Shown one piece after another: positions 1 to 64,000 of a stretch of 64,000 bases of DNA. This DNA comes from Porphyra umbilicalis (Eukaryota > Rhodophyta > Bangiophyceae > Bangiales > Bangiaceae): positions 434,001 through 498,000 of the forward strand of contig KV918761.1 of the NCBI GenBank assembly GCA_002049455.2, written 5' to 3'. The notes under the pieces were generated by a model. The model had not been told where the DNA came from. It saw only the letters and a list, made by a program, of their open reading frames with translations, and did not search any database. The number at the start of each line of letters is the position of its first letter. Positions within the stretch are counted from its first letter, which is position 1. The position numbers were made by a program, and so were the translations under genes.

Positions 1-444
1 AGGAAGCTATTAGCACATAATATGTTCTAATAGCAAGACGTTGTCTTGTCTAGCGCCGACACCGAACGAGGCATGTCATGCGGCAGATTGAGGCACCATC
101 GCCTTGGATGAACCAGACGGAGGCGGCCGGCCGAAGGGGTGCGTCCCGACGTCCGTTTTTTGTTCTCTGCAGCACAGTTGCGCTACCAGGAAGGGGATGA
201 TGGCAGGAAGGAGTGACCGCCGCCGCTGAGCTGGCGGGGCGGATTCGAAGGGGGCACCTACCGAAGAGGCGGCGCGGGGGGACACCACCCGGGTGGCGTG
301 AGCCGCAAAGGGGCGGGGGCGGGAGTGAGGCCCCCCCCCCCCCCGTAAGGGCGCCCTGACGGGAGCTGAGTACCGTGAGCAGCGGGGGTGCGCGGTGCGT
401 GGAGCGAGACGACAGGCGTGTGGGGAGCGGGCGGGCNGTGAGAG

Positions 445-470
445 CACACCCAACAACGTCGGTTGCGAAC
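445..470 (+). repeat. Left arm of a distant perfect inverted repeat
   Basis: This 26-bp stretch beginning CACACCCAACAACG is matched perfectly, in reverse complement, by 22277..22302. Ends of this kind suggest a transposon terminus. No convincing target-site duplication is visible. An ambiguous base (n) lies 8 bp upstream at 437 in a GC-rich stretch. Confidence 0.6.
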
Positions 471-471
471 C

Positions 472-1110
472 GCTTTTGCGTATTATTCGTTAAACGTGGC
501 ATATTTGCCAGTTATGGGCAGAGGTATGGGAAAACCGGTCATCCCACCACACTGTGTGGCGGTATGAAATTCCCGAGAAAAAGTGAGATCTTTTCTTTCA
601 TTATAAATAAGGAGGAGTTATTTCGATTCGACCGCATCCAACTCTGCCGACTATCCTGCAGAAGATTCCTGAAAATGTGTCGAACAATCGCGAAGATTAT
701 CTTCCCAATCCGCTCGAGTCGTCCTGCAGATCGTATTTGGAACTTACCTGGTCCGATCCGACAATCAGACTTGTCTTGGATGGCGGATGGTCCTGAGATC
801 AGACCAGGAACTGTTTTCCAGATTGTTTCCAGGACTGTTCCGCAGCGTATCTCGTGGCATGGCCACTGGACCAAACGGCAAACAAATCCGTGCGCGCGTT
901 GGACCGACTGGTCTAGCGTTCGAACAAGATCCGATCTCCATCCTGTACCCGTAGAATGAGTACGCGGACGGGTTCCAGACTGTCTTCAGAGCCAGGCAAC
1001 AGCCTCGACGAGAGATAACAGTGTCGTCACGCGATAAGCGCATACCCAGGATAAGTTCAGAACTACGTCGGTGCCCTACATGACAGACAAAGCACAGGGA
1101 TAGCTGAGAA
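472..1110. other. No gene seen; lower-GC transposon-like DNA
   Basis: I see no coherent gene here. The sequence is closer to 50% GC and rich in short CAGGA and GATC words, resembling the segments near 14.7-15.0 kb and 16.2-17.2 kb. It is probably transposon or intergenic DNA. Confidence 0.5.
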
Positions 1111-1111
1111 T

Positions 1112-1625
1112 AAGTCCTGCAGATAAAGCAGCAGGACAGCCTTTGGAACGATCCTGTCGACAGTTAGTATTTTTCTTCATCCGATCGCTTGATACTCTAT
1201 CCGGAGATCTACCGCCTGGCATGTCAGCAGGACAGCCTTCGGAACGGCCCTGTCGACAGTTAGTATTTTTATTCATCCGATCGCTTCCTGCATTTTCTGG
1301 AGATCTGCCGCCTGGCATGTCACCAGGACAGCCTTCGGAACGGTCCTGTCGACAGTTATTATTTTTATTCATCAGACTGCTTCCTGCTTTATCTGGAGAT
1401 CTGCCGCCTGGAATGTCACCAGGACAGCCTTCGGAACGGTCCTGTCGACAGTTATTATTTTTATTCATCAGACTGCTTCCTGCTTTATCTGGAGATCTGC
1501 CGCCTGGAATATCGGGAGGACAGCTCTCGGAACGATCCTGTCGACAGTTGTTCTTTTTGTTCATCAGATGTGCCATGATCATGACGCTCATGTCTTCTCC
1601 ACGACCATTCGTCAGAAAAAGCAAG
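1112..1625. repeat. 96-bp tandem satellite, five units
   Basis: The motif GGAACG.TCCTGTCGACAG recurs at 1145, 1241, 1337, 1433 and 1529, an exact 96-bp period. Because 96 is a multiple of three, open frames with 32-residue repeats run through the array on both strands. The middle units are the most alike. The open frames are most simply a by-product of the period, so I do not call a gene. Confidence 0.9.
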
Positions 1626-1895
1626 GAAGATTATGTCAGAAAAAACAAGGCAGATTATGCCGGAAAAATGGATGGAAAAACGACAGAAACGAGGAAAAAA
1701 GGGACATGCATGGACAAAAAGACATAGAGGTCAAGAAAATGGGAGAAACAGACGACTCTGGATACCACAGAGGCCAAGAAAACGGCAGCCACAACAGGTC
1801 ACAGATCGTGTTCGCCTTCGTCGGCATGGAGCAGTCGTCCGTGTCAGCGTGGTGGATCATATGAAACTCGCTTCAAGCAGACCGATAGGAGTGAG

Positions 1896-2462
1896 TTAGT
1901 CCGGTTCCTCGTCTGAGAGATCAACATCTCCAGCCTTGAGGTCCTTCAACTCATCCCGCATGCACCGCACAACGCCCTTGCGAGCCTCGTGGCTCTCTGG
2001 TCGCAAAAATTTGGGGTACTCTGCCATGTCAACGTAGCTTTTCAGACAGGCGGCTCCGGCTGCTCGCACAGAGGTCCACACTTCGCTGGCGTCCAGAAAC
2101 AAAAGCTCAGAAATGATGGCCGCCGCCGCTCCATTCATGTCAAGCGCGCGGACCAACTCGTTGTGGCCGTCGTTCAGTCTCAGTCGGTAACCAACGCCTG
2201 GATTCTCAGCTTGCGCGCCGGCGGCAGAGGCACCCGAAACGGCTGCAGCAAGCACCACGCGTTCCATGGACGCCTCCTGTACGTCATCGTCCATGTAAAC
2301 TCCCAAGGTGCGATACGCGAGCAGCCGAGCAGAGGTGCGACGCCTGTTGTAGCGAGTACGAAGACCCTTCTTCAGAGCCACTTTCACAGCACGTCGATGG
2401 CCCGACCAGCCACTTGTGGTGTAGTCAATCTGGTTCGCATACTTCTCAACCGCTTTGGTCAT
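1896..2462 (-). CDS. Hypothetical protein, unknown family
   Basis: A minus-strand frame of about 188 residues from the ATG at 2462 to a stop at 1896. It could extend upstream to 2786, but that part looks less protein-like. The sequence is not low-complexity. It has a basic stretch (KVALKKGLRTRYNRRR), alanine-rich helical segments and an acidic tail ending LSDEEPD. I recognise no domain. Its position beside satellite DNA and the JmjC transposon suggests it is the 3' part of a transposon gene, but that is inference only. Confidence 0.35.
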   Translation of the reverse strand: MTKAVEKYANQIDYTTSGWSGHRRAVKVALKKGLRTRYNRRRTSARLLAYRTLGVYMDDDVQEASMERVVLAAAVSGASAAGAQAENPGVGYRLRLNDGHNELVRALDMNGAAAAIISELLFLDASEVWTSVRAAGAACLKSYVDMAEYPKFLRPESHEARKGVVRCMRDELKDLKAGDVDLSDEEPD

Positions 2463-2789
2463 AACTGCTCGGAGAGGGCGAGTACAGTCTCTATTGGGGC
2501 CTTCCAGTTGTCCAGGGGGGGCCAGCCATGAGAGGCAATTGTGTTCGGGCGAGTCGGCGGTGCTTCCATTCGTTCCGGGGCTCACAGTTCCATTGGAAAT
2601 TTTCCTTAACATGGCCTGTGCGTATCGCGAAAAAAGAACACTCAGGTCATCCTGGTACAGCAAAATATGCAACACGTCGACAGCAAGGCACGAGTACGAC
2701 GACGATGTGTACGGGTTAGACACGGTGCGATTCGTGGTACGATAGTAACAGATCGCGGAGCACCTCTCTCTCATACCATGGGCCAAAAG

Positions 2790-3603
2790 ATATCGAGTCT
2801 AGTGGTCAACGTACTCCATGTGCAGTCCAGACACTAGCGAATAGGGCACCACTGACAACTGGGGATGGCGGCGGAGCATCAGGAGCTTCATCAGCCCCGC
2901 TACTCGGCATCACTTCGACGCGCAAGACGCCGTCTCGTTCAACGTTTGTCCGCGCAAAAGCGTCCTGGCGTCTCAGTCCAGGTGTGGGCTCCGCAACCCC
3001 GATAGTACATCAGTCAACGTGTGTCTTTTCCCAAGCGCAACAGAGTCTCAGTGAAAGTAGGTCTCTGTGCAACCGTAGCAGGGCCCCAGTCAACGAGTAG
3101 TACTCTGAGGAGCAGGGAAGAGAGTGCCACGACAACACGTTTGAGATCTGTCCAAGAGAGGACGTACGCACACAGCGCACACAGCGGACCGGTTGGATGC
3201 AGACGGCGCTGGGCGGAGCTGCACCGCAGGTGATCTCCTGAGCAGGCACAGGTATCCGCAGGTGATCTCCTAAGCAGGCACAGGTATCCTGGAAAAGCTG
3301 GATACAGCGCGACGGCGACGCAGGCTTCTGATCTGCGGCGGGAGATGAGGTTCGCCATGACCATAAATGTACGTATTTCCCTTTGCGCGTAGTATTTATC
3401 ACGAAGATTAGAAGCACACGTTGGTGCAAGGAGCCCATATGCTCTAGTCGAGCGGGCCGGTCGGGCGAGGCCGAGGATCCCGTACGTGCTGCATGCGTTA
3501 AGGTCGTACATTTCTGTTGTCGACGATGACCAGTACTTGATTTCACGCGCGTAATTGTTTGTGCATTGACTTACAATACTGTTGGAGATTGCGCAGCTTC
3601 CAA
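2790..3603. other. No gene seen; contains a 32-bp duplication
   Basis: No coherent coding region is visible. A 32-bp direct duplication starting CAGGTGATCTCCT occupies 3227..3258 and 3259..3290. Short overlapping minus-strand frames between 3010 and 3546 show no family features. Confidence 0.5.
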
Positions 3604-3800
3604 TTCACCGGGCCGCGGCCGACGGGTGATCTCAGATCGGACGCCGCGCCCTCCACGCCGCGCCCAGATCGGGGTTCCGCACGTATCCGGTGCGGGACGG
3701 GTTCACCCGGCCGCGGCCGACGGGTGATCTCAGATCGAACGCCGCACCCTCCACGCCGTGCCTAGATCGGGGTACCGCATGTATCCGGTGTGAGACGGGG
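3604..3800. repeat. 98-bp tandem duplication
   Basis: Two adjacent copies begin at CCGCGGCCGACGGGTGATCT (near 3613 and 3711), 98 bp apart. They differ at several positions, so the duplication is not recent. It is followed at 3820-3960 by looser repeats of a GCCACGCC..GTCG.GGCACGC word. It lies just upstream of the JmjC transposon's plus-strand coding region. Confidence 0.75.
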
Positions 3801-4230
3801 CGAGAACGGCGTCCCAGGCACACGCGCGGCTGCCCCGGCCACGCCAGGTCGTGGCACGCTCCCCACGGACTGCCACGCCCGGTCGCGGCACGCACAGTAC
3901 CCTCTGGCGAGCACAGTCGCGGCATGCACTGTATCCAGGGACGGTCACGCCCAGTCTCCGCCACCGACCAGCGCCGTCGCACTCGTGCCGTCACCGTGTC
4001 TGCACCACCACTCCTTCTCCTCCACGACTCATTTCTCCATCCCCTCCTCGCTTGTTTTTCTTTCCCCCTTCTCCATCCCCGTTCGTTGTTGCGCCCCCCG
4101 CTCCCCCCTTTCCCCCCTTTGTTTTTTTTTGGGCGCACCCGTGAGGAGGGAGGCCCGCTACCCCACCGGAGGGTGCGGGCCAGGCCGCGACCGACCGCCC
4201 CTACGGGTGATCGGGTGTCCGTGAAGCCGC

Positions 4231-4640
4231 GGGCTGTGTCCCCCTTGTTGGGGCCACCCGCTGGTATTTTGGAGTGGCCGTCACGCCGGGTGGGCGGTCT
4301 TCACTGTGTTTTCTCACTCGTCACCCCGCCGGTGGGTGCTTGTGGGACCGTTACCAATCGCCCATTAGGGCGAGTGGGACTGGGTGGTGCCGCGGGCTGT
4401 GTCCCTTTTCTGGGACCAACCGCTGGCTGTGCACGTCGCCGGCACGCGAGCCGGGCCGGCTTGACTGTTCGATTTTCGCTCGCCACCCCGCCGGTGGGTG
4501 CGTGCGTAACTGGTGCCGATTGCCCACGCGGGCGATCGCGCTGTTGTGGTACCGCGGACTGTGTCCCTCTATCTGGGGCCAACCGCTGGGATTTACGAGT
4601 GGCCGCCACGCCGGGTGGGCGGTCTTCTTTGAGAATTTCG
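4231..4640. repeat. 163-bp tandem repeat, about 2.5 units
   Basis: The word GGGCTGTGTCCC or its variant recurs at 4231, 4394 and 4556. Each unit also carries CACCCCGCCGGTGGGTGC and CGCCGGGTGGGCGGTCTTC. The array ends about 30 bp before the first plausible ATG (4670) of the transposon's plus-strand gene. It may be promoter or subterminal sequence of the element, which is inference. Confidence 0.8.
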
Positions 4641-4669
4641 GTTTGTCTCTGTCCTCGTGACAGCTGACT

Positions 4670-6406
4670 ATGGATGAGCACGATGCCCCAGAGCCCCTTG
4701 GGCCTATTCCGGGCGAATTGAGTCGCAACCAGCGTCGTCAAGTGGCGCGGCCCGGAAACGGGCGGAGGCCATGACTGCTGAAGCTGCTCGGGTGGCTGAG
4801 CAAGCCGCCCGGGCTGTCAATGCGGCGCGTGCGGTCGAACGAGGTGCGGTTGCGGTGGCGCGACGGGCCGAGCAAACTGCGGCACCGGCCCCATTGGCTC
4901 CCCTCGGCACCGGTCGCGAAATTGCGCCCGTGGCAGGTCGTGGCCGTGTTCGAGGCCGCGGCGGCGGTCGCGAGAGAGGCCGCGGCAGGGGCGACGCGGG
5001 CCCCAATCGACTCGGCGGGCACTCACACGCGGTTCGACGCGGGGATGGTGGCGGATCGCGGCTCGAATCGGCTGCTGACAGTGCCTCAGCCGCTGTCGGG
5101 GACATCAGCCCTCACCAGGCCTGAGCGGCAGCGGTCGGGTGGGCGCGTGCGGCGCGACGCCCACGCCACGCAATCGCCAGCCGGCTTTCCGGCCCACCCG
5201 GTCGTATGGGCCGGCACCCGGTGGCGACCGGGCCCAGTCTGCATCGGAAGTGATCGCCATCATCAACGATGGGCGGCGAGTTTTGACTGGTCGAGTGGGC
5301 GGGCTTACAGCCTCGCAGCTGCGGATGCTTCTTCGGCCTTGGAACTCGCGGGACCTGACTATCTTCCGAGCCTCGAACGGATGCAGATCCTGAGCCAGTG
5401 CCGTGGGGGCTGTGGCGACGTGGAGGCCATTGATTCGCTAATGGCTTCAGCTGTAAGGATATTGCAGAACGACGGCGGTGGTCCGCCGAGTCCTGCCGAC
5501 ACTACGGCCGCAAGCTTCCTTGTGAGGCAGGCTCTGGCGTCTCACGCATGCAAGGGCCAGTGCTTTGGGGGGGTGAAGCGCTCCCTCCCTCTTGCTTCCC
5601 GCCCAGCCCCGTCGCCCGCCCCATCTGCCGCCCTGCCTCCTGCTCCGATCCTCAACGCTAGAGCCTTGCCTCGTGCAACCCCCGCCAATGCACCGGCTGC
5701 GTCGAGCACGCGCCGGCGGCCGCCCGGGCGGCCACTCCCGCCTCCTGCGAAGCGCCTCCGCCGCACGACCAGCCACGATGGGGACCCGCAGTCGGTCGCA
5801 ACTGTAACAACTTTTGCGCCGCCAATGCCGCGTGGTGCGCCGTCTTTGCCAATGGCGTCTGGAGCAAGCGATGGCCTGAACGCTCTGCCGGGAGCAGTGG
5901 AACCTGTCGTGCCGCTGTTTTTCTTTCCGGCGCGCGCCGAAAGGCGGCTCCAGCTGTCAACAGCGGATATCGGGTCGCTGGCAGAGGGCGAGGACATGTC
6001 CAAGCGCATGATGGATGGCATGCTGCTGTGGCTTTTATACTGGGCTGACAGCGGTGGAGTGCACGGTGGCCTCCGCGTTCTCTCCGCGCTCGACGCAGAG
6101 GACGTGAAGGACGCCGTGACTGATGACTGCCTGATCGTCAATAGGGCGGCCAAAGTGTTACTTGACCGCCTTGTGTTCGGGGGGGCACGGTCATCATGCC
6201 AGTGTACAGCGGTCGGGGATGGTCGGGCTTGGTGTGCGCCAACTCCATTTGGTCGTTTCCGCCGTCGTGCAGACCGTGATCGGTCGTGATGCAGCTCCCG
6301 TTCATGGCGCCGCAGTTGTGCTGATCAACACCTGCGAGACCAGGGGCGGCGCGCAAGTCGACTTTGACATTGTGGACGGCCTCTTCCGGTCGTTGAGTGC
6401 TGCGAT
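4670..6406 (+). pseudogene. Decayed 5' part of transposon gene, possible Ulp1-like protease
   Basis: Protein-like stretches follow one another in changing frames. They are an ATG start at 4670, an alanine/arginine-rich helical segment (4771-5124), a segment containing NDGRRVLTGRVGGLTASQLR (about 5250-5393), a helical segment (5350-5560), a proline-rich linker, and a region 5900-6190 ending in an AEDVKDAVTDDCLIVN-like stretch. The next pieces (PVYSGRGWSGLVC near 6195-6235, then VVLINTCETRGGAQVDFDIV near 6315-6375) are laid out like the middle of Ulp1/SENP cysteine proteases. A VP...CG stretch lies near 6465-6500. Ulp1 domains are common in CMC, MULE and KDZ-type DNA transposons. At least four frame changes are needed, so this copy is probably inactive. 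The Ulp1 call is tentative. Confidence 0.35.
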
Positions 6407-9205
6407 TTGTCAAACCCACCTACGTACCAGGGACTCACTCGGAATGCGGATGCGTGTCAACGGGTGCCTGCGGATGCGTTTGCCAGTGCGCCGTGTGGCG
6501 ATTCCGGAGGAGAGGTTGCTGACACGGCGGACCACCTCCTGGCACACGTGTCTTTGCTGCATTCGGCCAAACCACAAGCAGCAGCAGACCTGCTACGTCG
6601 TGACAATGGGCCCCAATGGCAAAAGGCCCATGCCCCTCGGCGCTTGCGTGGCCTTGTTCGACGCATCGTGGACGCCCACCGACCCGGTGGAGAGATTTTT
6701 CTTGAGCAGGAGCCCGGCGAGGAGCTGTTGAACGGCTACGATCTCTCGGAGGACGAGGCCGCCGACGGCGAAGAGGCGCTTAAAGACTTGACGGATGACG
6801 AAGACGGTTCCGGTGACAACAGTGCGCATAACGGCAGTCGCAAGGGCGACAGCAGTGGAGGAATAAGACGCAGTCAAGATGGTGACAGTGTCGGGGATGG
6901 CGGTGGTGGGATCGACAATCGCAACGGACGAGGCCCAGCTGACGGCGTCGAAAACGGGTGTCGGACTGATGCGCATCTCGTGCTCGGAGTTTCCCCTCAG
7001 GGGCGTTCGAGAAATGTCCCTCGTGGGGGCATCGACGACGCACGGGGGCCTGGTGGCGGTAATGCTGCTACACACGCTCTTGGAGGCGCTGTGGTTAGTG
7101 TGCACGATCACGATCGACGCAACAATGGTGGATACAGGCGCCACAGGGAAGTGGAGGCACCGCTGGGTGGTGCCGGCGTTGATGCCAGCGCTCGTTCTGG
7201 CGCTGCCGGTGGTGTGGTTGCTCAAGATGGACGCGACAACCGCGGCGGTAATGCAGGTGAGGCACGGGGACTCGTCGGTGCAGGCGTTGATGCACGCGCT
7301 CGTGCTGGTGCTCCCGTTGGTGTGGCTGCTCGAGATGGGCGCGACAATGGTGGTGGTTGTGCAGCGGCGGTACGCGGACTTGAAGGTGCACGCATTGATG
7401 CACGCGCTAGTGGTCGTGGTGCCGATGTTGTGTTTGCTCAAGCTGGGCGCGACGATGGTGCTGGTGGTGCAGCGGCGGTACGCGGGCTCGCAGATGCACG
7501 CGCTGATGCACGTGCAGGTGCTGGAGGTGCCAATGATGTGGTTGCTCAAGATGGACCCGGCGATTGCGGTGGTGGTGGAGTGGCGGTACCCAGACTTGGT
7601 GGTGCAGCCATTCATGCACGTGCTCGTGCTGGTGCTCCCGTTGGTGTGGTTGCTCAAGATGGACGCGACGATGGTGGCGATGGTGCAGCGGCGGTTCGTG
7701 GACTTGGTCGTGCACGCGATGATGCACACGCTCGTGCTGGTGCTCCCGTTGGTGTGGTTGCTCAAGATGAACCCGACGATGGTGGTGGTGTTGGAGTGGC
7801 GGTACGCGGACTTGGTGATGCACACATTGGTGCACGCGTTCGTGGTCGTGCTGCCAATGATGTGGTTGCTCAAGATGGACGCAACGATGGTGGTGGTGCT
7901 GCAGTGGAGGTACAGAGACTTGGTGGTGCGGCTATTCATGCACGTGCTCGTGCTGGTGCTCCCGTTGGTGTGATTGCTCAAGATAGACGCGACGATGGTG
8001 GCGATGGTGCAGCGGCGGTTCGTGGACTTGGTCATGCACGCGATGATGCACACGCTCGTGCTGGTGCTTCCGTTGGTGTGGTTGCTCAATATGGACCCGA
8101 CGATGGTGGTGGTGTTGGAGTGGCGGTACGCGGACTTGGTGATGCACACATTGGTGCACGCGGTCGTGGTCGTGGTGCCGATGATGTGGTTGCTCAAGAT
8201 GGACGCGACGATGGTGGCGATGGTGCAGCGGCAGTACGCGGAATTGGTGGTGCAAGCGTTCATGCACACGCTCGTGCTCGTGGTGCCGATGATGTGGTTG
8301 CTCATGATAAACGCGGCGATGGTCGCGATGGTGCAGAAGCGGTACCCAGACTGGGTGGTGCAGCCATTCATGCACGTGCTCCTGCTGGTGCTCCCGTTGG
8401 TGTGGTTGCTCAAGATGGACGCGACGATGGTGGCGATGGTGCAGCGGCGGTTCGTGGACTTGGTCGTGCACGCGATGATGCACACGCTCGTGCTGGTGCT
8501 CCCGTTGGTGTGGTTGCTCAAGATGAACCCGACGATGGTGGTGGTGTTGGAGTGGCGGTACGCGGACTTGGTGATGCACACATTGGTGCACGCGTTCGTG
8601 GTCGTGCTGCCAATGATGTGGTTGCTCAAGATGGACGCAACGATGGTGGTGGTGCTGCAGTGGAGGTACAGAGACTTGGTGGTGCAGCCGTTCATGCACG
8701 TGCTCGTGCTGGTGCTCCAGTTGGTGTGGTTGCTCAAGATGGTCGTGGCAATCTTGGAGGTGATGCAGTGGATGCACGGAGACGTGGTTGTGCAAGCTTT
8801 GATGCACGTGCTCGTGCTAGTGCCCCCGATGGTGTGATTGCCCAAGGTGTACACCACAAGAATGGCGGTTGCGCAGTGGAGGTACCCGGACTTGATCATG
8901 CAGCCATTGATGCACGCGCTCGTGTTGGTGCTGCGGTTGGTGTTGTCGCCCAAGAGGGACCCGAACATGGTGCCGGTGATGGAGTGGAGGCACGGGGAAT
9001 CGTTGGTGCAGCCGTTGACGCCCGCGCTCGTGGTGGTGCTCTCGTTGGTGTTGTTGCACAAGACAGACGCGACAATGGTGGCGGTGGTGAAGTGCAATCA
9101 CAAGGACGCGCTCGTGCTGCCGTTCACGCACGCGCTCGTGGTGGTGCTGCCGTTAGTATGGTGACTCGAGATCGACCCGACACTCGTGGTGAAGGACATG
9201 GCTAA
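6407..9205 (+). CDS. Acidic plus 36-residue tandem-repeat segment of the transposon protein
   Basis: An open frame of about 930 residues, in the same frame as the JmjC coding region that follows. The first about 220 residues include an acidic stretch (LSEDEAADGEEALKDLTDDE) and a glycine/serine-rich part. From about 7050 it consists of a degenerate 36-residue repeat with consensus VVAQDGR.DGG..AAAVRGL and then ARAGAPVG. A TAA at 9203..9205 stops the frame inside the repeat array, which continues unchanged beyond it into the JmjC ORF. The simplest reading is one long protein (repeat linker plus JmjC) with a single nonsense change in this copy. The other frames and the minus strand are also open here because the 108-bp period is a multiple of three. 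Confidence 0.5.
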   Translation: MSNPPTYQGLTRNADACQRVPADAFASAPCGDSGGEVADTADHLLAHVSLLHSAKPQAAADLLRRDNGPQWQKAHAPRRLRGLVRRIVDAHRPGGEIFLEQEPGEELLNGYDLSEDEAADGEEALKDLTDDEDGSGDNSAHNGSRKGDSSGGIRRSQDGDSVGDGGGGIDNRNGRGPADGVENGCRTDAHLVLGVSPQGRSRNVPRGGIDDARGPGGGNAATHALGGAVVSVHDHDRRNNGGYRRHREVEAPLGGAGVDASARSGAAGGVVAQDGRDNRGGNAGEARGLVGAGVDARARAGAPVGVAARDGRDNGGGCAAAVRGLEGARIDARASGRGADVVFAQAGRDDGAGGAAAVRGLADARADARAGAGGANDVVAQDGPGDCGGGGVAVPRLGGAAIHARARAGAPVGVVAQDGRDDGGDGAAAVRGLGRARDDAHARAGAPVGVVAQDEPDDGGGVGVAVRGLGDAHIGARVRGRAANDVVAQDGRNDGGGAAVEVQRLGGAAIHARARAGAPVGVIAQDRRDDGGDGAAAVRGLGHARDDAHARAGASVGVVAQYGPDDGGGVGVAVRGLGDAHIGARGRGRGADDVVAQDGRDDGGDGAAAVRGIGGASVHAHARARGADDVVAHDKRGDGRDGAEAVPRLGGAAIHARAPAGAPVGVVAQDGRDDGGDGAAAVRGLGRARDDAHARAGAPVGVVAQDEPDDGGGVGVAVRGLGDAHIGARVRGRAANDVVAQDGRNDGGGAAVEVQRLGGAAVHARARAGAPVGVVAQDGRGNLGGDAVDARRRGCASFDARARASAPDGVIAQGVHHKNGGCAVEVPGLDHAAIDARARVGAAVGVVAQEGPEHGAGDGVEARGIVGAAVDARARGGALVGVVAQDRRDNGGGGEVQSQGRARAAVHARARGGAAVSMVTRDRPDTRGEGHG

Positions 9206-9400
9206 GAAAGCGGAGGCGGCGACGGTGGTCGGGTGCTTGAGCAAGACGGGCGTCGTGCCGCCGCCGCCGACGGCGGTGGTGATTTGCATGCACGAGGACT
9301 CACTGGCGATGCCGCCGATGCACAGGTTCTCGGTGGCGCTGCCGTTGGTATGTTACCTCATGTTCGACGCGACGATGGCGGTGCACGGCGTAACCCCGTT
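7050..9400 (+). repeat. 108-bp coding tandem repeat with higher-order structure
   Basis: The word GTTGCTCAAGATGGACGCGA or a variant recurs at 7541, 7649, 7757 and 7865 and onward, exactly 108 bp apart. About 20 units fit the span. Units near 7649-7970 reappear almost unchanged near 8405-8730, 756 bp (seven monomers) later, and partly near 7973 (three monomers later). This indicates unequal exchange of multi-unit blocks. Confidence 0.9.
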
Positions 9401-11590
9401 GAAGGGCCTAGCACAGGAGTCCGTGGCATTGCCGAAGGACCATGGTGCGGTGCCGCCGCGGGAGTCGGTCTTTTGGTCGGTGATCCTTATTTGCTGTGCG
9501 AGGCTCTCGCCTCACGGCGCGATGATCAGTTGTCTAGCTTTGATGCAGATGACATAAACGTCTTGGCCGGCACTCTCCCCTCAAACCACTTGGCCAGAGG
9601 AATTGAAGGAGTCCCTAGTGCAACGCTCGCACAGATACAGAGCATACAGAAGCCTGGGGCTGCCGGAAAAGACCCTACATCGCCAAAAAAACTCCACGAG
9701 CACATGCCGGGTACCAGCCGAGAAGGTCCTGACGCCACTGTTCGCAGGAAAGTTGCCATGGATGCGGGCGGGGAGCCCAAGTACGCACACGGTGGTGACA
9801 AAGTGTGTGCGCAAATGCTTGGGTCTCCGACGCGACGTGCCAAGGATTTCTACTCCGTTCCTGTGACTGAGTTACACTCTGTTCCTGAGTTGGGATTGCA
9901 CGGACTGATTCGGTCGAATAGTGCATCATTCAGGCAATTTGGCGCGCACGTGTTCCGAATAGTAGCACGCGAGAGGCGCCCCGTCTCTAGTCGACTGCCA
10001 AAGCGACATTCCGGGGACAAGCTCAGAGTGCGCGTTCAAACCTTTCCGCAGTTCCCTACCATTATGTGCGACTCATTCTCTGGTAGGCCTGCGCCTGACC
10101 TGAGCGTCAAGCGCAAAGACTTGAGGGCACAGCTGCCATCAGAAAGGGAAAAGCGAATGTCAGGTGCGGAACTCAGAGCCAAAGTCGGTGAGAGTGCAAA
10201 CGCCCTTCAAGCCGCATACCGGGACTTCGGTGTGACGCGCTTCCTTGCCAGTGTGAACGATCCCAGCGCGACTTGGGTGCGACGAGTCACAGCTGCCGGC
10301 AAAGAGAGGGCCGTGATGGGTGGAGCCCTTGATCCCGTAGATGTGTACTATCTTTCAGACATGTCACCTGACAACAAGGATGGGTGCAGTAGGAGTCTCG
10401 GCGACCCTGCGTGTACTGCCCATGCCGAGTCTTGCCCGCCTGGTCAGCGATTTGAGAACCCTCGCACATTGAATCACCACACTATGCTCGGTGCAGCGTC
10501 CACATACGAAGGTATCAACACGAGCTTGCTGTACGTTGGGTCCCAAGGCTCTCACTTTAGCTGGCACGTTGAGGACAGTCTGTTGCAATCATGTTCGTAC
10601 TTGCAGGCCGGAGCGAGCAAGTTTTGGTTGTTCATTCCGGCGTCGGAACGCCCTCTTGCTGAGCGCGTGATGCGAGAGCTTATGGACCCGGTTGTATTGG
10701 GAGCGGCCGGAGGTGACGTATGGACAGTTCTTGCTGTAAAGGCGTGCTTGTGGCCTGCAACGCTCTTTCTGGCTCGTGGTGTACGAGTTGGATTCCACAA
10801 GATGGAGCCTGGGGACTTTGTTGTCACGGGTTACGGCGTCCTTCACAGCGGCTTCAATGGGGGACCAAACGTGGCCTCCGCCGTGAACACTGCCTGCACA
10901 GCCTGGTTTTCTTACGCGATGGAACACGCAGAGCACTGGCGCAATAAGCTGACTATCCACATCCCTTTTGAAAAGCTGCTGGTGCTTGCGGCCCAGAAGC
11001 TCGCTGCTGGGGAATGGTGGTGCGGCGACGCGAAGACGTATCAGGCGTTAGAGCCAGAACAGTTCCAACGGGATATCAAAGTCATGGAGTCTTACCTAGG
11101 AAAGTACCTTGACGATACGCAGGCTTTTTTGGAGATGGGACCAGACACAGACTGGGCTGGCAGGAAGGCCACCATCGTCGACATGATGCGGGCGTCCATG
11201 GGCGTGACGAAGTTTATCGTGCACAACTACATACAGCCGAAAGGGACACCCTTGGTGCTGCCCAATGAGGATACGGGATCAGTCACAGACTATTCAGTTG
11301 ATGGCACGTCTTGCCCTCATTGCGGTGTAGTCGTTTGGCTCTCGGTCATTGTCTGCCCAACGTGCATTGAACAGCTAGGAGAAGAAGCTGGACCTACTGC
11401 TCCTCTGTGCTGTCTGCGCTGCGCACCGACCATGTTCGGGAGCGAGCACGATCGACTTCGCCAGGGCTCTCCGGCGCAGAGGCGTCTCATGGGTTGCCAT
11501 GCTCCGGTGGTGGTGCAGCGGCTCTCGAACAGCTCCGTGTACCTCTTGGTGGATGAATTGAAGAAGCTGTCAGTGGGACGTTCTGCATGA
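9206..11590 (+). CDS. JmjC-domain (KDM4-like) oxygenase carried by a DNA transposon
   Basis: The frame is open from 9206. A separate ATG exists at 9350 (746 residues to the stop at 11590), but the repeat array upstream shares the frame, so it is probably the C-terminal part of a larger protein. The JmjC fold is clear. HVED near 10565 supplies the His-x-Glu iron ligands. The following YLQAGASKFWLFIP aligns with the KDM4 stretch whose lysine binds 2-oxoglutarate. GVLHSGFNGG near 10835-10865 supplies the second His. The KDM4 asparagine after the HxE motif is serine here. A cluster CPHC...CPTC...CCLRC near 11310-11430 resembles a zinc ribbon. JmjC enzymes of this type oxidatively demethylate histone lysines. 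With its triad intact, activity is plausible but unproven. It runs convergently with the transposase at 11845-14268, with 254 bp between them. Confidence 0.8.
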   Translation, partial: ESGGGDGGRVLEQDGRRAAAADGGGDLHARGLTGDAADAQVLGGAAVGMLPHVRRDDGGARRNPVEGPSTGVRGIAEGPWCGAAAGVGLLVGDPYLLCEALASRRDDQLSSFDADDINVLAGTLPSNHLARGIEGVPSATLAQIQSIQKPGAAGKDPTSPKKLHEHMPGTSREGPDATVRRKVAMDAGGEPKYAHGGDKVCAQMLGSPTRRAKDFYSVPVTELHSVPELGLHGLIRSNSASFRQFGAHVFRIVARERRPVSSRLPKRHSGDKLRVRVQTFPQFPTIMCDSFSGRPAPDLSVKRKDLRAQLPSEREKRMSGAELRAKVGESANALQAAYRDFGVTRFLASVNDPSATWVRRVTAAGKERAVMGGALDPVDVYYLSDMSPDNKDGCSRSLGDPACTAHAESCPPGQRFENPRTLNHHTMLGAASTYEGINTSLLYVGSQGSHFSWHVEDSLLQSCSYLQAGASKFWLFIPASERPLAERVMRELMDPVVLGAAGGDVWTVLAVKACLWPATLFLARGVRVGFHKMEPGDFVVTGYGVLHSGFNGGPNVASAVNTACTAWFSYAMEHAEHWRNKLTIHIPFEKLLVLAAQKLAAGEWWCGDAKTYQALEPEQFQRDIKVMESYLGKYLDDTQAFLEMGPDTDWAGRKATIVDMMRASMGVTKFIVHNYIQPKGTPLVLPNEDTGSVTDYSVDGTSCPHCGVVVWLSVIVCPTCIEQLGEEAGPTAPLCCLRCAPTMFGSEHDRLRQGSPAQRRLMGCHAPVVVQRLSNSSVYLLVDELKKLSVGRSA

Positions 11591-11844
11591 GCGATGTCAT
11601 TTGTGTTTTTTCTATGCTTCTTGCTTTTGGCTTCTCCATGCGCACTATGTATGTTTCTTCGTACTGCCTCACGTTGCTGGCTGTCACACATAGGCTGTTG
11701 TAATATTCATCAACTTCTTCTCATTTGCTCTTGAGTCCATCGTAGGTCCCTTGCTCGTTATTTTTGGTGCAGTACAGTACTCAAACCATGAGCCGAGTCC
11801 GACGTACACGTCAGAGAGGAATAAAATACACAAGTCACTCTCAG

Positions 11845-14268
11845 TCACCCGCTCTTAAAGTGGAAGCCCGAACGTTTGGTAAACATGACATTACTCTGCC
11901 CACAAGGAAGCACAAATGCCAATTGGCCGACGCGGTCGGCAGTGACAATGGTAACATCAGCTGCTACGTCAACAGCGACGACAGCCGGCTCGCCCAAGAC
12001 GGAGAAGGCCATGTGCGGTACACGCCATGGCTCGTAGGCAACGTAAAGCTCGCCGTTGACGGTTGCAATGGAGTGGACGCGACCAAAGCGCTTGTGGTTC
12101 ATGTCACTCGTTCCAGAGCCATGCTCTTCAGGTACAATGTCAACAATGGACACTGTGGACCCTTCTGCGATAATAATCGATCGCTCTTTCCTCGCGGCCT
12201 TCCGCCAAAGTGTGAGGGCCGCGTTGGGCGCATGGCGCTTCCAAACATCTTCTTTGGGCCCCAAGAGCGTGCGCACAGCGTGCATGGCACGCCAAGCATC
12301 ATTGACTGTGGCCGCATTAACTCTGCTCGGACCCAGGCTGTAGAAAGAGACGGCCTTCAGCTTCTTGCCTCGTCTACCAATGAGCCATGAAGCGGGTATT
12401 CCATATTCGCCTGGCAAAGATAGCACTCGGGAGTACTGTTCTGTGTCTCTCCACCTCTGTATGGCATACTCAGCGGGGTTCCAGCTATTGCTCTGGCTCA
12501 CCTCACGCTTTGCCAGCTGGTGAAACCTCTCAAAAATGAGCTCACATATGGCCGGCCCGAGCTGCACCAGCGGGAGAGTGCGATGCAAGAGCTCTAGCAA
12601 ACGGTGCACAGATGGTCGCTCCCACGACCCGTTGAATGGCACCAGCCGACGCAGTTCAATCATCAGACTCTCGCCCAAGACTTGGAGCTCAGCGACAGTG
12701 GGCCTCGTTCGCACGGCCTCCTCGCCATCCGAGGCAGCTGTTGGGAGGTAGAAAAGTGCGGTAGAGAACCGTCGGAGGGCATGAAGAGCACTGAGTGCGG
12801 CAACTGCGTGTGGCGGTGTGGCTGTAGGATGGACCAAGTACTGCAGCACAGTCGGGCCCACCGTGAGCAGCACTGCATAGTCTGACATTGAGAGGGTTGT
12901 GCCACCCATCTTTTCGGGTTCGAACGACGACAAGACTGTGTGTGTCGGGACGTCTTCCACCACGCGCTTGAGAAGTGCGTCCGGGTTGGCTCCTGGTGGC
13001 AAATAAAACAGTGGACGAACAGAAAACGCACGATCCTTGATGCTGAGAGATGTGTATGCTCCATAGTAGCCCTCCAGGCTTCCCCGTCGACGCTTGTATA
13101 CGTTGAATTCATCACCGTACAATGAAACGTATAGCGTGTAGGGGTCTTTTTCCGGGAGAGCACTCTCCGGGGGCTCTGCCGCCTGCGAGAGCTCCAGTGG
13201 CCGCAGTGACAATAAGGCGGACCACGAGTCTTGTTCCATCATGGCTGATGCTTTCACGACAAGAACCAGTACGCCACCGGACCGCGTGAACCGCAAAGTA
13301 AACCTGCGTTCTTCGGTGAAGCATGGTGCCCAGCTCGCGGGCGGTACGAAATCAGGAAAAGCAGAAAACTGCGCGAGGGAGCCCCCAAGTCGAAGCGCGC
13401 TCTGGGGAGCATACCTGGACGCGGATGTGGTAAAGCTGCCGTCACAAGCAATGGCTGTGCTCATCAGACTGGCCTTGAACGTCGTAGCTGCATCAAGAGA
13501 GACCTGGGCGATACATCCAATGTCGTACCTGTACCGGTCTCGGAACAGGACGTTCTTCACGTTATACCTCGAGGGATCCCTGGCCACTACAGTCTGATAA
13601 AACTCTGCAGGCCGCTCAGCTGTGCCCATGCACGATTCCCCTTTACTGTGGAAAAGAGCAGCCGTCTTGGGATCTCCAAAGTCCCGCTTTACGTGCTCAG
13701 AGAAAGGAATGTACGACACTATTGCGTCAGGCAGTTATCGCAAGGCTCTTCCTTTGCCAACGGGAAGCTGACGTGTGGTCGTTTCTCTTCGCAGTGGTAT
13801 GGCAGACTTCAGCATGTGCTTGCGCAACTGCCGTAAGCGCCACCTCGAGGGCCACTCCACCTGCGGGATAAAGGAGTTCTCGGCCTCTCGCATCATGTCA
13901 TACTGTCTGAGCGTCACGCGCACTCGCCCATAGAGGTACCCAAAACATAAGAACTCGCGACGTGTTGCAAACCCCTCATCAGGGTGCTCAGATGCACTCG
14001 AAAATTCTGTGTCGTCTGATGGGTATGCGTCTGACTCAGATTCTGATGACAGGGCGACGTCGTCGTACTCCTCTATATGGGACACTCGTGGTATCGCTCT
14101 GCCAGGGACAGTTTGGGGTCTGCCTGCCGAGCCCTCACCGTCGCCTTCACGGCCGACATCATGCTCTGCAGAATCCGAGTTCGTGGGATGTGCTTGCAAA
14201 TGAATCAGGTTGGCATCAGTGAGATTGAAAAACGCAGAACCTCGTGGACCGCGCCTGCGACGCTTCAT
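11845..14268 (-). pseudogene. CACTA/Plavaka-like DNA transposase, one in-frame stop
   Basis: One frame runs from the ATG at 14268 (MKRRRRGPRGSAFFNL) to a stop at 11845, interrupted by a single TAA at 13735..13737. The frame is the same on both sides, so the two long ORFs are halves of one protein of about 807 residues. The N-terminal part is basic, then acidic/serine-rich. The second half has LYVSLYGDEFNVYKRRRGSL (near residue 380), an aspartate-containing block like that in the transposase core of Plavaka and related CMC elements. Further on, HRLLELLHRTLPL and LIFERFHQLAKREVSQSN (near residue 580) match the helical block near the end of such transposases. A KDZ-type assignment is possible. 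Catalytic residues cannot be assigned with confidence by eye. Confidence 0.6.
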
Positions 14269-14316
14269 GGCGACCAGGAAAGGGGGCCCGTGCGTGCGTA
14301 GCACAGTATCCGACAC

Positions 14317-15275
14317 TGCATGTTAATACCACATACGCACGCCCGTAGGAGCACCAAGAGGGACACAGCCGAGGACCTGTTTGACGGGGATACACAGCGA
14401 GATCAAGGGCCCAGGGCACAGGACGCCGGCATGATGCGACTGCGGTGTGGCACCTCAAGCATCGACGGAGGCTGACCTCGGTGTACCTATGGCGAGGGAG
14501 GCTCTGATCTGCTGATCGGCACGAGTTGGAGCTGCTCGGCAGATTCCCGGCTCGGACACTCTGCACCGATCCCCCTTTCTGACAATAGGAAAGGTACGAA
14601 GGACACGTCCTTCAAGGTGGACCACCGGCGGACGGCTTCCGTGCGCTCATTGGCCAGCCATTTCTAGCCCCCCCAGCGACCAAGGCGCCGATTGGTTTTC
14701 CATTTGATCCGGCAGACCATCTGCGGAACAGTCCTCCAGTGATCCTCGTTTGATCTCAAGGATGATCCTCAGTAAAGTTCGAACGCCACTGTCGGGACTG
14801 TTTCCAGGACGGTCTTGCGTCATAGATCTCGCCCTATCCTATTCTACGTTTGAGATTAGGCCAGGACGGTCCACCGGAAAACCCCGGGGAGTTCCTCCAC
14901 TTGATCTGATGATCACTGGGGGACGATCCCAATCTCGCGTCACGCCGACCTCCAGAATCGATGTGGCTGCGTGAGCAAATCGGGCCGCAGGCCTATACTG
15001 TGAATTCCTCGATTTTGTGACCAGGATTAAATAAGGACGAGCATCCGTCTCCCTGTGCAACGTCGCGAACCAGATCTGCGAACCGAGCTACTGGTGGCCC
15101 AGATATAAGTCCAACCGGATAATATGGCGCTGGTTCGCAGGAGGTTCGCATTTTTCCATCGGCCGACCATACCACTGGCGTTTGGGCAGACGTTTGTGCA
15201 TTTCCGAACGTTTTGCGAACCGAATCTGTCTACAATTGTGTCTAAACGGGGGTCAAACACCCAAATCGGGACCTA
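14317..15275. other. No gene seen
   Basis: Non-coding sequence with repeated GATC and CAGGA-type words and several TCTGCGAACC-like words (near 15075, 15128 and 15212). The latter also occur beside the right inverted-repeat arm at 22.27 kb. It could be the flank or end of the JmjC transposon, but no terminal repeat could be fixed. Confidence 0.4.
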
Positions 15276-15381
15276 GGGTTGAAGGTGGGGTTCATGTCCA
15301 GATCTGAGGTGGGGTTCAGATGTGGATAAGGGGAGTTGGGGGGACTTACAAGTACGATATTCCAGGCACGTGCGTGCAACA

Positions 15382-16062
15382 CCCTGGCCTTCAGGGCGGT
15401 GGCGCGCTCGGCGACGCGTCGACACCGGGCACGCCGGCTGGCTCCATGGCCGCGAGCACGCCCGGGGGCACGTACAGCCACGTTGCCGTGGCGGGGGGGG
15501 CGTGGGCCGGTGAAAGGGGTGCCGCCACAGCCACCGCAGAGGGGGCGGCCCGCCGGCGTCGCGCAACGCCCACGGGCACCCCCGTCACCCCACCGCGCAG
15601 CGCATCTGCGCGCGGCGGGCGGGGCGGCCGACACAGCGCACGGGTGGGCGGGTGGAATCGACCGCCGCGCGACGGGGCGCCTCTAACAGCGCCGGTAGAT
15701 GGCGTCAGCAACCGCCGACGCGCCGCCGCAACAGAAGCCGGCGCGCAGGCACGATCACCCGCGGGTTATCTTCAGCGCTTCGAACCCCAGAAGTCGCTGC
15801 GCGTGGTCGCCGCGCGCAACTGGGGGTGGTGGGGGGGTCAGGGGGGCGCGCGCCGTCCGGGCCCTGTGACCCTTGCGGCAGGGCAGTCCCTCTCAGCAAC
15901 GTAACTCTATTCGCTTTTAACGTCATCGCGACCCTTCCAACGCTGACACGCCCTGAGGACACAAATGCAGACTGCCACCTCTGAAACGGAGAGCAAGTCC
16001 TGTGATCTAAGTATATGTGTGCATCACTACACTTCGAGAGCACCCTGTCCTAAAGGCCAGGG
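15382..16062 (+). mobile_element. MITE-like element, copy 1
   Basis: It begins CCCTGGCCTTCAGG and ends in the inverted form CCTAAAGGCCAGGG, giving imperfect terminal repeats of about 20 bp. An inverted copy lies at 52594..53200. The two share the left GC-rich part, a CCCGCGGGT.ATC stretch, the CAGACTGCC.CCTCTGA stretch and the GTGCATCACTACA stretch. Similarity also extends about 20 bp outside the left end (15358-15376). It has no gene of its own. The ORFs across it are GC-driven. Confidence 0.75.
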
Positions 16063-17438
16063 AACTATACACTGCGGGTCGGTATGTCATCGCCGGGATA
16101 GTTCTAAATTTGCCGGCTTGTAAATCTATAACGAGTAGACGCGAAAGAATGTTTTGAGATAGCCATGCAAAGCTTTTGTGAGATGGCCTCAGCATGATTC
16201 GGAGGATCATGTGCACGACAGTTCCGTGGATCAGCGAAAATCCTACATTTCGGATTGCCTGATTCTCGAGTGACCTCTGTGATTCGGCAGTTCATCACTA
16301 CAGTTCTGGACTCGTTCAACGGATCATCTTCGGGACTGACTCTGGGATCGTTCCAGAAGCAGTGTCATCCTGACCCACAGATCATCTCGGGGACTGTCAT
16401 TCGAAAAAAAGGTGAGGAATTGTTCAACAGATAGTCTGACTGCCTCTTCCGCAAACAAAATGTCTGCCTATACCGTCAACAGTGTGAACAAAATCCTTTT
16501 GACACTCTCTCCGCTTAGACCAGTGCCCATCGTGGAATCTGACATATCGCTCATGCGCTTGAGTCTGTGGTGCGAGTGCTTCTGATACGTATTGAGTCGG
16601 GGGATTGCAAGTATTGAACCGGGGGATTGCGAGTTCGGGACCTGCTGAGTTAGGACGAAAGGGGACGAGATTGCCACTGAGCTGAGGACGAATTTACTGC
16701 GCGTGTGGGAGACCCAATCATTCATAAATCCGGACTGGGTGCGTCCGGGACTTCACGGTATTCTCGATGTGCGAGCCGACGCATGTTTACCCAGTTCCCA
16801 TCCCCTCTGCGCCGGGAAACAGCGTGTCGGTCGCACGACTACCAAGTCACATTGAGGCTCCCTCTGCACACGTTTCGTGGCCCAGGAGCGACGCCCCATG
16901 GGCAGGTCTTGCTCTCTGATCGGGTTCGGCAGACCCTCCCCACGACGTCACTCGAAGTAGTCCAGGCTATCATCTACGATCGAGTCCTTGAGACAGGAAT
17001 CTAGATCAATCCTGCGCACTCGTTCACTCAATCTATGACGACGGTCCCCAGGATGATTGTACTCCGACGCCAGGACAGTCCTGAGCACGATCCTCAGGAT
17101 GATCTTACTCCCACTTCAAGACAGTTCTCAGCACGATACGCAGAACGATCAGAACCAGCGAATCGGAATGATCTTTCATGAGCATGGGGCAGCAACTTCG
17201 CCGGACAATTGCCGAATCTGCAGGTGCTGGTGTGAGGATGATTCCCACTGAATATCGGTGCAGATGGTCTTCGAGCACTTCTGAACTCCACTGCGGGCTT
17301 TGTCTCCAAGATCTACAAAAAGTGGGCATAATTTGATCGCATGATCAATGTGCGACAGTTCTGCGAACCGTCGGTGGGCGAGTTCGAATCTGGCAGTTCT
17401 CAGTTTTAAGGAATCGGGGACAAAACGCTGTGTAGTTG
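16063..17438. other. No gene seen
   Basis: Lower-GC sequence with scattered GATC, CAGGAC and TTCAACGGATCATC-like words and no coherent frame. It resembles 0.5-1.1 kb and 14.7-15.0 kb. It is probably old transposon DNA. Confidence 0.45.
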
Positions 17439-18823
17439 CCACCGTCTAGTAAGATGCAGTGGGGTGGGGTTCAGTTCGTGCGCACTGTCAGCCCCAAAGC
17501 TGGGGTGGCGCCAAAAAAGCGCGCGCGCGCCCATATCGACAGCCCTAGCGATCGCCCCCCTTCACCCACCCCCGCCGCCGACCGCCGCGCCGCCACGCGC
17601 AGCGTCGTCGTCCCCCCCCCCCCCCCCCACCCCGTCGTCCGCTATCACTCTCTGCATTTCTTTCCCGCTCCTGCTGTGGTCCATGTGGCAACCCCCGTCA
17701 TTTTGCGGGCACCCATTGAAGCCCCCCTCACGGTCCGCTGCCACCTGCGCCGCCCCCGCCACGGCGACCGTCGCGGTGCCGTGCGGCGGCCGCGGGAGCG
17801 ACGGTCGCCGACATCGACGCCATTGGTGATCCCCCCCCCTGTTGCCGTCGCGGGTTGCGACAGCTGTCGTGGTCGTTATGTTGTCCCGTCAGTGTTCTAT
17901 TACGTCTGTCAATGTGGCCGACCCTCTGCCCACGCTGCCTCGCTCACAGATGGTTTCGCTCTCCTGCCCCAGTAGACGAGGTGCGTGTTTTTCTGTTGTC
18001 TTGGGGATTCTCTGCCTTTTTTTCTGCAAGAATGTGCCAAACGGTGTATGGTTGTGATCGTCCTGCTCACCTTGTTTGCTGCTATGTTTCGATGTGTTCT
18101 TCTTTCTTCTTCTTCACTTGTGGTACCTGGTACATTTGTACTGCGCGGTTTATGTGCCTCTTTGCTGTCTGACGCTGTCGATGGAGAGACGGGGCACCCC
18201 ACGAGGGCCCCGCTCCTTTTGATAGCTCGTTCTTGACGATTGCAGCGCTAGTGTGGGTGGGTGCCGGAATAGCTACCTGCTTTGACCTTATAGCGTATGT
18301 TTTCTTTCCACCGCCATGACCATGCACCTTTTCGACCCGCAGGTGCCTCTATCTGCCCACACTCTGCTTCTATTTTTGTTTTCGTGCTCAGGACACACAT
18401 GCTATATGGCCTCGGCCACGCTCAGGAGCACGGGGCTGGGGCGCAGGTTGCATTCTCGGCTACCCCTCCCCCTCCTGGCACATCTGCTACTGTCTTCGAT
18501 GAATGGCTTTCAAGACGAGTAGGGTAAGTCGTTTTTAATGCAGTGGCGGATGTTCCTCTCTGTCCTGCCCTTTCGTGCACTCACACTCACGCGCAAGTCT
18601 CAAGGAACGTTGGCCTCGCCCACGACTTTCCCCCCCCCGGGACTCATCCCCCTCCCCCCGTGGCTCATTGACTTGGTCGTGGAGATGCATTCGCCTCGGT
18701 CCAGTATTGACTCCGTCTGACGCGCGTTCCCTTGCCGAGCGCGCCTTCTCTGGTACGATGCTTACAGTGACTGCGAGGAGCGAGGAACTGAACCCCACCC
18801 CACCCCATCTTACTGTACGGTGG
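17439..18823. mobile_element. 1.4-kb element with 39-bp terminal inverted repeats
   Basis: Positions 17439..17477 (starting CCACCGTCTAGTAAGATG) and 18785..18823 are inverted copies with 4 mismatches in 39 bp. Inside is a plus-strand frame (17454-17975) with a proline-rich start and a cysteine cluster CDSCRGRYVVPSVFYYVCQC. A T-rich stretch with intron-like features follows (17880-18530). It may be an internally deleted transposon keeping the first exon of a zinc-binding protein. I do not recognise the family. Confidence 0.6.
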
Positions 18824-18918
18824 AAGTTCGATCAAGTGCATGTGGCGAAGTATCTCCAATTCCCCACATCAGACATGAACTCCACCTCGGATCTGGACCT
18901 GAACCCCACCTTCAACCC

Positions 18919-19640
18919 GTGCCCGCCCAAATCGGGACGATCGCAGATAAACACACGTTGCGTTGACGATCGCACAGGCGTCTCGAGATCTGATATTCAT
19001 GAGCATGCGGTCGCGAGTGGCCGCAGATTCCGCTCGAGGCGCAGGCGGCGCTCATTGCCGGGCCCTGTCGGGGGGGGGGCCGGCGGGACACCGTTCTTTC
19101 CAGGTGGACATCCGCCGCCACGCGCGATTCTGGGTCGGCCCCCCGACGGCTGAACGGTTTGATTAGGGGGGGGGGGCCGCCTAGAGGCACTGTCGCATGG
19201 GTTGGCGCGCGGCCCCAATGCGGTCGTCCAGCGGAATTCTTTGGCGGGGTGGCCCCCAGTTGACGCGCCGCTGGTGCCACCAACCTGCGCTGAGAGCCAA
19301 TCGGGGAGGGGCTCCGCGCAGCGCAACATTGTGTGGCCGGCATGTGACTGTCCGCGCGCAGCCGCACCCGCGGGAATGGGCCGTGCATGGGGGTTTTCAG
19401 GCAGCGCCGCGCAGCCCACATTATTGGTCACGCGGCCGCCCGGGACCTGCCAATTGCGCTTTCTGTGGGGGGGGGGGCGCGGAGCTACAGATCGACGCGG
19501 TGCGCCCGCCACCAGCGGCGCGTCGATCACACCGTCGTCGTCGGGGGGAGCGCGATTGCGGCACCGCCGTCGTCGGCGTCGTCCACCCCGTTTCCCCGTT
19601 CTGCCCGTCTCCTTCGCCGTCGCAGCGGCCGTGAGCGGCC
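18919..19640. other. No gene seen; G-rich runs
   Basis: GC-rich sequence with long G runs near 19071, 19168 and 19470. Frames are open on both strands for compositional reasons and none shows family features. It may include the left end of the neighbouring Harbinger-like element. Confidence 0.4.
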
Positions 19641-21690
19641 GTGAGCGGCCGTGTTGACGGCCGCATTTGCGGCCGCTTCTGCGGCCGCTCTAGCTCTCCT
19701 GACGTCGGCTGCACTTGTGGATGGGGATGAACGCGTCCACTGATGATGGGTCTGGGTCGTCGAGCGATGACGGCCGCGGGCAGTCGGAGAGCTCCGCGGA
19801 CGAGCTGCTTGCGGCCGTCATCGGAGCGCGACCTCTGTTCCTGACGCGCCGCCATCGCAGGAATGCGGCGCAGCGAGCGCGCAGACGGCGTTTTGCCGGG
19901 TCTGTGGCCGGGCGGCGTGCCAACCGGCCACGTGGTTTCGACCAGGGTATGCGCGGCATCATGCGGGATTATTTTGGTGTGGATGGGCAGCCGCCTGTGT
20001 ATGGAGAGAGACGTTTGAGCGTCGCTTCTTTGTGCCACGGTCTCTGTTTATGATCGTTTACGAGGCCATTTGCGACAGGCCGTGTGGGCGGCAGAGCATC
20101 AATGCGTCGAGGCGGCCACGAGCTCATGTTCTGCAGAAGCTGGTTGCCGCTTTCTGTGTGGCCGCGTACGGGGGGTCGTTCAATCGCGCGGATGAGTATG
20201 TTCGGCTGTCCAATTTCACAACTGACGTGGCGACAAAGAAGCTGGTTGAGTTTATTGCTGAGGAGGGGGAACCTGTGTACCGACGGCCTCCTATCGAGGA
20301 GGAGATCTCTTCGCGAAGACCTGGCAGCCCATATTTCCGCTGATCGCGGGTCCCTTGCGGAGCCGTATGTGTAGTCTTAAACGGTTATTTTTTTCGCCGT
20401 CATGGCATTTTTTCCTCACATATTTGCGCGTTGGCCGCGGCCGCCACGTCGACTTAGGATAGTTAAGACTCATGGGCGGCTTCCACTTCTCTGGAAAGAC
20501 AGGCGAGGCCACCTATCTGTCTGGCGTAGGCGGATGTCCGCGAGCTTTGTAGAATATCATGCTGCAATGTAACTGATGCATAAGTGAAGGGATCGTGCCG
20601 TGCTGGCTTCTCGGACAGAGTCGGTGAGTCGGACAGAGTCAGAGAGTAGGAAAAAAAAAACCGGCAAAGGGAAAAAAAAAACATGCATTATTGTGGTGCA
20701 CTAACCGAACACTCAACGCGCAGAGGGGACTCCGTCTCGCCAATTAAAAGAGTCACAACTCAAGGTAAGTCACCATCCGTGACATCGCTGCCACTAGTGC
20801 CACAGAAAGCGTCCCACTCGTCGTCGCCCGAAGCGCCAGCGGCCGCATTCTGCGGCCGCGGCGTCACGAAGCGACTTGGACCTGGGACGGAGTCCCCGCC
20901 CGCCGTGAAGGGGCATGCTTGGTCTGCAGCGAGTTCAAGCAGCGGGCCTTCCTCCGCTTGACAGATTAAACACCAGCCGAAGCCGCAGCGCGGCGGGCAA
21001 CGGCCGCGCTGGCGACCGCAGCTGGTGATGCCCCGGCACACGGCGACGCATGGGAGCCGCCACTGGGAAAAGGTGCAGACGGAAGCCATGCGGCCGCACT
21101 CGCGGCCGCGCCGGACGCCGGGGACTCGACCGTACGGCCCGTGGTCGACGCCGACGCGGCCGCTTCGCGGCCGTTCACAGCCACGACGCCGGGCGTAGCG
21201 GGCGCTCCGCCAGACCCAGGATACGCGGCCGCACCGGCACATGCAGAAGCCGCACTTGGGGGCGATGCGGCCGCACCTGGAGCCCCACCTGCGGCCGCAG
21301 CCGCCGTCGCCTCAGCGGCCGCATTAGTGGCCGCAGAGGTGCCCAATACAGACAGCGCCGTCGTTTTCAAGAGGGACGCGAGGCGTGACTACTCTGCTTT
21401 GGCCTTGCGCAGTCTTGCACTGGACAGCAGCAGGGTGTGTCCGGCGGGATGCATATGAACAGCGCGTCTGACCAATGAGCATGCGGATCGCTGACACGAA
21501 AATCGGATGTGGCCGCACGATTCTGCCGCTGCGCGACGGGCGCTATCGTACGTGACCCCTGCCGGGTCTCAGCAGACTCGCAAGCCCGGCCACCCGACCG
21601 CCGCAGGCGGCCGCGTGGGAGCCCGCCCTGCGTCACGGTGACTGGCGGACACCACGCGGCCGCCTCAGACGCAGACACCACGCGGCCGCC
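19640..21690 (+). mobile_element. Deleted PIF/Harbinger-like transposon with GCGGCCGC arrays
   Basis: At least a dozen exact GCGGCCGC octamers cluster at both sides of a transposase remnant. They include sites at 19669, 19681, 20437, 20839, 20852, 21090, 21102, 21156 and 21225, then more to about 21670, along with many AGCGGCCGTG half-copies near 19625. Such arrays fit subterminal transposase-binding sites. The terminal repeats themselves could not be fixed, so the ends given are approximate. Confidence 0.6.
19721..20343 (+). pseudogene. PIF/Harbinger-like transposase, N-terminal half
   Basis: The ATG at 19721 opens a serine/acidic start, then a basic arginine-rich block and GIMRDYFGVDGQPPVYGERR. 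A one-base frame change near 20005-20016 is needed to join FERRFFVPRSLFMIVYEAIC. The protein then continues with RAHVLQKLVAAFCVAAYGGS and DEYVRLSNFTTDVATKKLVE and stops at 20343. This order (two-helix block, AAYG, D-Y-RL) is that of the helical N-terminal domain of plant and algal Harbinger-type transposases. The DDE catalytic half is missing, so this copy cannot transpose on its own. Confidence 0.65.
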
Positions 21691-22276
21691 TCACAGGCGC
21701 TTCAGAACAAGAATGCTCCAGTGTCGATCGAGGCTAAAGCGCCACCAGATTGCATGCACGCTATACGTCTGCCGGCTGAACGGACCAACGAGAGACCTAC
21801 AAATCACTGCTCTCGGTCGCGAGATGCGACAGCGCCGCGAGATGATGCGAAATACTGCCAACGTGTCTCCGACATTTGTGCGTTTGACCACGTCGTGTCT
21901 ACTCGATCGCAAGATTTTGCAGCCATTTGAAGCCTATCGCGCTGCGTGTCTCACTTGACCGTCTTATTTGCTGACGATTGGGGTCCAGATCAGCGTGATC
22001 GCGAGGTCGATCGACGGCCTGTTTGCTTGAAATGTAGCACTGGACTGTCGGAATGTGGACATCTCACGGGAAAGCCGCTCGCAGGCTCCAGTTCGCAGGT
22101 CGACAACCCAGCAACGTCACCTTCTCCGTTTCCCATACACTGCGATCTGCCGACAGAAGAAAACAAGTACTCTCGATCCGAGCGGAGCGGGTTCGCATAG
22201 CCTGCGCATATCGCTGCCGAAACGCTTTTCGCCTCTCATAGGCGCGCACGTTGCGCTCTTAAACGGTTCGCAGATC
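21691..22276. other. No gene seen
   Basis: Mixed-composition sequence without a coherent frame. Words of the TTCGCA and GTTCGCAG type (near 22085, 22195 and 22265) approach the inverted-repeat arm at 22277 and may be its subterminal repeats. Confidence 0.4.
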
Positions 22277-22302
22277 GTTCGCAACCGACGTTGTTGGGTG
22301 TG
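22277..22302 (-). repeat. Right arm of the 26-bp inverted repeat
   Basis: Perfect reverse complement of 445..470. It is preceded by AAACGGTTCGCAGATC, a variant of the GCGAACC word that also follows the left arm. Confidence 0.6.
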
Positions 22303-24618
22303 GTCTAAGCTGTTCTATAATTTCCGATCGAGCACCATTTTTGTTGGCATCTCGTTAGGGAGGGGGTCCAGCGATTCCAAGAAAGGATGGCGTTTGTTGG
22401 GCTTTCGTTGCGCTCTTGGTCTGGGGATCGTTGGGGATCACCACAACGAGTCTCTGAGGAGAGCTCTCTCGTGACTATTTTGCAAGGACACGTCTTCTTG
22501 ACCACACAGGCCGAGGACCACTGGCCAACTATCACTTGAATACTGCTGTCTCTCAAGTTGTCAGTGCACTTGAGACGAGCAGATGGCGCATCAAAGTACA
22601 GTCTTTCTCCATTCCTGTAGGTTCCTTTGCTATCCACCCCTGGATAAGAACGAGACAGCTTTGCACTGCCAGGAAGGGCGATTCTGCCGTCTTCTGCACG
22701 AAAAAAGAGGGCTATTTCGGTCCCTGTCAGGCGAAGACAAGGGTGGACAGCACTGGAGAAAGACTGTAGCACTTAACGTGGTGGTGGATAAGCCCGGCAG
22801 GGACTGACTCGTGGACAGAGTGTACAGGCTTCGTCAACTCGACTCTAACTTTGCCAAATGTTCAAAGTTATTGTCGAAGGTCCCAACCGAACGCGAACGA
22901 TGTTCACATGGACTTACATGAAATAGTGAGTTTGATTTTTCGGTCAGCGGTGCCTGATACGCGGGGCAACACAGCAGAGAACGTCGGGAGTTGGTGCCAC
23001 CCTGACGAAAGACAAACGAACGGTACGAAGACCAAACGCGCGCTTTCGTTTGTTCTTCGTTTGTCCTTCGTTTGACTTTCGTTTGTCAAACGAAGGCTTT
23101 ACGAATGTCGCTTTCGTAACGGTGCACACCGAGAGGGCTCCACACAGGGATTGCATGTTGATTGGTTGAGAGCGCACGTCGGCTGGGGCCTGTCGACCAG
23201 CGCCTGCGAGGCGCGCTCAGGCCCGTTCACAGAACTGATGCGCGAAAAAATCTGTGCTGCCGCACCGCCCGTGAATGGCCTCCCGTGGTCAATAAATGAG
23301 CATCCCCCCGCGGTGGCCGCTGAGTGGCCAGCCGACACTGCTGACAGAACCGGTACATAAATGCTCGTCGAGAGCGCGGTCAAGCTCGAGGAATGGGAGG
23401 AAAAACCAGTACATGGCATCATCGGTGTCGCCTCTAACCTCTCCACAAGGCCCGGCAGAGGGGGTTGCTAATACGCGTAGGACCTTTGATGTGTCTCGAT
23501 GAAGTCGCAGCCCTCAAGCCGTTCCGCGGGGTGCTATGCTAAGAAGAGAACGCCTGTGCCTTTTCATTGGCTAACGAGGACCTCAACTAATCTTCATGAC
23601 TGGGGTTTTGCCTGCCTCTGCCGTAGTGACTGGTTCGATTGCGTTGAGAACATGACTAGTCAAGCGGGAGGGTTTGTTGCGTTGTGTGGGTCATGGAGAC
23701 GACAGAGAGCGCAGTAATTCACGCATACCACGTTGACGGCGATGTTGATGGCACATGGGGTTGAACTGGAAGGTGGTCACCGACGTTGCTGACGCTAACC
23801 AAGAATGCGGTCTTTTTATCTGTGTCTGGTCGATAACGAAGTCCTGTTTGCAGAGCTAGCTGCCATGAGGGAGAGGAACACTGGGACGGTTTATTCTTAT
23901 AGCAGCATGTGGACGCATGCACACGTTCCAGCGGCGGCAACGAGCCGCATGACAGCCGCTGGTGGCTGCCACGGGTGCTGCGTCGCGTCCCCCCCTGCTC
24001 TCGAATTGGCAGGCACCGCCGGTACCGGAGGCGAGGGGGCGCATTGAGTGTGTGGGGCATGGAGATTAGGGTACGACTCTGGGGGTTTGCTTGTGGGGGC
24101 GGTTCTATGGTTTCACGCGCCACCAAGTGCCTGAGATTAATCTCCGGCGGTGTTGGCCTCAGCGGCCAACACCTCGGTAGTGAGAATCCTGCGGGAGAAT
24201 AGCACGGCACACGGGCGTGACGTTTGAGGGGGGCGCAGCAATATGTTGTGGCAGGGCGCCCTGTGTGCAGTTCCTAGAGTCAACTCGAGGGCAGTGGCGG
24301 AGTCGCAGTGGTACCGGCGACGTCAGAGGCCGCGTGATGGTTGGTTTCCAAAAGGAGGTAGACGGGGCTTCAGGAAGCCTAGAGCGCCCTGGCATGGTGA
24401 AGTCGCGCTCCATGCCAGCGGCAAAAGGACGGCCGAATAAAAACGACGGATGGGAACAAACTCGCTTCCGCGACCCGCCTGCCCGACAGCTGCCATGACA
24501 GTCTTCCCTTTTTTTGCACCCCTCCAAGCAGTTGTTGTCCTCACTTCCTCAATCCCGCGCGTTAAAGACACTCAGAGAACTCGACAAGCCTCCCCTTTCG
24601 TGCTGCACCCCATGCCAG
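22303..24618. other. No gene seen apart from a palindromic cluster
   Basis: No supported gene. A cluster of CAAACGAA words in both orientations lies at 22995-23125. The part 24.2-24.6 kb is the 3' flank of the minus-strand transposase ending at 24619. Confidence 0.4.
22995..23125. repeat. Cluster of inverted CAAACGAA repeats
   Basis: The word CAAACGAA/TTCGTTTG occurs many times in both orientations. Examples are CGAAAGACAAACGAAC near 23003 and a 12-bp stem CCTTCGTTTGAC / GTCAAACGAAGG around 23062-23095, with TTTACGAA and TTTCGTAACG words beside it. The same vocabulary recurs at 38050-38175. Confidence 0.75.
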
Positions 24619-27600
24619 TTACATCTTATCATCCTCGCACCCCCCAGTCCACGGGACAACAGCATTGAGAAAAAAGCGCTGGAGCGGCAGCTCATGCGGG
24701 GAGTCAGGGACCGTGAGGGGGGTGGCGTACAAGCCAAGACGGTCACAAAGGTCCTCGAAGTCCGGGACAACGTGCTCCAGTCGTTGAATGTCAGCGGTTT
24801 GCACCAAAGCCACGGAGGGAAACCCGGTGCTGGGGTCCATCTCCCACTTGTACCGGACACATCCAAAGTCCGTGAGTACGCAACCACTGCGGGCGGCAGC
24901 CTCTTCGAGAAGCTGCACGACGACGACGTCCCGTACCTCGCCGTCGACGGCGCGTATCACAAGGCGCGCAAGTCCAAAGCGAGTCTTGGCCGCGTTGTGT
25001 GGGTCCCTGATCCTGACGTAGTCCCACCACGGGCTGCCGTTGTACAGTGCCCGGGCAGCCCGCACGCGTTGCCAAAAGCCCTTTGCCCCCCACTCAAAGG
25101 AGGCGTGGAAAGACGTGGAGTTGCCGACGGTTAGCATTTGCGCGCCACAGAGGCCTGGCAAAGTCAACAAGCGCCGCAGCCGGCCACCATCGGCCGCCGC
25201 TGCAGCTGCCACGCTGACGCGCCGTCTCCGGACGCGAACGCGGTTGCGCCGCGCGAACACGGCCTTGTCTGGGCCCGTCGCCGTGCGTATCTTCTTCGTG
25301 CGGCGCATGTTGTCTGCAGTCAAGGGCGTGGCGGACCGTTTGCAGCCGCGCTTGGTCGTCCCCGCCTCCGAGGCCGTTGCCGAGGCCAAGCCCGACGCGG
25401 TGGCCGAGCTCGAAGAGGTCGCCGTCTCCGACGCGGTGGCCAAGCCCGACTTAGTGGACGAGCCTGTCGTGGTGGCCGAGGCACATGTCGCCGACGACCC
25501 CGAAGCGCCCGCGAAGAGCGTGCCGTCTGACGTGACGGTCAAGCGGTCCACTAGGCTCCCGCCACTCGTAGACAGCTCGCCATTCGTCGATTCGTCGTCG
25601 TCGCCATCGGTACCGCTGCAGGTCGCGTAGCCGCTGCTGCTCACGTCATCGTCCAGGTTGTGCTCCTCGATGTTGTCCTCGCTTTTGTCCGCCGAGCCGT
25701 GGAGATTCTTGGGATCGTCACTCTCATCACTACCATCATGTCCGGTCTCGTCGTCCTCCTCGGTGCTGGTAGACCCCAAGTCGACGCTCTTGCTGCGGTC
25801 CGAAGAAATGGGCGGTGACAGCGTGCTCTTGCGTGGGGCGCGCCGCTTCTTGGCCGTCGCGCGCTTGGCGGCCTCCAACCTCTCTGCTTCACGGAGCCGC
25901 TCGTCAGCAGCTTCGGTGAGGATGTGGAGGAGAGTTTGTTCACACCTCATCATCTGCACCTGGAAATTGTCCGGGTGCTTGTTGGTGACGCGGTACATGG
26001 CCTTGAGCAACTTGTGAAGCATCTCGTTCGTGCTTGTGTCACCCTCCTCCAAGTTGCCGCGAAGAAGCAGCTCTTGTAGGAGGTGAAACGCCAGTCGATG
26101 CATCTTAGTGGTGTTAACGGCACCGAACAGCACGCGCACAAGATCTGTCACAAAGGTGCTCGCCTCTTGCTGCAGCGCGGCCGCCTCCTTCTCCGTGCGC
26201 ATCGCCCCGACCGGCATGTTGTCACCGCATAATTTGCCCATCAGGCGCGTGAGCGAGCAGACCACGTGAAGAACCGCCTCGTGGACCGCCTTTCCCTTGA
26301 ACACCCTCTTGTACTCCTCCTTGTTCTTCTTGCGCAGCGGGTTCGGCACGCTCCCCTTGGCAGCGGCTTCGTCCCCCTCCGAGTTGGTGTCATCTGTGTC
26401 GTGGTCGGAATTAGGCACCGGCGAGTCGGTGCCGTCAGTAAGCCCAGACCGGTCGATGAGACTTCGCGTCGGGCTCCCAGAGGCACTGCTGCTTCCACTG
26501 CCAGTCGCGGTTGAGGAGCGCCGACGCCTCCGCGGCGGAGCCGCTGCCGGTGCGGCGGTGGCGTCGTCGTTGTCATCGTCAGGTGGGCCTATCAAGCCGG
26601 CCACCATAAATGGCCAGTAGACGAGGCCATGACGCCACTGCCGCCCCTTGTAGGTCGGCTGGATGACACCTTTTCGCACGAAGTACCTGCAGCCGAGCAG
26701 ACAAACAACGACGAGATGGGACAGAAGCAGATGCGTGGGTGCTGTGTTAACCACATGTTCCGCGCTGATGATTGAGCACCAGAGGCGCAACGACAGCAAG
26801 CATGATGTAAACGCGTTGGATGAAGCAGGGAACCACGGGAATCCACTCCAAACAATGGCAGGGGTACCCACATCAACGTACTCTGGAGGTGCAAGCGTCG
26901 CTAAGATGAGACGGCCCATATGAGCAATGCGCTCGTTGGCCGCGACTAGAGTCTCATCCTTCGGGCCGCAACGAGCGTCGCCTTTGCCGCACAGCTCAAA
27001 CAGCAACGCGGGGATCTTGTCGGCGACCACCTTAAGCACCCCCAGCGTCATGACCTGCCCATCCACCGCCCTCAACCCAAACGACGACCAGTCAACGGGG
27101 TGGGTCACAAACATGCAATGCAAGACAGCGCAAGCAAGAAAGGAGCCAGTAAGCAGATGTCCGAAAACAGCGTGACGTGCACAGACGGCGCTTACACACA
27201 AGTGAAGCAGACAAGAGCAATGTCCCAGTAGCGTACGTGCAGTCCGTCAAACCAAAATTGCGAAACAGAGATAGCGTCCCAGTGCCAAGGCCGTGCACGG
27301 CTCCGAGAACAGGAACAACAGGCGTAATGGAGGATTGCTTGGCAAGCTGCTCAATACGAGCAGGGCGCTCGTCTTTCTCGGCCAGCTCAGTTGCCTCCAT
27401 CTGGTCCTCAAGCGTCCCAAGGACGTCCCGCTTGCACGCGCCGGAGCCCGGCACACCAACATGGGACTTGAACTCCATGCACATAGAACACGGGAAGTAG
27501 CTGCCGCTGAGCTTCATGCCGAGGAGGTGCCGTTCTTCAGGCTGGTCGCACGCGTACAGGATAATCCGGGGCACCGCCCAAACGGCGCCGTGAGCAGGGA

Positions 27601-29268
27601 GTGTCATCTTGACACCCTTCTCGCTCGCCGTGATCAACTCGTCGATGACGACAGCCAGGCATCGTTGAAGAAGCTCGTCCCGGAGTATGCGGACCTTGGC
27701 CTTCTCTGCATCCGTGGCACTCTTGCGGTACCTCATCGCCGGGATGTACCCGATGGTAATCCATCCAGTCTTGCCCGTTACGACGTTCGGGAACCGCACT
27801 CGAATGGGGTAGACAAGGTGAGCTTCGGATGGTCAAGAAGAGAAGTGCGACAGCCATGGATACAACAGGGATACGTTAGAAACCAAGAATGATGGCGCCG
27901 GGAACAGGAAGGCACATGCACCGCCCTCGACAATAGGTCCATAACACCCAGGCAAATGGCAGGCAAGCACGTCAGCAAAAGGAGGAAAGAAAAGGACGAC
28001 AACTTACTCCCATTCCAAGACACCAACGCCGCGTCGGAAAAGAGCTGTACGGCAAACGTGAACGGTGGCATCTTCCTGCCGTTGTCCTCCTTTCCCGCGT
28101 GCAGGCGCTGAACATCTTCCTGTTCCTCGAGGTAGATATCGCTGTTAGTTCTTTTGACCTCGCCTGCGTCGTTCAGCTCCCGCTTGCCGAGAAGGCACAC
28201 CTTAATGGCGCTCGTAAGTGCGTCGGTCGCGACGTGCATGATGTCCCGCGAGTAGAACTTGTACACCGTGCCTCGTACAATGATGTCAGTCTCCCGCCAC
28301 TTAAGCTCCGACAAGCACCTCCACTGCTCCCCCTTCAGGGACCGCACAAAAGCGGCCGCCGTAGGGAAGGCGCTCTATAGCGGCCCGATCCGCACGATGG
28401 GCTTGGGCTTCCTGCCCTTGCCATTCTTGCCCCTCTTCCTCCGTCTGCGGCGAGCATCCATCTCGGCCACGACCTTCATGGCGGCACGCTCGACAGCCAC
28501 GGTGGTCTCATAATACTCCATCCGGGCCTTGCGGGAGAGACCACAGCCGCCGGCGGTTAGGGAGAACAGCCGCATATCCTTGTGCTCCTTCAAGACAAAG
28601 TCAGACGGCCGGTCCCTTAGATGAGGGGGCACGTGCAGCTTGGTCCTCAACAAATCGCCCTTGGCGCGGTAGTGCCGCGCGATACGGTTGGCCACAGTCG
28701 TAGAGGACGCGCCGATAGCGATTGGGAAACACTTCGGCATGGGCGGTTGGATGGGTGGCGATGGCGGGTGAGCAAAAGAAAGGGCATGCGCGTCAACGGC
28801 ACGAGAGGTAGGCATATCCTTCGGGTCCAACGAGTTCGTGGAAGCGCGCGCTGCCGCCGCAGTTGCTTCGTGAGCCAACGTCGCAGTTGGATGCACGCAT
28901 GCAGACGGAACACCATCCCGCAGCGGCTCCCTGTTTGCCTGCGCCACCGCCGCCGCCCCCGCCGCCGCCACCGCCGCCGGCGCCGCCCCGGCCGGCGCCG
29001 CGGCTGCCGCGGCCGCCCCGGACGCGGTAGTGGCTGCTGCCGCTTGGGACGCATCCGTCGCATCGATGCCGAGCGTACCTGCGTCTGGCGGCACCCTGAA
29101 AGATGTCGTCGCGAGCAAGCGGTCCTCCACGCGCTTGTGTTGCACATAATTGGCGTAAGAGCCGAAGCGCATGCAGCACCGAGGACAAACGAGCCGCCCG
29201 GTCTCGTCGAAAATCGGGTCGTCGATAGTGGAGGGTGGCGGCGGCCTAGGTCGCCCATCGCCAACCAT
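24619..29268 (-). CDS. CACTA/Plavaka-like DNA transposase, three exons
   Basis: Exon 1 is 29268..28008 and starts MVGDGRPRPP. Exon 2 is 27822..27237 and exon 3 is 27070..24619. The introns (28007..27823 and 27236..27071) have GT-AG ends and matching phases. The product is about 1430 residues. Near residue 30 is a zinc-finger-like CPRCCMRFGSYANYVQHKR. Then come FVLKEHKDMRLF, LKWRETDIIVRGTVYKFYSR and FAVQLFSDAALVSWNG, split by intron 1 and continuing VYPIRVRFPNVV. Next is FPCSMCMEF, which corresponds to the cysteine pair of CACTA/Plavaka transposases. Exon 3 has an acidic insert and TKMHRLAFHLLQELLLRGNL followed by NEMLHKLLKAMY. A single TAG at 28375..28377 interrupts exon 1 in frame. It diverges from the accessory genes starting at 31125. 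Confidence 0.65.
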
Positions 29269-29639
29269 GGCGGTCGCCGTCAGCACAAGCGCCGCGACAA
29301 AGGCACGCCACCATCGCCACACCTCCAAACTCAAACGATGGTACAGCGATTGCAGGGCAGAGCAGCCACAGGTTGGCAGCCTCTGTGTACTCTCCACACC
29401 GCGAGCACGTCTCCGTCGCGACCGCGACCTGTGCGCCGCCGACACACCACGTCCAACACGGGCGCGTCACGACCACCCCATCTGGCGGTCGACTGTCTAC
29501 CCGGCCGCTGTGCACACAGCGCGTGCCCCCGCCGCCAACGTTGTTAGACAGCCCCAATCCCAACGCGTCGTGCGGTGCCGAGCACACGTCTGTGCTGCCA
29601 CACCAGGAAGAGGTTGCCGACAGCGGAAGCGTAACGCGC

Positions 29640-30160
29640 GCAAGCCAGACCCGCAGACCCCGGACGACCGCTCGGTCGGCCGCCGCCTCGGGTGGCCCAC
29701 CACGGCACGTGCACCGCTCCCGCCAACGCAACGCCGTCGCGCGTCCTCCGCCGCCACGACCGGACGGCCACCAACACCAAAACGGCACTCGGCAACCGTG
29801 ACTCCCACGGGCAACGAGGTGGCCGTCGCCGACGCAGGGGTGCTCGGCCGCGGGCACGCCAGACCCGCAGCACCGGACGACCGCTCGGTCGGCCGCCGCC
29901 TCGGGCGGCCCACCACGGCACGTGCACCGCTCCCGCCAACGCAACGCCGTCGCGCGTCCTCCGCCGCCACGACCGGACGGCCACCAACACCAAAACGGCA
30001 CTCGGCAACCGTGACTCCCACGGGCAACGAGGTGGCCGTCGCCGACGCAGGGGTGCTCGGCCGCGGGCACGCCAGACCCGCAGCACCGGACGACTGCTCG
30101 GTCGGCCGCCGCCTCGGGCGGCCCCCCACGGCATGTGCATCGCTCCCGCTAACGCCGCCA
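29640..30160. repeat. 213-bp tandem repeat, about 2.5 units
   Basis: The word CCGGACGACCGCTCGGTCGG (or a variant) recurs with an exact 213-bp spacing at about 29661, 29874 and 30087. The first two units are nearly identical. Frames stay open on both strands because 213 is a multiple of three. It lies between the divergent transposase (start 29268) and the first accessory ORF (start 31125), so it may belong to the element's shared promoter region. Confidence 0.85.
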
Positions 30161-30169
30161 CGCCACGGC

Positions 30170-31124
30170 CTCCGTGGCCGTGAAACGGGCGATCTCCAGC
30201 GGTCGCGCCGCCGTGCGTCCTCCGCCGCCACGACCGGATGGCCACCAACACCGAATGGCACTCGGCGAAGCGTCGGCGGGCCGGGGGGAGCGGACGCAAG
30301 TCGAGGAAACGGCGACGGTGCGATGGGAGCAAGGCGAGCAACGTCCCGCACGAAGGGTGGCGCTGACAAGAAACCGGGCTGGTGGAGAGTACTCTGTCCG
30401 CCTCGAAACGAGGCCCCATGCGGGAGGCACGCGGGAGCGGGCGTCGAATTGCTGTTTCAATTTGAGGCGCAATTTGACGGACTTACAATGTGTTGCCCAG
30501 CTTGTCGAATTGGACAGGCGGTGTCCCGCTCATCAATGGTTGACGTGCGACGCGACGCCTTGCTCGTGTTGCTCGTGCCGACACTCGTCTACTCCCGTGG
30601 CCATGGTCCTCCGCGCCTGACCGCCCCGTCTGCGCCGTCGCTGAGTCTGCGTGAGAGCACGTGTTTTGGTCGGGCCAACGCACCGCCTCGGCATCAGCGG
30701 GCGGTGACGCGGTCGGGCTTCCGCCCCGCGTCTGCCACCAGAAGTGGAGGGAGGGAAGGATGGCTCCGTTTGACGGTTCTGGCGGGGCGGGGCGCGGTAC
30801 CGAGTGCTCAGGCGGGGGTGCGGCCAACGGACGCGTGTGGCGGCATGGGGGACGGGAGGAGGAGGATGCCTTCTTTGGGCCCCCTGTGAGACCTTCCGTG
30901 TGAAATGCAGCAGAGGAGCAGATAAGGCCGCGATGCGCATCACTGTTGCGACCTGACGCCAGCCCGACTCGTCTCCCATTCAGGCTCCGTGCCGGTCGAG
31001 TGTGCACCCCTTCCCCTGCGGTCACGCCACCTCCCCCACCGTACCACCTGCATCTGCCTTTACCTCTTTCTGTTGTCTGTCACCATTTCAATCACTCCCA
31101 CCCTGGTCCGTACTCACCGCGACG
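30170..31124. other. Divergent upstream region, no gene supported
   Basis: GC-rich sequence with long but featureless frames on both strands. A pyrimidine-rich stretch (30990-31110) precedes the ATG at 31125 and would suit a promoter or leader. No TATA box is obvious. Confidence 0.4.
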
Positions 31125-33266
31125 ATGACGGTCCGCGGGAAGAAGATCACTCCGGTGGCTGCCGGCCACACCGCTCCTCCTCGCACTCGCCGGCAGACCC
31201 ATCACTTTTCCGACCCCCGCCCTCACCAGCCGCTGCCCGCGCACGCCACTGGCCGCGGCCGCCTCGTGCCCTCGCCCTCTCCACCCTCCTTTGTCGACGA
31301 GGCTGGCCCCAACGGGACTGTTGTGGAACCCGGTGCGACTGCCAGCTGCGCAAGGGCGCCGTTCACGCGTGCGGCAGCTCGTCGCCTCGCGGCCGAATGC
31401 GTTTGCGATCCTGTAGATGCGCATGGGAACGACGCTGCCAGCGATATGGCTGGTAAGTTACCAGTGGCTGCACGCACCACCCGAGACGGGAACAAGAATG
31501 TGGCAGTGCCGGCCGCTGCGGCCGAGCCGACTACGGCGCTGCCCATCGTCACGAGGTCCTCGACTCGTGGCTTGACCAAGGTCATGCCGGCTGCGGTCAA
31601 CCCCGCGCGGAGCAGCGCTGTTGGAAAGGCGCCGGCGTCGCGGGGGAAGGGAAAGAAGGTGGTGTTGCCGGCCGCTGCCGCCGCACTGTCGGCGGCGTCA
31701 CCCGTCTTCACGCGGTTCTCGACTCGTGGCTTGACCAAGGTCATGCCGGCTGCGGTCAACCCCGCGCGGAGCAGCGCTGTTGGCAAGGCGCGGGCGTCGC
31801 GGGGAAAGGGCAAGAAGGTGGTGTTGCCGGCCGCTGCCGCCGCGCTGTCGGTGGCGTCGCCCATCTTCACACGGTCATTGACTCGTGGCTTGACCAAGGT
31901 CGTGTCTGATACAGTCAACCTCACGCGCATGAACTTTGTCGTCAATGCGTCGGTGTTCCGGGGCAAGGGCAAGAAGGAGGCGGTGCCGGCCCCTGCCGCC
32001 GCGCTGGCGGTGGTGTCACCGACTGTCCCATCGTCACCACCTGCCAAAGGGAAGAAAGTGGCTGTCACGGTGTACCCGATGCGTGCCGGCGTTGCCGTCG
32101 AGCCGACGGTGCCGCGCGAGAAGGTCAAGAAGGCGGCCGTGCCGGCCGCTACCGCCGCGCTGGCAGTGGTGCCACCGACCGTCGCACTGTCGCTCACGCG
32201 TGACAAGGGGAAGCAAGTGGCCGTCGCGGTGCACCCCACGCTTACCAGCCCTGTTGGTGTGCTGTCTTTGTCTCGCGTCAAGGGCAACAAGGTGAGTCTG
32301 TCGGCTCCTGCGCGCACGACCGGGCCCGTCACGAGGTCCACCGCCCGTCGAGGCGTCGCGTTCAGTGACGGGCAATCGCTCGGCTCCTCAATGGCACGCA
32401 ACGGCACGCCTATCTCGCGGGCTGGAAGCGGGGTGTCGGGTGTGCGTGGCGACAGTCCCCCGCCTCGTGGGCCTGGTCCGGGCGGCCGCACGCCCAAGGC
32501 GCTGCGTGATCTCGCCGGCGCCGCAGGCGCCAATTTTATGGCGCAATGGACGCCGTCCTCGCCGTCTCCGTCGCCCGAGGAACTGAAGCGCCGACGTCGC
32601 GCGAGCGCCCGCCGTCGACGGTCTGACCCGAGGACTCGTAGCGGCTCTCCACTCGTGCTGCTGCCGCAGCTCAGTTCCGACCCGGGTACTTGGTCGCCGC
32701 CTCCCACCCGCGACACCCGGCGATTGGCGGAATACTCCCGCCGTCTCGCCGTGCTTCCTGCGGAAAACAGTAGCACCGACGACGAAGGGGCTGCCAGGGT
32801 GATGCGCCGTCGTCCTGTGCCGGCTGGAACCACGGAGGTCCTAGCAGCCGATGCGACGGCAGGCGTGCCCGCCACTTCCGACAACCAGGCCCCTCCTCCT
32901 GTCGGTGCCATGCATCCGCCGCTGCCGCCAGCCGTGGAGGAACGGATGGCCGTCGTCGTCGCCGCCCACGAAGTCATGCGGCAGAAGCACGCCGCCATCA
33001 AGATGGAAATGAAGCAAGAGCCGATCGTCAGCGGACCGGCGGTGACGTCCGCCGCTTCTACTCCCGTACCTTGCGCTGCTTTCCCGCCCGTGACGACCGC
33101 CGCTGCCTCTGTTTCTGCCGCAGCGACTCCTCCTCGTTCGGCAGTCGTCGTCCCGCCGCCCAAGATGGAGCCAACTTCGTCGGGTGACTGTGCTGCCACC
33201 GCAGACGGGACAGTGCAGAGGCGGGGACGGACGAAGCGACCTCCGCGGCGGCACATCGGTTGCTGA
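31125..33266 (+). CDS. Basic repeat protein of the second transposon, unknown function
   Basis: 713 residues from ATG 31125 (GCGACGATGACGG context) to the TGA ending at 33266. The frame is open further upstream, but this is the first convincing start. The N-terminal half contains a 53-residue repeat (159-bp spacing at 31561, 31720 and 31879). Each unit holds STRGLTKVMPAAVNPARSS, then RGKGKKVVLPAAAAAL. More degenerate units continue to about 32330. The C-terminal half is arginine/serine/proline-rich, with KRRRRASARRRRS near 32590 and a closing RGRTKRPPRRHIGC. The many KGKK and RRRR clusters suggest a nuclear, nucleic-acid-binding protein. It lies between the divergent transposase and the accessory gene starting at 34741. 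Its function is not known. A GTGAGT near 32291 could be a splice donor, but the frame continues. Confidence 0.5.
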   Translation: MTVRGKKITPVAAGHTAPPRTRRQTHHFSDPRPHQPLPAHATGRGRLVPSPSPPSFVDEAGPNGTVVEPGATASCARAPFTRAAARRLAAECVCDPVDAHGNDAASDMAGKLPVAARTTRDGNKNVAVPAAAAEPTTALPIVTRSSTRGLTKVMPAAVNPARSSAVGKAPASRGKGKKVVLPAAAAALSAASPVFTRFSTRGLTKVMPAAVNPARSSAVGKARASRGKGKKVVLPAAAAALSVASPIFTRSLTRGLTKVVSDTVNLTRMNFVVNASVFRGKGKKEAVPAPAAALAVVSPTVPSSPPAKGKKVAVTVYPMRAGVAVEPTVPREKVKKAAVPAATAALAVVPPTVALSLTRDKGKQVAVAVHPTLTSPVGVLSLSRVKGNKVSLSAPARTTGPVTRSTARRGVAFSDGQSLGSSMARNGTPISRAGSGVSGVRGDSPPPRGPGPGGRTPKALRDLAGAAGANFMAQWTPSSPSPSPEELKRRRRASARRRRSDPRTRSGSPLVLLPQLSSDPGTWSPPPTRDTRRLAEYSRRLAVLPAENSSTDDEGAARVMRRRPVPAGTTEVLAADATAGVPATSDNQAPPPVGAMHPPLPPAVEERMAVVVAAHEVMRQKHAAIKMEMKQEPIVSGPAVTSAASTPVPCAAFPPVTTAAASVSAAATPPRSAVVVPPPKMEPTSSGDCAATADGTVQRRGRTKRPPRRHIGC

Positions 33267-34740
33267 TTGACGACAAGAGGAGCTTTTCTTGTCGGAGACG
33301 ATGTCGCTGTCCGGCGTCTGCATAGCGGTGTATGAGGGACAGGTTTGTGGGACGGTTATTTCATGCGAGTAGGACACGTCGGATTGACGCTGACGAGGCT
33401 AGGAGACAAGTCATCATCTAGTTGGTCGTCGTCTTGTGTTCTTGGCTTCACCATTTTTACCACTTGCGTTGGTACCTGAAAGAAATTTACAGCCCGCTTG
33501 TCGGTGCGAGCAGCGTCACCTGTCAATACCAACAGCCACACGCTCCTCATGCCGCGTTCCCCTACCGATGCAAGCCATCCTCCCCACCGGCGGAAACCGA
33601 TGCTACCGTCAATGCTCCCCGCCGCCCCTGGCAGGTCAGCGGCGGCTGGCTTTGGCAAATGCCCGCGGCAGAAAACGGGTGGCCGCCCTGTTCGCGTCAC
33701 AGGACTGTCATCGAAAAAAACGGGGACCCTCGTCCTCAGTGACTCGGACACAATATCGTGACGCCGTCAGTGGCGTACCCGACGTCACCACCTCGCAGAA
33801 ACACCAGAGCACGACCAGAGCCTCGGGCAAGACAAGCCAAGGTTGTCCGTCGTTCTGCACACCAGAGAAAGTACAGCAGTCTTATCGTCGATGCACCGCT
33901 GTGAGCACCGACAGCAACCGGCAGTTTGGTGCGCACCCATCTGGACGCTCGTCAAACGACGACAGCAACGAAGGCCGGAGGGATCAAGAAGACGGCGGGA
34001 GCGCTTCGTTCGTCATTCATACGTGGGATCCAGTCAGACTTGTCCGCGAGAAAATTGTACTTGCACTGGAACATTCCACGAGCTGATGTCAATTCGTCTC
34101 AGAAGGGTGGCCAATCCTGCTCTGCATCTCGCCCGCGCAGCCGACTGACACAGGTGACTCCCCGTGAAGCCTCGCCTACGCACGGCGAAACGCACGGCCT
34201 CTGCGTTTGTGCCACCGTGGCGCCCTCCCTAACGACAGTGCGTTCGACCCTGTCATGTACCTACATTTTCAAGGGCTGCACACCCCTGAGCCGGGCGCTC
34301 TTGCCCGCGCTGGGATGGAGTCGGGATGACGGCGTAGGTAGGAGGTACCGACCTGGCTTGCTCCTGCCCCTCGATGACCGGCTGTTGCCTAGCCGCTTCT
34401 TGGAAGACGGTGTCTGGGGGACGTCCTCCTCTGTTCCTTCTCCTTTCTCCGTTCCGGTGCTGTCCTGAACTTTTTCCCTGGTGTACACCTTTACCCCGAC
34501 CACCGCGCTCATTGCCAGCCACGTCCCGCGCTGGACCCGTCGACCAGCTGGCCCGCCAGCACCACTTGCCTTCCGTCTGTCATGGTTGGGGACGGCGGAA
34601 CGCGCGGGGGGGCGGGGCGCCACCCGACGGTGCCATTGGGCAATTCGAACGTCGTGGGCTGGCCGTCGCTTGGCGCAACGACGGCTTCTTCTTTACCACA
34701 GAGCGCACCCATGTCACAGGTGTTGACGCCCTCGACATAG
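33267..34740. other. No supported gene; possible intron or leader
   Basis: No coherent coding region. It may hold 5' exons or leader of the gene at 34741-37742, whose reading frame opens right after a stop (TAG at 34738) and lacks an early ATG. Confidence 0.4.
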
Positions 34741-37700
34741 TTGGCAGGTCACGACCCTGGTCCGGGCGCGCACGCTCCCCTGACCGACGGTTCAACAATT
34801 CGGTTTGACTCCCCCCACCTCGGTGCGTCCGTTCCTCGTCCGGCGCATGCCGTACACGTGCCGACTGCGACTGCCTCTGCGACTGCGGGTGCCGCGGCGG
34901 CTGCGGCGGCGGCGGCGACGACGGCGGCTGCGGCAGCAGCAGGAGCACCGAGACCGGGGCATCTCTCGAGCTATGAGGCACGGTCGGGGTTTCCACCTGG
35001 AGTACCGGACGGCGCACCGCCCGACGGTCGGCCTGGTGCGTCTCCTGCAGGCGCCAATGACACGGTGGGTGCGCCATGGTCGCCTCCGGCGCCCTTGCCT
35101 TCGAGCCCGCGACCGACATCCGCAGGCGGCCCGATGTCTGCGACGCTGCCGGGCGAGACTCGTGCGCCATTGGCGTCCACCGCAAGACCGCAGCGAGACG
35201 ACAACAACCGCTTCTTCGCTCAAATGGACGACGCCATTTCTCGGCTGCCGCCGGGTACTGCGGCGCGTAAGTCGCGGCCCCCCGCTGCTGCCGGAGCGTC
35301 CTCCCGTCGTCCTCCTGCCACACAAAAAGATGCGGCAGCAGCGGTTGCTGCTGCGTCCTCCGCGCGGGCGCGACTCGTCAATCGTCTGCGAGCCGCAGCA
35401 GCACGGAGGGATGCAGGCGTCACGCACCCCCTGCCTGGGGACGAGTCTGCGGCTGCGGGTCTCAATGGGCCACCCACGTCCTCCCCCGCGCCTGCGGCGG
35501 CTTTGGCATCGGTGGCGGCAGTGGTTGCAGCTGCCGCCGCTGCCGCAACAACGGCCGCAACACCCCCCGCGACAGTCGGACACGCTCTTGGAGACGGCTC
35601 CACTGCAGGCGGGGTGCCCTGCTCGTGCCGAACAGCGTTGGTGGAGATGTCGGCGGCACTGCAGCAGATTTCTACTGTGATGTCGGGGTTGTTGCAGGCC
35701 CTCTTCGACGAGAGGGCCGCCACGTCGGCCGACTTCTTCGCGCTTCGACGGAGTCTGGCTGTCGTCCTGGCCAACAGCGTCAGCAGCAAGGCCGATGTGG
35801 CTAAGGTCCATGCCTTGGCCAACGCGACGTCGGTGAGCGTGGGCACTATTGCGTCCGCGTCATCGGCGCTCGCCTACAACACGGCGGCGACCGCGGGCGA
35901 CCAGACGTTGCGGCCATCCCCGCGGCAGTCCCAGCAGCAGCAGTCGGGCGCTGGGTCGCTTGCTGTTTCCAAACCGCACGCTGAGGACGAACCAATGGAG
36001 GTCTCTTGGGCGATTCCCATGCAGGTACGTTTAGTGAGTGCCTCTCGTCTGTCGCCCACTAACTCATTGCGTGCGTTGACTTGCCCTGCAGCTGCAGGTC
36101 CTCATGTGTATTATTAAGCCTTGAGGACGCGCACTGAAGCACCCTATTCTTTGCCTCGACATTTCTGCTTCTTGGTCGCGTCTGCCGTATGCCTGTACGC
36201 ACACGTGCTGGTTCCTGTTGCCTACAGGACAAACTCGGCGAGATATACCAGGTCCATGTGTTTGTCGGCACGGGGCCGGGGTCGGCGTTCCTGACCACCA
36301 TGCAGGTGGATGAGGAGATTGCGCTGTTGGTATCGAAGCAGTTTAACGAGGAGCTGTCTGCAGCCAAGACGCGCATGGAGACGAAGATCTTGACGAAGAG
36401 CAACACCGCCGAGACCGGCCTCGCGCCCACGAAGATTCGCATCTTTGTCAAGCGGGTGATGCCCCGCTGGCAGGACAAGTTCACCAAGCTGCTGATGAAG
36501 GGCTTCCACGAGAAGGCCTGCGCTGTGCTAAACACGGGAAAGAAGAGCGGCAAGGGCACGCGCGGGCACATCCCCATGCTGCAGCCCGCCGACGGTGTGA
36601 CGTGCCTCAAGGACAACTGGTTTTTCGCCAAGCCCAATGGACGCGAGGTACTCAACTTCGCGACGAAGCACGCCTTCACGAAGCTGAGGTGCCTCTCCTC
36701 GGTTTATGTCGAGTCTACCGTCGACCAAGCCGGCTACCTCAAAATGCGTGCCGGTTTGTATGCACGCATCGTGTCGACGGTATGTTGTGGCAATGCTTTT
36801 CTGTCGGGGGTCATCTTCTTGGATTGCACTGTTTTTTTTTCGGGCGCGGATGATGACGCATCGTGCGCAGCGTGTGCAACGTAACGCATTTCTTGTGCTC
36901 TGACGCTGCTGTATTCTTCACCGGGACTTCTCGGGTTCGTTGAGCAACCTGCTTGCCTGTCCCTCTTCTGCTTCTGTGGACCAATGCGCATGCCTGTTTT
37001 GTTTTGTTGGACGTCTGATCTGAAGGTGTACCACTGTCTGCGCAAAGTTGCAAACTACCCAAGCTTGAGTGACACCGGCGGCAACACGGACGTTGTCACA
37101 CGCAAAGTGTTGGCCGCCTTTCTCTCCCTCATTGATGACCTGCGGCAGAAAGACACAAGGGTGGAGGAGGGGCTCATGCTCACTGACGGTGCAAGCGCCC
37201 TGCGAGCGGTGGTTGCCGACGTACCCGCTTTGCGGCAGCAGGCGGCTCACCTCGAAATAATGGCTACGAAGACGGCCAACCCTCCTCCCTCCAGCACCAA
37301 CACTTGTCGAGCCCGAGCCGTCACCACGACGCCCGCAACTCGACGCCGCAGCGAGTCAAAGCGGGCTGCCCCGGCGGGTGACTCTGGCGTGGCTCCTGCA
37401 GAAACGCCACGCAAGAAACGCGCGCGCAAACGTTGGAGCGCCCCACCCCGCCAACTAGAGAGCGTCGAGGACTCTAGTGTGGCGCCGTCGAATGACGACG
37501 GTGAGCCGTCCACGAACGATGGATTTCCGGCGTTCGGCACGCCGCCGGTGGACGGGACGGTCACCGGCGGCGCAGTTGGTGATGACGGCGGGCGCGAGTC
37601 GAACGAGGAGGAGACGTCGGATGCGCACGACGTCGATGACATGCTGGAGCAGCTCCGCGCGCGTAGGCGGCGGTTGCACATCAACGGTTGTGAGGGCAGT

Positions 37701-37742
37701 GCGGTTGTGCATGTTTGTGTACCGGCCAGGGCGTGCCGTTGA
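34741..37742 (+). CDS. Transposon accessory protein, three exons
   Basis: Exon 1 runs to 36024, exon 2 is 36228..36779 and exon 3 is 37026..37742. Both introns have GT-AG ends and phase 0 (GTACGT and GTATGT donors). The 5' end is unresolved. The frame opens at 34741 without ATG and the first in-frame ATG is 35134. Exon 1 is alanine/proline-rich with a helical segment (MSAALQQISTVMSGLLQALF) typical of a coiled coil. Exon 2 is a well-ordered domain with IRIFVKRVMPRWQDKFTKLL and DNWFFAKPNGREVLNFATK. Exon 3 ends with a basic KKRARKRW cluster and an acidic tail (ESNEEETSDAHDVDDMLEQL). The layout matches the gene at 59884-62388, so I read both as the second protein of the same transposon class, by analogy with TNPA-type proteins. 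Confidence 0.55.
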
Positions 37743-38240
37743 CCAGGAGGGCGCGTGCAGTGCACCATGAGCGGGAGAAAAGCGCTCACAAGGAACGATA
37801 AAAAAAACACGTAGCCACGGTTACGTTGTACTCCACCGGTCACTAACTCAAGAAGTAATAACAACGAAGCATTAGCACCAATGTGTCTTACTACATGCAG
37901 AGTTAAACGTTGTGGGCAGCTCCTTAATGTAACACTAGAAACTCAAGACCAAGTCTCTTGCTGACTGTCATGTACGTGGGTGTGGTGTAAGAGGCATGCT
38001 GACACCCTCCCGAGTGGCCCTTTGGGAACCCTCAACCAGCCCAGACGATGGCGTTACGAAAGACAAACGAGAGACAAACGAAAGCGCACCTTACGAACGG
38101 CCAGACGAATGCGCATTCGTAACGCATTCGTTTGACAAACGAATGCGTTACGAAACCGGCATTCGTAAGAGGGGTACCATGTCCCGACGAAGAACCTCGC
38201 CGGGGCCAGTCTGGCCGCTCGCTGGAGGGGAACGCGCCCA
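37743..38240. other. Intergenic; 39-nt perfect palindrome
   Basis: No gene. It contains a cluster of CAAACGAA and GTTACGAA words (38050-38175). At 38116..38154 a 19-bp arm TTCGTAACGCATTCGTTTG, a single A and its exact complement form a perfect hairpin. A transposon end or a replication/transcription signal is possible, but nothing decides between them. Confidence 0.7.
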
Positions 38241-38419
38241 CTTATTGCTGTCTTCCCAATTTTGGCCGATGTGGTCGAAGTCAAGACAGGGTCTCGGTCA
38301 ACTGCCCATTGGTCGACCCACTTTATCCATCTGAATGGATGGCTGAGAAACAGTTTCACACAGTTGATCACCCCTCTTGACATCGACGGCATCGGCCAAA
38401 ATTGGGAAGACAGCAATAA
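38241..38419. mobile_element. Foldback MITE, copy A
   Basis: Arms at 38241..38289 and about 38374..38419 are inverted copies built around TCTTCCCAATTTTGGCCGAT, giving a stem of nearly 50 bp with a few mismatches. It has no coding capacity. A second foldback with the same core is at 53402..53579. Confidence 0.75.
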
Positions 38420-38858
38420 TGCGTGTCAAGGTATGTCGTCATTTGTATTAATTACAAACATGTGTGGCGCCGGCATGTTCCTTCGTTCCAAACCTTCCCA
38501 AGCTTCCGGTGCTTTGACATTAATTTTGAACCCGAAGATTGAACCGAACCTTACCCCGACCAACCCTGAGAGTGTAGGGTACAGAGGCGTGGCATTCACC
38601 GACGACCCCGGGACGTCGTTGCCAGAACGACACGACATGGCGACCCTCGAAGGTGACCCATTGGCGGCCACGTCCACAGTCGGCCTGCCGCGTTCTGTGA
38701 GCTGTGACCTGCTCAACGAAGCCTGGACCTGAATGCCAAAGAAGATAGGCCGTTGTCGACGACAACGCTGTGGTTGAAAATTATATAGAACTGGGCTGGC
38801 GGGTGGGTCGCTTGGTGTACGACATCTACGCCCCAGCGTGGCCGCGTCCCGCCATTCC
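38420..38858. other. No gene seen upstream of the CNNM-like ORF
   Basis: No coding region for the missing CNNM N-terminus could be found. The DNA has lower GC than the following gene, including a GAACCGAACC-type stretch near 38530. It is likely inserted or rearranged sequence. Confidence 0.4.
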
Positions 38859-40400
38859 ATGATGCACCCTATGCACCAAGCACTACCAATGATCGCTTAT
38901 TCCTGTGTGGGGGCCGGCCGACCAGCGCGCGTCTCACGAAACTGGCACCGTGACGTGCGCGACGATGTTGAGCTCCGCACGCGCGGCGGTGTGCATAGCC
39001 GCCGCGGCCTGCACCAACGCCCACGCGGTGTGCTCCCGCCACGCGCTGCAGGTCGGCGCGTGGCTGATCGGCTTTGTCAAGTCCTCCGTGCCATCCTGCT
39101 GCCGCTTGCGTGGTCGATTGCGGCCGCCCTCGACGCGGTGCTCGGGGAGGAGATTGGGACGGTCTACTCGCGGCACGAGCTCAGCGGCCTCATCGACGCG
39201 CACTCGCGCATCCGCCACGGGGTGTTGACTGAGGACGAGACGACCGTCCTCAAGGGCACCCTCACGCTGTCGGCCAAAACCGTGGCGGACGTGCTCATCC
39301 CCGCCGAGGACGTCTTTTGTCTGGACGTGGCGGTGGTGCTCGACCGGCCGACGATGAAGCTATGCCTCCGCAAGGGCCACAGCCACGTGCCCCTGTACGA
39401 GGGCGACAAGGCCAACATTGTCGGGATGCTGCCCAAGCAGCCCATCCCCATTGACCCCGACAAAAAGGTGCCCGTGCGGGCGCTCATCAGTGAGATGAAA
39501 AAGGCGCACAAGGTGCGCGTCTCCGCGCCGCTGTACGTGTCAGCCGACACGGCGCTGTCGGAGCTGCTGAACGAGTTTAAGGACGGGCGCGTGCACATGG
39601 CGCTCGTCTATGACGACATTAACAAGCCCGACGGGGAGCGCGTTTTCCTCGGCGCGGTGACGCTCGAAGACGTTGTCGAGGAGATCCTCGCCGAGGAGAT
39701 TATCGACGAGACGGACCGGTACGTGGGCAATGTGTCCAAGCAGCCCGTCCTGGAGCGGGGGTCTGACGGCCGCCTCGTCCGCCGCGGGACGGTGCTCGCG
39801 CAGCAGCGGATCACTGGGACGGGCACGATCCTCCTCAAAGTGATTGATGTGCAGGCGCTCAGGTCGCCCCTCGCCGCCAAGGTGTCGTCCGCGCTCAACC
39901 AGCTGGCCGTCACCGCGGGCGGGGCGACGCCGTCGGGGACGGCCGCCACCACCGCCGCCGCGTCGGGGACGGCCGCGAGCCCGTCCGTGTCGCGCACCCG
40001 CCCGGGCACCGCTGCCGGCGACGGGTCCACCTCCCCTGACGGGCGGGCCAGTGTCGGCTCGGCCGGTGTCACCGCCAGCCGGCCGACGAGCACCAGTGGC
40101 ATCTCCGACAAGGCGGGTGCGGCGGTGCTTGGCGCCACTCCCTCGCCCCGGGGCCTCCGCGAGAAGGGCGCGCGGCTGCGCAAGCGTGCCGCTGCACCGG
40201 CCGACCGCCGCAGCCGTGCGCCGGCGGGCGTCAACGCGCACGTGGTCGGTGTGCCGCCGCCGGCGGGGGGCACGCCGGGCCACCGCATGTGGATCCAAGT
40301 GCCGTCGGAGCTGGTCGACGAGGAGGCGGGGCGCGTTGGGGGAGGGGGGGGGGCGAACGACGCTGCGGCTGGGGAGCAGACGCCCCTGCTCACTCGGTAA
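38859..40400 (+). pseudogene. CNNM-type CBS-pair transporter, 5'-truncated
   Basis: From about 39080 the frame encodes the end of a DUF21 domain (LRAILLPLAWSIAAALDAVL, GEEIGTVYSRHELSGLI) followed by a CBS pair. The pair includes TVADVLIPAEDVFCLD, GHSHVPLYEGDKANIVGML and FLGAVTLEDVVEEILAEEII. A long alanine/proline-rich tail ends GEQTPLLTR, a possible endolysosomal dileucine signal. CNNM/CorC proteins are magnesium transporters or regulators with a three-helix DUF21 membrane domain. Here only its last part is present. AVCSRHALQVGAWLIGFVK (39020-39083) lies in another frame, so at least one frame change is needed, and nothing upstream of about 39010 resembles DUF21. The ATG at 38859 gives 513 residues with a non-homologous start. 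It could be a broken gene, a mis-assembly, or a gene with an unseen 5' exon. Confidence 0.75.
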
Positions 40401-42199
40401 GCAGGGGGTAGGGGGGTGATGGGGGCGGGGAGGTCGGGCGGCATGGACGGACGGACCGGGGATGGGTGGAGCGGTGGGATACGGGGGATGGCGGTGCGCG
40501 CCCGCATCACCGCGTCGGTGGTGGCTGGGTGTACGTCGGGCCGTCGCCGGCGTGGCCTACGTGCAGCGCGGTGGGCGGCGGCGGACCCGTACGGGGCTGT
40601 GGCGTGGCCGTCCATTGCACTGCTGATGCAGGCGCGGCGCGCCGTGACGGCTGCGTTTGATCGTCGACGGCAGGTGACGACGACGGCGGCGGCCGAGGCG
40701 ACGCCAGTTGCGGCTGGGGATGTTTTTCTTGTAGCGGCCACGCCCAGAGCTGGCACGGCGGGCGCCCCCGGCGGCGCGCGTCGATGGCGGCGGGCAGTGG
40801 CGGCGTGGCCGCCGGTACGGGTTCCTAGGGCGTGGGGAGGGCGCGGTCGTGGGTGGGCGCCCCTGCCGCGCGCGTCGACGGGCCGCCAGCGACGCGGCCG
40901 CCGTGGTCCACCGACAGCGTGGCGACGCCTCTGCCGCGTGCCGCGTCGGTGCGCACCGCGGAGGCCGCCGCGGCGGTGACGCCGACCGCGCTGCGCGGCG
41001 CGGCACGCGGCGGCGGCGGCGTGGCGGTCGCGTCGGACGGGCTGTTCGGGGGCCCGCGCGGTCGCGCGCGGCGGCACGACATAGAATCGTCGGCTCGTCC
41101 CAAATTTTTTTTATTGCTACTTGTTGCTTGCCTTTTCCACCCCCATTGCGATGCGCACGGGCGTGCCCGACGTGCCCTCGATCCACCTCTCCCCCACGCC
41201 GCCGTCCGACAGCCCCCCCCACCGCGCCACCCGCGCCCCCCACCCCCCCCCACGACGGCGGCGCTCTGTCAGACGCGCGGCCACCCGCGGCGCGCGCGGC
41301 GCGCGCCGCCGACGCGGCGCACCGCGGCGCCCCCCCCCCGCCCACCCGCGCCGGCGGTGGGCCCGCCCCCCCCGCCGCCTGCGCCGGCACCGCCCGTGGC
41401 GGCACACCCCCGCCCGCCGCGGCGCGCGGGCCACCGCCGCGCCCGGCGGTCGGCGCGCCGCCGCCCGACCGCGCGCGGCGCCCCGTCGGTGGGCGCGGAC
41501 CAGCGGCGCGCGCGAGGGCGTGTCGCGGGCGCCCCGGCGCGCCGCCGAGCCGCTTGCCGTCGCCGCCGCCGGCGGGGGGGGGGGCGCCGCGGGCGGCGCT
41601 GCGGCGCCGCGCGTCGTGGCGCCGCCGGCGGGGCGACCGCGGCGCGACGCGTGGCGACGCGCCCCGCCGGCGGCCGTGCGCGGCGCCGCCGCGCCGTGCG
41701 CGGGGGCGCGCCCCTGCCCCGGGTGGGTGCCCGCGCGGCGCGTCGCGGCGCCCGCCGCGGCGATCTGCTGCGCCCGCGCGCGGCGGCGGGCGTGTCGACG
41801 GCGCCCGCCGCGGCGGGGGTCTGCGGCCGCCGCCCGGCGGTCGCGCCGTCCGTCGGCCGACCGCGGCCTCGTGCGCGGCGGGGGGGGGCCCCCGTGGCGG
41901 CAGGCGGGGGTGCCCCCCGCGGGCGGTCGGCGTCCCAGGGGGCCGCGTCGCCCGACCGCCATGGCAGTGGCCCCGCCCCGACCCGCCCGACTGCACGCGG
42001 GTGACGACGGCAGCGCCGCCCCGTGCGGCTGCGGCCGCCCCTGCGGCGGGCGTCGTGTGTGGGTGGTGCCCCAAGCGGCCACGGGGGCGCGCGCCGGCGT
42101 GCGCCCGGGGGCACGCCCCGCTCGTGACGCGCCCGCGGCGCCGCAGTGGACTGCATCCGTTTTCTCCCCGCCTGCTTGGTCACAGAGCCGCGGGGGGTT
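40401..42199. other. Extremely GC-rich spacer, no gene supported
   Basis: The region lies between two genes that converge (CNNM-like and the NB-ARC/WD40 gene). Frames of 300-520 codons are open on both strands at once, and all are low-complexity R/A/P/G. A short A/T island (41101-41125) breaks the pattern. No domain signal is seen. Confidence 0.7.
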
Positions 42200-45100
42200 T
42201 TACAGCGAGACCCGACCGCCATACACTCGACCCGTGCGGGTTCCCCATGCCATCCGCCCGCCAGGGAGGCAACACACCGAACGGACATCGGGCGGGGCGG
42301 GCAGCCACCGCAGCGTCAGCTGCCGGCAGTCGACGAGCGCGCAGGCACCCGACTCCTCGACAAGCACGGCGGCATCCTCAAACGCGGCGGCTGACCTGCC
42401 GGCCACCGCCGGGCCGTTGACCGCCGCCGCCCCGCCGCTGCCGAGCACCCCACTTGGCCGCCCCGTCTCCGCCGCCGGGCAGGGCCACCACGATGCGCAC
42501 CGTATCCACATCGTACGCTCATCGAAAGTGTGCAAGCAACTGGTGTGCTCCCAGTCCCACACGCTCACCGTTCCAGTGAGCGACGCCGCTACGAGGTACG
42601 GCGCGCACGCACGCGCGCCTCCACCGACGGCCGCTATGCAGGGGAAGGGAATTGGATGTGTGCCGCCCAAGATGCCAGCCGACGCCTGATCCACGCACTT
42701 GACCTGCACGTCGTCGTGCGACCCGATTCCGCGGAAAGAGCCAATAACGGCTGCAAAGCGCGCCGGTGAGCCGCTTTCGCCAGCGTCGAGCACTGCGAGT
42801 TGCCGCACACTGTCGGGAAAGTGGATGACGTCGAGACAGGCGCCGCTGCCCACGTCCCACACCCTGACCGTCTTGTCGCCCGACGCGGAGAGCACGCGTG
42901 CGGCGGCATGGCCATCGGCGCTGCTCACCAAGGCCAAGTCGAAGACGTCGGCCGTATGCCCACTCCATTCCGCCACGCACGTACCGGCCATATCCCAGAC
43001 CTGCAGCTTGTCAAGCGCCGTCATCACCACGTGGGTGGGCACGCCACAGCCCTCGCGGTCGACGGCCACGATGCCTCGGTTCGAATCGTCGCCGCTAGAC
43101 AAGACCGCCACAGGCGACCAGGTGTCAGTGTCCCACACCTGCACGACATCGCGCGACGCAGACATCAACCGCACCGCAGCACCATCGTGCCCGCTGCCAC
43201 TCATCGCCGTCAGAGACCAGATGCTCTCCTTGTGCCGGGCAGACGCCACTTGCGTTGACCGGCCCGCCAGGTTCCACACCCGCACCTTGTCGTGGAGCGC
43301 CGCCGATATCACGAGCGCCGGCTTGCCACGGCTAGGGCCACTGGCCACCGCCAGGCAGGTAACTCGGTAAAGATGGCCCTCCAGCACCAGAACGCACGTC
43401 TTGGCGGCCACATCCCAGACCCGCACGGTCTGGTCCATCGAACCCGATACCACCCGCGGGGGAGCAAACCCGTCGTCGTCCACCACCGACAAGCAGGTGA
43501 TCGGGCCGGTGTGGCCCTCCAAAAGTGCCACGCACGACCAGTCCTTGGTGTCCCAGACCCGCAACGCGTTGCTCTGGGCCACCCATGACGAACACGCCGA
43601 GACGATCCAGATCCGCTCACCGCATGCCCCGCTGCGCACCACGGCTACGTGGTCGACCGACTGCGTGTGGCCCTCCAACACTGCGACGCACGACCAGCTC
43701 TCAGCCTCACTCCATACCCGTAACGTCCCATCCGCGGATCCCGACACCACGTACGCGGGCGTGCCGCTCCCGTCGCCCCCGACCACCACCAAGGACGTCA
43801 CCAGGTCCGCGTGGCCCTCCAACACGGTCACACACTTGCCGTCATTCAGGTCCCACACCCGCACTGTCTTGTCACACGACCCCGAAGCAACGAGCACCCG
43901 ACTCGCACACTCACTATTGTCGACCACCTCCAGGCACGTGACCGGGCCAGTGTGACCCTCCAGCACGGTGACGCTCCCCGCCGACCAGCGATCAGTGTCC
44001 CAGACGCGCACCGTCCCGTCCCGACTACCAGACAGAAGACGCGCGGGCGTGTCGCGTCTACTGGCGCTCACCACGTGCGTGACGCACAACACGACATTGG
44101 TGTGGCCCTCCAACACTGCCACACAGGACCAGCGCTCGGGATCCCACACACGCAGGGCGCAGCCAGACCCAGAGATGACCATTTGAGGAGTGCCGGACGC
44201 GCTGCCGCCAACCACTGCCAAACACTCCACCTCCCCGACGTGGTCCTCCAACTCAGTCAAACCCGCTTCACTCTCTTCGTCCCAGACCTTGAGGATGGTG
44301 GGTACCGCAGAATGACTGAATGCGGTGACAACAAACAGGCCGCCGCTCTCTTTAAAGCCAGCACACAAAAGTTTCCCTTGACCGAAGGCCGGCAGCACGT
44401 GTCGCTCCTGGGGCCCGAGCAGGCGGGACGCGCCAAGCAACTCGACAGACGGGGAGACGAGGTAGGCACGCGCCGACTCGCACAGGTAGGTGAGGGCCGA
44501 CCGGTCAGCCTCCGCGGCGCCTTCCGCCAATAGGGCACCAAACCTGGTGACCACCTCCCACGCCGCCTGCTGCAGCCGCGCGGTCAGACGACGACCCTTG
44601 GTGCCCACGGCGCCTTCCACCACCGTGACAACATCGCCCAGCACGGCCACACCGACCGCGTGGCGGCAGTCGGAACGGTACAAGCCACAGTGGCCACCGG
44701 CCACTTTCACCCGCCAGGCAATGAAGCGCATGTCCAACAGCAGCAGGACGAGCTCGTCGGCGGCGCCGGCGGCCACAAGCAGGTGCGGCAGCGTGCGCTC
44801 CACGTAGCCGTCTCGGGGTAATAGCCACAGCGGCCGCAGTGCCACGCGCGTGCGCCCGAGGGAAACTCCCTCACCGGCCGCCGCAATGCCGTTGACTTCG
44901 CAGTAGCCCTTCACGAGCGACTGGTGGCACGCCGCTTTTCCCGCTGCGTCAGTGGCAAAGACGCCCGCCAGAAAGTCGATCACCAGGTCATGGAGGCTGA
45001 GAGACAGCGTCTCGTCGGGGCCTGAGCCACGCAGCGACACCAACGACCGCGCGTGAAAGACGCTCGCAATCTCCTCCACGGCCGCCCTACTGCCCGGGTT

Positions 45101-47308
45101 CCACAGGGCCGCCAGTGCGGGCCACGGGAGTTGCTCCTTGGAGCGCACGACGCAGAGCGCGCGAAAGCGCTTCGTCCACTGCGACCGGTCGTCGTCGTCC
45201 TCCCCCAGAGCCGCGTAGCTGGCGTGCAGGCAATCCGACAGGCAGCCATACTTAAGGTCGAGGCCAGACGACTGGTGGAGCAGGCCGCCTCGGTGGCTGC
45301 CGACCTTGTCGAGGGCGGCGACCCACCCGCCTTCGTGAGGGCTCCCTCGTGCACGATCGCGAACGATTGAGCCGAACACGGCCAATGCGAGTGGGTGTCC
45401 GTCGCACAACTCCACCGCCCGCCGCACGCGCTCGACGGTCTTGTCCTTGGCGACGACGGCGCCACGCTCGGCGTGCGTGAGGAGCACTCCTTCTGCGTCG
45501 GCGCCGTGCCGCTCGCCGACCTTGACGCAAAGCACATTGCGACCGCGGCCAGATGCATTGATAATGTCCAAACGCCGTGACGACAAGAGCAGTAACGAGC
45601 GCTCAGAGTCGGCTAACGCGCGTGTAAACGGCGCCGCCCGCTCCTTGTGCCACACGTCGTCGACGATGACAAGGCACGCCTTGTCCTTGATGACAGCGCG
45701 GAGCTGCTTGATGGCAAACTCGGTGTCGATCGCCTCCGCCGGCGTGCCCGACAGGATCGTCGTCAGGTGGCACAACTGCGCGCGCACGTCCGTTGGCGTG
45801 ACGTGATGGGACAGCTGCGCCCAGTGCACGCCATCTGGGAAGCGCAACTGGCCGCTGTTCTCCACGGAGACCTTGTGCGCCACGAGCAGGCATGTCAGCG
45901 TCTTGCCGACACCGCCCATTCCGTGCGCGCCCACAACCGCCGAGGCCGTGGCACCCGACCGCATGACCGCGTCGTACAGCCTTGCAGGGGGCAGCGTCGG
46001 GTCACCCCAGTCGTTGAAAATGCTGTCCTCGTCGGGCAGCCGGGGCAGGCCCTGCCAGCCCGCCCGCGACGCCGCCGCGAGTTGCGCCTCTGGGCCGACT
46101 GCCGCCAGGATGTGGCCCGTGTCGACCGCCGTCTGGCGCTGCAGCGCCAACAGCAGCTCCTGCAACAGCCCGTCCGCCTTTTGCCGGCTCTGAGACAGCC
46201 GATCGCCCAAGGCGGAATCGACCTCCACCCCCCGGCACGACGCGCTGCAGGCGAGCCATGCGCGCTGCCGGCGGGATCGCACCAGGTGGTGGAGCTCCCC
46301 CGCCGCCGTCTCAACGTCGGCGAGGAGGCGGCTCAGGAGGTGGTGCAGCTCCGCCGCCCCCACGTCAGCGTCATCGCGGACGTCCTTGAGGGCGACGAGC
46401 AGGCGTCGACACACTCCGTGCAGGCCGTCTACATCTGCCGAAGCCTGCGCGGCCGCCTCGAAAACGCAATGCGCGGCAGCACAGACGCGCGCCGCAAAAC
46501 AGACCGACTGAAGCGCCACGCCGACCATAGGGCCCGCCGCGGCAGCGAGGTTGGCCGCCTCCGTCTGCGTCACGTCGGTCACAAACTCCGCCACCCCCAC
46601 CACGCCCTCTAGTGCGCCGGTGGCCACCAGGTGGCTCGCGCCGCGGGTGAGCGCGTCCATCACAAGGTGACGCCTCGCCGCCGCCGGCTCGCCGAGCGCG
46701 GGGCAGACCCCATCCCCGTCACCGCCGCCGCCGCGCGCCACGCCCACGTGCCGCGTCCAAATCAGCTCCAGTGGGGCCGCACGCATGCGCAGCTGCCGAT
46801 GCCACTCGCCCGCGTCTGTATCAGACGCCGCACAAAACCGCAGCGGGTCCCCCCGGTTTGGGAGATGTACGAGCTCAATCACCCACCGTCCAGCGACGGC
46901 CCGCAGCTCCCCCGTTCGTGATGCGCGAAAAACGCGCACCTCCCAGCAGACCACGCCCGACTCGTCGCGCCGCAGGGGAAAAAAGCAGCAGCCCTTTTCG
47001 GGCTGACTCAAGGGCGGCATGTTCCCAGCGACGGGCGGCGTGCATATGGGGTCCGCCGGCGCCCGTGGCTGGTAGTGCAGTCCGCAGTGCAACCAAACAG
47101 ACACGGCGGTCACCGTCGCCTTGTCGGCGAGGCGCGACACGCACGCCATCACCCCGGCCGGCTTGATCTGCTGCAGGTGCCCCATGCAGGGGCGCATGAG
47201 GGCGGCCCATGCGGCCGTGTCCTCCTCCGTTGGCAGGCCATATTCCTTAACGGCGGACGCGCCGTCGGCCGACGGCACAGACGAGGAGCCCCCTACCGTC
47301 AATGCCAT
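42200..47308 (-). CDS. NLR-like receptor: PH-like, four-helix, NB-ARC, about 14 WD40 repeats
   Basis: Single-exon gene of 1702 residues. The ATG at 47308 (MALTVGGSSSV) has a good context. Upstream codons to 47566 are open but unlikely to be used. Residues about 100-175 resemble a PH domain, ending FCAASDTDAGEWHRQLRMRA. Residues about 260-400 are a helical bundle (QSVCFAARVCAAAHCVFEAA, ELHHLLSRLLADVETAAGEL) like the MLKL/HeLo-type executioner or adaptor bundle. NB-ARC follows, with P-loop GMGGVGKT near residue 460, Walker B LVIVDDVW near 545, LLLLSSRR, and CDGHPLALAVFG in the GLPL position. From about residue 1000 there are about 14 WD40 blades, mostly with VWD ends, enough for two seven-blade propellers. 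Proteins of this plan (APAF1, STAND ATPases) oligomerise after ligand binding and trigger cell death or defence. The ligand is unknown. Confidence 0.9.
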   Translation of the reverse strand: MALTVGGSSSVPSADGASAVKEYGLPTEEDTAAWAALMRPCMGHLQQIKPAGVMACVSRLADKATVTAVSVWLHCGLHYQPRAPADPICTPPVAGNMPPLSQPEKGCCFFPLRRDESGVVCWEVRVFRASRTGELRAVAGRWVIELVHLPNRGDPLRFCAASDTDAGEWHRQLRMRAAPLELIWTRHVGVARGGGGDGDGVCPALGEPAAARRHLVMDALTRGASHLVATGALEGVVGVAEFVTDVTQTEAANLAAAAGPMVGVALQSVCFAARVCAAAHCVFEAAAQASADVDGLHGVCRRLLVALKDVRDDADVGAAELHHLLSRLLADVETAAGELHHLVRSRRQRAWLACSASCRGVEVDSALGDRLSQSRQKADGLLQELLLALQRQTAVDTGHILAAVGPEAQLAAASRAGWQGLPRLPDEDSIFNDWGDPTLPPARLYDAVMRSGATASAVVGAHGMGGVGKTLTCLLVAHKVSVENSGQLRFPDGVHWAQLSHHVTPTDVRAQLCHLTTILSGTPAEAIDTEFAIKQLRAVIKDKACLVIVDDVWHKERAAPFTRALADSERSLLLLSSRRLDIINASGRGRNVLCVKVGERHGADAEGVLLTHAERGAVVAKDKTVERVRRAVELCDGHPLALAVFGSIVRDRARGSPHEGGWVAALDKVGSHRGGLLHQSSGLDLKYGCLSDCLHASYAALGEDDDDRSQWTKRFRALCVVRSKEQLPWPALAALWNPGSRAAVEEIASVFHARSLVSLRGSGPDETLSLSLHDLVIDFLAGVFATDAAGKAACHQSLVKGYCEVNGIAAAGEGVSLGRTRVALRPLWLLPRDGYVERTLPHLLVAAGAADELVLLLLDMRFIAWRVKVAGGHCGLYRSDCRHAVGVAVLGDVVTVVEGAVGTKGRRLTARLQQAAWEVVTRFGALLAEGAAEADRSALTYLCESARAYLVSPSVELLGASRLLGPQERHVLPAFGQGKLLCAGFKESGGLFVVTAFSHSAVPTILKVWDEESEAGLTELEDHVGEVECLAVVGGSASGTPQMVISGSGCALRVWDPERWSCVAVLEGHTNVVLCVTHVVSASRRDTPARLLSGSRDGTVRVWDTDRWSAGSVTVLEGHTGPVTCLEVVDNSECASRVLVASGSCDKTVRVWDLNDGKCVTVLEGHADLVTSLVVVGGDGSGTPAYVVSGSADGTLRVWSEAESWSCVAVLEGHTQSVDHVAVVRSGACGERIWIVSACSSWVAQSNALRVWDTKDWSCVALLEGHTGPITCLSVVDDDGFAPPRVVSGSMDQTVRVWDVAAKTCVLVLEGHLYRVTCLAVASGPSRGKPALVISAALHDKVRVWNLAGRSTQVASARHKESIWSLTAMSGSGHDGAAVRLMSASRDVVQVWDTDTWSPVAVLSSGDDSNRGIVAVDREGCGVPTHVVMTALDKLQVWDMAGTCVAEWSGHTADVFDLALVSSADGHAAARVLSASGDKTVRVWDVGSGACLDVIHFPDSVRQLAVLDAGESGSPARFAAVIGSFRGIGSHDDVQVKCVDQASAGILGGTHPIPFPCIAAVGGGARACAPYLVAASLTGTVSVWDWEHTSCLHTFDERTMWIRCASWWPCPAAETGRPSGVLGSGGAAAVNGPAVAGRSAAAFEDAAVLVEESGACALVDCRQLTLRWLPAPPDVRSVCCLPGGRMAWGTRTGRVYGGRVSL

Positions 47309-50300
47309 GGAGGGCGAGCAGGGGCCAGCGACACAAGAGAGGGTGATCTCGATGAAGGTGAGGTGGAGGGGGGGGAGGGAGAACAAAGCAACAACAGCGG
47401 CGCACGGTGCCAGCTCGCACAACCCAACAGCGGAAGCGCCTGCACCTTTGGTGGCATCCGTCTTGCGGCTCAACAGAGGGAGAAGCCCCCATATTGGGTG
47501 GCAGGGACCCACGTAGCAGCCAGCACCGCCGTCCGGTCGGGGACACGCGTGAAAAAAAACGTACAATGTACAATATTTTTAAAAAAATAGGTCCGCAGCC
47601 CCGCTCTACCTCGTGCCCAGCCAGTGTCCACGAGCCCCGCCCGACCGTACTACGGGGTTGCCAGACACCCCCCCATTTGCCGAGATTTGATGGCCACGGT
47701 GCGGCCCAGTGGGATAACGACCCCCTCAGCGGGCCGCTTGCGACGTTGTTACCTCCAACACGCACAAGCCGCAGTCTGCTGTCATACCCATGGGACACGT
47801 GCCGTGTCGGTGCGCACGGGCGGCGAGCAAAACGCCGGCGCTGCCGCCCACGACAGCCGACCAGAACGCACCGCTGGCGGCGCCCGCCCGGGGTTATCGC
47901 GGCCCCTGGTGGTCGAGGCGCCAGCTCCTGCAGTCAGCCCGCGCACTGCAGCTGTCTGCGGCCTCCTCGTCTTACCACGCACCTGTGGTATTGATATTGA
48001 TGCACGAGGGTGTGACACAGCTGTGTCCCGTCGGAAACCACAAAGAAGACTTCCCGCCGCGGGCGACAACGGACAGGGAGGGGGATGACCTGACGCGTCA
48101 CCGTCGCGCAGATGGGCGTTGCGTCGGTCGCAGCGGCGGCGGTCGGTACGCCGCCTCTCCCGCCCCCCACACCTGCGACGGCCACTCCCCCCCCAGGGTG
48201 GGGCCGTTCACGGCTTGCGCAGGGCTGGGGGGCGCTGACGCTCCTTCCCGCCCCCCCCGCGTGTCGCACAGACGGGTGGCGGCCCAGCGCAGGCGTCAGC
48301 AGCGGCCGAGCGCACGGCTCGGGCAGCGTCGGGGCGCCCCGCCGCTGCCTGCGACGCGTGCTCGACGGGCGAGGCCGTCGCCGCCGCCCGGTCGGCGGCA
48401 ACGACCACCCCGTGCGCCGCCCCGCCGCGTGCGACCGCCCGCACCGGCCGCCGGTGGGGGCCGCGCCAAAGGCGCCGCCGCCGCCGTGTCGGGCCCCGCC
48501 CGCGGGGGGGGCCGACGGCAGGTGCCGCAGCACGACGACCGGGTCGACGCCGACGACGACGCGACGGGGCGGGCGGCGCGCCCCGCGTGCCGCCGCGCGC
48601 GCGTCCCCAGGCGCACAGACCGCGTCGCGCGGCCGCGGCGGCGCCGTGGCCCGCCCGGCGGCGGCGCGCGCGGCTCGACGGCGCACCCGCGGTGGCCGCG
48701 GCGGGCGGCGGGGCCGCCCGAGCCAGCGGCGGCGCCCCGCCGCCGTCTCATGGAGCGCCGCTGGCGGCAGCGCGGTCAACGCCCGGTCGGGACGGGGGCG
48801 GCGCCTCGCCCGTTGCCGTTGGACGTGGCGAGGCCCCTCGGCGGCGGCCGCCGTCGCCCAACCCCCCCCGCACGCCGCCCCTCCGGCGACCGAGCGCCGT
48901 CGATTGCGTGCCGCCGCCGCCAGCGTCTGTTGGTCACGGGCCGAGCGGGGGCGCGGCAGGCACCCGTCCCCGGTGGGTGCGGCCGCGGCGGCGGCGGTGG
49001 CGGTGGCGGCGGCCGCGGCGGCGGCGGTGGCGGTGGCGGGGGGCGGCCCGACCCCCCGCGAACGCGCGCCCCAAGGGCCCGCCGTGTGGCGCCCGAGGCG
49101 CCACCGACGGCCGCCGGCCGAGCAGCGGCGCGCAGGCGGCTGCAGCCCCCCACCCCGCCCTCCTTTCGCCCCCCCCGCCCACGGCCGGCGCGGGCGCGCC
49201 GACGCGCCGAGCGGTGGGCGCGCCCACGGACCGGCGCGTCGCCCGCCGACGCGGACTGAGCACGACCCGCGCCCCGCCGCCGCCCCCCCCCGCCGCCGCC
49301 GCCGCCGCCGCCGCCACGCTGCCCGCGGTCGCCGCCGCCCCGCGCGGCGGCCGCGTCACCGACGCACCGCCGGCGCCACGGGCGGGGCGGTTTGGCGGGC
49401 GGGCACGGGCGGGGGGGGGCGCCGCCCCCCGCCGTCCCCCGCTTCGCCCCGGCCTGCGGCGCGTGGCGCCGCCCGCGCCGCGCGGGGCGGTCGGCGGCGG
49501 GGGCGAAGGGGGGGCACGGCCGCCGCGCCCGCGCGGGCATCCGCCGGCGGCGGGGGGGGGGGGGGGCGGCCGCCGCGCGCGCCCGCGCGGCGCCGGGGGT
49601 GCCGCCCGCGGGCGGCGAGACCGCGACGGCGGCGGGCGGCGGCGCGTGGCGGCGGTGGCGGCGGCGGTCGGGCGCTTTGCACGGGCCGCGCCGGCGCCGC
49701 CCTGCGCCGTGGCTGGGGGTGGGGGGCGGTCGGCCGCCGCCGCCGCGGCCGAGGCCGCCGCCCCCGCCAGCGTCGGCGGGGCGGCGTGGCGTGGTTCGAC
49801 AGATGAGTCGTCAGCCTAAACGGGAGGATATCTTGTTCAGGCTTTAGTTATGGCACTGAGCCTGAACAACCAAACTCCCTTCACAAACGTGAGAGAGTTT
49901 CTGTTGATCCACTTTGTGGATTTTTCGTGCTTATCTCACCGGGTCCCGTGCTGACAGTCGATCGGATAAGTCGGATCCCCGCGGATCGGCGAGACTCTTT
50001 TTGTCTTTTCGCTCTTCTGATGGAGATTTCTGGCGTGACTCGAGGGCTCGTCAGCATGCACAGTCAACCCCCGAGGCACGGACAGGTGAGGGCGACGGAC
50101 GGAGCGACGCGAGAACCGACGTACGGCGGCGGAGCGGGGGGAAAACAGCATAAGGAGACGTCGAGCACACGCGCTGTGCGGCTCCAACCGAGTGTCACCT
50201 GTTCCTCCAGCTCTTCTGACCATCCCCTGGCTGCTTCACAAAGAAAATAGGTCCACGCATTCACGGGTTGTGGATCCAGACCCTCTTTTTGTTACATGCG

Positions 50301-50469
50301 GAACCAGGTTTTCTGATCCGCAGGGACGACGCGGCATCGTCTCCCCCCTCCGCGTCTGTCCGACGTGCCAGTGCCGATTGGGCGGCCGCGGCAGCGGCAG
50401 CGGCGGCAGCGGCGGCAGCGGCGTTGGCGGCGTTGGCGGAGGAGGTGCTGGTCGTCCTCAGCGGCGACG
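47309..50469. other. Intergenic region with a GC desert of spurious ORFs
   Basis: Divergent spacer between the NB-ARC/WD40 gene and the UBE2Q-like gene. An A/T-rich patch (47555-47590) may be a promoter element of the minus-strand gene. From 47.8 to 49.8 kb the sequence is extremely GC-rich with frames of up to 564 codons open on both strands and no domain features. Composition returns to moderate at 49.8-50.3 kb. Confidence 0.6.
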
Positions 50470-51433
50470 ATGGCGACACTGCCGCTGATTGTGGGGGGAA
50501 GGGGTGGCGGGGGGGGCGGCCTGGCGGCCAAGCGACGCCGTCGCTCCGACCCGGGCGGTGCCGAGGCAGACGGCGGTGGGTTTGGCAAGAGGGGCGGCGG
50601 CAGCGGCGGTGGCGGCGGTGGGGGTGGCGGTGGCGGTGGCGGCAGCGGCGGTGGCGGCGGTGAGGGCATTACAGATGGTGGCGACGGTGCCTGTGGCGGC
50701 GGTGGCAGCCAGGCGCCCGCGTCAACAGATGTGGTCGACCTGGTCGAAACAGAGGTCGAGGCTGACTAAGAGGAGGAGCCGCCACCGCCATCTCCTAAAG
50801 AGCAACTCGCCCTCCCCCCGCGCCCCCCCCGAAGCAGAGCCCTCCACGCCCGGACGGTCCCCCACCTTTGCCACGCCCATTGCCACGAGGCGGCTGCTGT
50901 GGGAGCTCGGCTCCCTCGCCACGGCGTGCCCGCCCGAGGGCATCACCCCGACGCCTACCGACGACAACCTCTATATCTGGTCCCTCGCCGTCACCTTTGC
51001 CGACGCGGCGGCGCCGCGGGCGCTCGACGCGGACTTCATCGCGGCGGGCATCCCCCGCGTCGTGCACTCTGAGGTGCGCTTCCCCGGCGAGTACCCGGTC
51101 GTGCCCCCCATTGTGCGCGTCCTCCGCTCCGTCTTTCGCTACCCGTCCACCTTTGTCGACGAGACGGGGGCGCTGTGCATGGAGGTGCTCACGTCGGCCG
51201 GCTGGGAGTCGGCGGTGGAGATGCTCGGCATTGCCGCGTGCGTCAAGGCGACGCTCCTCAGCGTCGACGCGCGGTTGGATGTGCGCCGCAGCCGGAGCGG
51301 GGGGGGGTACAAGGGGGGGGTGCGCGCGGCCATGGCCGCCTTTCGGGGGATGGCCGCCAGCCACGGGCGGCGCGTGCCGGCGGCGCAGGGGGTGGTGGTA
51401 GACGAAGCGGCACTGTTTCCGGACGGCCGTTGA
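50470..51433 (+). CDS. UBE2Q-like ubiquitin-conjugating enzyme (E2)
   Basis: ATG 50470 opens MATLPLIVGG, a glycine-rich N-terminal extension with a basic AKRRRRS cluster and STDVVDLVETEVEAD. This frame stops at 50769. The E2 core is in the next frame, from about 50770 to the stop at 51433. CTGACTAAG just before it looks like a branch point plus acceptor, so a small intron is possible, although a frame change in the G-rich tract could also explain it. The core has FPGEYPVVPPIVRVL (the E2 PP region), then GALCMEVLTSAGWESAVEML. The LCMELLT..GW.SA block with the catalytic Cys (codon 51176) is characteristic of UBE2Q. E2s of this family transfer ubiquitin and have long N-terminal extensions. The gene diverges from the NB-ARC/WD40 gene. 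Confidence 0.8.
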
Positions 51434-52593
51434 CAGCGGGGGGGGGCGTGGGGGCAGGGGGGGGGTGGGAGCAGGCCACGCCCGCAGGGTACCCGGAATT
51501 ATGCGCGCGGTCGCGAAGCACTGATCACAAGCCGGCGCTCTGGTTAACCAGCACGCCTCAAGGTCGATTCAGCGCGGTAAGGCGCATGAGCGTGACTCAT
51601 ATTGGTGCGCACAGAACTAGGCAATGGAACGAGCGTTGGCGCCCCGCATGAACGCATCCTGAAGCATACTTCATCAGCTATTTTATGACACACTTTCAGG
51701 CGGATACGACAAAAGGCTTGAGAGATAAACGTTTTTCCTTGTATCCCACCGTTGTCCTGAACTCCTTTTTGTGGAATAAATGGCCCGCTGATGACGCTGC
51801 AGGCGGTAACTCGACGTGGCTAGGCAACAAAATGCGAGTCATCGGTGCTGCAGGGAAGTCTGGACAATATTTGTGGCCGTTGTTCAACATGGGCGGTGGT
51901 CGTGTGGGGCAGGTTTGGCGCTGTATTTTGGAATTCTTATCTTATGAGGCTTGACGAGTTTGCAAGATGAGACAAACACCTCATGCTCTTTGACGTACTC
52001 TTTCTGATGGTGCTCCCTGCGATCTGCATGCTTCTCTCCTTGGCGCGTAACGCTTGTATCAAACCAAGAACAAATCTCAGGTACGTTCGACCAGGACGGA
52101 GAGCCTTGAACGAATTCGCTCTCTCAGGGGCAGTTCGCATGGATTGGTAGGCTACTTCTGATCCAAGCGGCCCTGGAGGCATCGACCTTTGAATACGTCT
52201 AGCTCCGTTTGGCACTGCACAAAAAAACTGAGAGAAAGTGCGATTCCACGGGATGCCAAATCAGATCAATACGTGTCTTTCATCATAAATTGGTCAGAGC
52301 CAGTTCCGGATCGGCACAGACGAAGAAAACGGCGCGAATCTGGAGAAACAGAGAAACACCCAGATGTATCTCACCGCTACAAGATCCTTTGAGCGCCTAA
52401 TTTTATTTCCTTGAGTACCCATGCCACGGAGACCAGTTCTGCTCACTTCTCATGGTTAAAAAAGTCTGGAACAGCGGTGAAAACCCTTTCCTCATGCGCC
52501 TAAATGAATGGAGTAGGCCTGTGAACATGAGCTCTTCAGGGTTGTCAGCGTTTGGTTTGGTTTACTAAACCTGAACCGAATTCTACCCGATTT
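51434..52593. other. No gene seen
   Basis: Lower-GC intergenic sequence with only short, unrelated frames. The G-rich stretch right after the E2 stop (51438-51470) is the only marked feature. Confidence 0.55.
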
Positions 52594-53200
52594 CCCTGGC
52601 CTTTAGGGCAGGGTGCTCTCAAAGTGTAGTGATGCACACATGTACTTTGATCACGGGACTTGCTCTCCGTCTCAGAGGCGGCAGTCTGCATTCGTGTCCT
52701 CAGGGATCTGCGGGCGTGTCGACGTTGGAAGGGTCGCGGTGACGCTGAAAGCGAATAGAGTTATGTGGCTGAAAAGGACTGTCCCGCCACAAGGGTCACA
52801 GGGCCCGCACGGTGCCTGCCCCCCTACCACCCCCCACCGCCCCGAGTTGGGCGCGTCGACCGCGCGAAGCGATTACGGGGGTTGAACGCGCCCGCGATGA
52901 CCCGCGGGTGATCGTTCCTGCGCGCCGGCTTATGTTGCGGCCCCCGTCGGCCTGCCATCTAGCGGCGCGGTTAGAGGTGCGCTGCGCGGCGGAGTCAAGG
53001 CCCCTCCAGTCGGCGTCGCGCGACGCCGGCGAGCCGCTGCCGCTGCAGTGCCGGCGGCGGCACCCTTTTCCGCGCCCCACGTTTCCCCCGCCACGGCAAC
53101 GTGGTTGTACGTGCCCCCATGCGCGCTCGCGGCTATGGAGTCGGCCGGCGTGCCCGGTGTCGATGCGTCGCCAAGCGCGCCACCTCCCTGAAGGCCAGGG
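52594..53200 (-). mobile_element. MITE-like element, copy 2 (inverted)
   Basis: Reverse-orientation relative of 15382..16062. It starts CCCTGGCCTTTAGGG, ends TGAAGGCCAGGG and shares blocks in the same order. Similarity extends past the right end to about 53223 (CACGCACGTGCCTGGAAT), so the true end of the family may lie about 20 bp further out. No coding capacity. Confidence 0.75.
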
Positions 53201-53401
53201 TATAGCACGCACGTGCCTGGAATCACAAGAACGCGGGATGATTCTGGTAGAGTGTAACATGGCACGTTCTGTATTAATTTTAAATTAAAATTATACGGCC
53301 GAGACTGTGCTGTAGTTCTCGGCTTGCCAGTGCACCTTCCGCCAGACACCGATGTCGTTCTCCGCTGCACGCCGGGTGGCTTGCTCATGCGCGAAACGGG
53401 C

Positions 53402-53579
53402 TGACGCAGTCTCTCCAATTTTGGCCGATCCCGACGAGAACAACTGTGCTGAGCAGATGCACAACAGCTATCCATTGGGCCGGATACGAGCTCTCGACCA
53501 ATCAGCACTTGTTCGGAGTGCAAGTTGTTCTTGCTGCGTTCGGCCAAAATTGAGAAGACTGCAATACAGCCGCTGCGTC
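53402..53579. mobile_element. Foldback MITE, copy B
   Basis: Inverted arms contain CAATTTTGGCCGA (53415..53427) and TCGGCCAAAATTG (53540..53552), extended by CTGACGCAGT / GCTGCGTC and AGAACAACT / AAGTTGTTCT segments. It shares its core with the foldback at 38241-38419. It ends about 215 bp upstream of the UFL1-like ATG. Confidence 0.7.
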
Positions 53580-53793
53580 CGCATGCACTCTCTTTGACTC
53601 TCCCCAACCTCCATCCGCCCCCGTCCCCACCCGCACCGTCGCCTTCCTCTCCGCCACGTTCATCTCCACAACGTACCAGTGGCCCTCTTTGTTGTGTTTC
53701 TTCCCCGCTTTTTGGTCTGTCTCACCCTCGGCCCGACTCAAGGGCGTCTTGCCGAAGCACCGTGACGGTGCCTCGTGGCTGCCCGCTGCCGCC

Positions 53794-54710
53794 ATGGACG
53801 CCTCGGTCGCTGCCCTGCGTGCGGCGCTCGAAAATGCTCAAGCCCCCCCCCCTTCCACGCCTGCCCCCCTGCCCCCCCTGTCCCCTCATCCCAGTCGGGC
53901 GCGGGTCCCACTGGCCCCCCCCCGCCCTCCACCGGGGACCGCCCTCGCATCTCCACAGCGACCGCCCTGTCCCTCCTCGCACACCTGGCCACCACCGGGC
54001 GCCTCACCCGGCTACCGCCCATCATTGTCCGCGACGCGCTCTACACGCCCGATGGCCTCGCGGTCGCCGTGGCGGCGGCGGCCACTGCCGCCCGCCGGGC
54101 GAGCATGGCGGACCTCGCGACGGCCATCGGCCTTGACACGGGCACGGTAGTGGCAGCGGTGCCCGCCACGCTCGCAACGTCGCGGGGAACCCTCCTCCCC
54201 AGCCGCGGGGGAGACGTGATGTCCGCCACCGCCATGGCCGACGCGGTCGCCGACGCGGCGACGGCCGTCGACGGGGCCGCCGACGGCAAGGCGACCGTCG
54301 CGTCGCTCGCCGCCGCCGCCAGTGTGCCAGCCGCCGCCCTCGACGACGCGCTCACCGCGGCGCTGGCGGCGGGCGGGGGGCGCCTCGGCAGCGCAGGAGG
54401 CACCTACCGCCTCACCGGCGGCGTCGTGACGAGCGGCGCCCGGGCGGGGCGGCACGCCGCCGTCGCCCGCGGCGCCCTGCGCGGCGTTGCCACACCTACG
54501 GGTCTGCGCGTGGTGGCGGCTGCCATGCGTGTGCCGCCGCATGCGGTAACCGCCGCCGCGGCGGCGGCGGCGGAGCGGGGGGAGGGGCGCCTTGGGGGGG
54601 GGGGGTGTGGGTGCCAATCGCGTGGGCGGCGGCGCGCGTCGCGGCTGCCGCCGCGGCGAACGCGGCGGCGGGGTATGTGGCGTGGGCAGAGCTGCCAGAG
54701 GGGGGGGGGG
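53794..54710 (+). pseudogene. UFL1-like (UFM1 E3 ligase) N-terminal fragment
   Basis: ATG 53794 begins MDASVAALRAALENAQ. After a run of ten C (53843-53852) the frame changes and continues ALSLLAHLATTGRLTRLPPI, then SMADLATAIGLDTGTVVAAV, TLLPSRGGDVMSATAMADAV, GRLGSAGGTYRLTGGVVTSG and GRHAAVARGALRGVATPTGL. After a run of 12 G (54594-54605) it shifts again to VWVPIAWAAARVAAAAAA. Block order and spacing follow the winged-helix-rich N-terminal half of UFL1, the scaffold E3 that conjugates UFM1 at the ER. About 300 of the usual about 790 residues are present, and the sequence after 54710 is unrelated and AT-richer. Both shifts sit in homopolymers, so sequencing error is possible. The loss of the C-terminal half is harder to explain that way. 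Confidence 0.65.
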
Positions 54711-56916
54711 GGTGCCGCCACGGGCATTAGGGGGGAACTTGTGCGAACTGTACGCGTGACAGCGACGAGAAACCCCACATTCGGTGGAGGCTCAGGATCT
54801 TCAAGTTCAATAAGTCCGTTTACGTTTTGTTTGGTTCAAATGTTGAAATATACCTGATTCATTGAACCATCCGATGGCTCACCAAACCAATGCAACCCTG
54901 AAGCTCTTACGTTATCTCGGATAAGAGCTCCTATCCCCCTGACGTAAGATCGCTGCCCGGAAAGCTCTGCTATCCTTACCCTTATACGTCTTGGATAATG
55001 ACCTGCATTTGATAAAGTAAATAAAAAACAAGGTGAACTGTGTGTCGTATCAGTGCCTGTCATGCCGTGCATTTGTGTGCTCAAATTGGGCGTCAAATTG
55101 TTGTGGGTTCATACTGAGCGTCACGCACCACAACATTACAGCACAGCTTGCTCACGCTGCTCTTGCTTCGCATTCGCACTCTCGGCCACGGCCCCCCTCT
55201 GTCTTCTCGAGCCCTCCTGTGCCGGCATGGTATGGTGCCCAAGTGGCAGCAGAGCGAGCCACTGGGACATCAGCACATGTATCAGCATGCGAACCGAAGC
55301 AACTGTAGACGGCCCTGAGTTGCACGTGAACCGGGCGCTGTGTAGCTCTTCGAGATTGCGTTCAACTTACGTGATCCACTTCGACGATAAGTTCGGATCG
55401 TAGACCGGGGCGTGCTTTCCAGGCTCCTGTGCCAAAGGTCGTGATCGGGGGCGCATCGCCCACCGCGCCCTCAAAATCAGGGTGTGATTCACATATCTGC
55501 CAAGTACTCAACGCGCGATTATGGTGCCGCCCCATGCAGAAGATGCTGGAGCCGTGGCCAGCTTTGTCGTTTACGGGTACGTGTTGGTAAGTCCGTTGAT
55601 CCTTCTTCAAAGTTATCCCAGATGCTGTGGTGGGGGTGCAAATGCCTGTCATGGCCTATAAAAAATTGCAGAACTACTGTCGACTTGTTTTCTAGCGTTT
55701 ATCTCTTGTTTTAACAGCGTCACTCCTGTATCCTCTTACATGGTTATATAAGGGATAAGCATGCCTAACACGCTTATGTTGAAAGCCCCACTATATCTTA
55801 CGGCGCGGGTTGTTGTGCTTCTTTTCGTCGCCGGTGTGGCGGTTTTGGGGTCGTCATGGCGTGGGCTCCCGCCCCCCACACCCAAGGTTGCTAGTTTACG
55901 GTGTACACATCCGCTAAAGTTTTCTTTTCAGTATAAATATAGAAAAGATGACAATATAGTTTTAGTACGCATTTGTGGATGACTTATGCGTTCCACGTTC
56001 CAATATATATCAAAAATCATCCCGAATGTTTCGCCTGGCGATCTACCTCGTCACCGGCAATGGCGCGAGCTTACGATGGCGCTGCGGGCAATGCAAGGCA
56101 GCCGTTTCGCGGGGGTGGGGGTGCTGCAGGCAATGCCAGGCCGATATTCAGTACCAGTACGTAAATACAACTTGACATGAGTAGATGGAAAGCAACTACT
56201 AACACGTGGTGCACACGTTGCATCATTATAGTCTGCCGATCCATGGTTTGCATTAGTACAGTAAAAAGCTCAGGTGTATTATTCCGACTCAAAGTATCCG
56301 CTCTCAACCCTGCCCACACCGCCTGTTGCCACCGCCTCTGCCGCAGCGGGCTTGGCTGGCGACCCGCCCCTCTGTCGTGATGGGCGCTGCCCGCCCGTGT
56401 GGCGCGAGGCGGACACCCCCACCTACGTGGTGCTTGCCGCCGCGGCCGCGACGGTGGTGCGGCTCGCCTGGCGACCCAGCGGAGGATGTGTCACTGTCTT
56501 GGGGCCACGGGTGGCTCACCCGACCTTCTTGGGGTCGGCCCCGTGTGAGTTCGTCGCTGTCGCGGCGTATGGCAGGCGCGGCGGCTGCTGGTAGAGCCAC
56601 GGGGATGGCAGCAGGCGAGGGCGTTGAGAGAATATCAGGTCTCTACTCTGGCCGTCGCGGGGTGTTCTTTTGGGTATTTTTGTGCGCCAGGCTCGCCTGC
56701 TTCTCCCTTGTCGTGGACCTTGTGCGACTGCGACGAGTTGCTTTACTCCCCGCCTCTTTTCGCAAGGAGCCCCGCTCGCCCGTCCGTGGCGACTCTGGAG
56801 CAGCTCTACAACCACAAACAAAGCGAACCCTCGCTCGACCGACGCAGCCCACGTTCCGATGTCCGACCTTCCGCACCTCTTCCCCCGGAAGCGTCCGCGC
56901 GTCCTGGGACCGCCCC
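54711..56916. other. No gene supported
   Basis: Lower-GC DNA to about 56290, then a GC-rich segment (56300-56620) with an alanine-rich frame (PTYVVLAAAAATVVRLAW) that I cannot place. It could be a degraded gene piece. No remainder of UFL1 was recognised. Confidence 0.45.
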
Positions 56917-57591
56917 TTAGATGCGGGGGCGCTTCTTAAACACCAAATTGGTGCCATCAAACGTGCTCAGAACCATGACGAGCTTGTCGCACCGCGTGCC
57001 GAACGCGTCAGAGAGAAAGTAGGGGCGCGCCAGGTGCGGCGCCGTCACCTTGAGCTTGACGTACAGCACCGGCCCGAAGCGGAAAGACGACCGCACCTCA
57101 AAGCGGTATGGGCCGTCGGGTCCCCCTTTGACAGCCGGCCCGCACACACCGACGTACAGCTCGCGCATCCCCGCGCGGTCCAACATCGTGCCGTTGACGC
57201 CGAGGAACTTGAAGTTGGGCCTGCGGGGTAGCGGTGAGCGTCACCAAGCAAAGAAAAATAAGAAGCAAATAGACGACAAACACACAGCTTGTAGGCATCT
57301 CTCCATGGCCACGCGTCAGTAGCAGCCCACTCGGTTGCCCTACCACTTCCATCCACTCTCAGTCGAGGACGCTGGCCCGTTTACATGCCGCACTCAAATG
57401 CCGAGCCCTCGAACGTACGGATGCTGCGCCATCAAACGAGGCACGTCACACGCGTTAAGGGCGTCCAAGTGTTCTTTCACCACCGCCCGGACACGGGCAT
57501 CCAGGCCGCCCCCGCGGTGGCGCAAACCCCCACGGGACACCGCGTCCATGGCTGCCGGCGTGGCCACGCCGGGGGGGGCGGCGGTCACCAT
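56917..57591 (-). CDS. NTF2/SnoaL-like fold protein, two exons
   Basis: Exon 1 is 57591..57419 and exon 2 is 57220..56917. The intron 57418..57221 has a GTACGT donor and an ACCCCGCAG acceptor in phase 2, giving about 158 residues. An alternative ATG is at 57549. Exon 1 ends with a helix typical of the family (VRAVVKEHLDALNACDVPRL). Exon 2 has FLGVNGTMLDRAGMRELYVG, then YRFEVRSSFRFGPVLYVKLK and VMVLSTFDGTNLVF, the helix-then-curved-sheet pattern of NTF2/SnoaL-like proteins. The family includes isomerases, polyketide cyclases and small ligand-binding proteins, so no specific reaction can be assigned. The region just upstream carries two GCGGTTTTAT-type motifs. Confidence 0.6.
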
Positions 57592-57599
57592 GACCACCG

Positions 57600-57690
57600 C
57601 CCTACAGGAACAGAACCGCAATAAAACCGCGATCCGTGATGCTCGCGCAGGGACCGTGGGCCGAGGTCCAAACCGCGATAAAACCGCAAT
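57600..57690 (-). promoter_or_regulatory. Repeated CGGTTTTATYGCG motif upstream of the NTF2-like gene
   Basis: Read on the gene's strand, GCGGTTTTATCGCGG (near 57676) and GCGGTTTTATTGCGG (near 57615) lie about 85 and 25 bp upstream of the ATG at 57591. The same motif followed by TCTGTTCC.GTAGGGC occurs on the plus strand at 58880-58935. A promoter role is inferred from position only. Confidence 0.4.
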
Positions 57691-57691
57691 C

Positions 57692-59883
57692 TGCCGGACT
57701 TTGATTGGCCCACAATCGCCCTCAGCTGGGCCCAGCGGAGGAGGTCTGTCGACCATGCTTACAGCCCACAAGTGCGGGCTACTGTTCGTATCGCTGCCTA
57801 TTTCTCTGTTCCTTCGTATTAATATTGTATTTTATTTCTGCTCTATTACTCTAGCTGGCGAAGACGATCAAGCTGCTGCTGCGCCAGCTCCTGCTCCCGC
57901 GTCACCTGTGCCGGAGCGTCGCCGTTGCTGGCCGTCGACGAGGCAGCAGCGTCCGCGGGGAGGGCGGCGGCAGCGGGCGGACCCCGCCGATGTAAACCCC
58001 CCCCCGCCCATGTGTCCGGACAACGGGGGCGGGGGGGAAGGCGGGGAGGAAGGCGGGGGGGGAAGGGGGGCAGCCGCCCGGAGCGTCGGCAAAGGAGGAG
58101 GCGGAGGGGGAGGGGGGGGGGGCGCCGACGCCGGTGCAGGAGACGCGATCACCGGTGGGGGGGGGGGATAGGGGGGGCAGGTACTGCCAGCTGTGCGGCT
58201 CAAAGCAGCGGCCACCTGAGAGGCAGCCAGCAGACCACCCACATCTGAGTAAGGGACACGGAAAAAAGACGGATGCGACAACTACAACAAAAATGTCAGC
58301 AGCCACGAGCTATGTGAAAAAAAAGCCACAAAGCCCGCACGGCGACCAAGACCGAGCCGTATCCCCTCACCAAAAGCGCACGACAAGGATCCTCCGGTGT
58401 GCTTACCTGCCCGGCTCGTGAGCGGCCGTCGAAAGGCGCAGAGCGCAGGCGAGAGCTCCGACGTGGTGGCATGGCGGTCGGAATTGAAGGGGGAGGGTGC
58501 AGAGAACGCGGGAAAAGAACGCGTCCGCGTGGGGCAACTCGACGATGAAGGCAGTTGACGGGTGGTCGACGACGCTGGGGACAGCCAGGCGTCAAAGCCC
58601 AAGGCTTGTCGCTGCGCTGCAATGAGGTCTTGGTAATGGAGCCACACGGCCGAACGCTGATCATGAAAGGGTGCACGACTCCTTATTGGATGGCTCTAGA
58701 TGTTTAAGGAGGCTTCCGGAACATGATTGGATGCTTCAAGTCGCTTCGAGAAGCTATCAGAACAGGAGCTGCGAACTTTGTGGAAAGCCAATCAGAACTC
58801 ATGAAGGCATCCGAGAAGCCATCTTGCACTGTCAGGACCCAGCGATCCGACCAGGACTCGTCCAGACCCCTGTTGGCCCGTGGGAAAACCCCGATATCGC
58901 GGTTTTATCGCGCATCTGTTCCCGTAGGGCCGCCGCCGCCACGGTTGCCAGCGCCGTCAGGAGCGCCATCAGGTGAAAGCGAACCATGGTGGCGCGTTCG
59001 GGGGAACCCGTGCAAAGGGTAAGTATGACGAACGACCGGCCGACGCGGGTCGAGGGCCACGACAACGCGGCGGCAAGCCGCGCGGCTGTGCGCCACGACG
59101 CCCCGCTTTAGTTTCCAAAGACGCTACCCGTGTCGCCCTGGCGCTGTGGACCCCGCGCCCCTGGATACCGGGAGGCTGGCCCCCCACCCAAACCCACCCA
59201 CGGCTGATACTTGCACGCGAAAGAGCATCGCGGGCCTAGGCGCTCCCGCAGCGGCCGGGGGCGTGCCCCCTCCCCAGCGAGCGTGTGCGCGGCAACGCTC
59301 CGCGCAGCGCGTGGGCGCTGGGTCGCGCCCCCCAGCCTAGGGGCTGAGCCACCGAGGCCCCGGTCGCCCCGGGGGTGGCCCCGGGGCGACCACACCCCAA
59401 GAGTCATGACACAGCTCGACGGGCCGGGCAGAGGGGTGTATCATCGTCTGCTTTAGAGGAATGCCCCATCGAGGCCTGGTTTCGATGGGGCCTGACCACC
59501 CCATCGAAAGGGGTTCTCGATACAGTCTTGATGCGGATCTCGATGAGAAGCATGCTCGATGAGCTTCTCCTTGCTCGACCGAGAGGCTTGCACAGGTCAC
59601 ATCACTCGTGATTATCACGGATGTGGAGCAACGCCAAGCAAGCGTCCAATGGCGAGGCTGTTCTAAACGTCCGAACCAGCCAATGATGTGCCCCGGCGAG
59701 AGTGCGAAACAGAACGGTTGTTAATCCCCGCGGTGCGCTCCTACTGCTTTTCTGCCAGCCGTCGTGCCACCGCTCTACCTGCCACTACGACGGACGACAC
59801 CGTGTGAGCAGCGCAGAGGAAAGGACCCGAGTTGCACAAATAAATGGTTCCTATGTCACACTAAACCGCAGTACACAGCTGCG
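57692..59883. other. No gene supported; second copy of the upstream motif
   Basis: Low-complexity G-rich stretch at 58020-58180, then moderate sequence. At 58880-58935 a plus-strand copy of the NTF2-like gene's upstream region leads to an ATG at 58986, but no matching coding exon follows. Repeated GATGGGG/CGAT words occur at 59460-59580. ORFs here have no family features. Confidence 0.45.
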
Positions 59884-62388
59884 TCAAAGAATGAGGTCCG
59901 CGCCGTCGAGGCCGACGTCGTCGTCCTGTCCCTCGCCCCCCTCCGTTGCGTACTCATCCGCACTCCCGTCCTCATCCCCACCCTCTTCATCAACTTCCCC
60001 CGCATCACTATCATGGTGTCCGTCAGCCGCACCGTCACTCTCCTCGTCGGCGCGTTGCTTCCCCCCGCCCAGAGCCTCTCCGGCAGCCCCGGCGACCACG
60101 GGCGAGAATGGGAGCAGGTTGGCATCTCCAAAGTCGTCGACATCATCGTCGCAGTTGGCGTCGAGCACAGGGTTGCCCTTGTTGTGGTCTGTGTGGCCGG
60201 CAGATGCCTCCCCGTCGGCACGGCCACCATGACCAGGGGCGGGTCCCAACACTGCACGACCGCCCGGCCCGACCGAGTCGCTGCCACCGCTCGGGTTGGA
60301 ACCCGAGGCCGACAGTGAGCCGGCCGGGATGAGAACCATGTCGTTTCATCGCGGGTCCTTCGCGTCGACGATACTGATCCCGTTGAACACGCGGGAGTCG
60401 GGCGGCATCACCGAACGCACCAGCACAGCCTCCTCACACCACCACTTGTAGGTGCCGTCGGCGCTGCCTGCGCGGTGGCGCGGTCGGAGGCCCGCTGCTA
60501 CCATCAGCTCATGCCGCGCAAAGCTACCGAACAGCATGAAGTGCCCCACGGTCATCGTAACGTGCTCCACCCCCCCAAGCCCGGTCCCCTTGACGGTGCG
60601 GTTGTGCGCACCCGCGCGCCGGAAGAAGCCCTTGGCGGCGGCCGCTACCGCTTTCTGCCCCTTCTCCGACAGAATAAACTCGTCCTTTTCGAGCCAGGTC
60701 GTAGCCTCCTCCAGCTGGATGTCGTCCCCGTCGATCTGAAGCACCTCCCAAAAGGGCGGTAGCGCCCACTTGCGGAAGTCCGTGAGCATGTGGGACACGT
60801 GCCCATTGATGCGCTTCTGCACCCTAACCATCTGGGTCTTGGTCGGCTTGTTGCGCACGGGGAATACGATTGGATGGCACAAGTAGGTGTTGGCCTCCGC
60901 TGCATTGCACTTGTGCAGGCGCTCCACGACTTCCGACATGACCTCCGTCATACGGTCGGGCCCGTGGAGGACAGTGAGGCTGGTGGTGGTGTGCGCCGTC
61001 TGCGCCTCGAGTGTCTTGCGGACCTCGGTGCGCACTCCCGCCATGTCGCGGTAGTTCGTGTCGGCAAGGGCTAGGCGCTCCACATCGATGGGCTCCTCAT
61101 CGCCGTCCGCGACAAACACAGGTTTGACGGGCATCTCATCCTTGACCTCAGGCGGCGGGCCGTCGCGCAACTGCACCACCGCCCTCGCGGTCGTCTCGTG
61201 GCCGACACCCTGCACCTCGACCTTCTTGGCCAGCCGGCTGAGGTCGCCGCGCAGGTGCTCGACGCTTTTTGCCGTCTCGACGACCTCCAACAGCACCGGC
61301 CGCAGACCGTCCATGACGGCCTGCACAAGAGCCGCGTCCACATCTGTCGGGGAGGGCGTGGCGCTTCCCTCCGAAGAGGCACCCCCGGCGCCAGCGCGGT
61401 GGCGAGAAGCCAACGCCATTGCTGGTCGCGCGGCGTCGTGCACGGCCTTGGTGAAGGTCGCCAGCGTCAGCGTCTTCAGCTTCTTGGCCTCCTTATGTCC
61501 GCCCAACTTGGATGCGGGCCCGTTGACTCTCTTTGCGGCCGCTGCTGCCGTTTGCTTCGCCTTGGCCGCCACAGCTTTGGCGACAGTTGCCACAGAGGGC
61601 TTGGCCTTCTTGGCTGTCGACGGCGAGCCGGCGTCAGCGTCCACCGGCTGCGACGCGAAGGCAACGTGCCGACGGCGGGGCGGGGGAGAAATCTCCATTG
61701 CAGAAAAGGAGACTGAGGGCGCCCGGCCAATTGGAGGCAAGTAACCTCGTCCCGCAGCCGCTGACAGCCCCCTTAAAGAGCTCCCCGATCGGCGAGGTAA
61801 CGGTCGGCACGGTCCTGTTGTCGGCACGCCGGCTAGAGTCGGGGGGAGACAAGAACCCACCGCTGAATCCGATGGAGGGGGCGTCTCGGGCCGGATGTAG
61901 CCCGGAGACGCGGGCGTCCCGTAACCTTGGTCGCCCCTCGCCCGCAGCATTGCGGGCAGGTTGCACACAGACTGGGACTCACCACCGTTGGCCAACGTCC
62001 TCGGGCCTGTCGACGGCAGCACCGCAGGGGCCGAGTGGGCCACAGAGATCTCGTCAGTGGCGACGGCGACGCTGCCACCGGCCCCTGGAGCGCTTTGCGA
62101 GGGTGGGGGCGGGGGCCGTGAACGAACAAACCCCGTGACCAATGCCGCAGCCGCAGGTACAGCAGCCGACACTCCCACCCGCACAGAGGAAATCCCGGGA
62201 AGCACGGCCACGCTCCTTGCGGTGAGTTGGCCTGGGTTCGCGGATGCCATCGACCCGCTGCGGCGAGCGCGCTTCTCGGCCCGCGCCTGCATGGCTCGTT
62301 CGGCCTTGCGGTTGGCCTCGTCCTCCGCGTTCTCTTTGGACCGCTCCTCCTCCGATACTGGAACGACTTGCATGCGCGCGGCGCCCAT
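59884..62388 (-). CDS. Transposon accessory protein, with one in-frame TGA
   Basis: ATG 62388 (MGAARMQVVPVSEEE) opens a basic/helical start (NRKAERAMQARAEKRARR). A serine/proline-rich linker, a lysine/alanine helix and a predicted coiled-coil-like stretch (LVQAVMDGLRPVLLEVVETA, EHLRGDLSRLAKKVEV) follow. An ordered domain carries VRVQKRINGHVSHMLTDFRK, TTWLEKDEFILSEKGQKAVA and HVTMTVGHFMLFGSFARHEL. A TGA at 60346..60348 ends a 680-residue ORF, but the same frame continues to 59884 with a strongly acidic tail (DANCDDDVDDFGDA, DEEGGDEDGSADEY). An equivalent acidic tail ends the gene at 37742, which argues that the TGA is a nonsense change rather than the natural end. The frame is open further upstream to 63204, but that part is low-complexity. 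Function is inferred from analogy with two-gene CACTA-type elements. Confidence 0.55.
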
Positions 62389-64000
62389 GCCGCCCCGGTT
62401 GCCGGCGGTGGGGTAAGAGGGTCTTGGTGAGGCACTGCCGCAGCGGCGGGGGGAAAGGTGGGGTGAGGGGGACAGAGGCAAACACGGCGCGCCGCAGTCG
62501 TCGGGGGTGGCGAGATGATGGCGCGGTCGGGTGGGAGTGGTGGTCTCCATGGCAGTGGCCAGCCCCACGCTTTGACGTCGGACGGCCATTAAATTGGTTG
62601 TCCGCGGCGCCTCCGCTATGCCAACCAGGTCTGGACAGGCTGCAGCAGGAGCACACGCCCGGCGCCCCCGCCCGGCCGCGCGGCGGGGGGGCCGCGGGGC
62701 GCGCGCCCATCCAGGGGCCGCTCGCCGTCGCGCGCGCGGGTGACCGGCCCTGCCGACACCTCCACGTGCCCTGTGAGAAGTCATTGGCGGAAAACCGGGA
62801 GAGAGTGCGGAAGGTGCGGCACGCGCGCGCGGGGTGGGCGGGACAGCATGGCGTGCAATGAAAAGCGCGGGGAAAAACAGGCACGTGCAGCCGATCAAAG
62901 GTCGTGTCGTGGGAGACAAACAAGCGTGGTCAGCGCCAGGTCGCGAGCCGGAAAGGCGGGAACAAAAGCGATGCACAGGGTTTCGCATGCACGGCCACCT
63001 ATCGCGCTCCTCGTGTCCCCCCGCGTGCCCCACACACAGAGCCATGCACCACCGTGCGTTGGACACCTGTGGGACGCCACCCTCAAATCGGGTACTCACG
63101 CAGCATCCAGAAACATGCACGCCAGCCCCCAGGGGATGCTCGCTCGCCACGTCGACGCGGTCCTCCCGCGGAAATCGACTCGGTCTCGCCCGCGTCACTG
63201 TCAACCCCTACCTTCGGAGGCTGCCGGCGCCGGCACCAGGCGTGTGTCCAGAGCAATGGTGGAAGCTCTATCGGGGCGCCGCAAAGCACGTGACGGGGCA
63301 CCGCAGCGATGGCGACGGGCGGCGTTGAAGTCGGTCCCACAGCACCGAGGGAACGCACGGGAGGCCAAGTGGTTGCGGTTGGGCGTTCGACCGGGCAGCG
63401 GCGACCACACGCTCGGCGGCTCAACGCGCGCGTGATCTGATCAGAGGGAAAATCCCGGTGGAAATCGTCCGGAACTTGTATTTCGGGACCACTTTGGGTA
63501 GTGCAATGCACTGCATGCACTGCTGTAACTGCAGAAATTCCTCTCGCCGTTGCCAGGGACTGCGGTGTATGTGGTCCCATTCTGCACTGCCGTGACCAGA
63601 TCTGGCATAACTCAGCGACTAAGTATCCGGCCCCATACAATTAAAGTTGACCCGGGATTTTTTCCACCTGTACTCGCGCAAATATGGGTACCAGGCAGAC
63701 CCAGAGTGATCCGATCTCGTTTTGTGCACACCCGGCCGTCGTGGCGGCGCTCGTCTTGCACGGCCGCTGTTGCCTGCAGCCCCCAACTGCTCGGTCAGCC
63801 CAATCGGCCGATGGGTCTCGAGCTCTTTGCCCGACGTCGCACCCTCCCAATCGCCCCTGTGGGGGGTACCGGCCGTGAGTGTGCCCTCGGGGGTCTGCCC
63901 CTCCCGCCCCCCGGCCCCCATCTGACAATCCACAGTCTGGCCTCTGGACTACGTGAGGGGCCCTGCACCTCTGGATGCTTCCTCCCACGTCCGCACCCTT
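62389..64000. other. No gene supported
   Basis: GC-rich upstream region of the accessory gene to about 63.4 kb, then moderate-GC sequence. A minus-strand frame (63619-63988) contains WYPYLREYRWKKSRV but no recognised domain, and it may continue beyond the window. Confidence 0.4.

Follow-up and report, generated by a model that had tools for sequence, protein, structure and literature searches.

Does this locus hold a DNA transposon that carries its own JmjC oxygenase and, if so, what would such an enzyme do for the element? In the window, i.e., the whole 64-kb stretch of Porphyra umbilicalis DNA that was analyzed, a JmjC gene and a transposase-like gene converge, share their base composition, and are located between inverted repeats (Table 1). 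Our best reading, which comes from one copy and is held tentatively, at somewhat less than even confidence, is that they belong to a single DNA-transposon-like element, composed of the transposase-like gene and a KDM4/JMJ13-type JmjC cargo gene.

Table 1. Coordinates of features in and around the putative element.
Feature	Position	Strand	Remarks
Outer left inverted repeat	445-470	+	CACACCCAACAACGTCGGTTGCGAAC; 26 bp exact
ORF300	1899-2798	-	300 codons; within outer, outside inner candidate ends
GC-rich block	3604-7100 (about)	.	GC 0.66; opens with 98-bp tandem duplication
98-bp tandem repeat, two copies	3604-3799	.	
Inner left candidate end	4235-4250	+	TGTGTCCC...; first of three tandem ~163-bp units
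108-bp tandem array	7166-9181	.	~18.7 copies; open on both strands
JmjC protein gene	9206-11590	+	794 codons; single uninterrupted open frame; from ORF list and profile search
JmjC domain	10529-10888	+	residues 442-561; HVE...H ligands and cofactor Lys
Cysteine-rich C-terminal stretch	11303-11425	+	sub-threshold matches: Pfam E 0.008-0.02, PDB E at least 0.23
Spacer between convergent genes	11591-11844	.	254 bp; AT-richer, GC 0.44
Transposase-like gene, whole	11845-14283	-	one in-frame stop
Transposase-like protein, C-terminal part	11845-13734	-	629 codons and stop; open frame
Transposase-like protein, N-terminal part	13738-14283	-	from Met at 14283; same frame
Inner right candidate end	14352-14367	-	...GGGACACA; 84 bp upstream of transposase-like ATG
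GCGAAC cluster, five copies	15065-15221	.	transposase side; 5 within 200 bp
Nested insertion (probable)	15273-18925	.	43-bp inverted arms 15276-15318, 18876-18918
GC-rich stretch	18939-21700	.	probably further nested DNA
GCGAAC cluster, four copies	22091-22282	.	adjoins outer right end
Outer right inverted repeat	22277-22302	-	26 bp exact with 445-470

The JmjC oxygenase gene

The Pfam JmjC profile (PF02373) matches the predicted protein at E = 9e-15, with 55.6 bits against a curated cut-off of 24, and the alignment to JMJ13 places the HxE...H ligands and the cofactor lysine intact, in agreement with the first-pass annotation. We take the residues of HVE...H to be the metal ligands and the lysine to be the cofactor residue. 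The pocket asparagine is counted as a serine because the SINY segment of JMJ13 reads SCSY here; the equivalent residue is presumably Asn198 of KDM4A, which contacts 2-oxoglutarate. Judged from these residues, catalytic activity is plausible and not assured. The first in-frame ATG is at 9350, and the next one is at 9704.

Comparison of the protein to the PDB with phmmer, counting distinct sequences at E ≤ 0.01, yielded 58 matches, with the depositor names KDM4, KDM5/JARID1, JMJ13, JMJ14, RPH1, JARID2 and similar. The best matches were JMJ13 (E = 5.7e-20, 74 bits), 2w2i, a human-type 2-oxoglutarate oxygenase entry (3.4e-17, 65 bits), and KDM4D (8.4e-17, 63-64 bits), followed by JMJ14 (60 bits) and KDM5A (58 bits), with KDM4A at 52 bits; these are pairwise scores and do not stand for a tree. 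The identity to Arabidopsis JMJ13 is 34% across 169 alignment columns. The earlier label KDM4-like is acceptable where the catalytic core is concerned, whereas JMJ13 scores highest, KDM5 is not far behind, and JmjN was not found (no Pfam match in the entire protein at E ≤ 1, or in 9530-10480 at E ≤ 10). PHD and Tudor likewise had no Pfam match in the JmjC protein. The cysteine-rich C-terminus is a possible zinc ribbon and, by eye, resembles a C5HC2 finger.

Upstream of the gene, the tandem repeats that had been reported are present, as two copies of 98 bp and 18.7 copies of 108 bp. We considered whether the 108-bp array encodes a conserved extension of the JmjC protein at its N-terminus, and rejected this: pN/pS is 1.21 in the JmjC frame (no stops), 1.10 (2 stops) and 0.65 (32 stops) in the other sense frames, and 1.02 (1 stop), 0.60 (3 stops) and 1.28 (21 stops) in the antisense frames. 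A role in targeting is conceivable for the array and for the cysteine-rich tail. A possible Ulp1 protease, proposed for the same region, had to be dropped, with no Peptidase_C48 match at E ≤ 1 in two upstream frames and the third frame broken by stops.

The transposase-like gene and the spacer

On the minus strand, two open stretches of one frame, 11848-13734 (629 codons) and 13738-14322 (195 codons), are separated by an in-frame TAA at 13735-13737, the sole break between the two transposase-like parts. The earlier view that everything except the JmjC gene has decayed is true for this gene with respect to that one stop codon, and does not hold for the remainder, which is open. By eye, the gene reads as a DDE transposase, presumably of the CACTA/Plavaka-like world. 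The profile searches returned Phage_tail_C (E 0.06-0.12) and DUF6026 (0.24) from Pfam, VirB9 from NCBIfam (E 0.0075), and an unnamed PHROG (E 0.011), all of them weak and unrelated; there was no match to a transposase profile in Pfam, or to any PDB entry, up to E 10. According to passages of PMC12730594, the transposases of EnSpm and Plavaka have C(2)C and H(3-4)H motifs, and both are absent from the 629-residue part. Because the matches are weak and unrelated and these motifs are absent, the identity of the protein as a transposase rests on our reading of it, and the CACTA/Plavaka-like assignment of the first-pass annotation was not borne out by motifs or profiles.

The convergent arrangement with a spacing of 254 bp was confirmed: the JmjC stop codon ends at 11590 and the minus-strand ORF ends at 11845, tail to tail. 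The spacer contains AATAAA on the plus strand at 11820.

Base composition and searches for copies

The G+C contents of the first, second, and third codon positions are 0.61/0.48/0.60 for the JmjC gene (9521-11587), 0.60/0.48/0.61 for the transposase-like gene, and 0.60/0.48/0.61 for ORF300, and GC3 is 0.57 for the 182-codon N-terminal transposase-like part. GC3 is 0.80 in an NB-ARC-WD40 gene and 0.89 in a CNNM-like gene (Pfam matches below the curated cut-offs), the two likely host genes, 0.88 in a UBC ORF, and 0.70-0.88 in other long ORFs of unknown kind. It should be noted that low G+C is also found outside the outer ends (22310-24600, 0.556), so that the shared composition is only suggestive, and its weight in favor of one element is smaller than its weight against a host gene. 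CpG observed/expected ratios range from 0.82 to 1.07 across the stretch that runs from the left arm through to the right arm at 15259, and thus give no indication of strong CpG decay.

Peptide-pattern searches of the viral_contigs and genome_contigs collections did not reveal a second copy: the patterns matched 6, 1, 9, and 2 stretches in the former and 21 and 7 in the latter, none of them a relative. An exact repeat scan of viral_contigs gave 0 matches, tblastn against phages and plasmids gave no match, and neither Rfam at gathering scores nor a tRNA scan detected anything. ORF300 had no Pfam or PHROG match at E ≤ 1 and no relative in viral_contigs. Single-sequence AlphaFold models had mean pLDDT values of 32.9 and 32.6, too poor for use.

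JmjC genes are common among host genes, and the intact JmjC frame without a second copy in these searches would suit a JmjC demethylase gene of the host, or a host paralogue of recent origin, around which transposons landed. We consider this origin improbable, given that the GC3 of the JmjC gene is 0.60 (0.55-0.63) versus 0.80 and 0.89 in the two likely host genes, that JmjN, PHD, and Tudor were not found, and that the gene is located between inverted repeats.

Candidate ends of the putative element

Two pairs of inverted repeats compete for the ends of the putative element, and either of them encloses both genes. The outer pair ends in CAC..GTG, as in EnSpm, and can be extended to 30 bp (441-470 versus 22277-22306) with 97% identity. 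Its 18-base core, with up to 3 mismatches, occurs in these two sites only, compared to 0.12 expected. Among exact inverted matches separated by 5 kb or more, the longest (23 bp) is at this pair, whereas the maximum in 40 shuffles was 18 bp, with the low-complexity filter applied alike to the real and the shuffled sequence. No TSD of 2-9 bp accompanies these ends (there is an N at 437), and the 3-bp flanks outside the repeats are GAG and GTC, i.e., not the 3-bp TSD of CACTA/EnSpm.

CACTA/EnSpm elements have subterminal repeats at both ends. The motif GCGAAC, which is a part of the outer repeat, forms clear clusters of five and four copies on the right side, where the maximum in 40 shuffles was 3 per 200 bp, and is sparse in the left arm. 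The left arm (471-1225) shares 75 near-identical 10-mers with 14291-15230, the highest number among 131 windows (the remaining 130 have a mean of 41, a standard deviation of 11, and a next-best value of 68); in the reverse test, with 14331-15270 as the query, the left arm was outside the top 12 windows. Between the two GCGAAC clusters lie the probable nested insertion, with a 13-bp direct repeat at 15260 and 18926 (3 and 7 bp outside its arms), and the adjacent GC-rich stretch, which contains a Harbinger-like fragment, seen by eye at 19703-20340, with no Pfam match up to E 10.

The inner pair ends in TGT..ACA. The left sequence, TGTGTCCCCCTTGTTG at 4235, and the reverse complement of the right one, which ends at 14367, agree at 14 of 16 bases, and GC flanks both ends as a 2-bp duplication. 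The motif of the left end recurs in the tandem units at 4398 and 4560; in the 64-kb window, TGTGTCCC occurs five times, counting both strands, namely, in the three left tandem units, at the right end, and at 48022. The left end sits within the GC-rich block and not at the block edge at 3604. For the shuffle tests (left range 1600-9200, right range 14290-15272), the pair was chosen after it had been seen; in this post hoc setting, a TGT pair with up to 2 mismatches and a TSD of 2-3 bp appeared in none of 300 shuffles, and any of the three tested types of ends in 1 of 300. The number rises to 10 of 300 when the TSD is not required, and to 11 of 300 with a TSD and up to 3 mismatches. A CATCA..TGATG pair without TSD was seen at 6192/14436, and such a pair occurs in 7 of 300 shuffles. 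The general search for ends (16 bases, with exact agreement in the first 5 and at most 3 mismatches) produced 288 pairs, versus 173 in a complement-only control, and one-mismatch pairs were found besides at 82/18357, 831/14735, and 4232/14370. Passages of PMC12730594 give TGT..ACA with a 2-bp TSD as the termini of PlavakaA, and CATCA..TGATG with a 2-3 bp TSD as those of PlavakaB; the inner candidate ends resemble the former, as a short pair picked post hoc. Because two pairs compete and the test was post hoc, the inner pair leaves our confidence in the single element unchanged.

If the outer pair is correct, the element would extend from 445 to 22302 (21.9 kb), and would contain a third ORF along with insertions that nested in it later; with the inner pair, it would cover 4235-14367 (10.1 kb). 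Of the limits first proposed for it, the left one (3604) marks a rise in G+C and is not a demonstrated end, and the right one stops some 100 bp short of the inner candidate end. At 3604, G+C steps sharply from 0.52 to 0.70, and the block from there to about 7100 may be foreign or a separate insertion.

This step, the probable nested insertion, several other repeats in the window, and the outer ends without TSD would all fit separate neighboring elements, one with the JmjC gene, the GC-rich 5' part, and the array, and another with the transposase-like gene, in which case the inverted repeats frame a pile-up of nested transposons. We regard this arrangement as rather unlikely: the two genes are convergent at 254 bp and match in composition, and no arm of an inverted pair falls in 11591-11844, among the longest 25 of 168 pairs in 1-20000 and the 24 pairs of another repeat scan. 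A single element, as originally proposed, agrees with the inverted repeats, the motif clusters on the right side, the convergent packing, and the composition; the outer pair without TSD, the post hoc choice of the inner pair, and the single copy weigh on the other side.

Comparison with known systems

Within the single-element reading, the JmjC protein would most likely use Fe(II) and 2-oxoglutarate to demethylate histone lysines that bear repressive marks in the chromatin of the element, and removal of such marks would keep the transposase-like gene expressed. A demethylase cargo that erases the repressive histone marks of its own element, and thus parallels the fungal TET/JBP transposons at the level of histones, is a possibility that we put forward with some reserve. 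As passages of PMC12730594 describe, fungal DNA transposons of 11 lineages, including Plavaka and EnSpm, encode TET/JBP dioxygenases and are proposed to escape silencing. These elements likewise have an Fe/2OG dioxygenase gene beside a transposase gene, with the class of the latter assigned by eye in our case; TET/JBP acts on DNA bases, whereas the enzyme here is of the histone-demethylase JmjC type, and the TET-positive Plavaka elements are PlavakaB (CATCA..TGATG), unlike the inner TGT..ACA ends (PMC12730594, same passages). Works cited there report a SET histone methyltransferase in HarbingerS and MuDR families, which is also a transposon-encoded modifier of histone lysines; however, SET adds methyl groups, and the JmjC type removes them. 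VANDAL elements encode their own anti-silencing factor, VANC, which, in the portions of PMC5735166 and PMC10398659 considered here, is a sequence-specific protein and not an oxygenase, unlike the JmjC protein. Compared with Arabidopsis JMJ13 and human KDM4D, the protein has the same JmjC core without a recognizable JmjN.

A precedent for an enzyme of this type on a genomic parasite is viral. In Amoebidium, KDM4-like JmjC genes are found within giant-virus insertions, and the same paper describes giant repeats flanked by Plavaka transposase (PMC11244446, in part). The Amoebidium enzymes, of KDM4 type, are without PHD and Tudor, as here; they are encoded by multi-exon genes in viral insertions (sections of PMC11244446), whereas in our case a single open frame neighbors the transposase-like gene. 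This precedent, with the same type of enzyme and Plavaka-flanked giant repeats, is what would favor an origin of the JmjC gene from an endogenized large DNA virus. We consider it very unlikely, as no hallmark viral gene was found among the ORFs searched (a part of the ORFs of the window), with sub-threshold matches only, and no IMG/VR relative was detected by peptide patterns, a method that finds close relatives only.

Among the matches listed from the open-licence PMC literature, no JmjC cargo of a DNA transposon is described. The anti-silencing and chromatin-related functions known to be borne by transposons include SET, which adds histone marks, TET/JBP, which oxidizes DNA bases, and VANC, a silencing antagonist. 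If the single-element reading is true, a histone demethylase on a DNA transposon would be the missing eraser in this set, counter-silencing at the level of histones would become directly testable, and transposons, in addition to giant viruses, would offer KDM4-type enzymes a second route on which they could spread between genomes.

Tandem and dispersed repeats

The 108-bp tandem array upstream of the JmjC domain lies inside an open frame on one strand, while its opposite strand is also open; pN/pS within the array was lower in an antisense frame (0.60 vs 1.21), and either strand may be the coding one. At the left end of the inner candidate pair, TGTGTCCC or a near copy of it is present in each of the three degenerate units.

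Of the two dispersed inverted repeat copies, the first sits within the probable nested insertion. Further right, numerous GCGGCCGC sites surround a fragment that by eye appears Harbinger-like, for which a Pfam search returned no match; this region is probably another nested element.

Coordinates and properties of repeats and open frames
Feature	Position (strand)	Properties
Tandem repeat, left arm	1129-1569	96-bp unit; 4.6 copies; 90% matches
Tandem units, inner candidate left end	4153-4627	~163 bp; n=3
108-bp array	7166-9181
Open frame, one strand	6368-9202	945 codons
Open frame, opposite strand	6596-9097	834 codons
Dispersed inverted repeat pair	15359-16064 / 52592-53223	82-84% identity
GCGGCCGC-rich region	19432-21690
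ORF	24622-27246 (-)	875 codons
Tandem repeat in long open frame	29635-30155	213-bp unit
Tandem repeat in long open frame	31493-32020	159-bp unit
NB-ARC/WD40 ORF	42203-47578 (-)	1792 codons; no introns

Other open reading frames

The 875-codon ORF looks transposase-like on visual inspection, and Pfam and NCBIfam searches of it gave zero matches. The 1792-codon ORF matches NB-ARC (1.7e-15) and WD40 repeats (2.3e-44), a predicted domain arrangement that is NLR-like.
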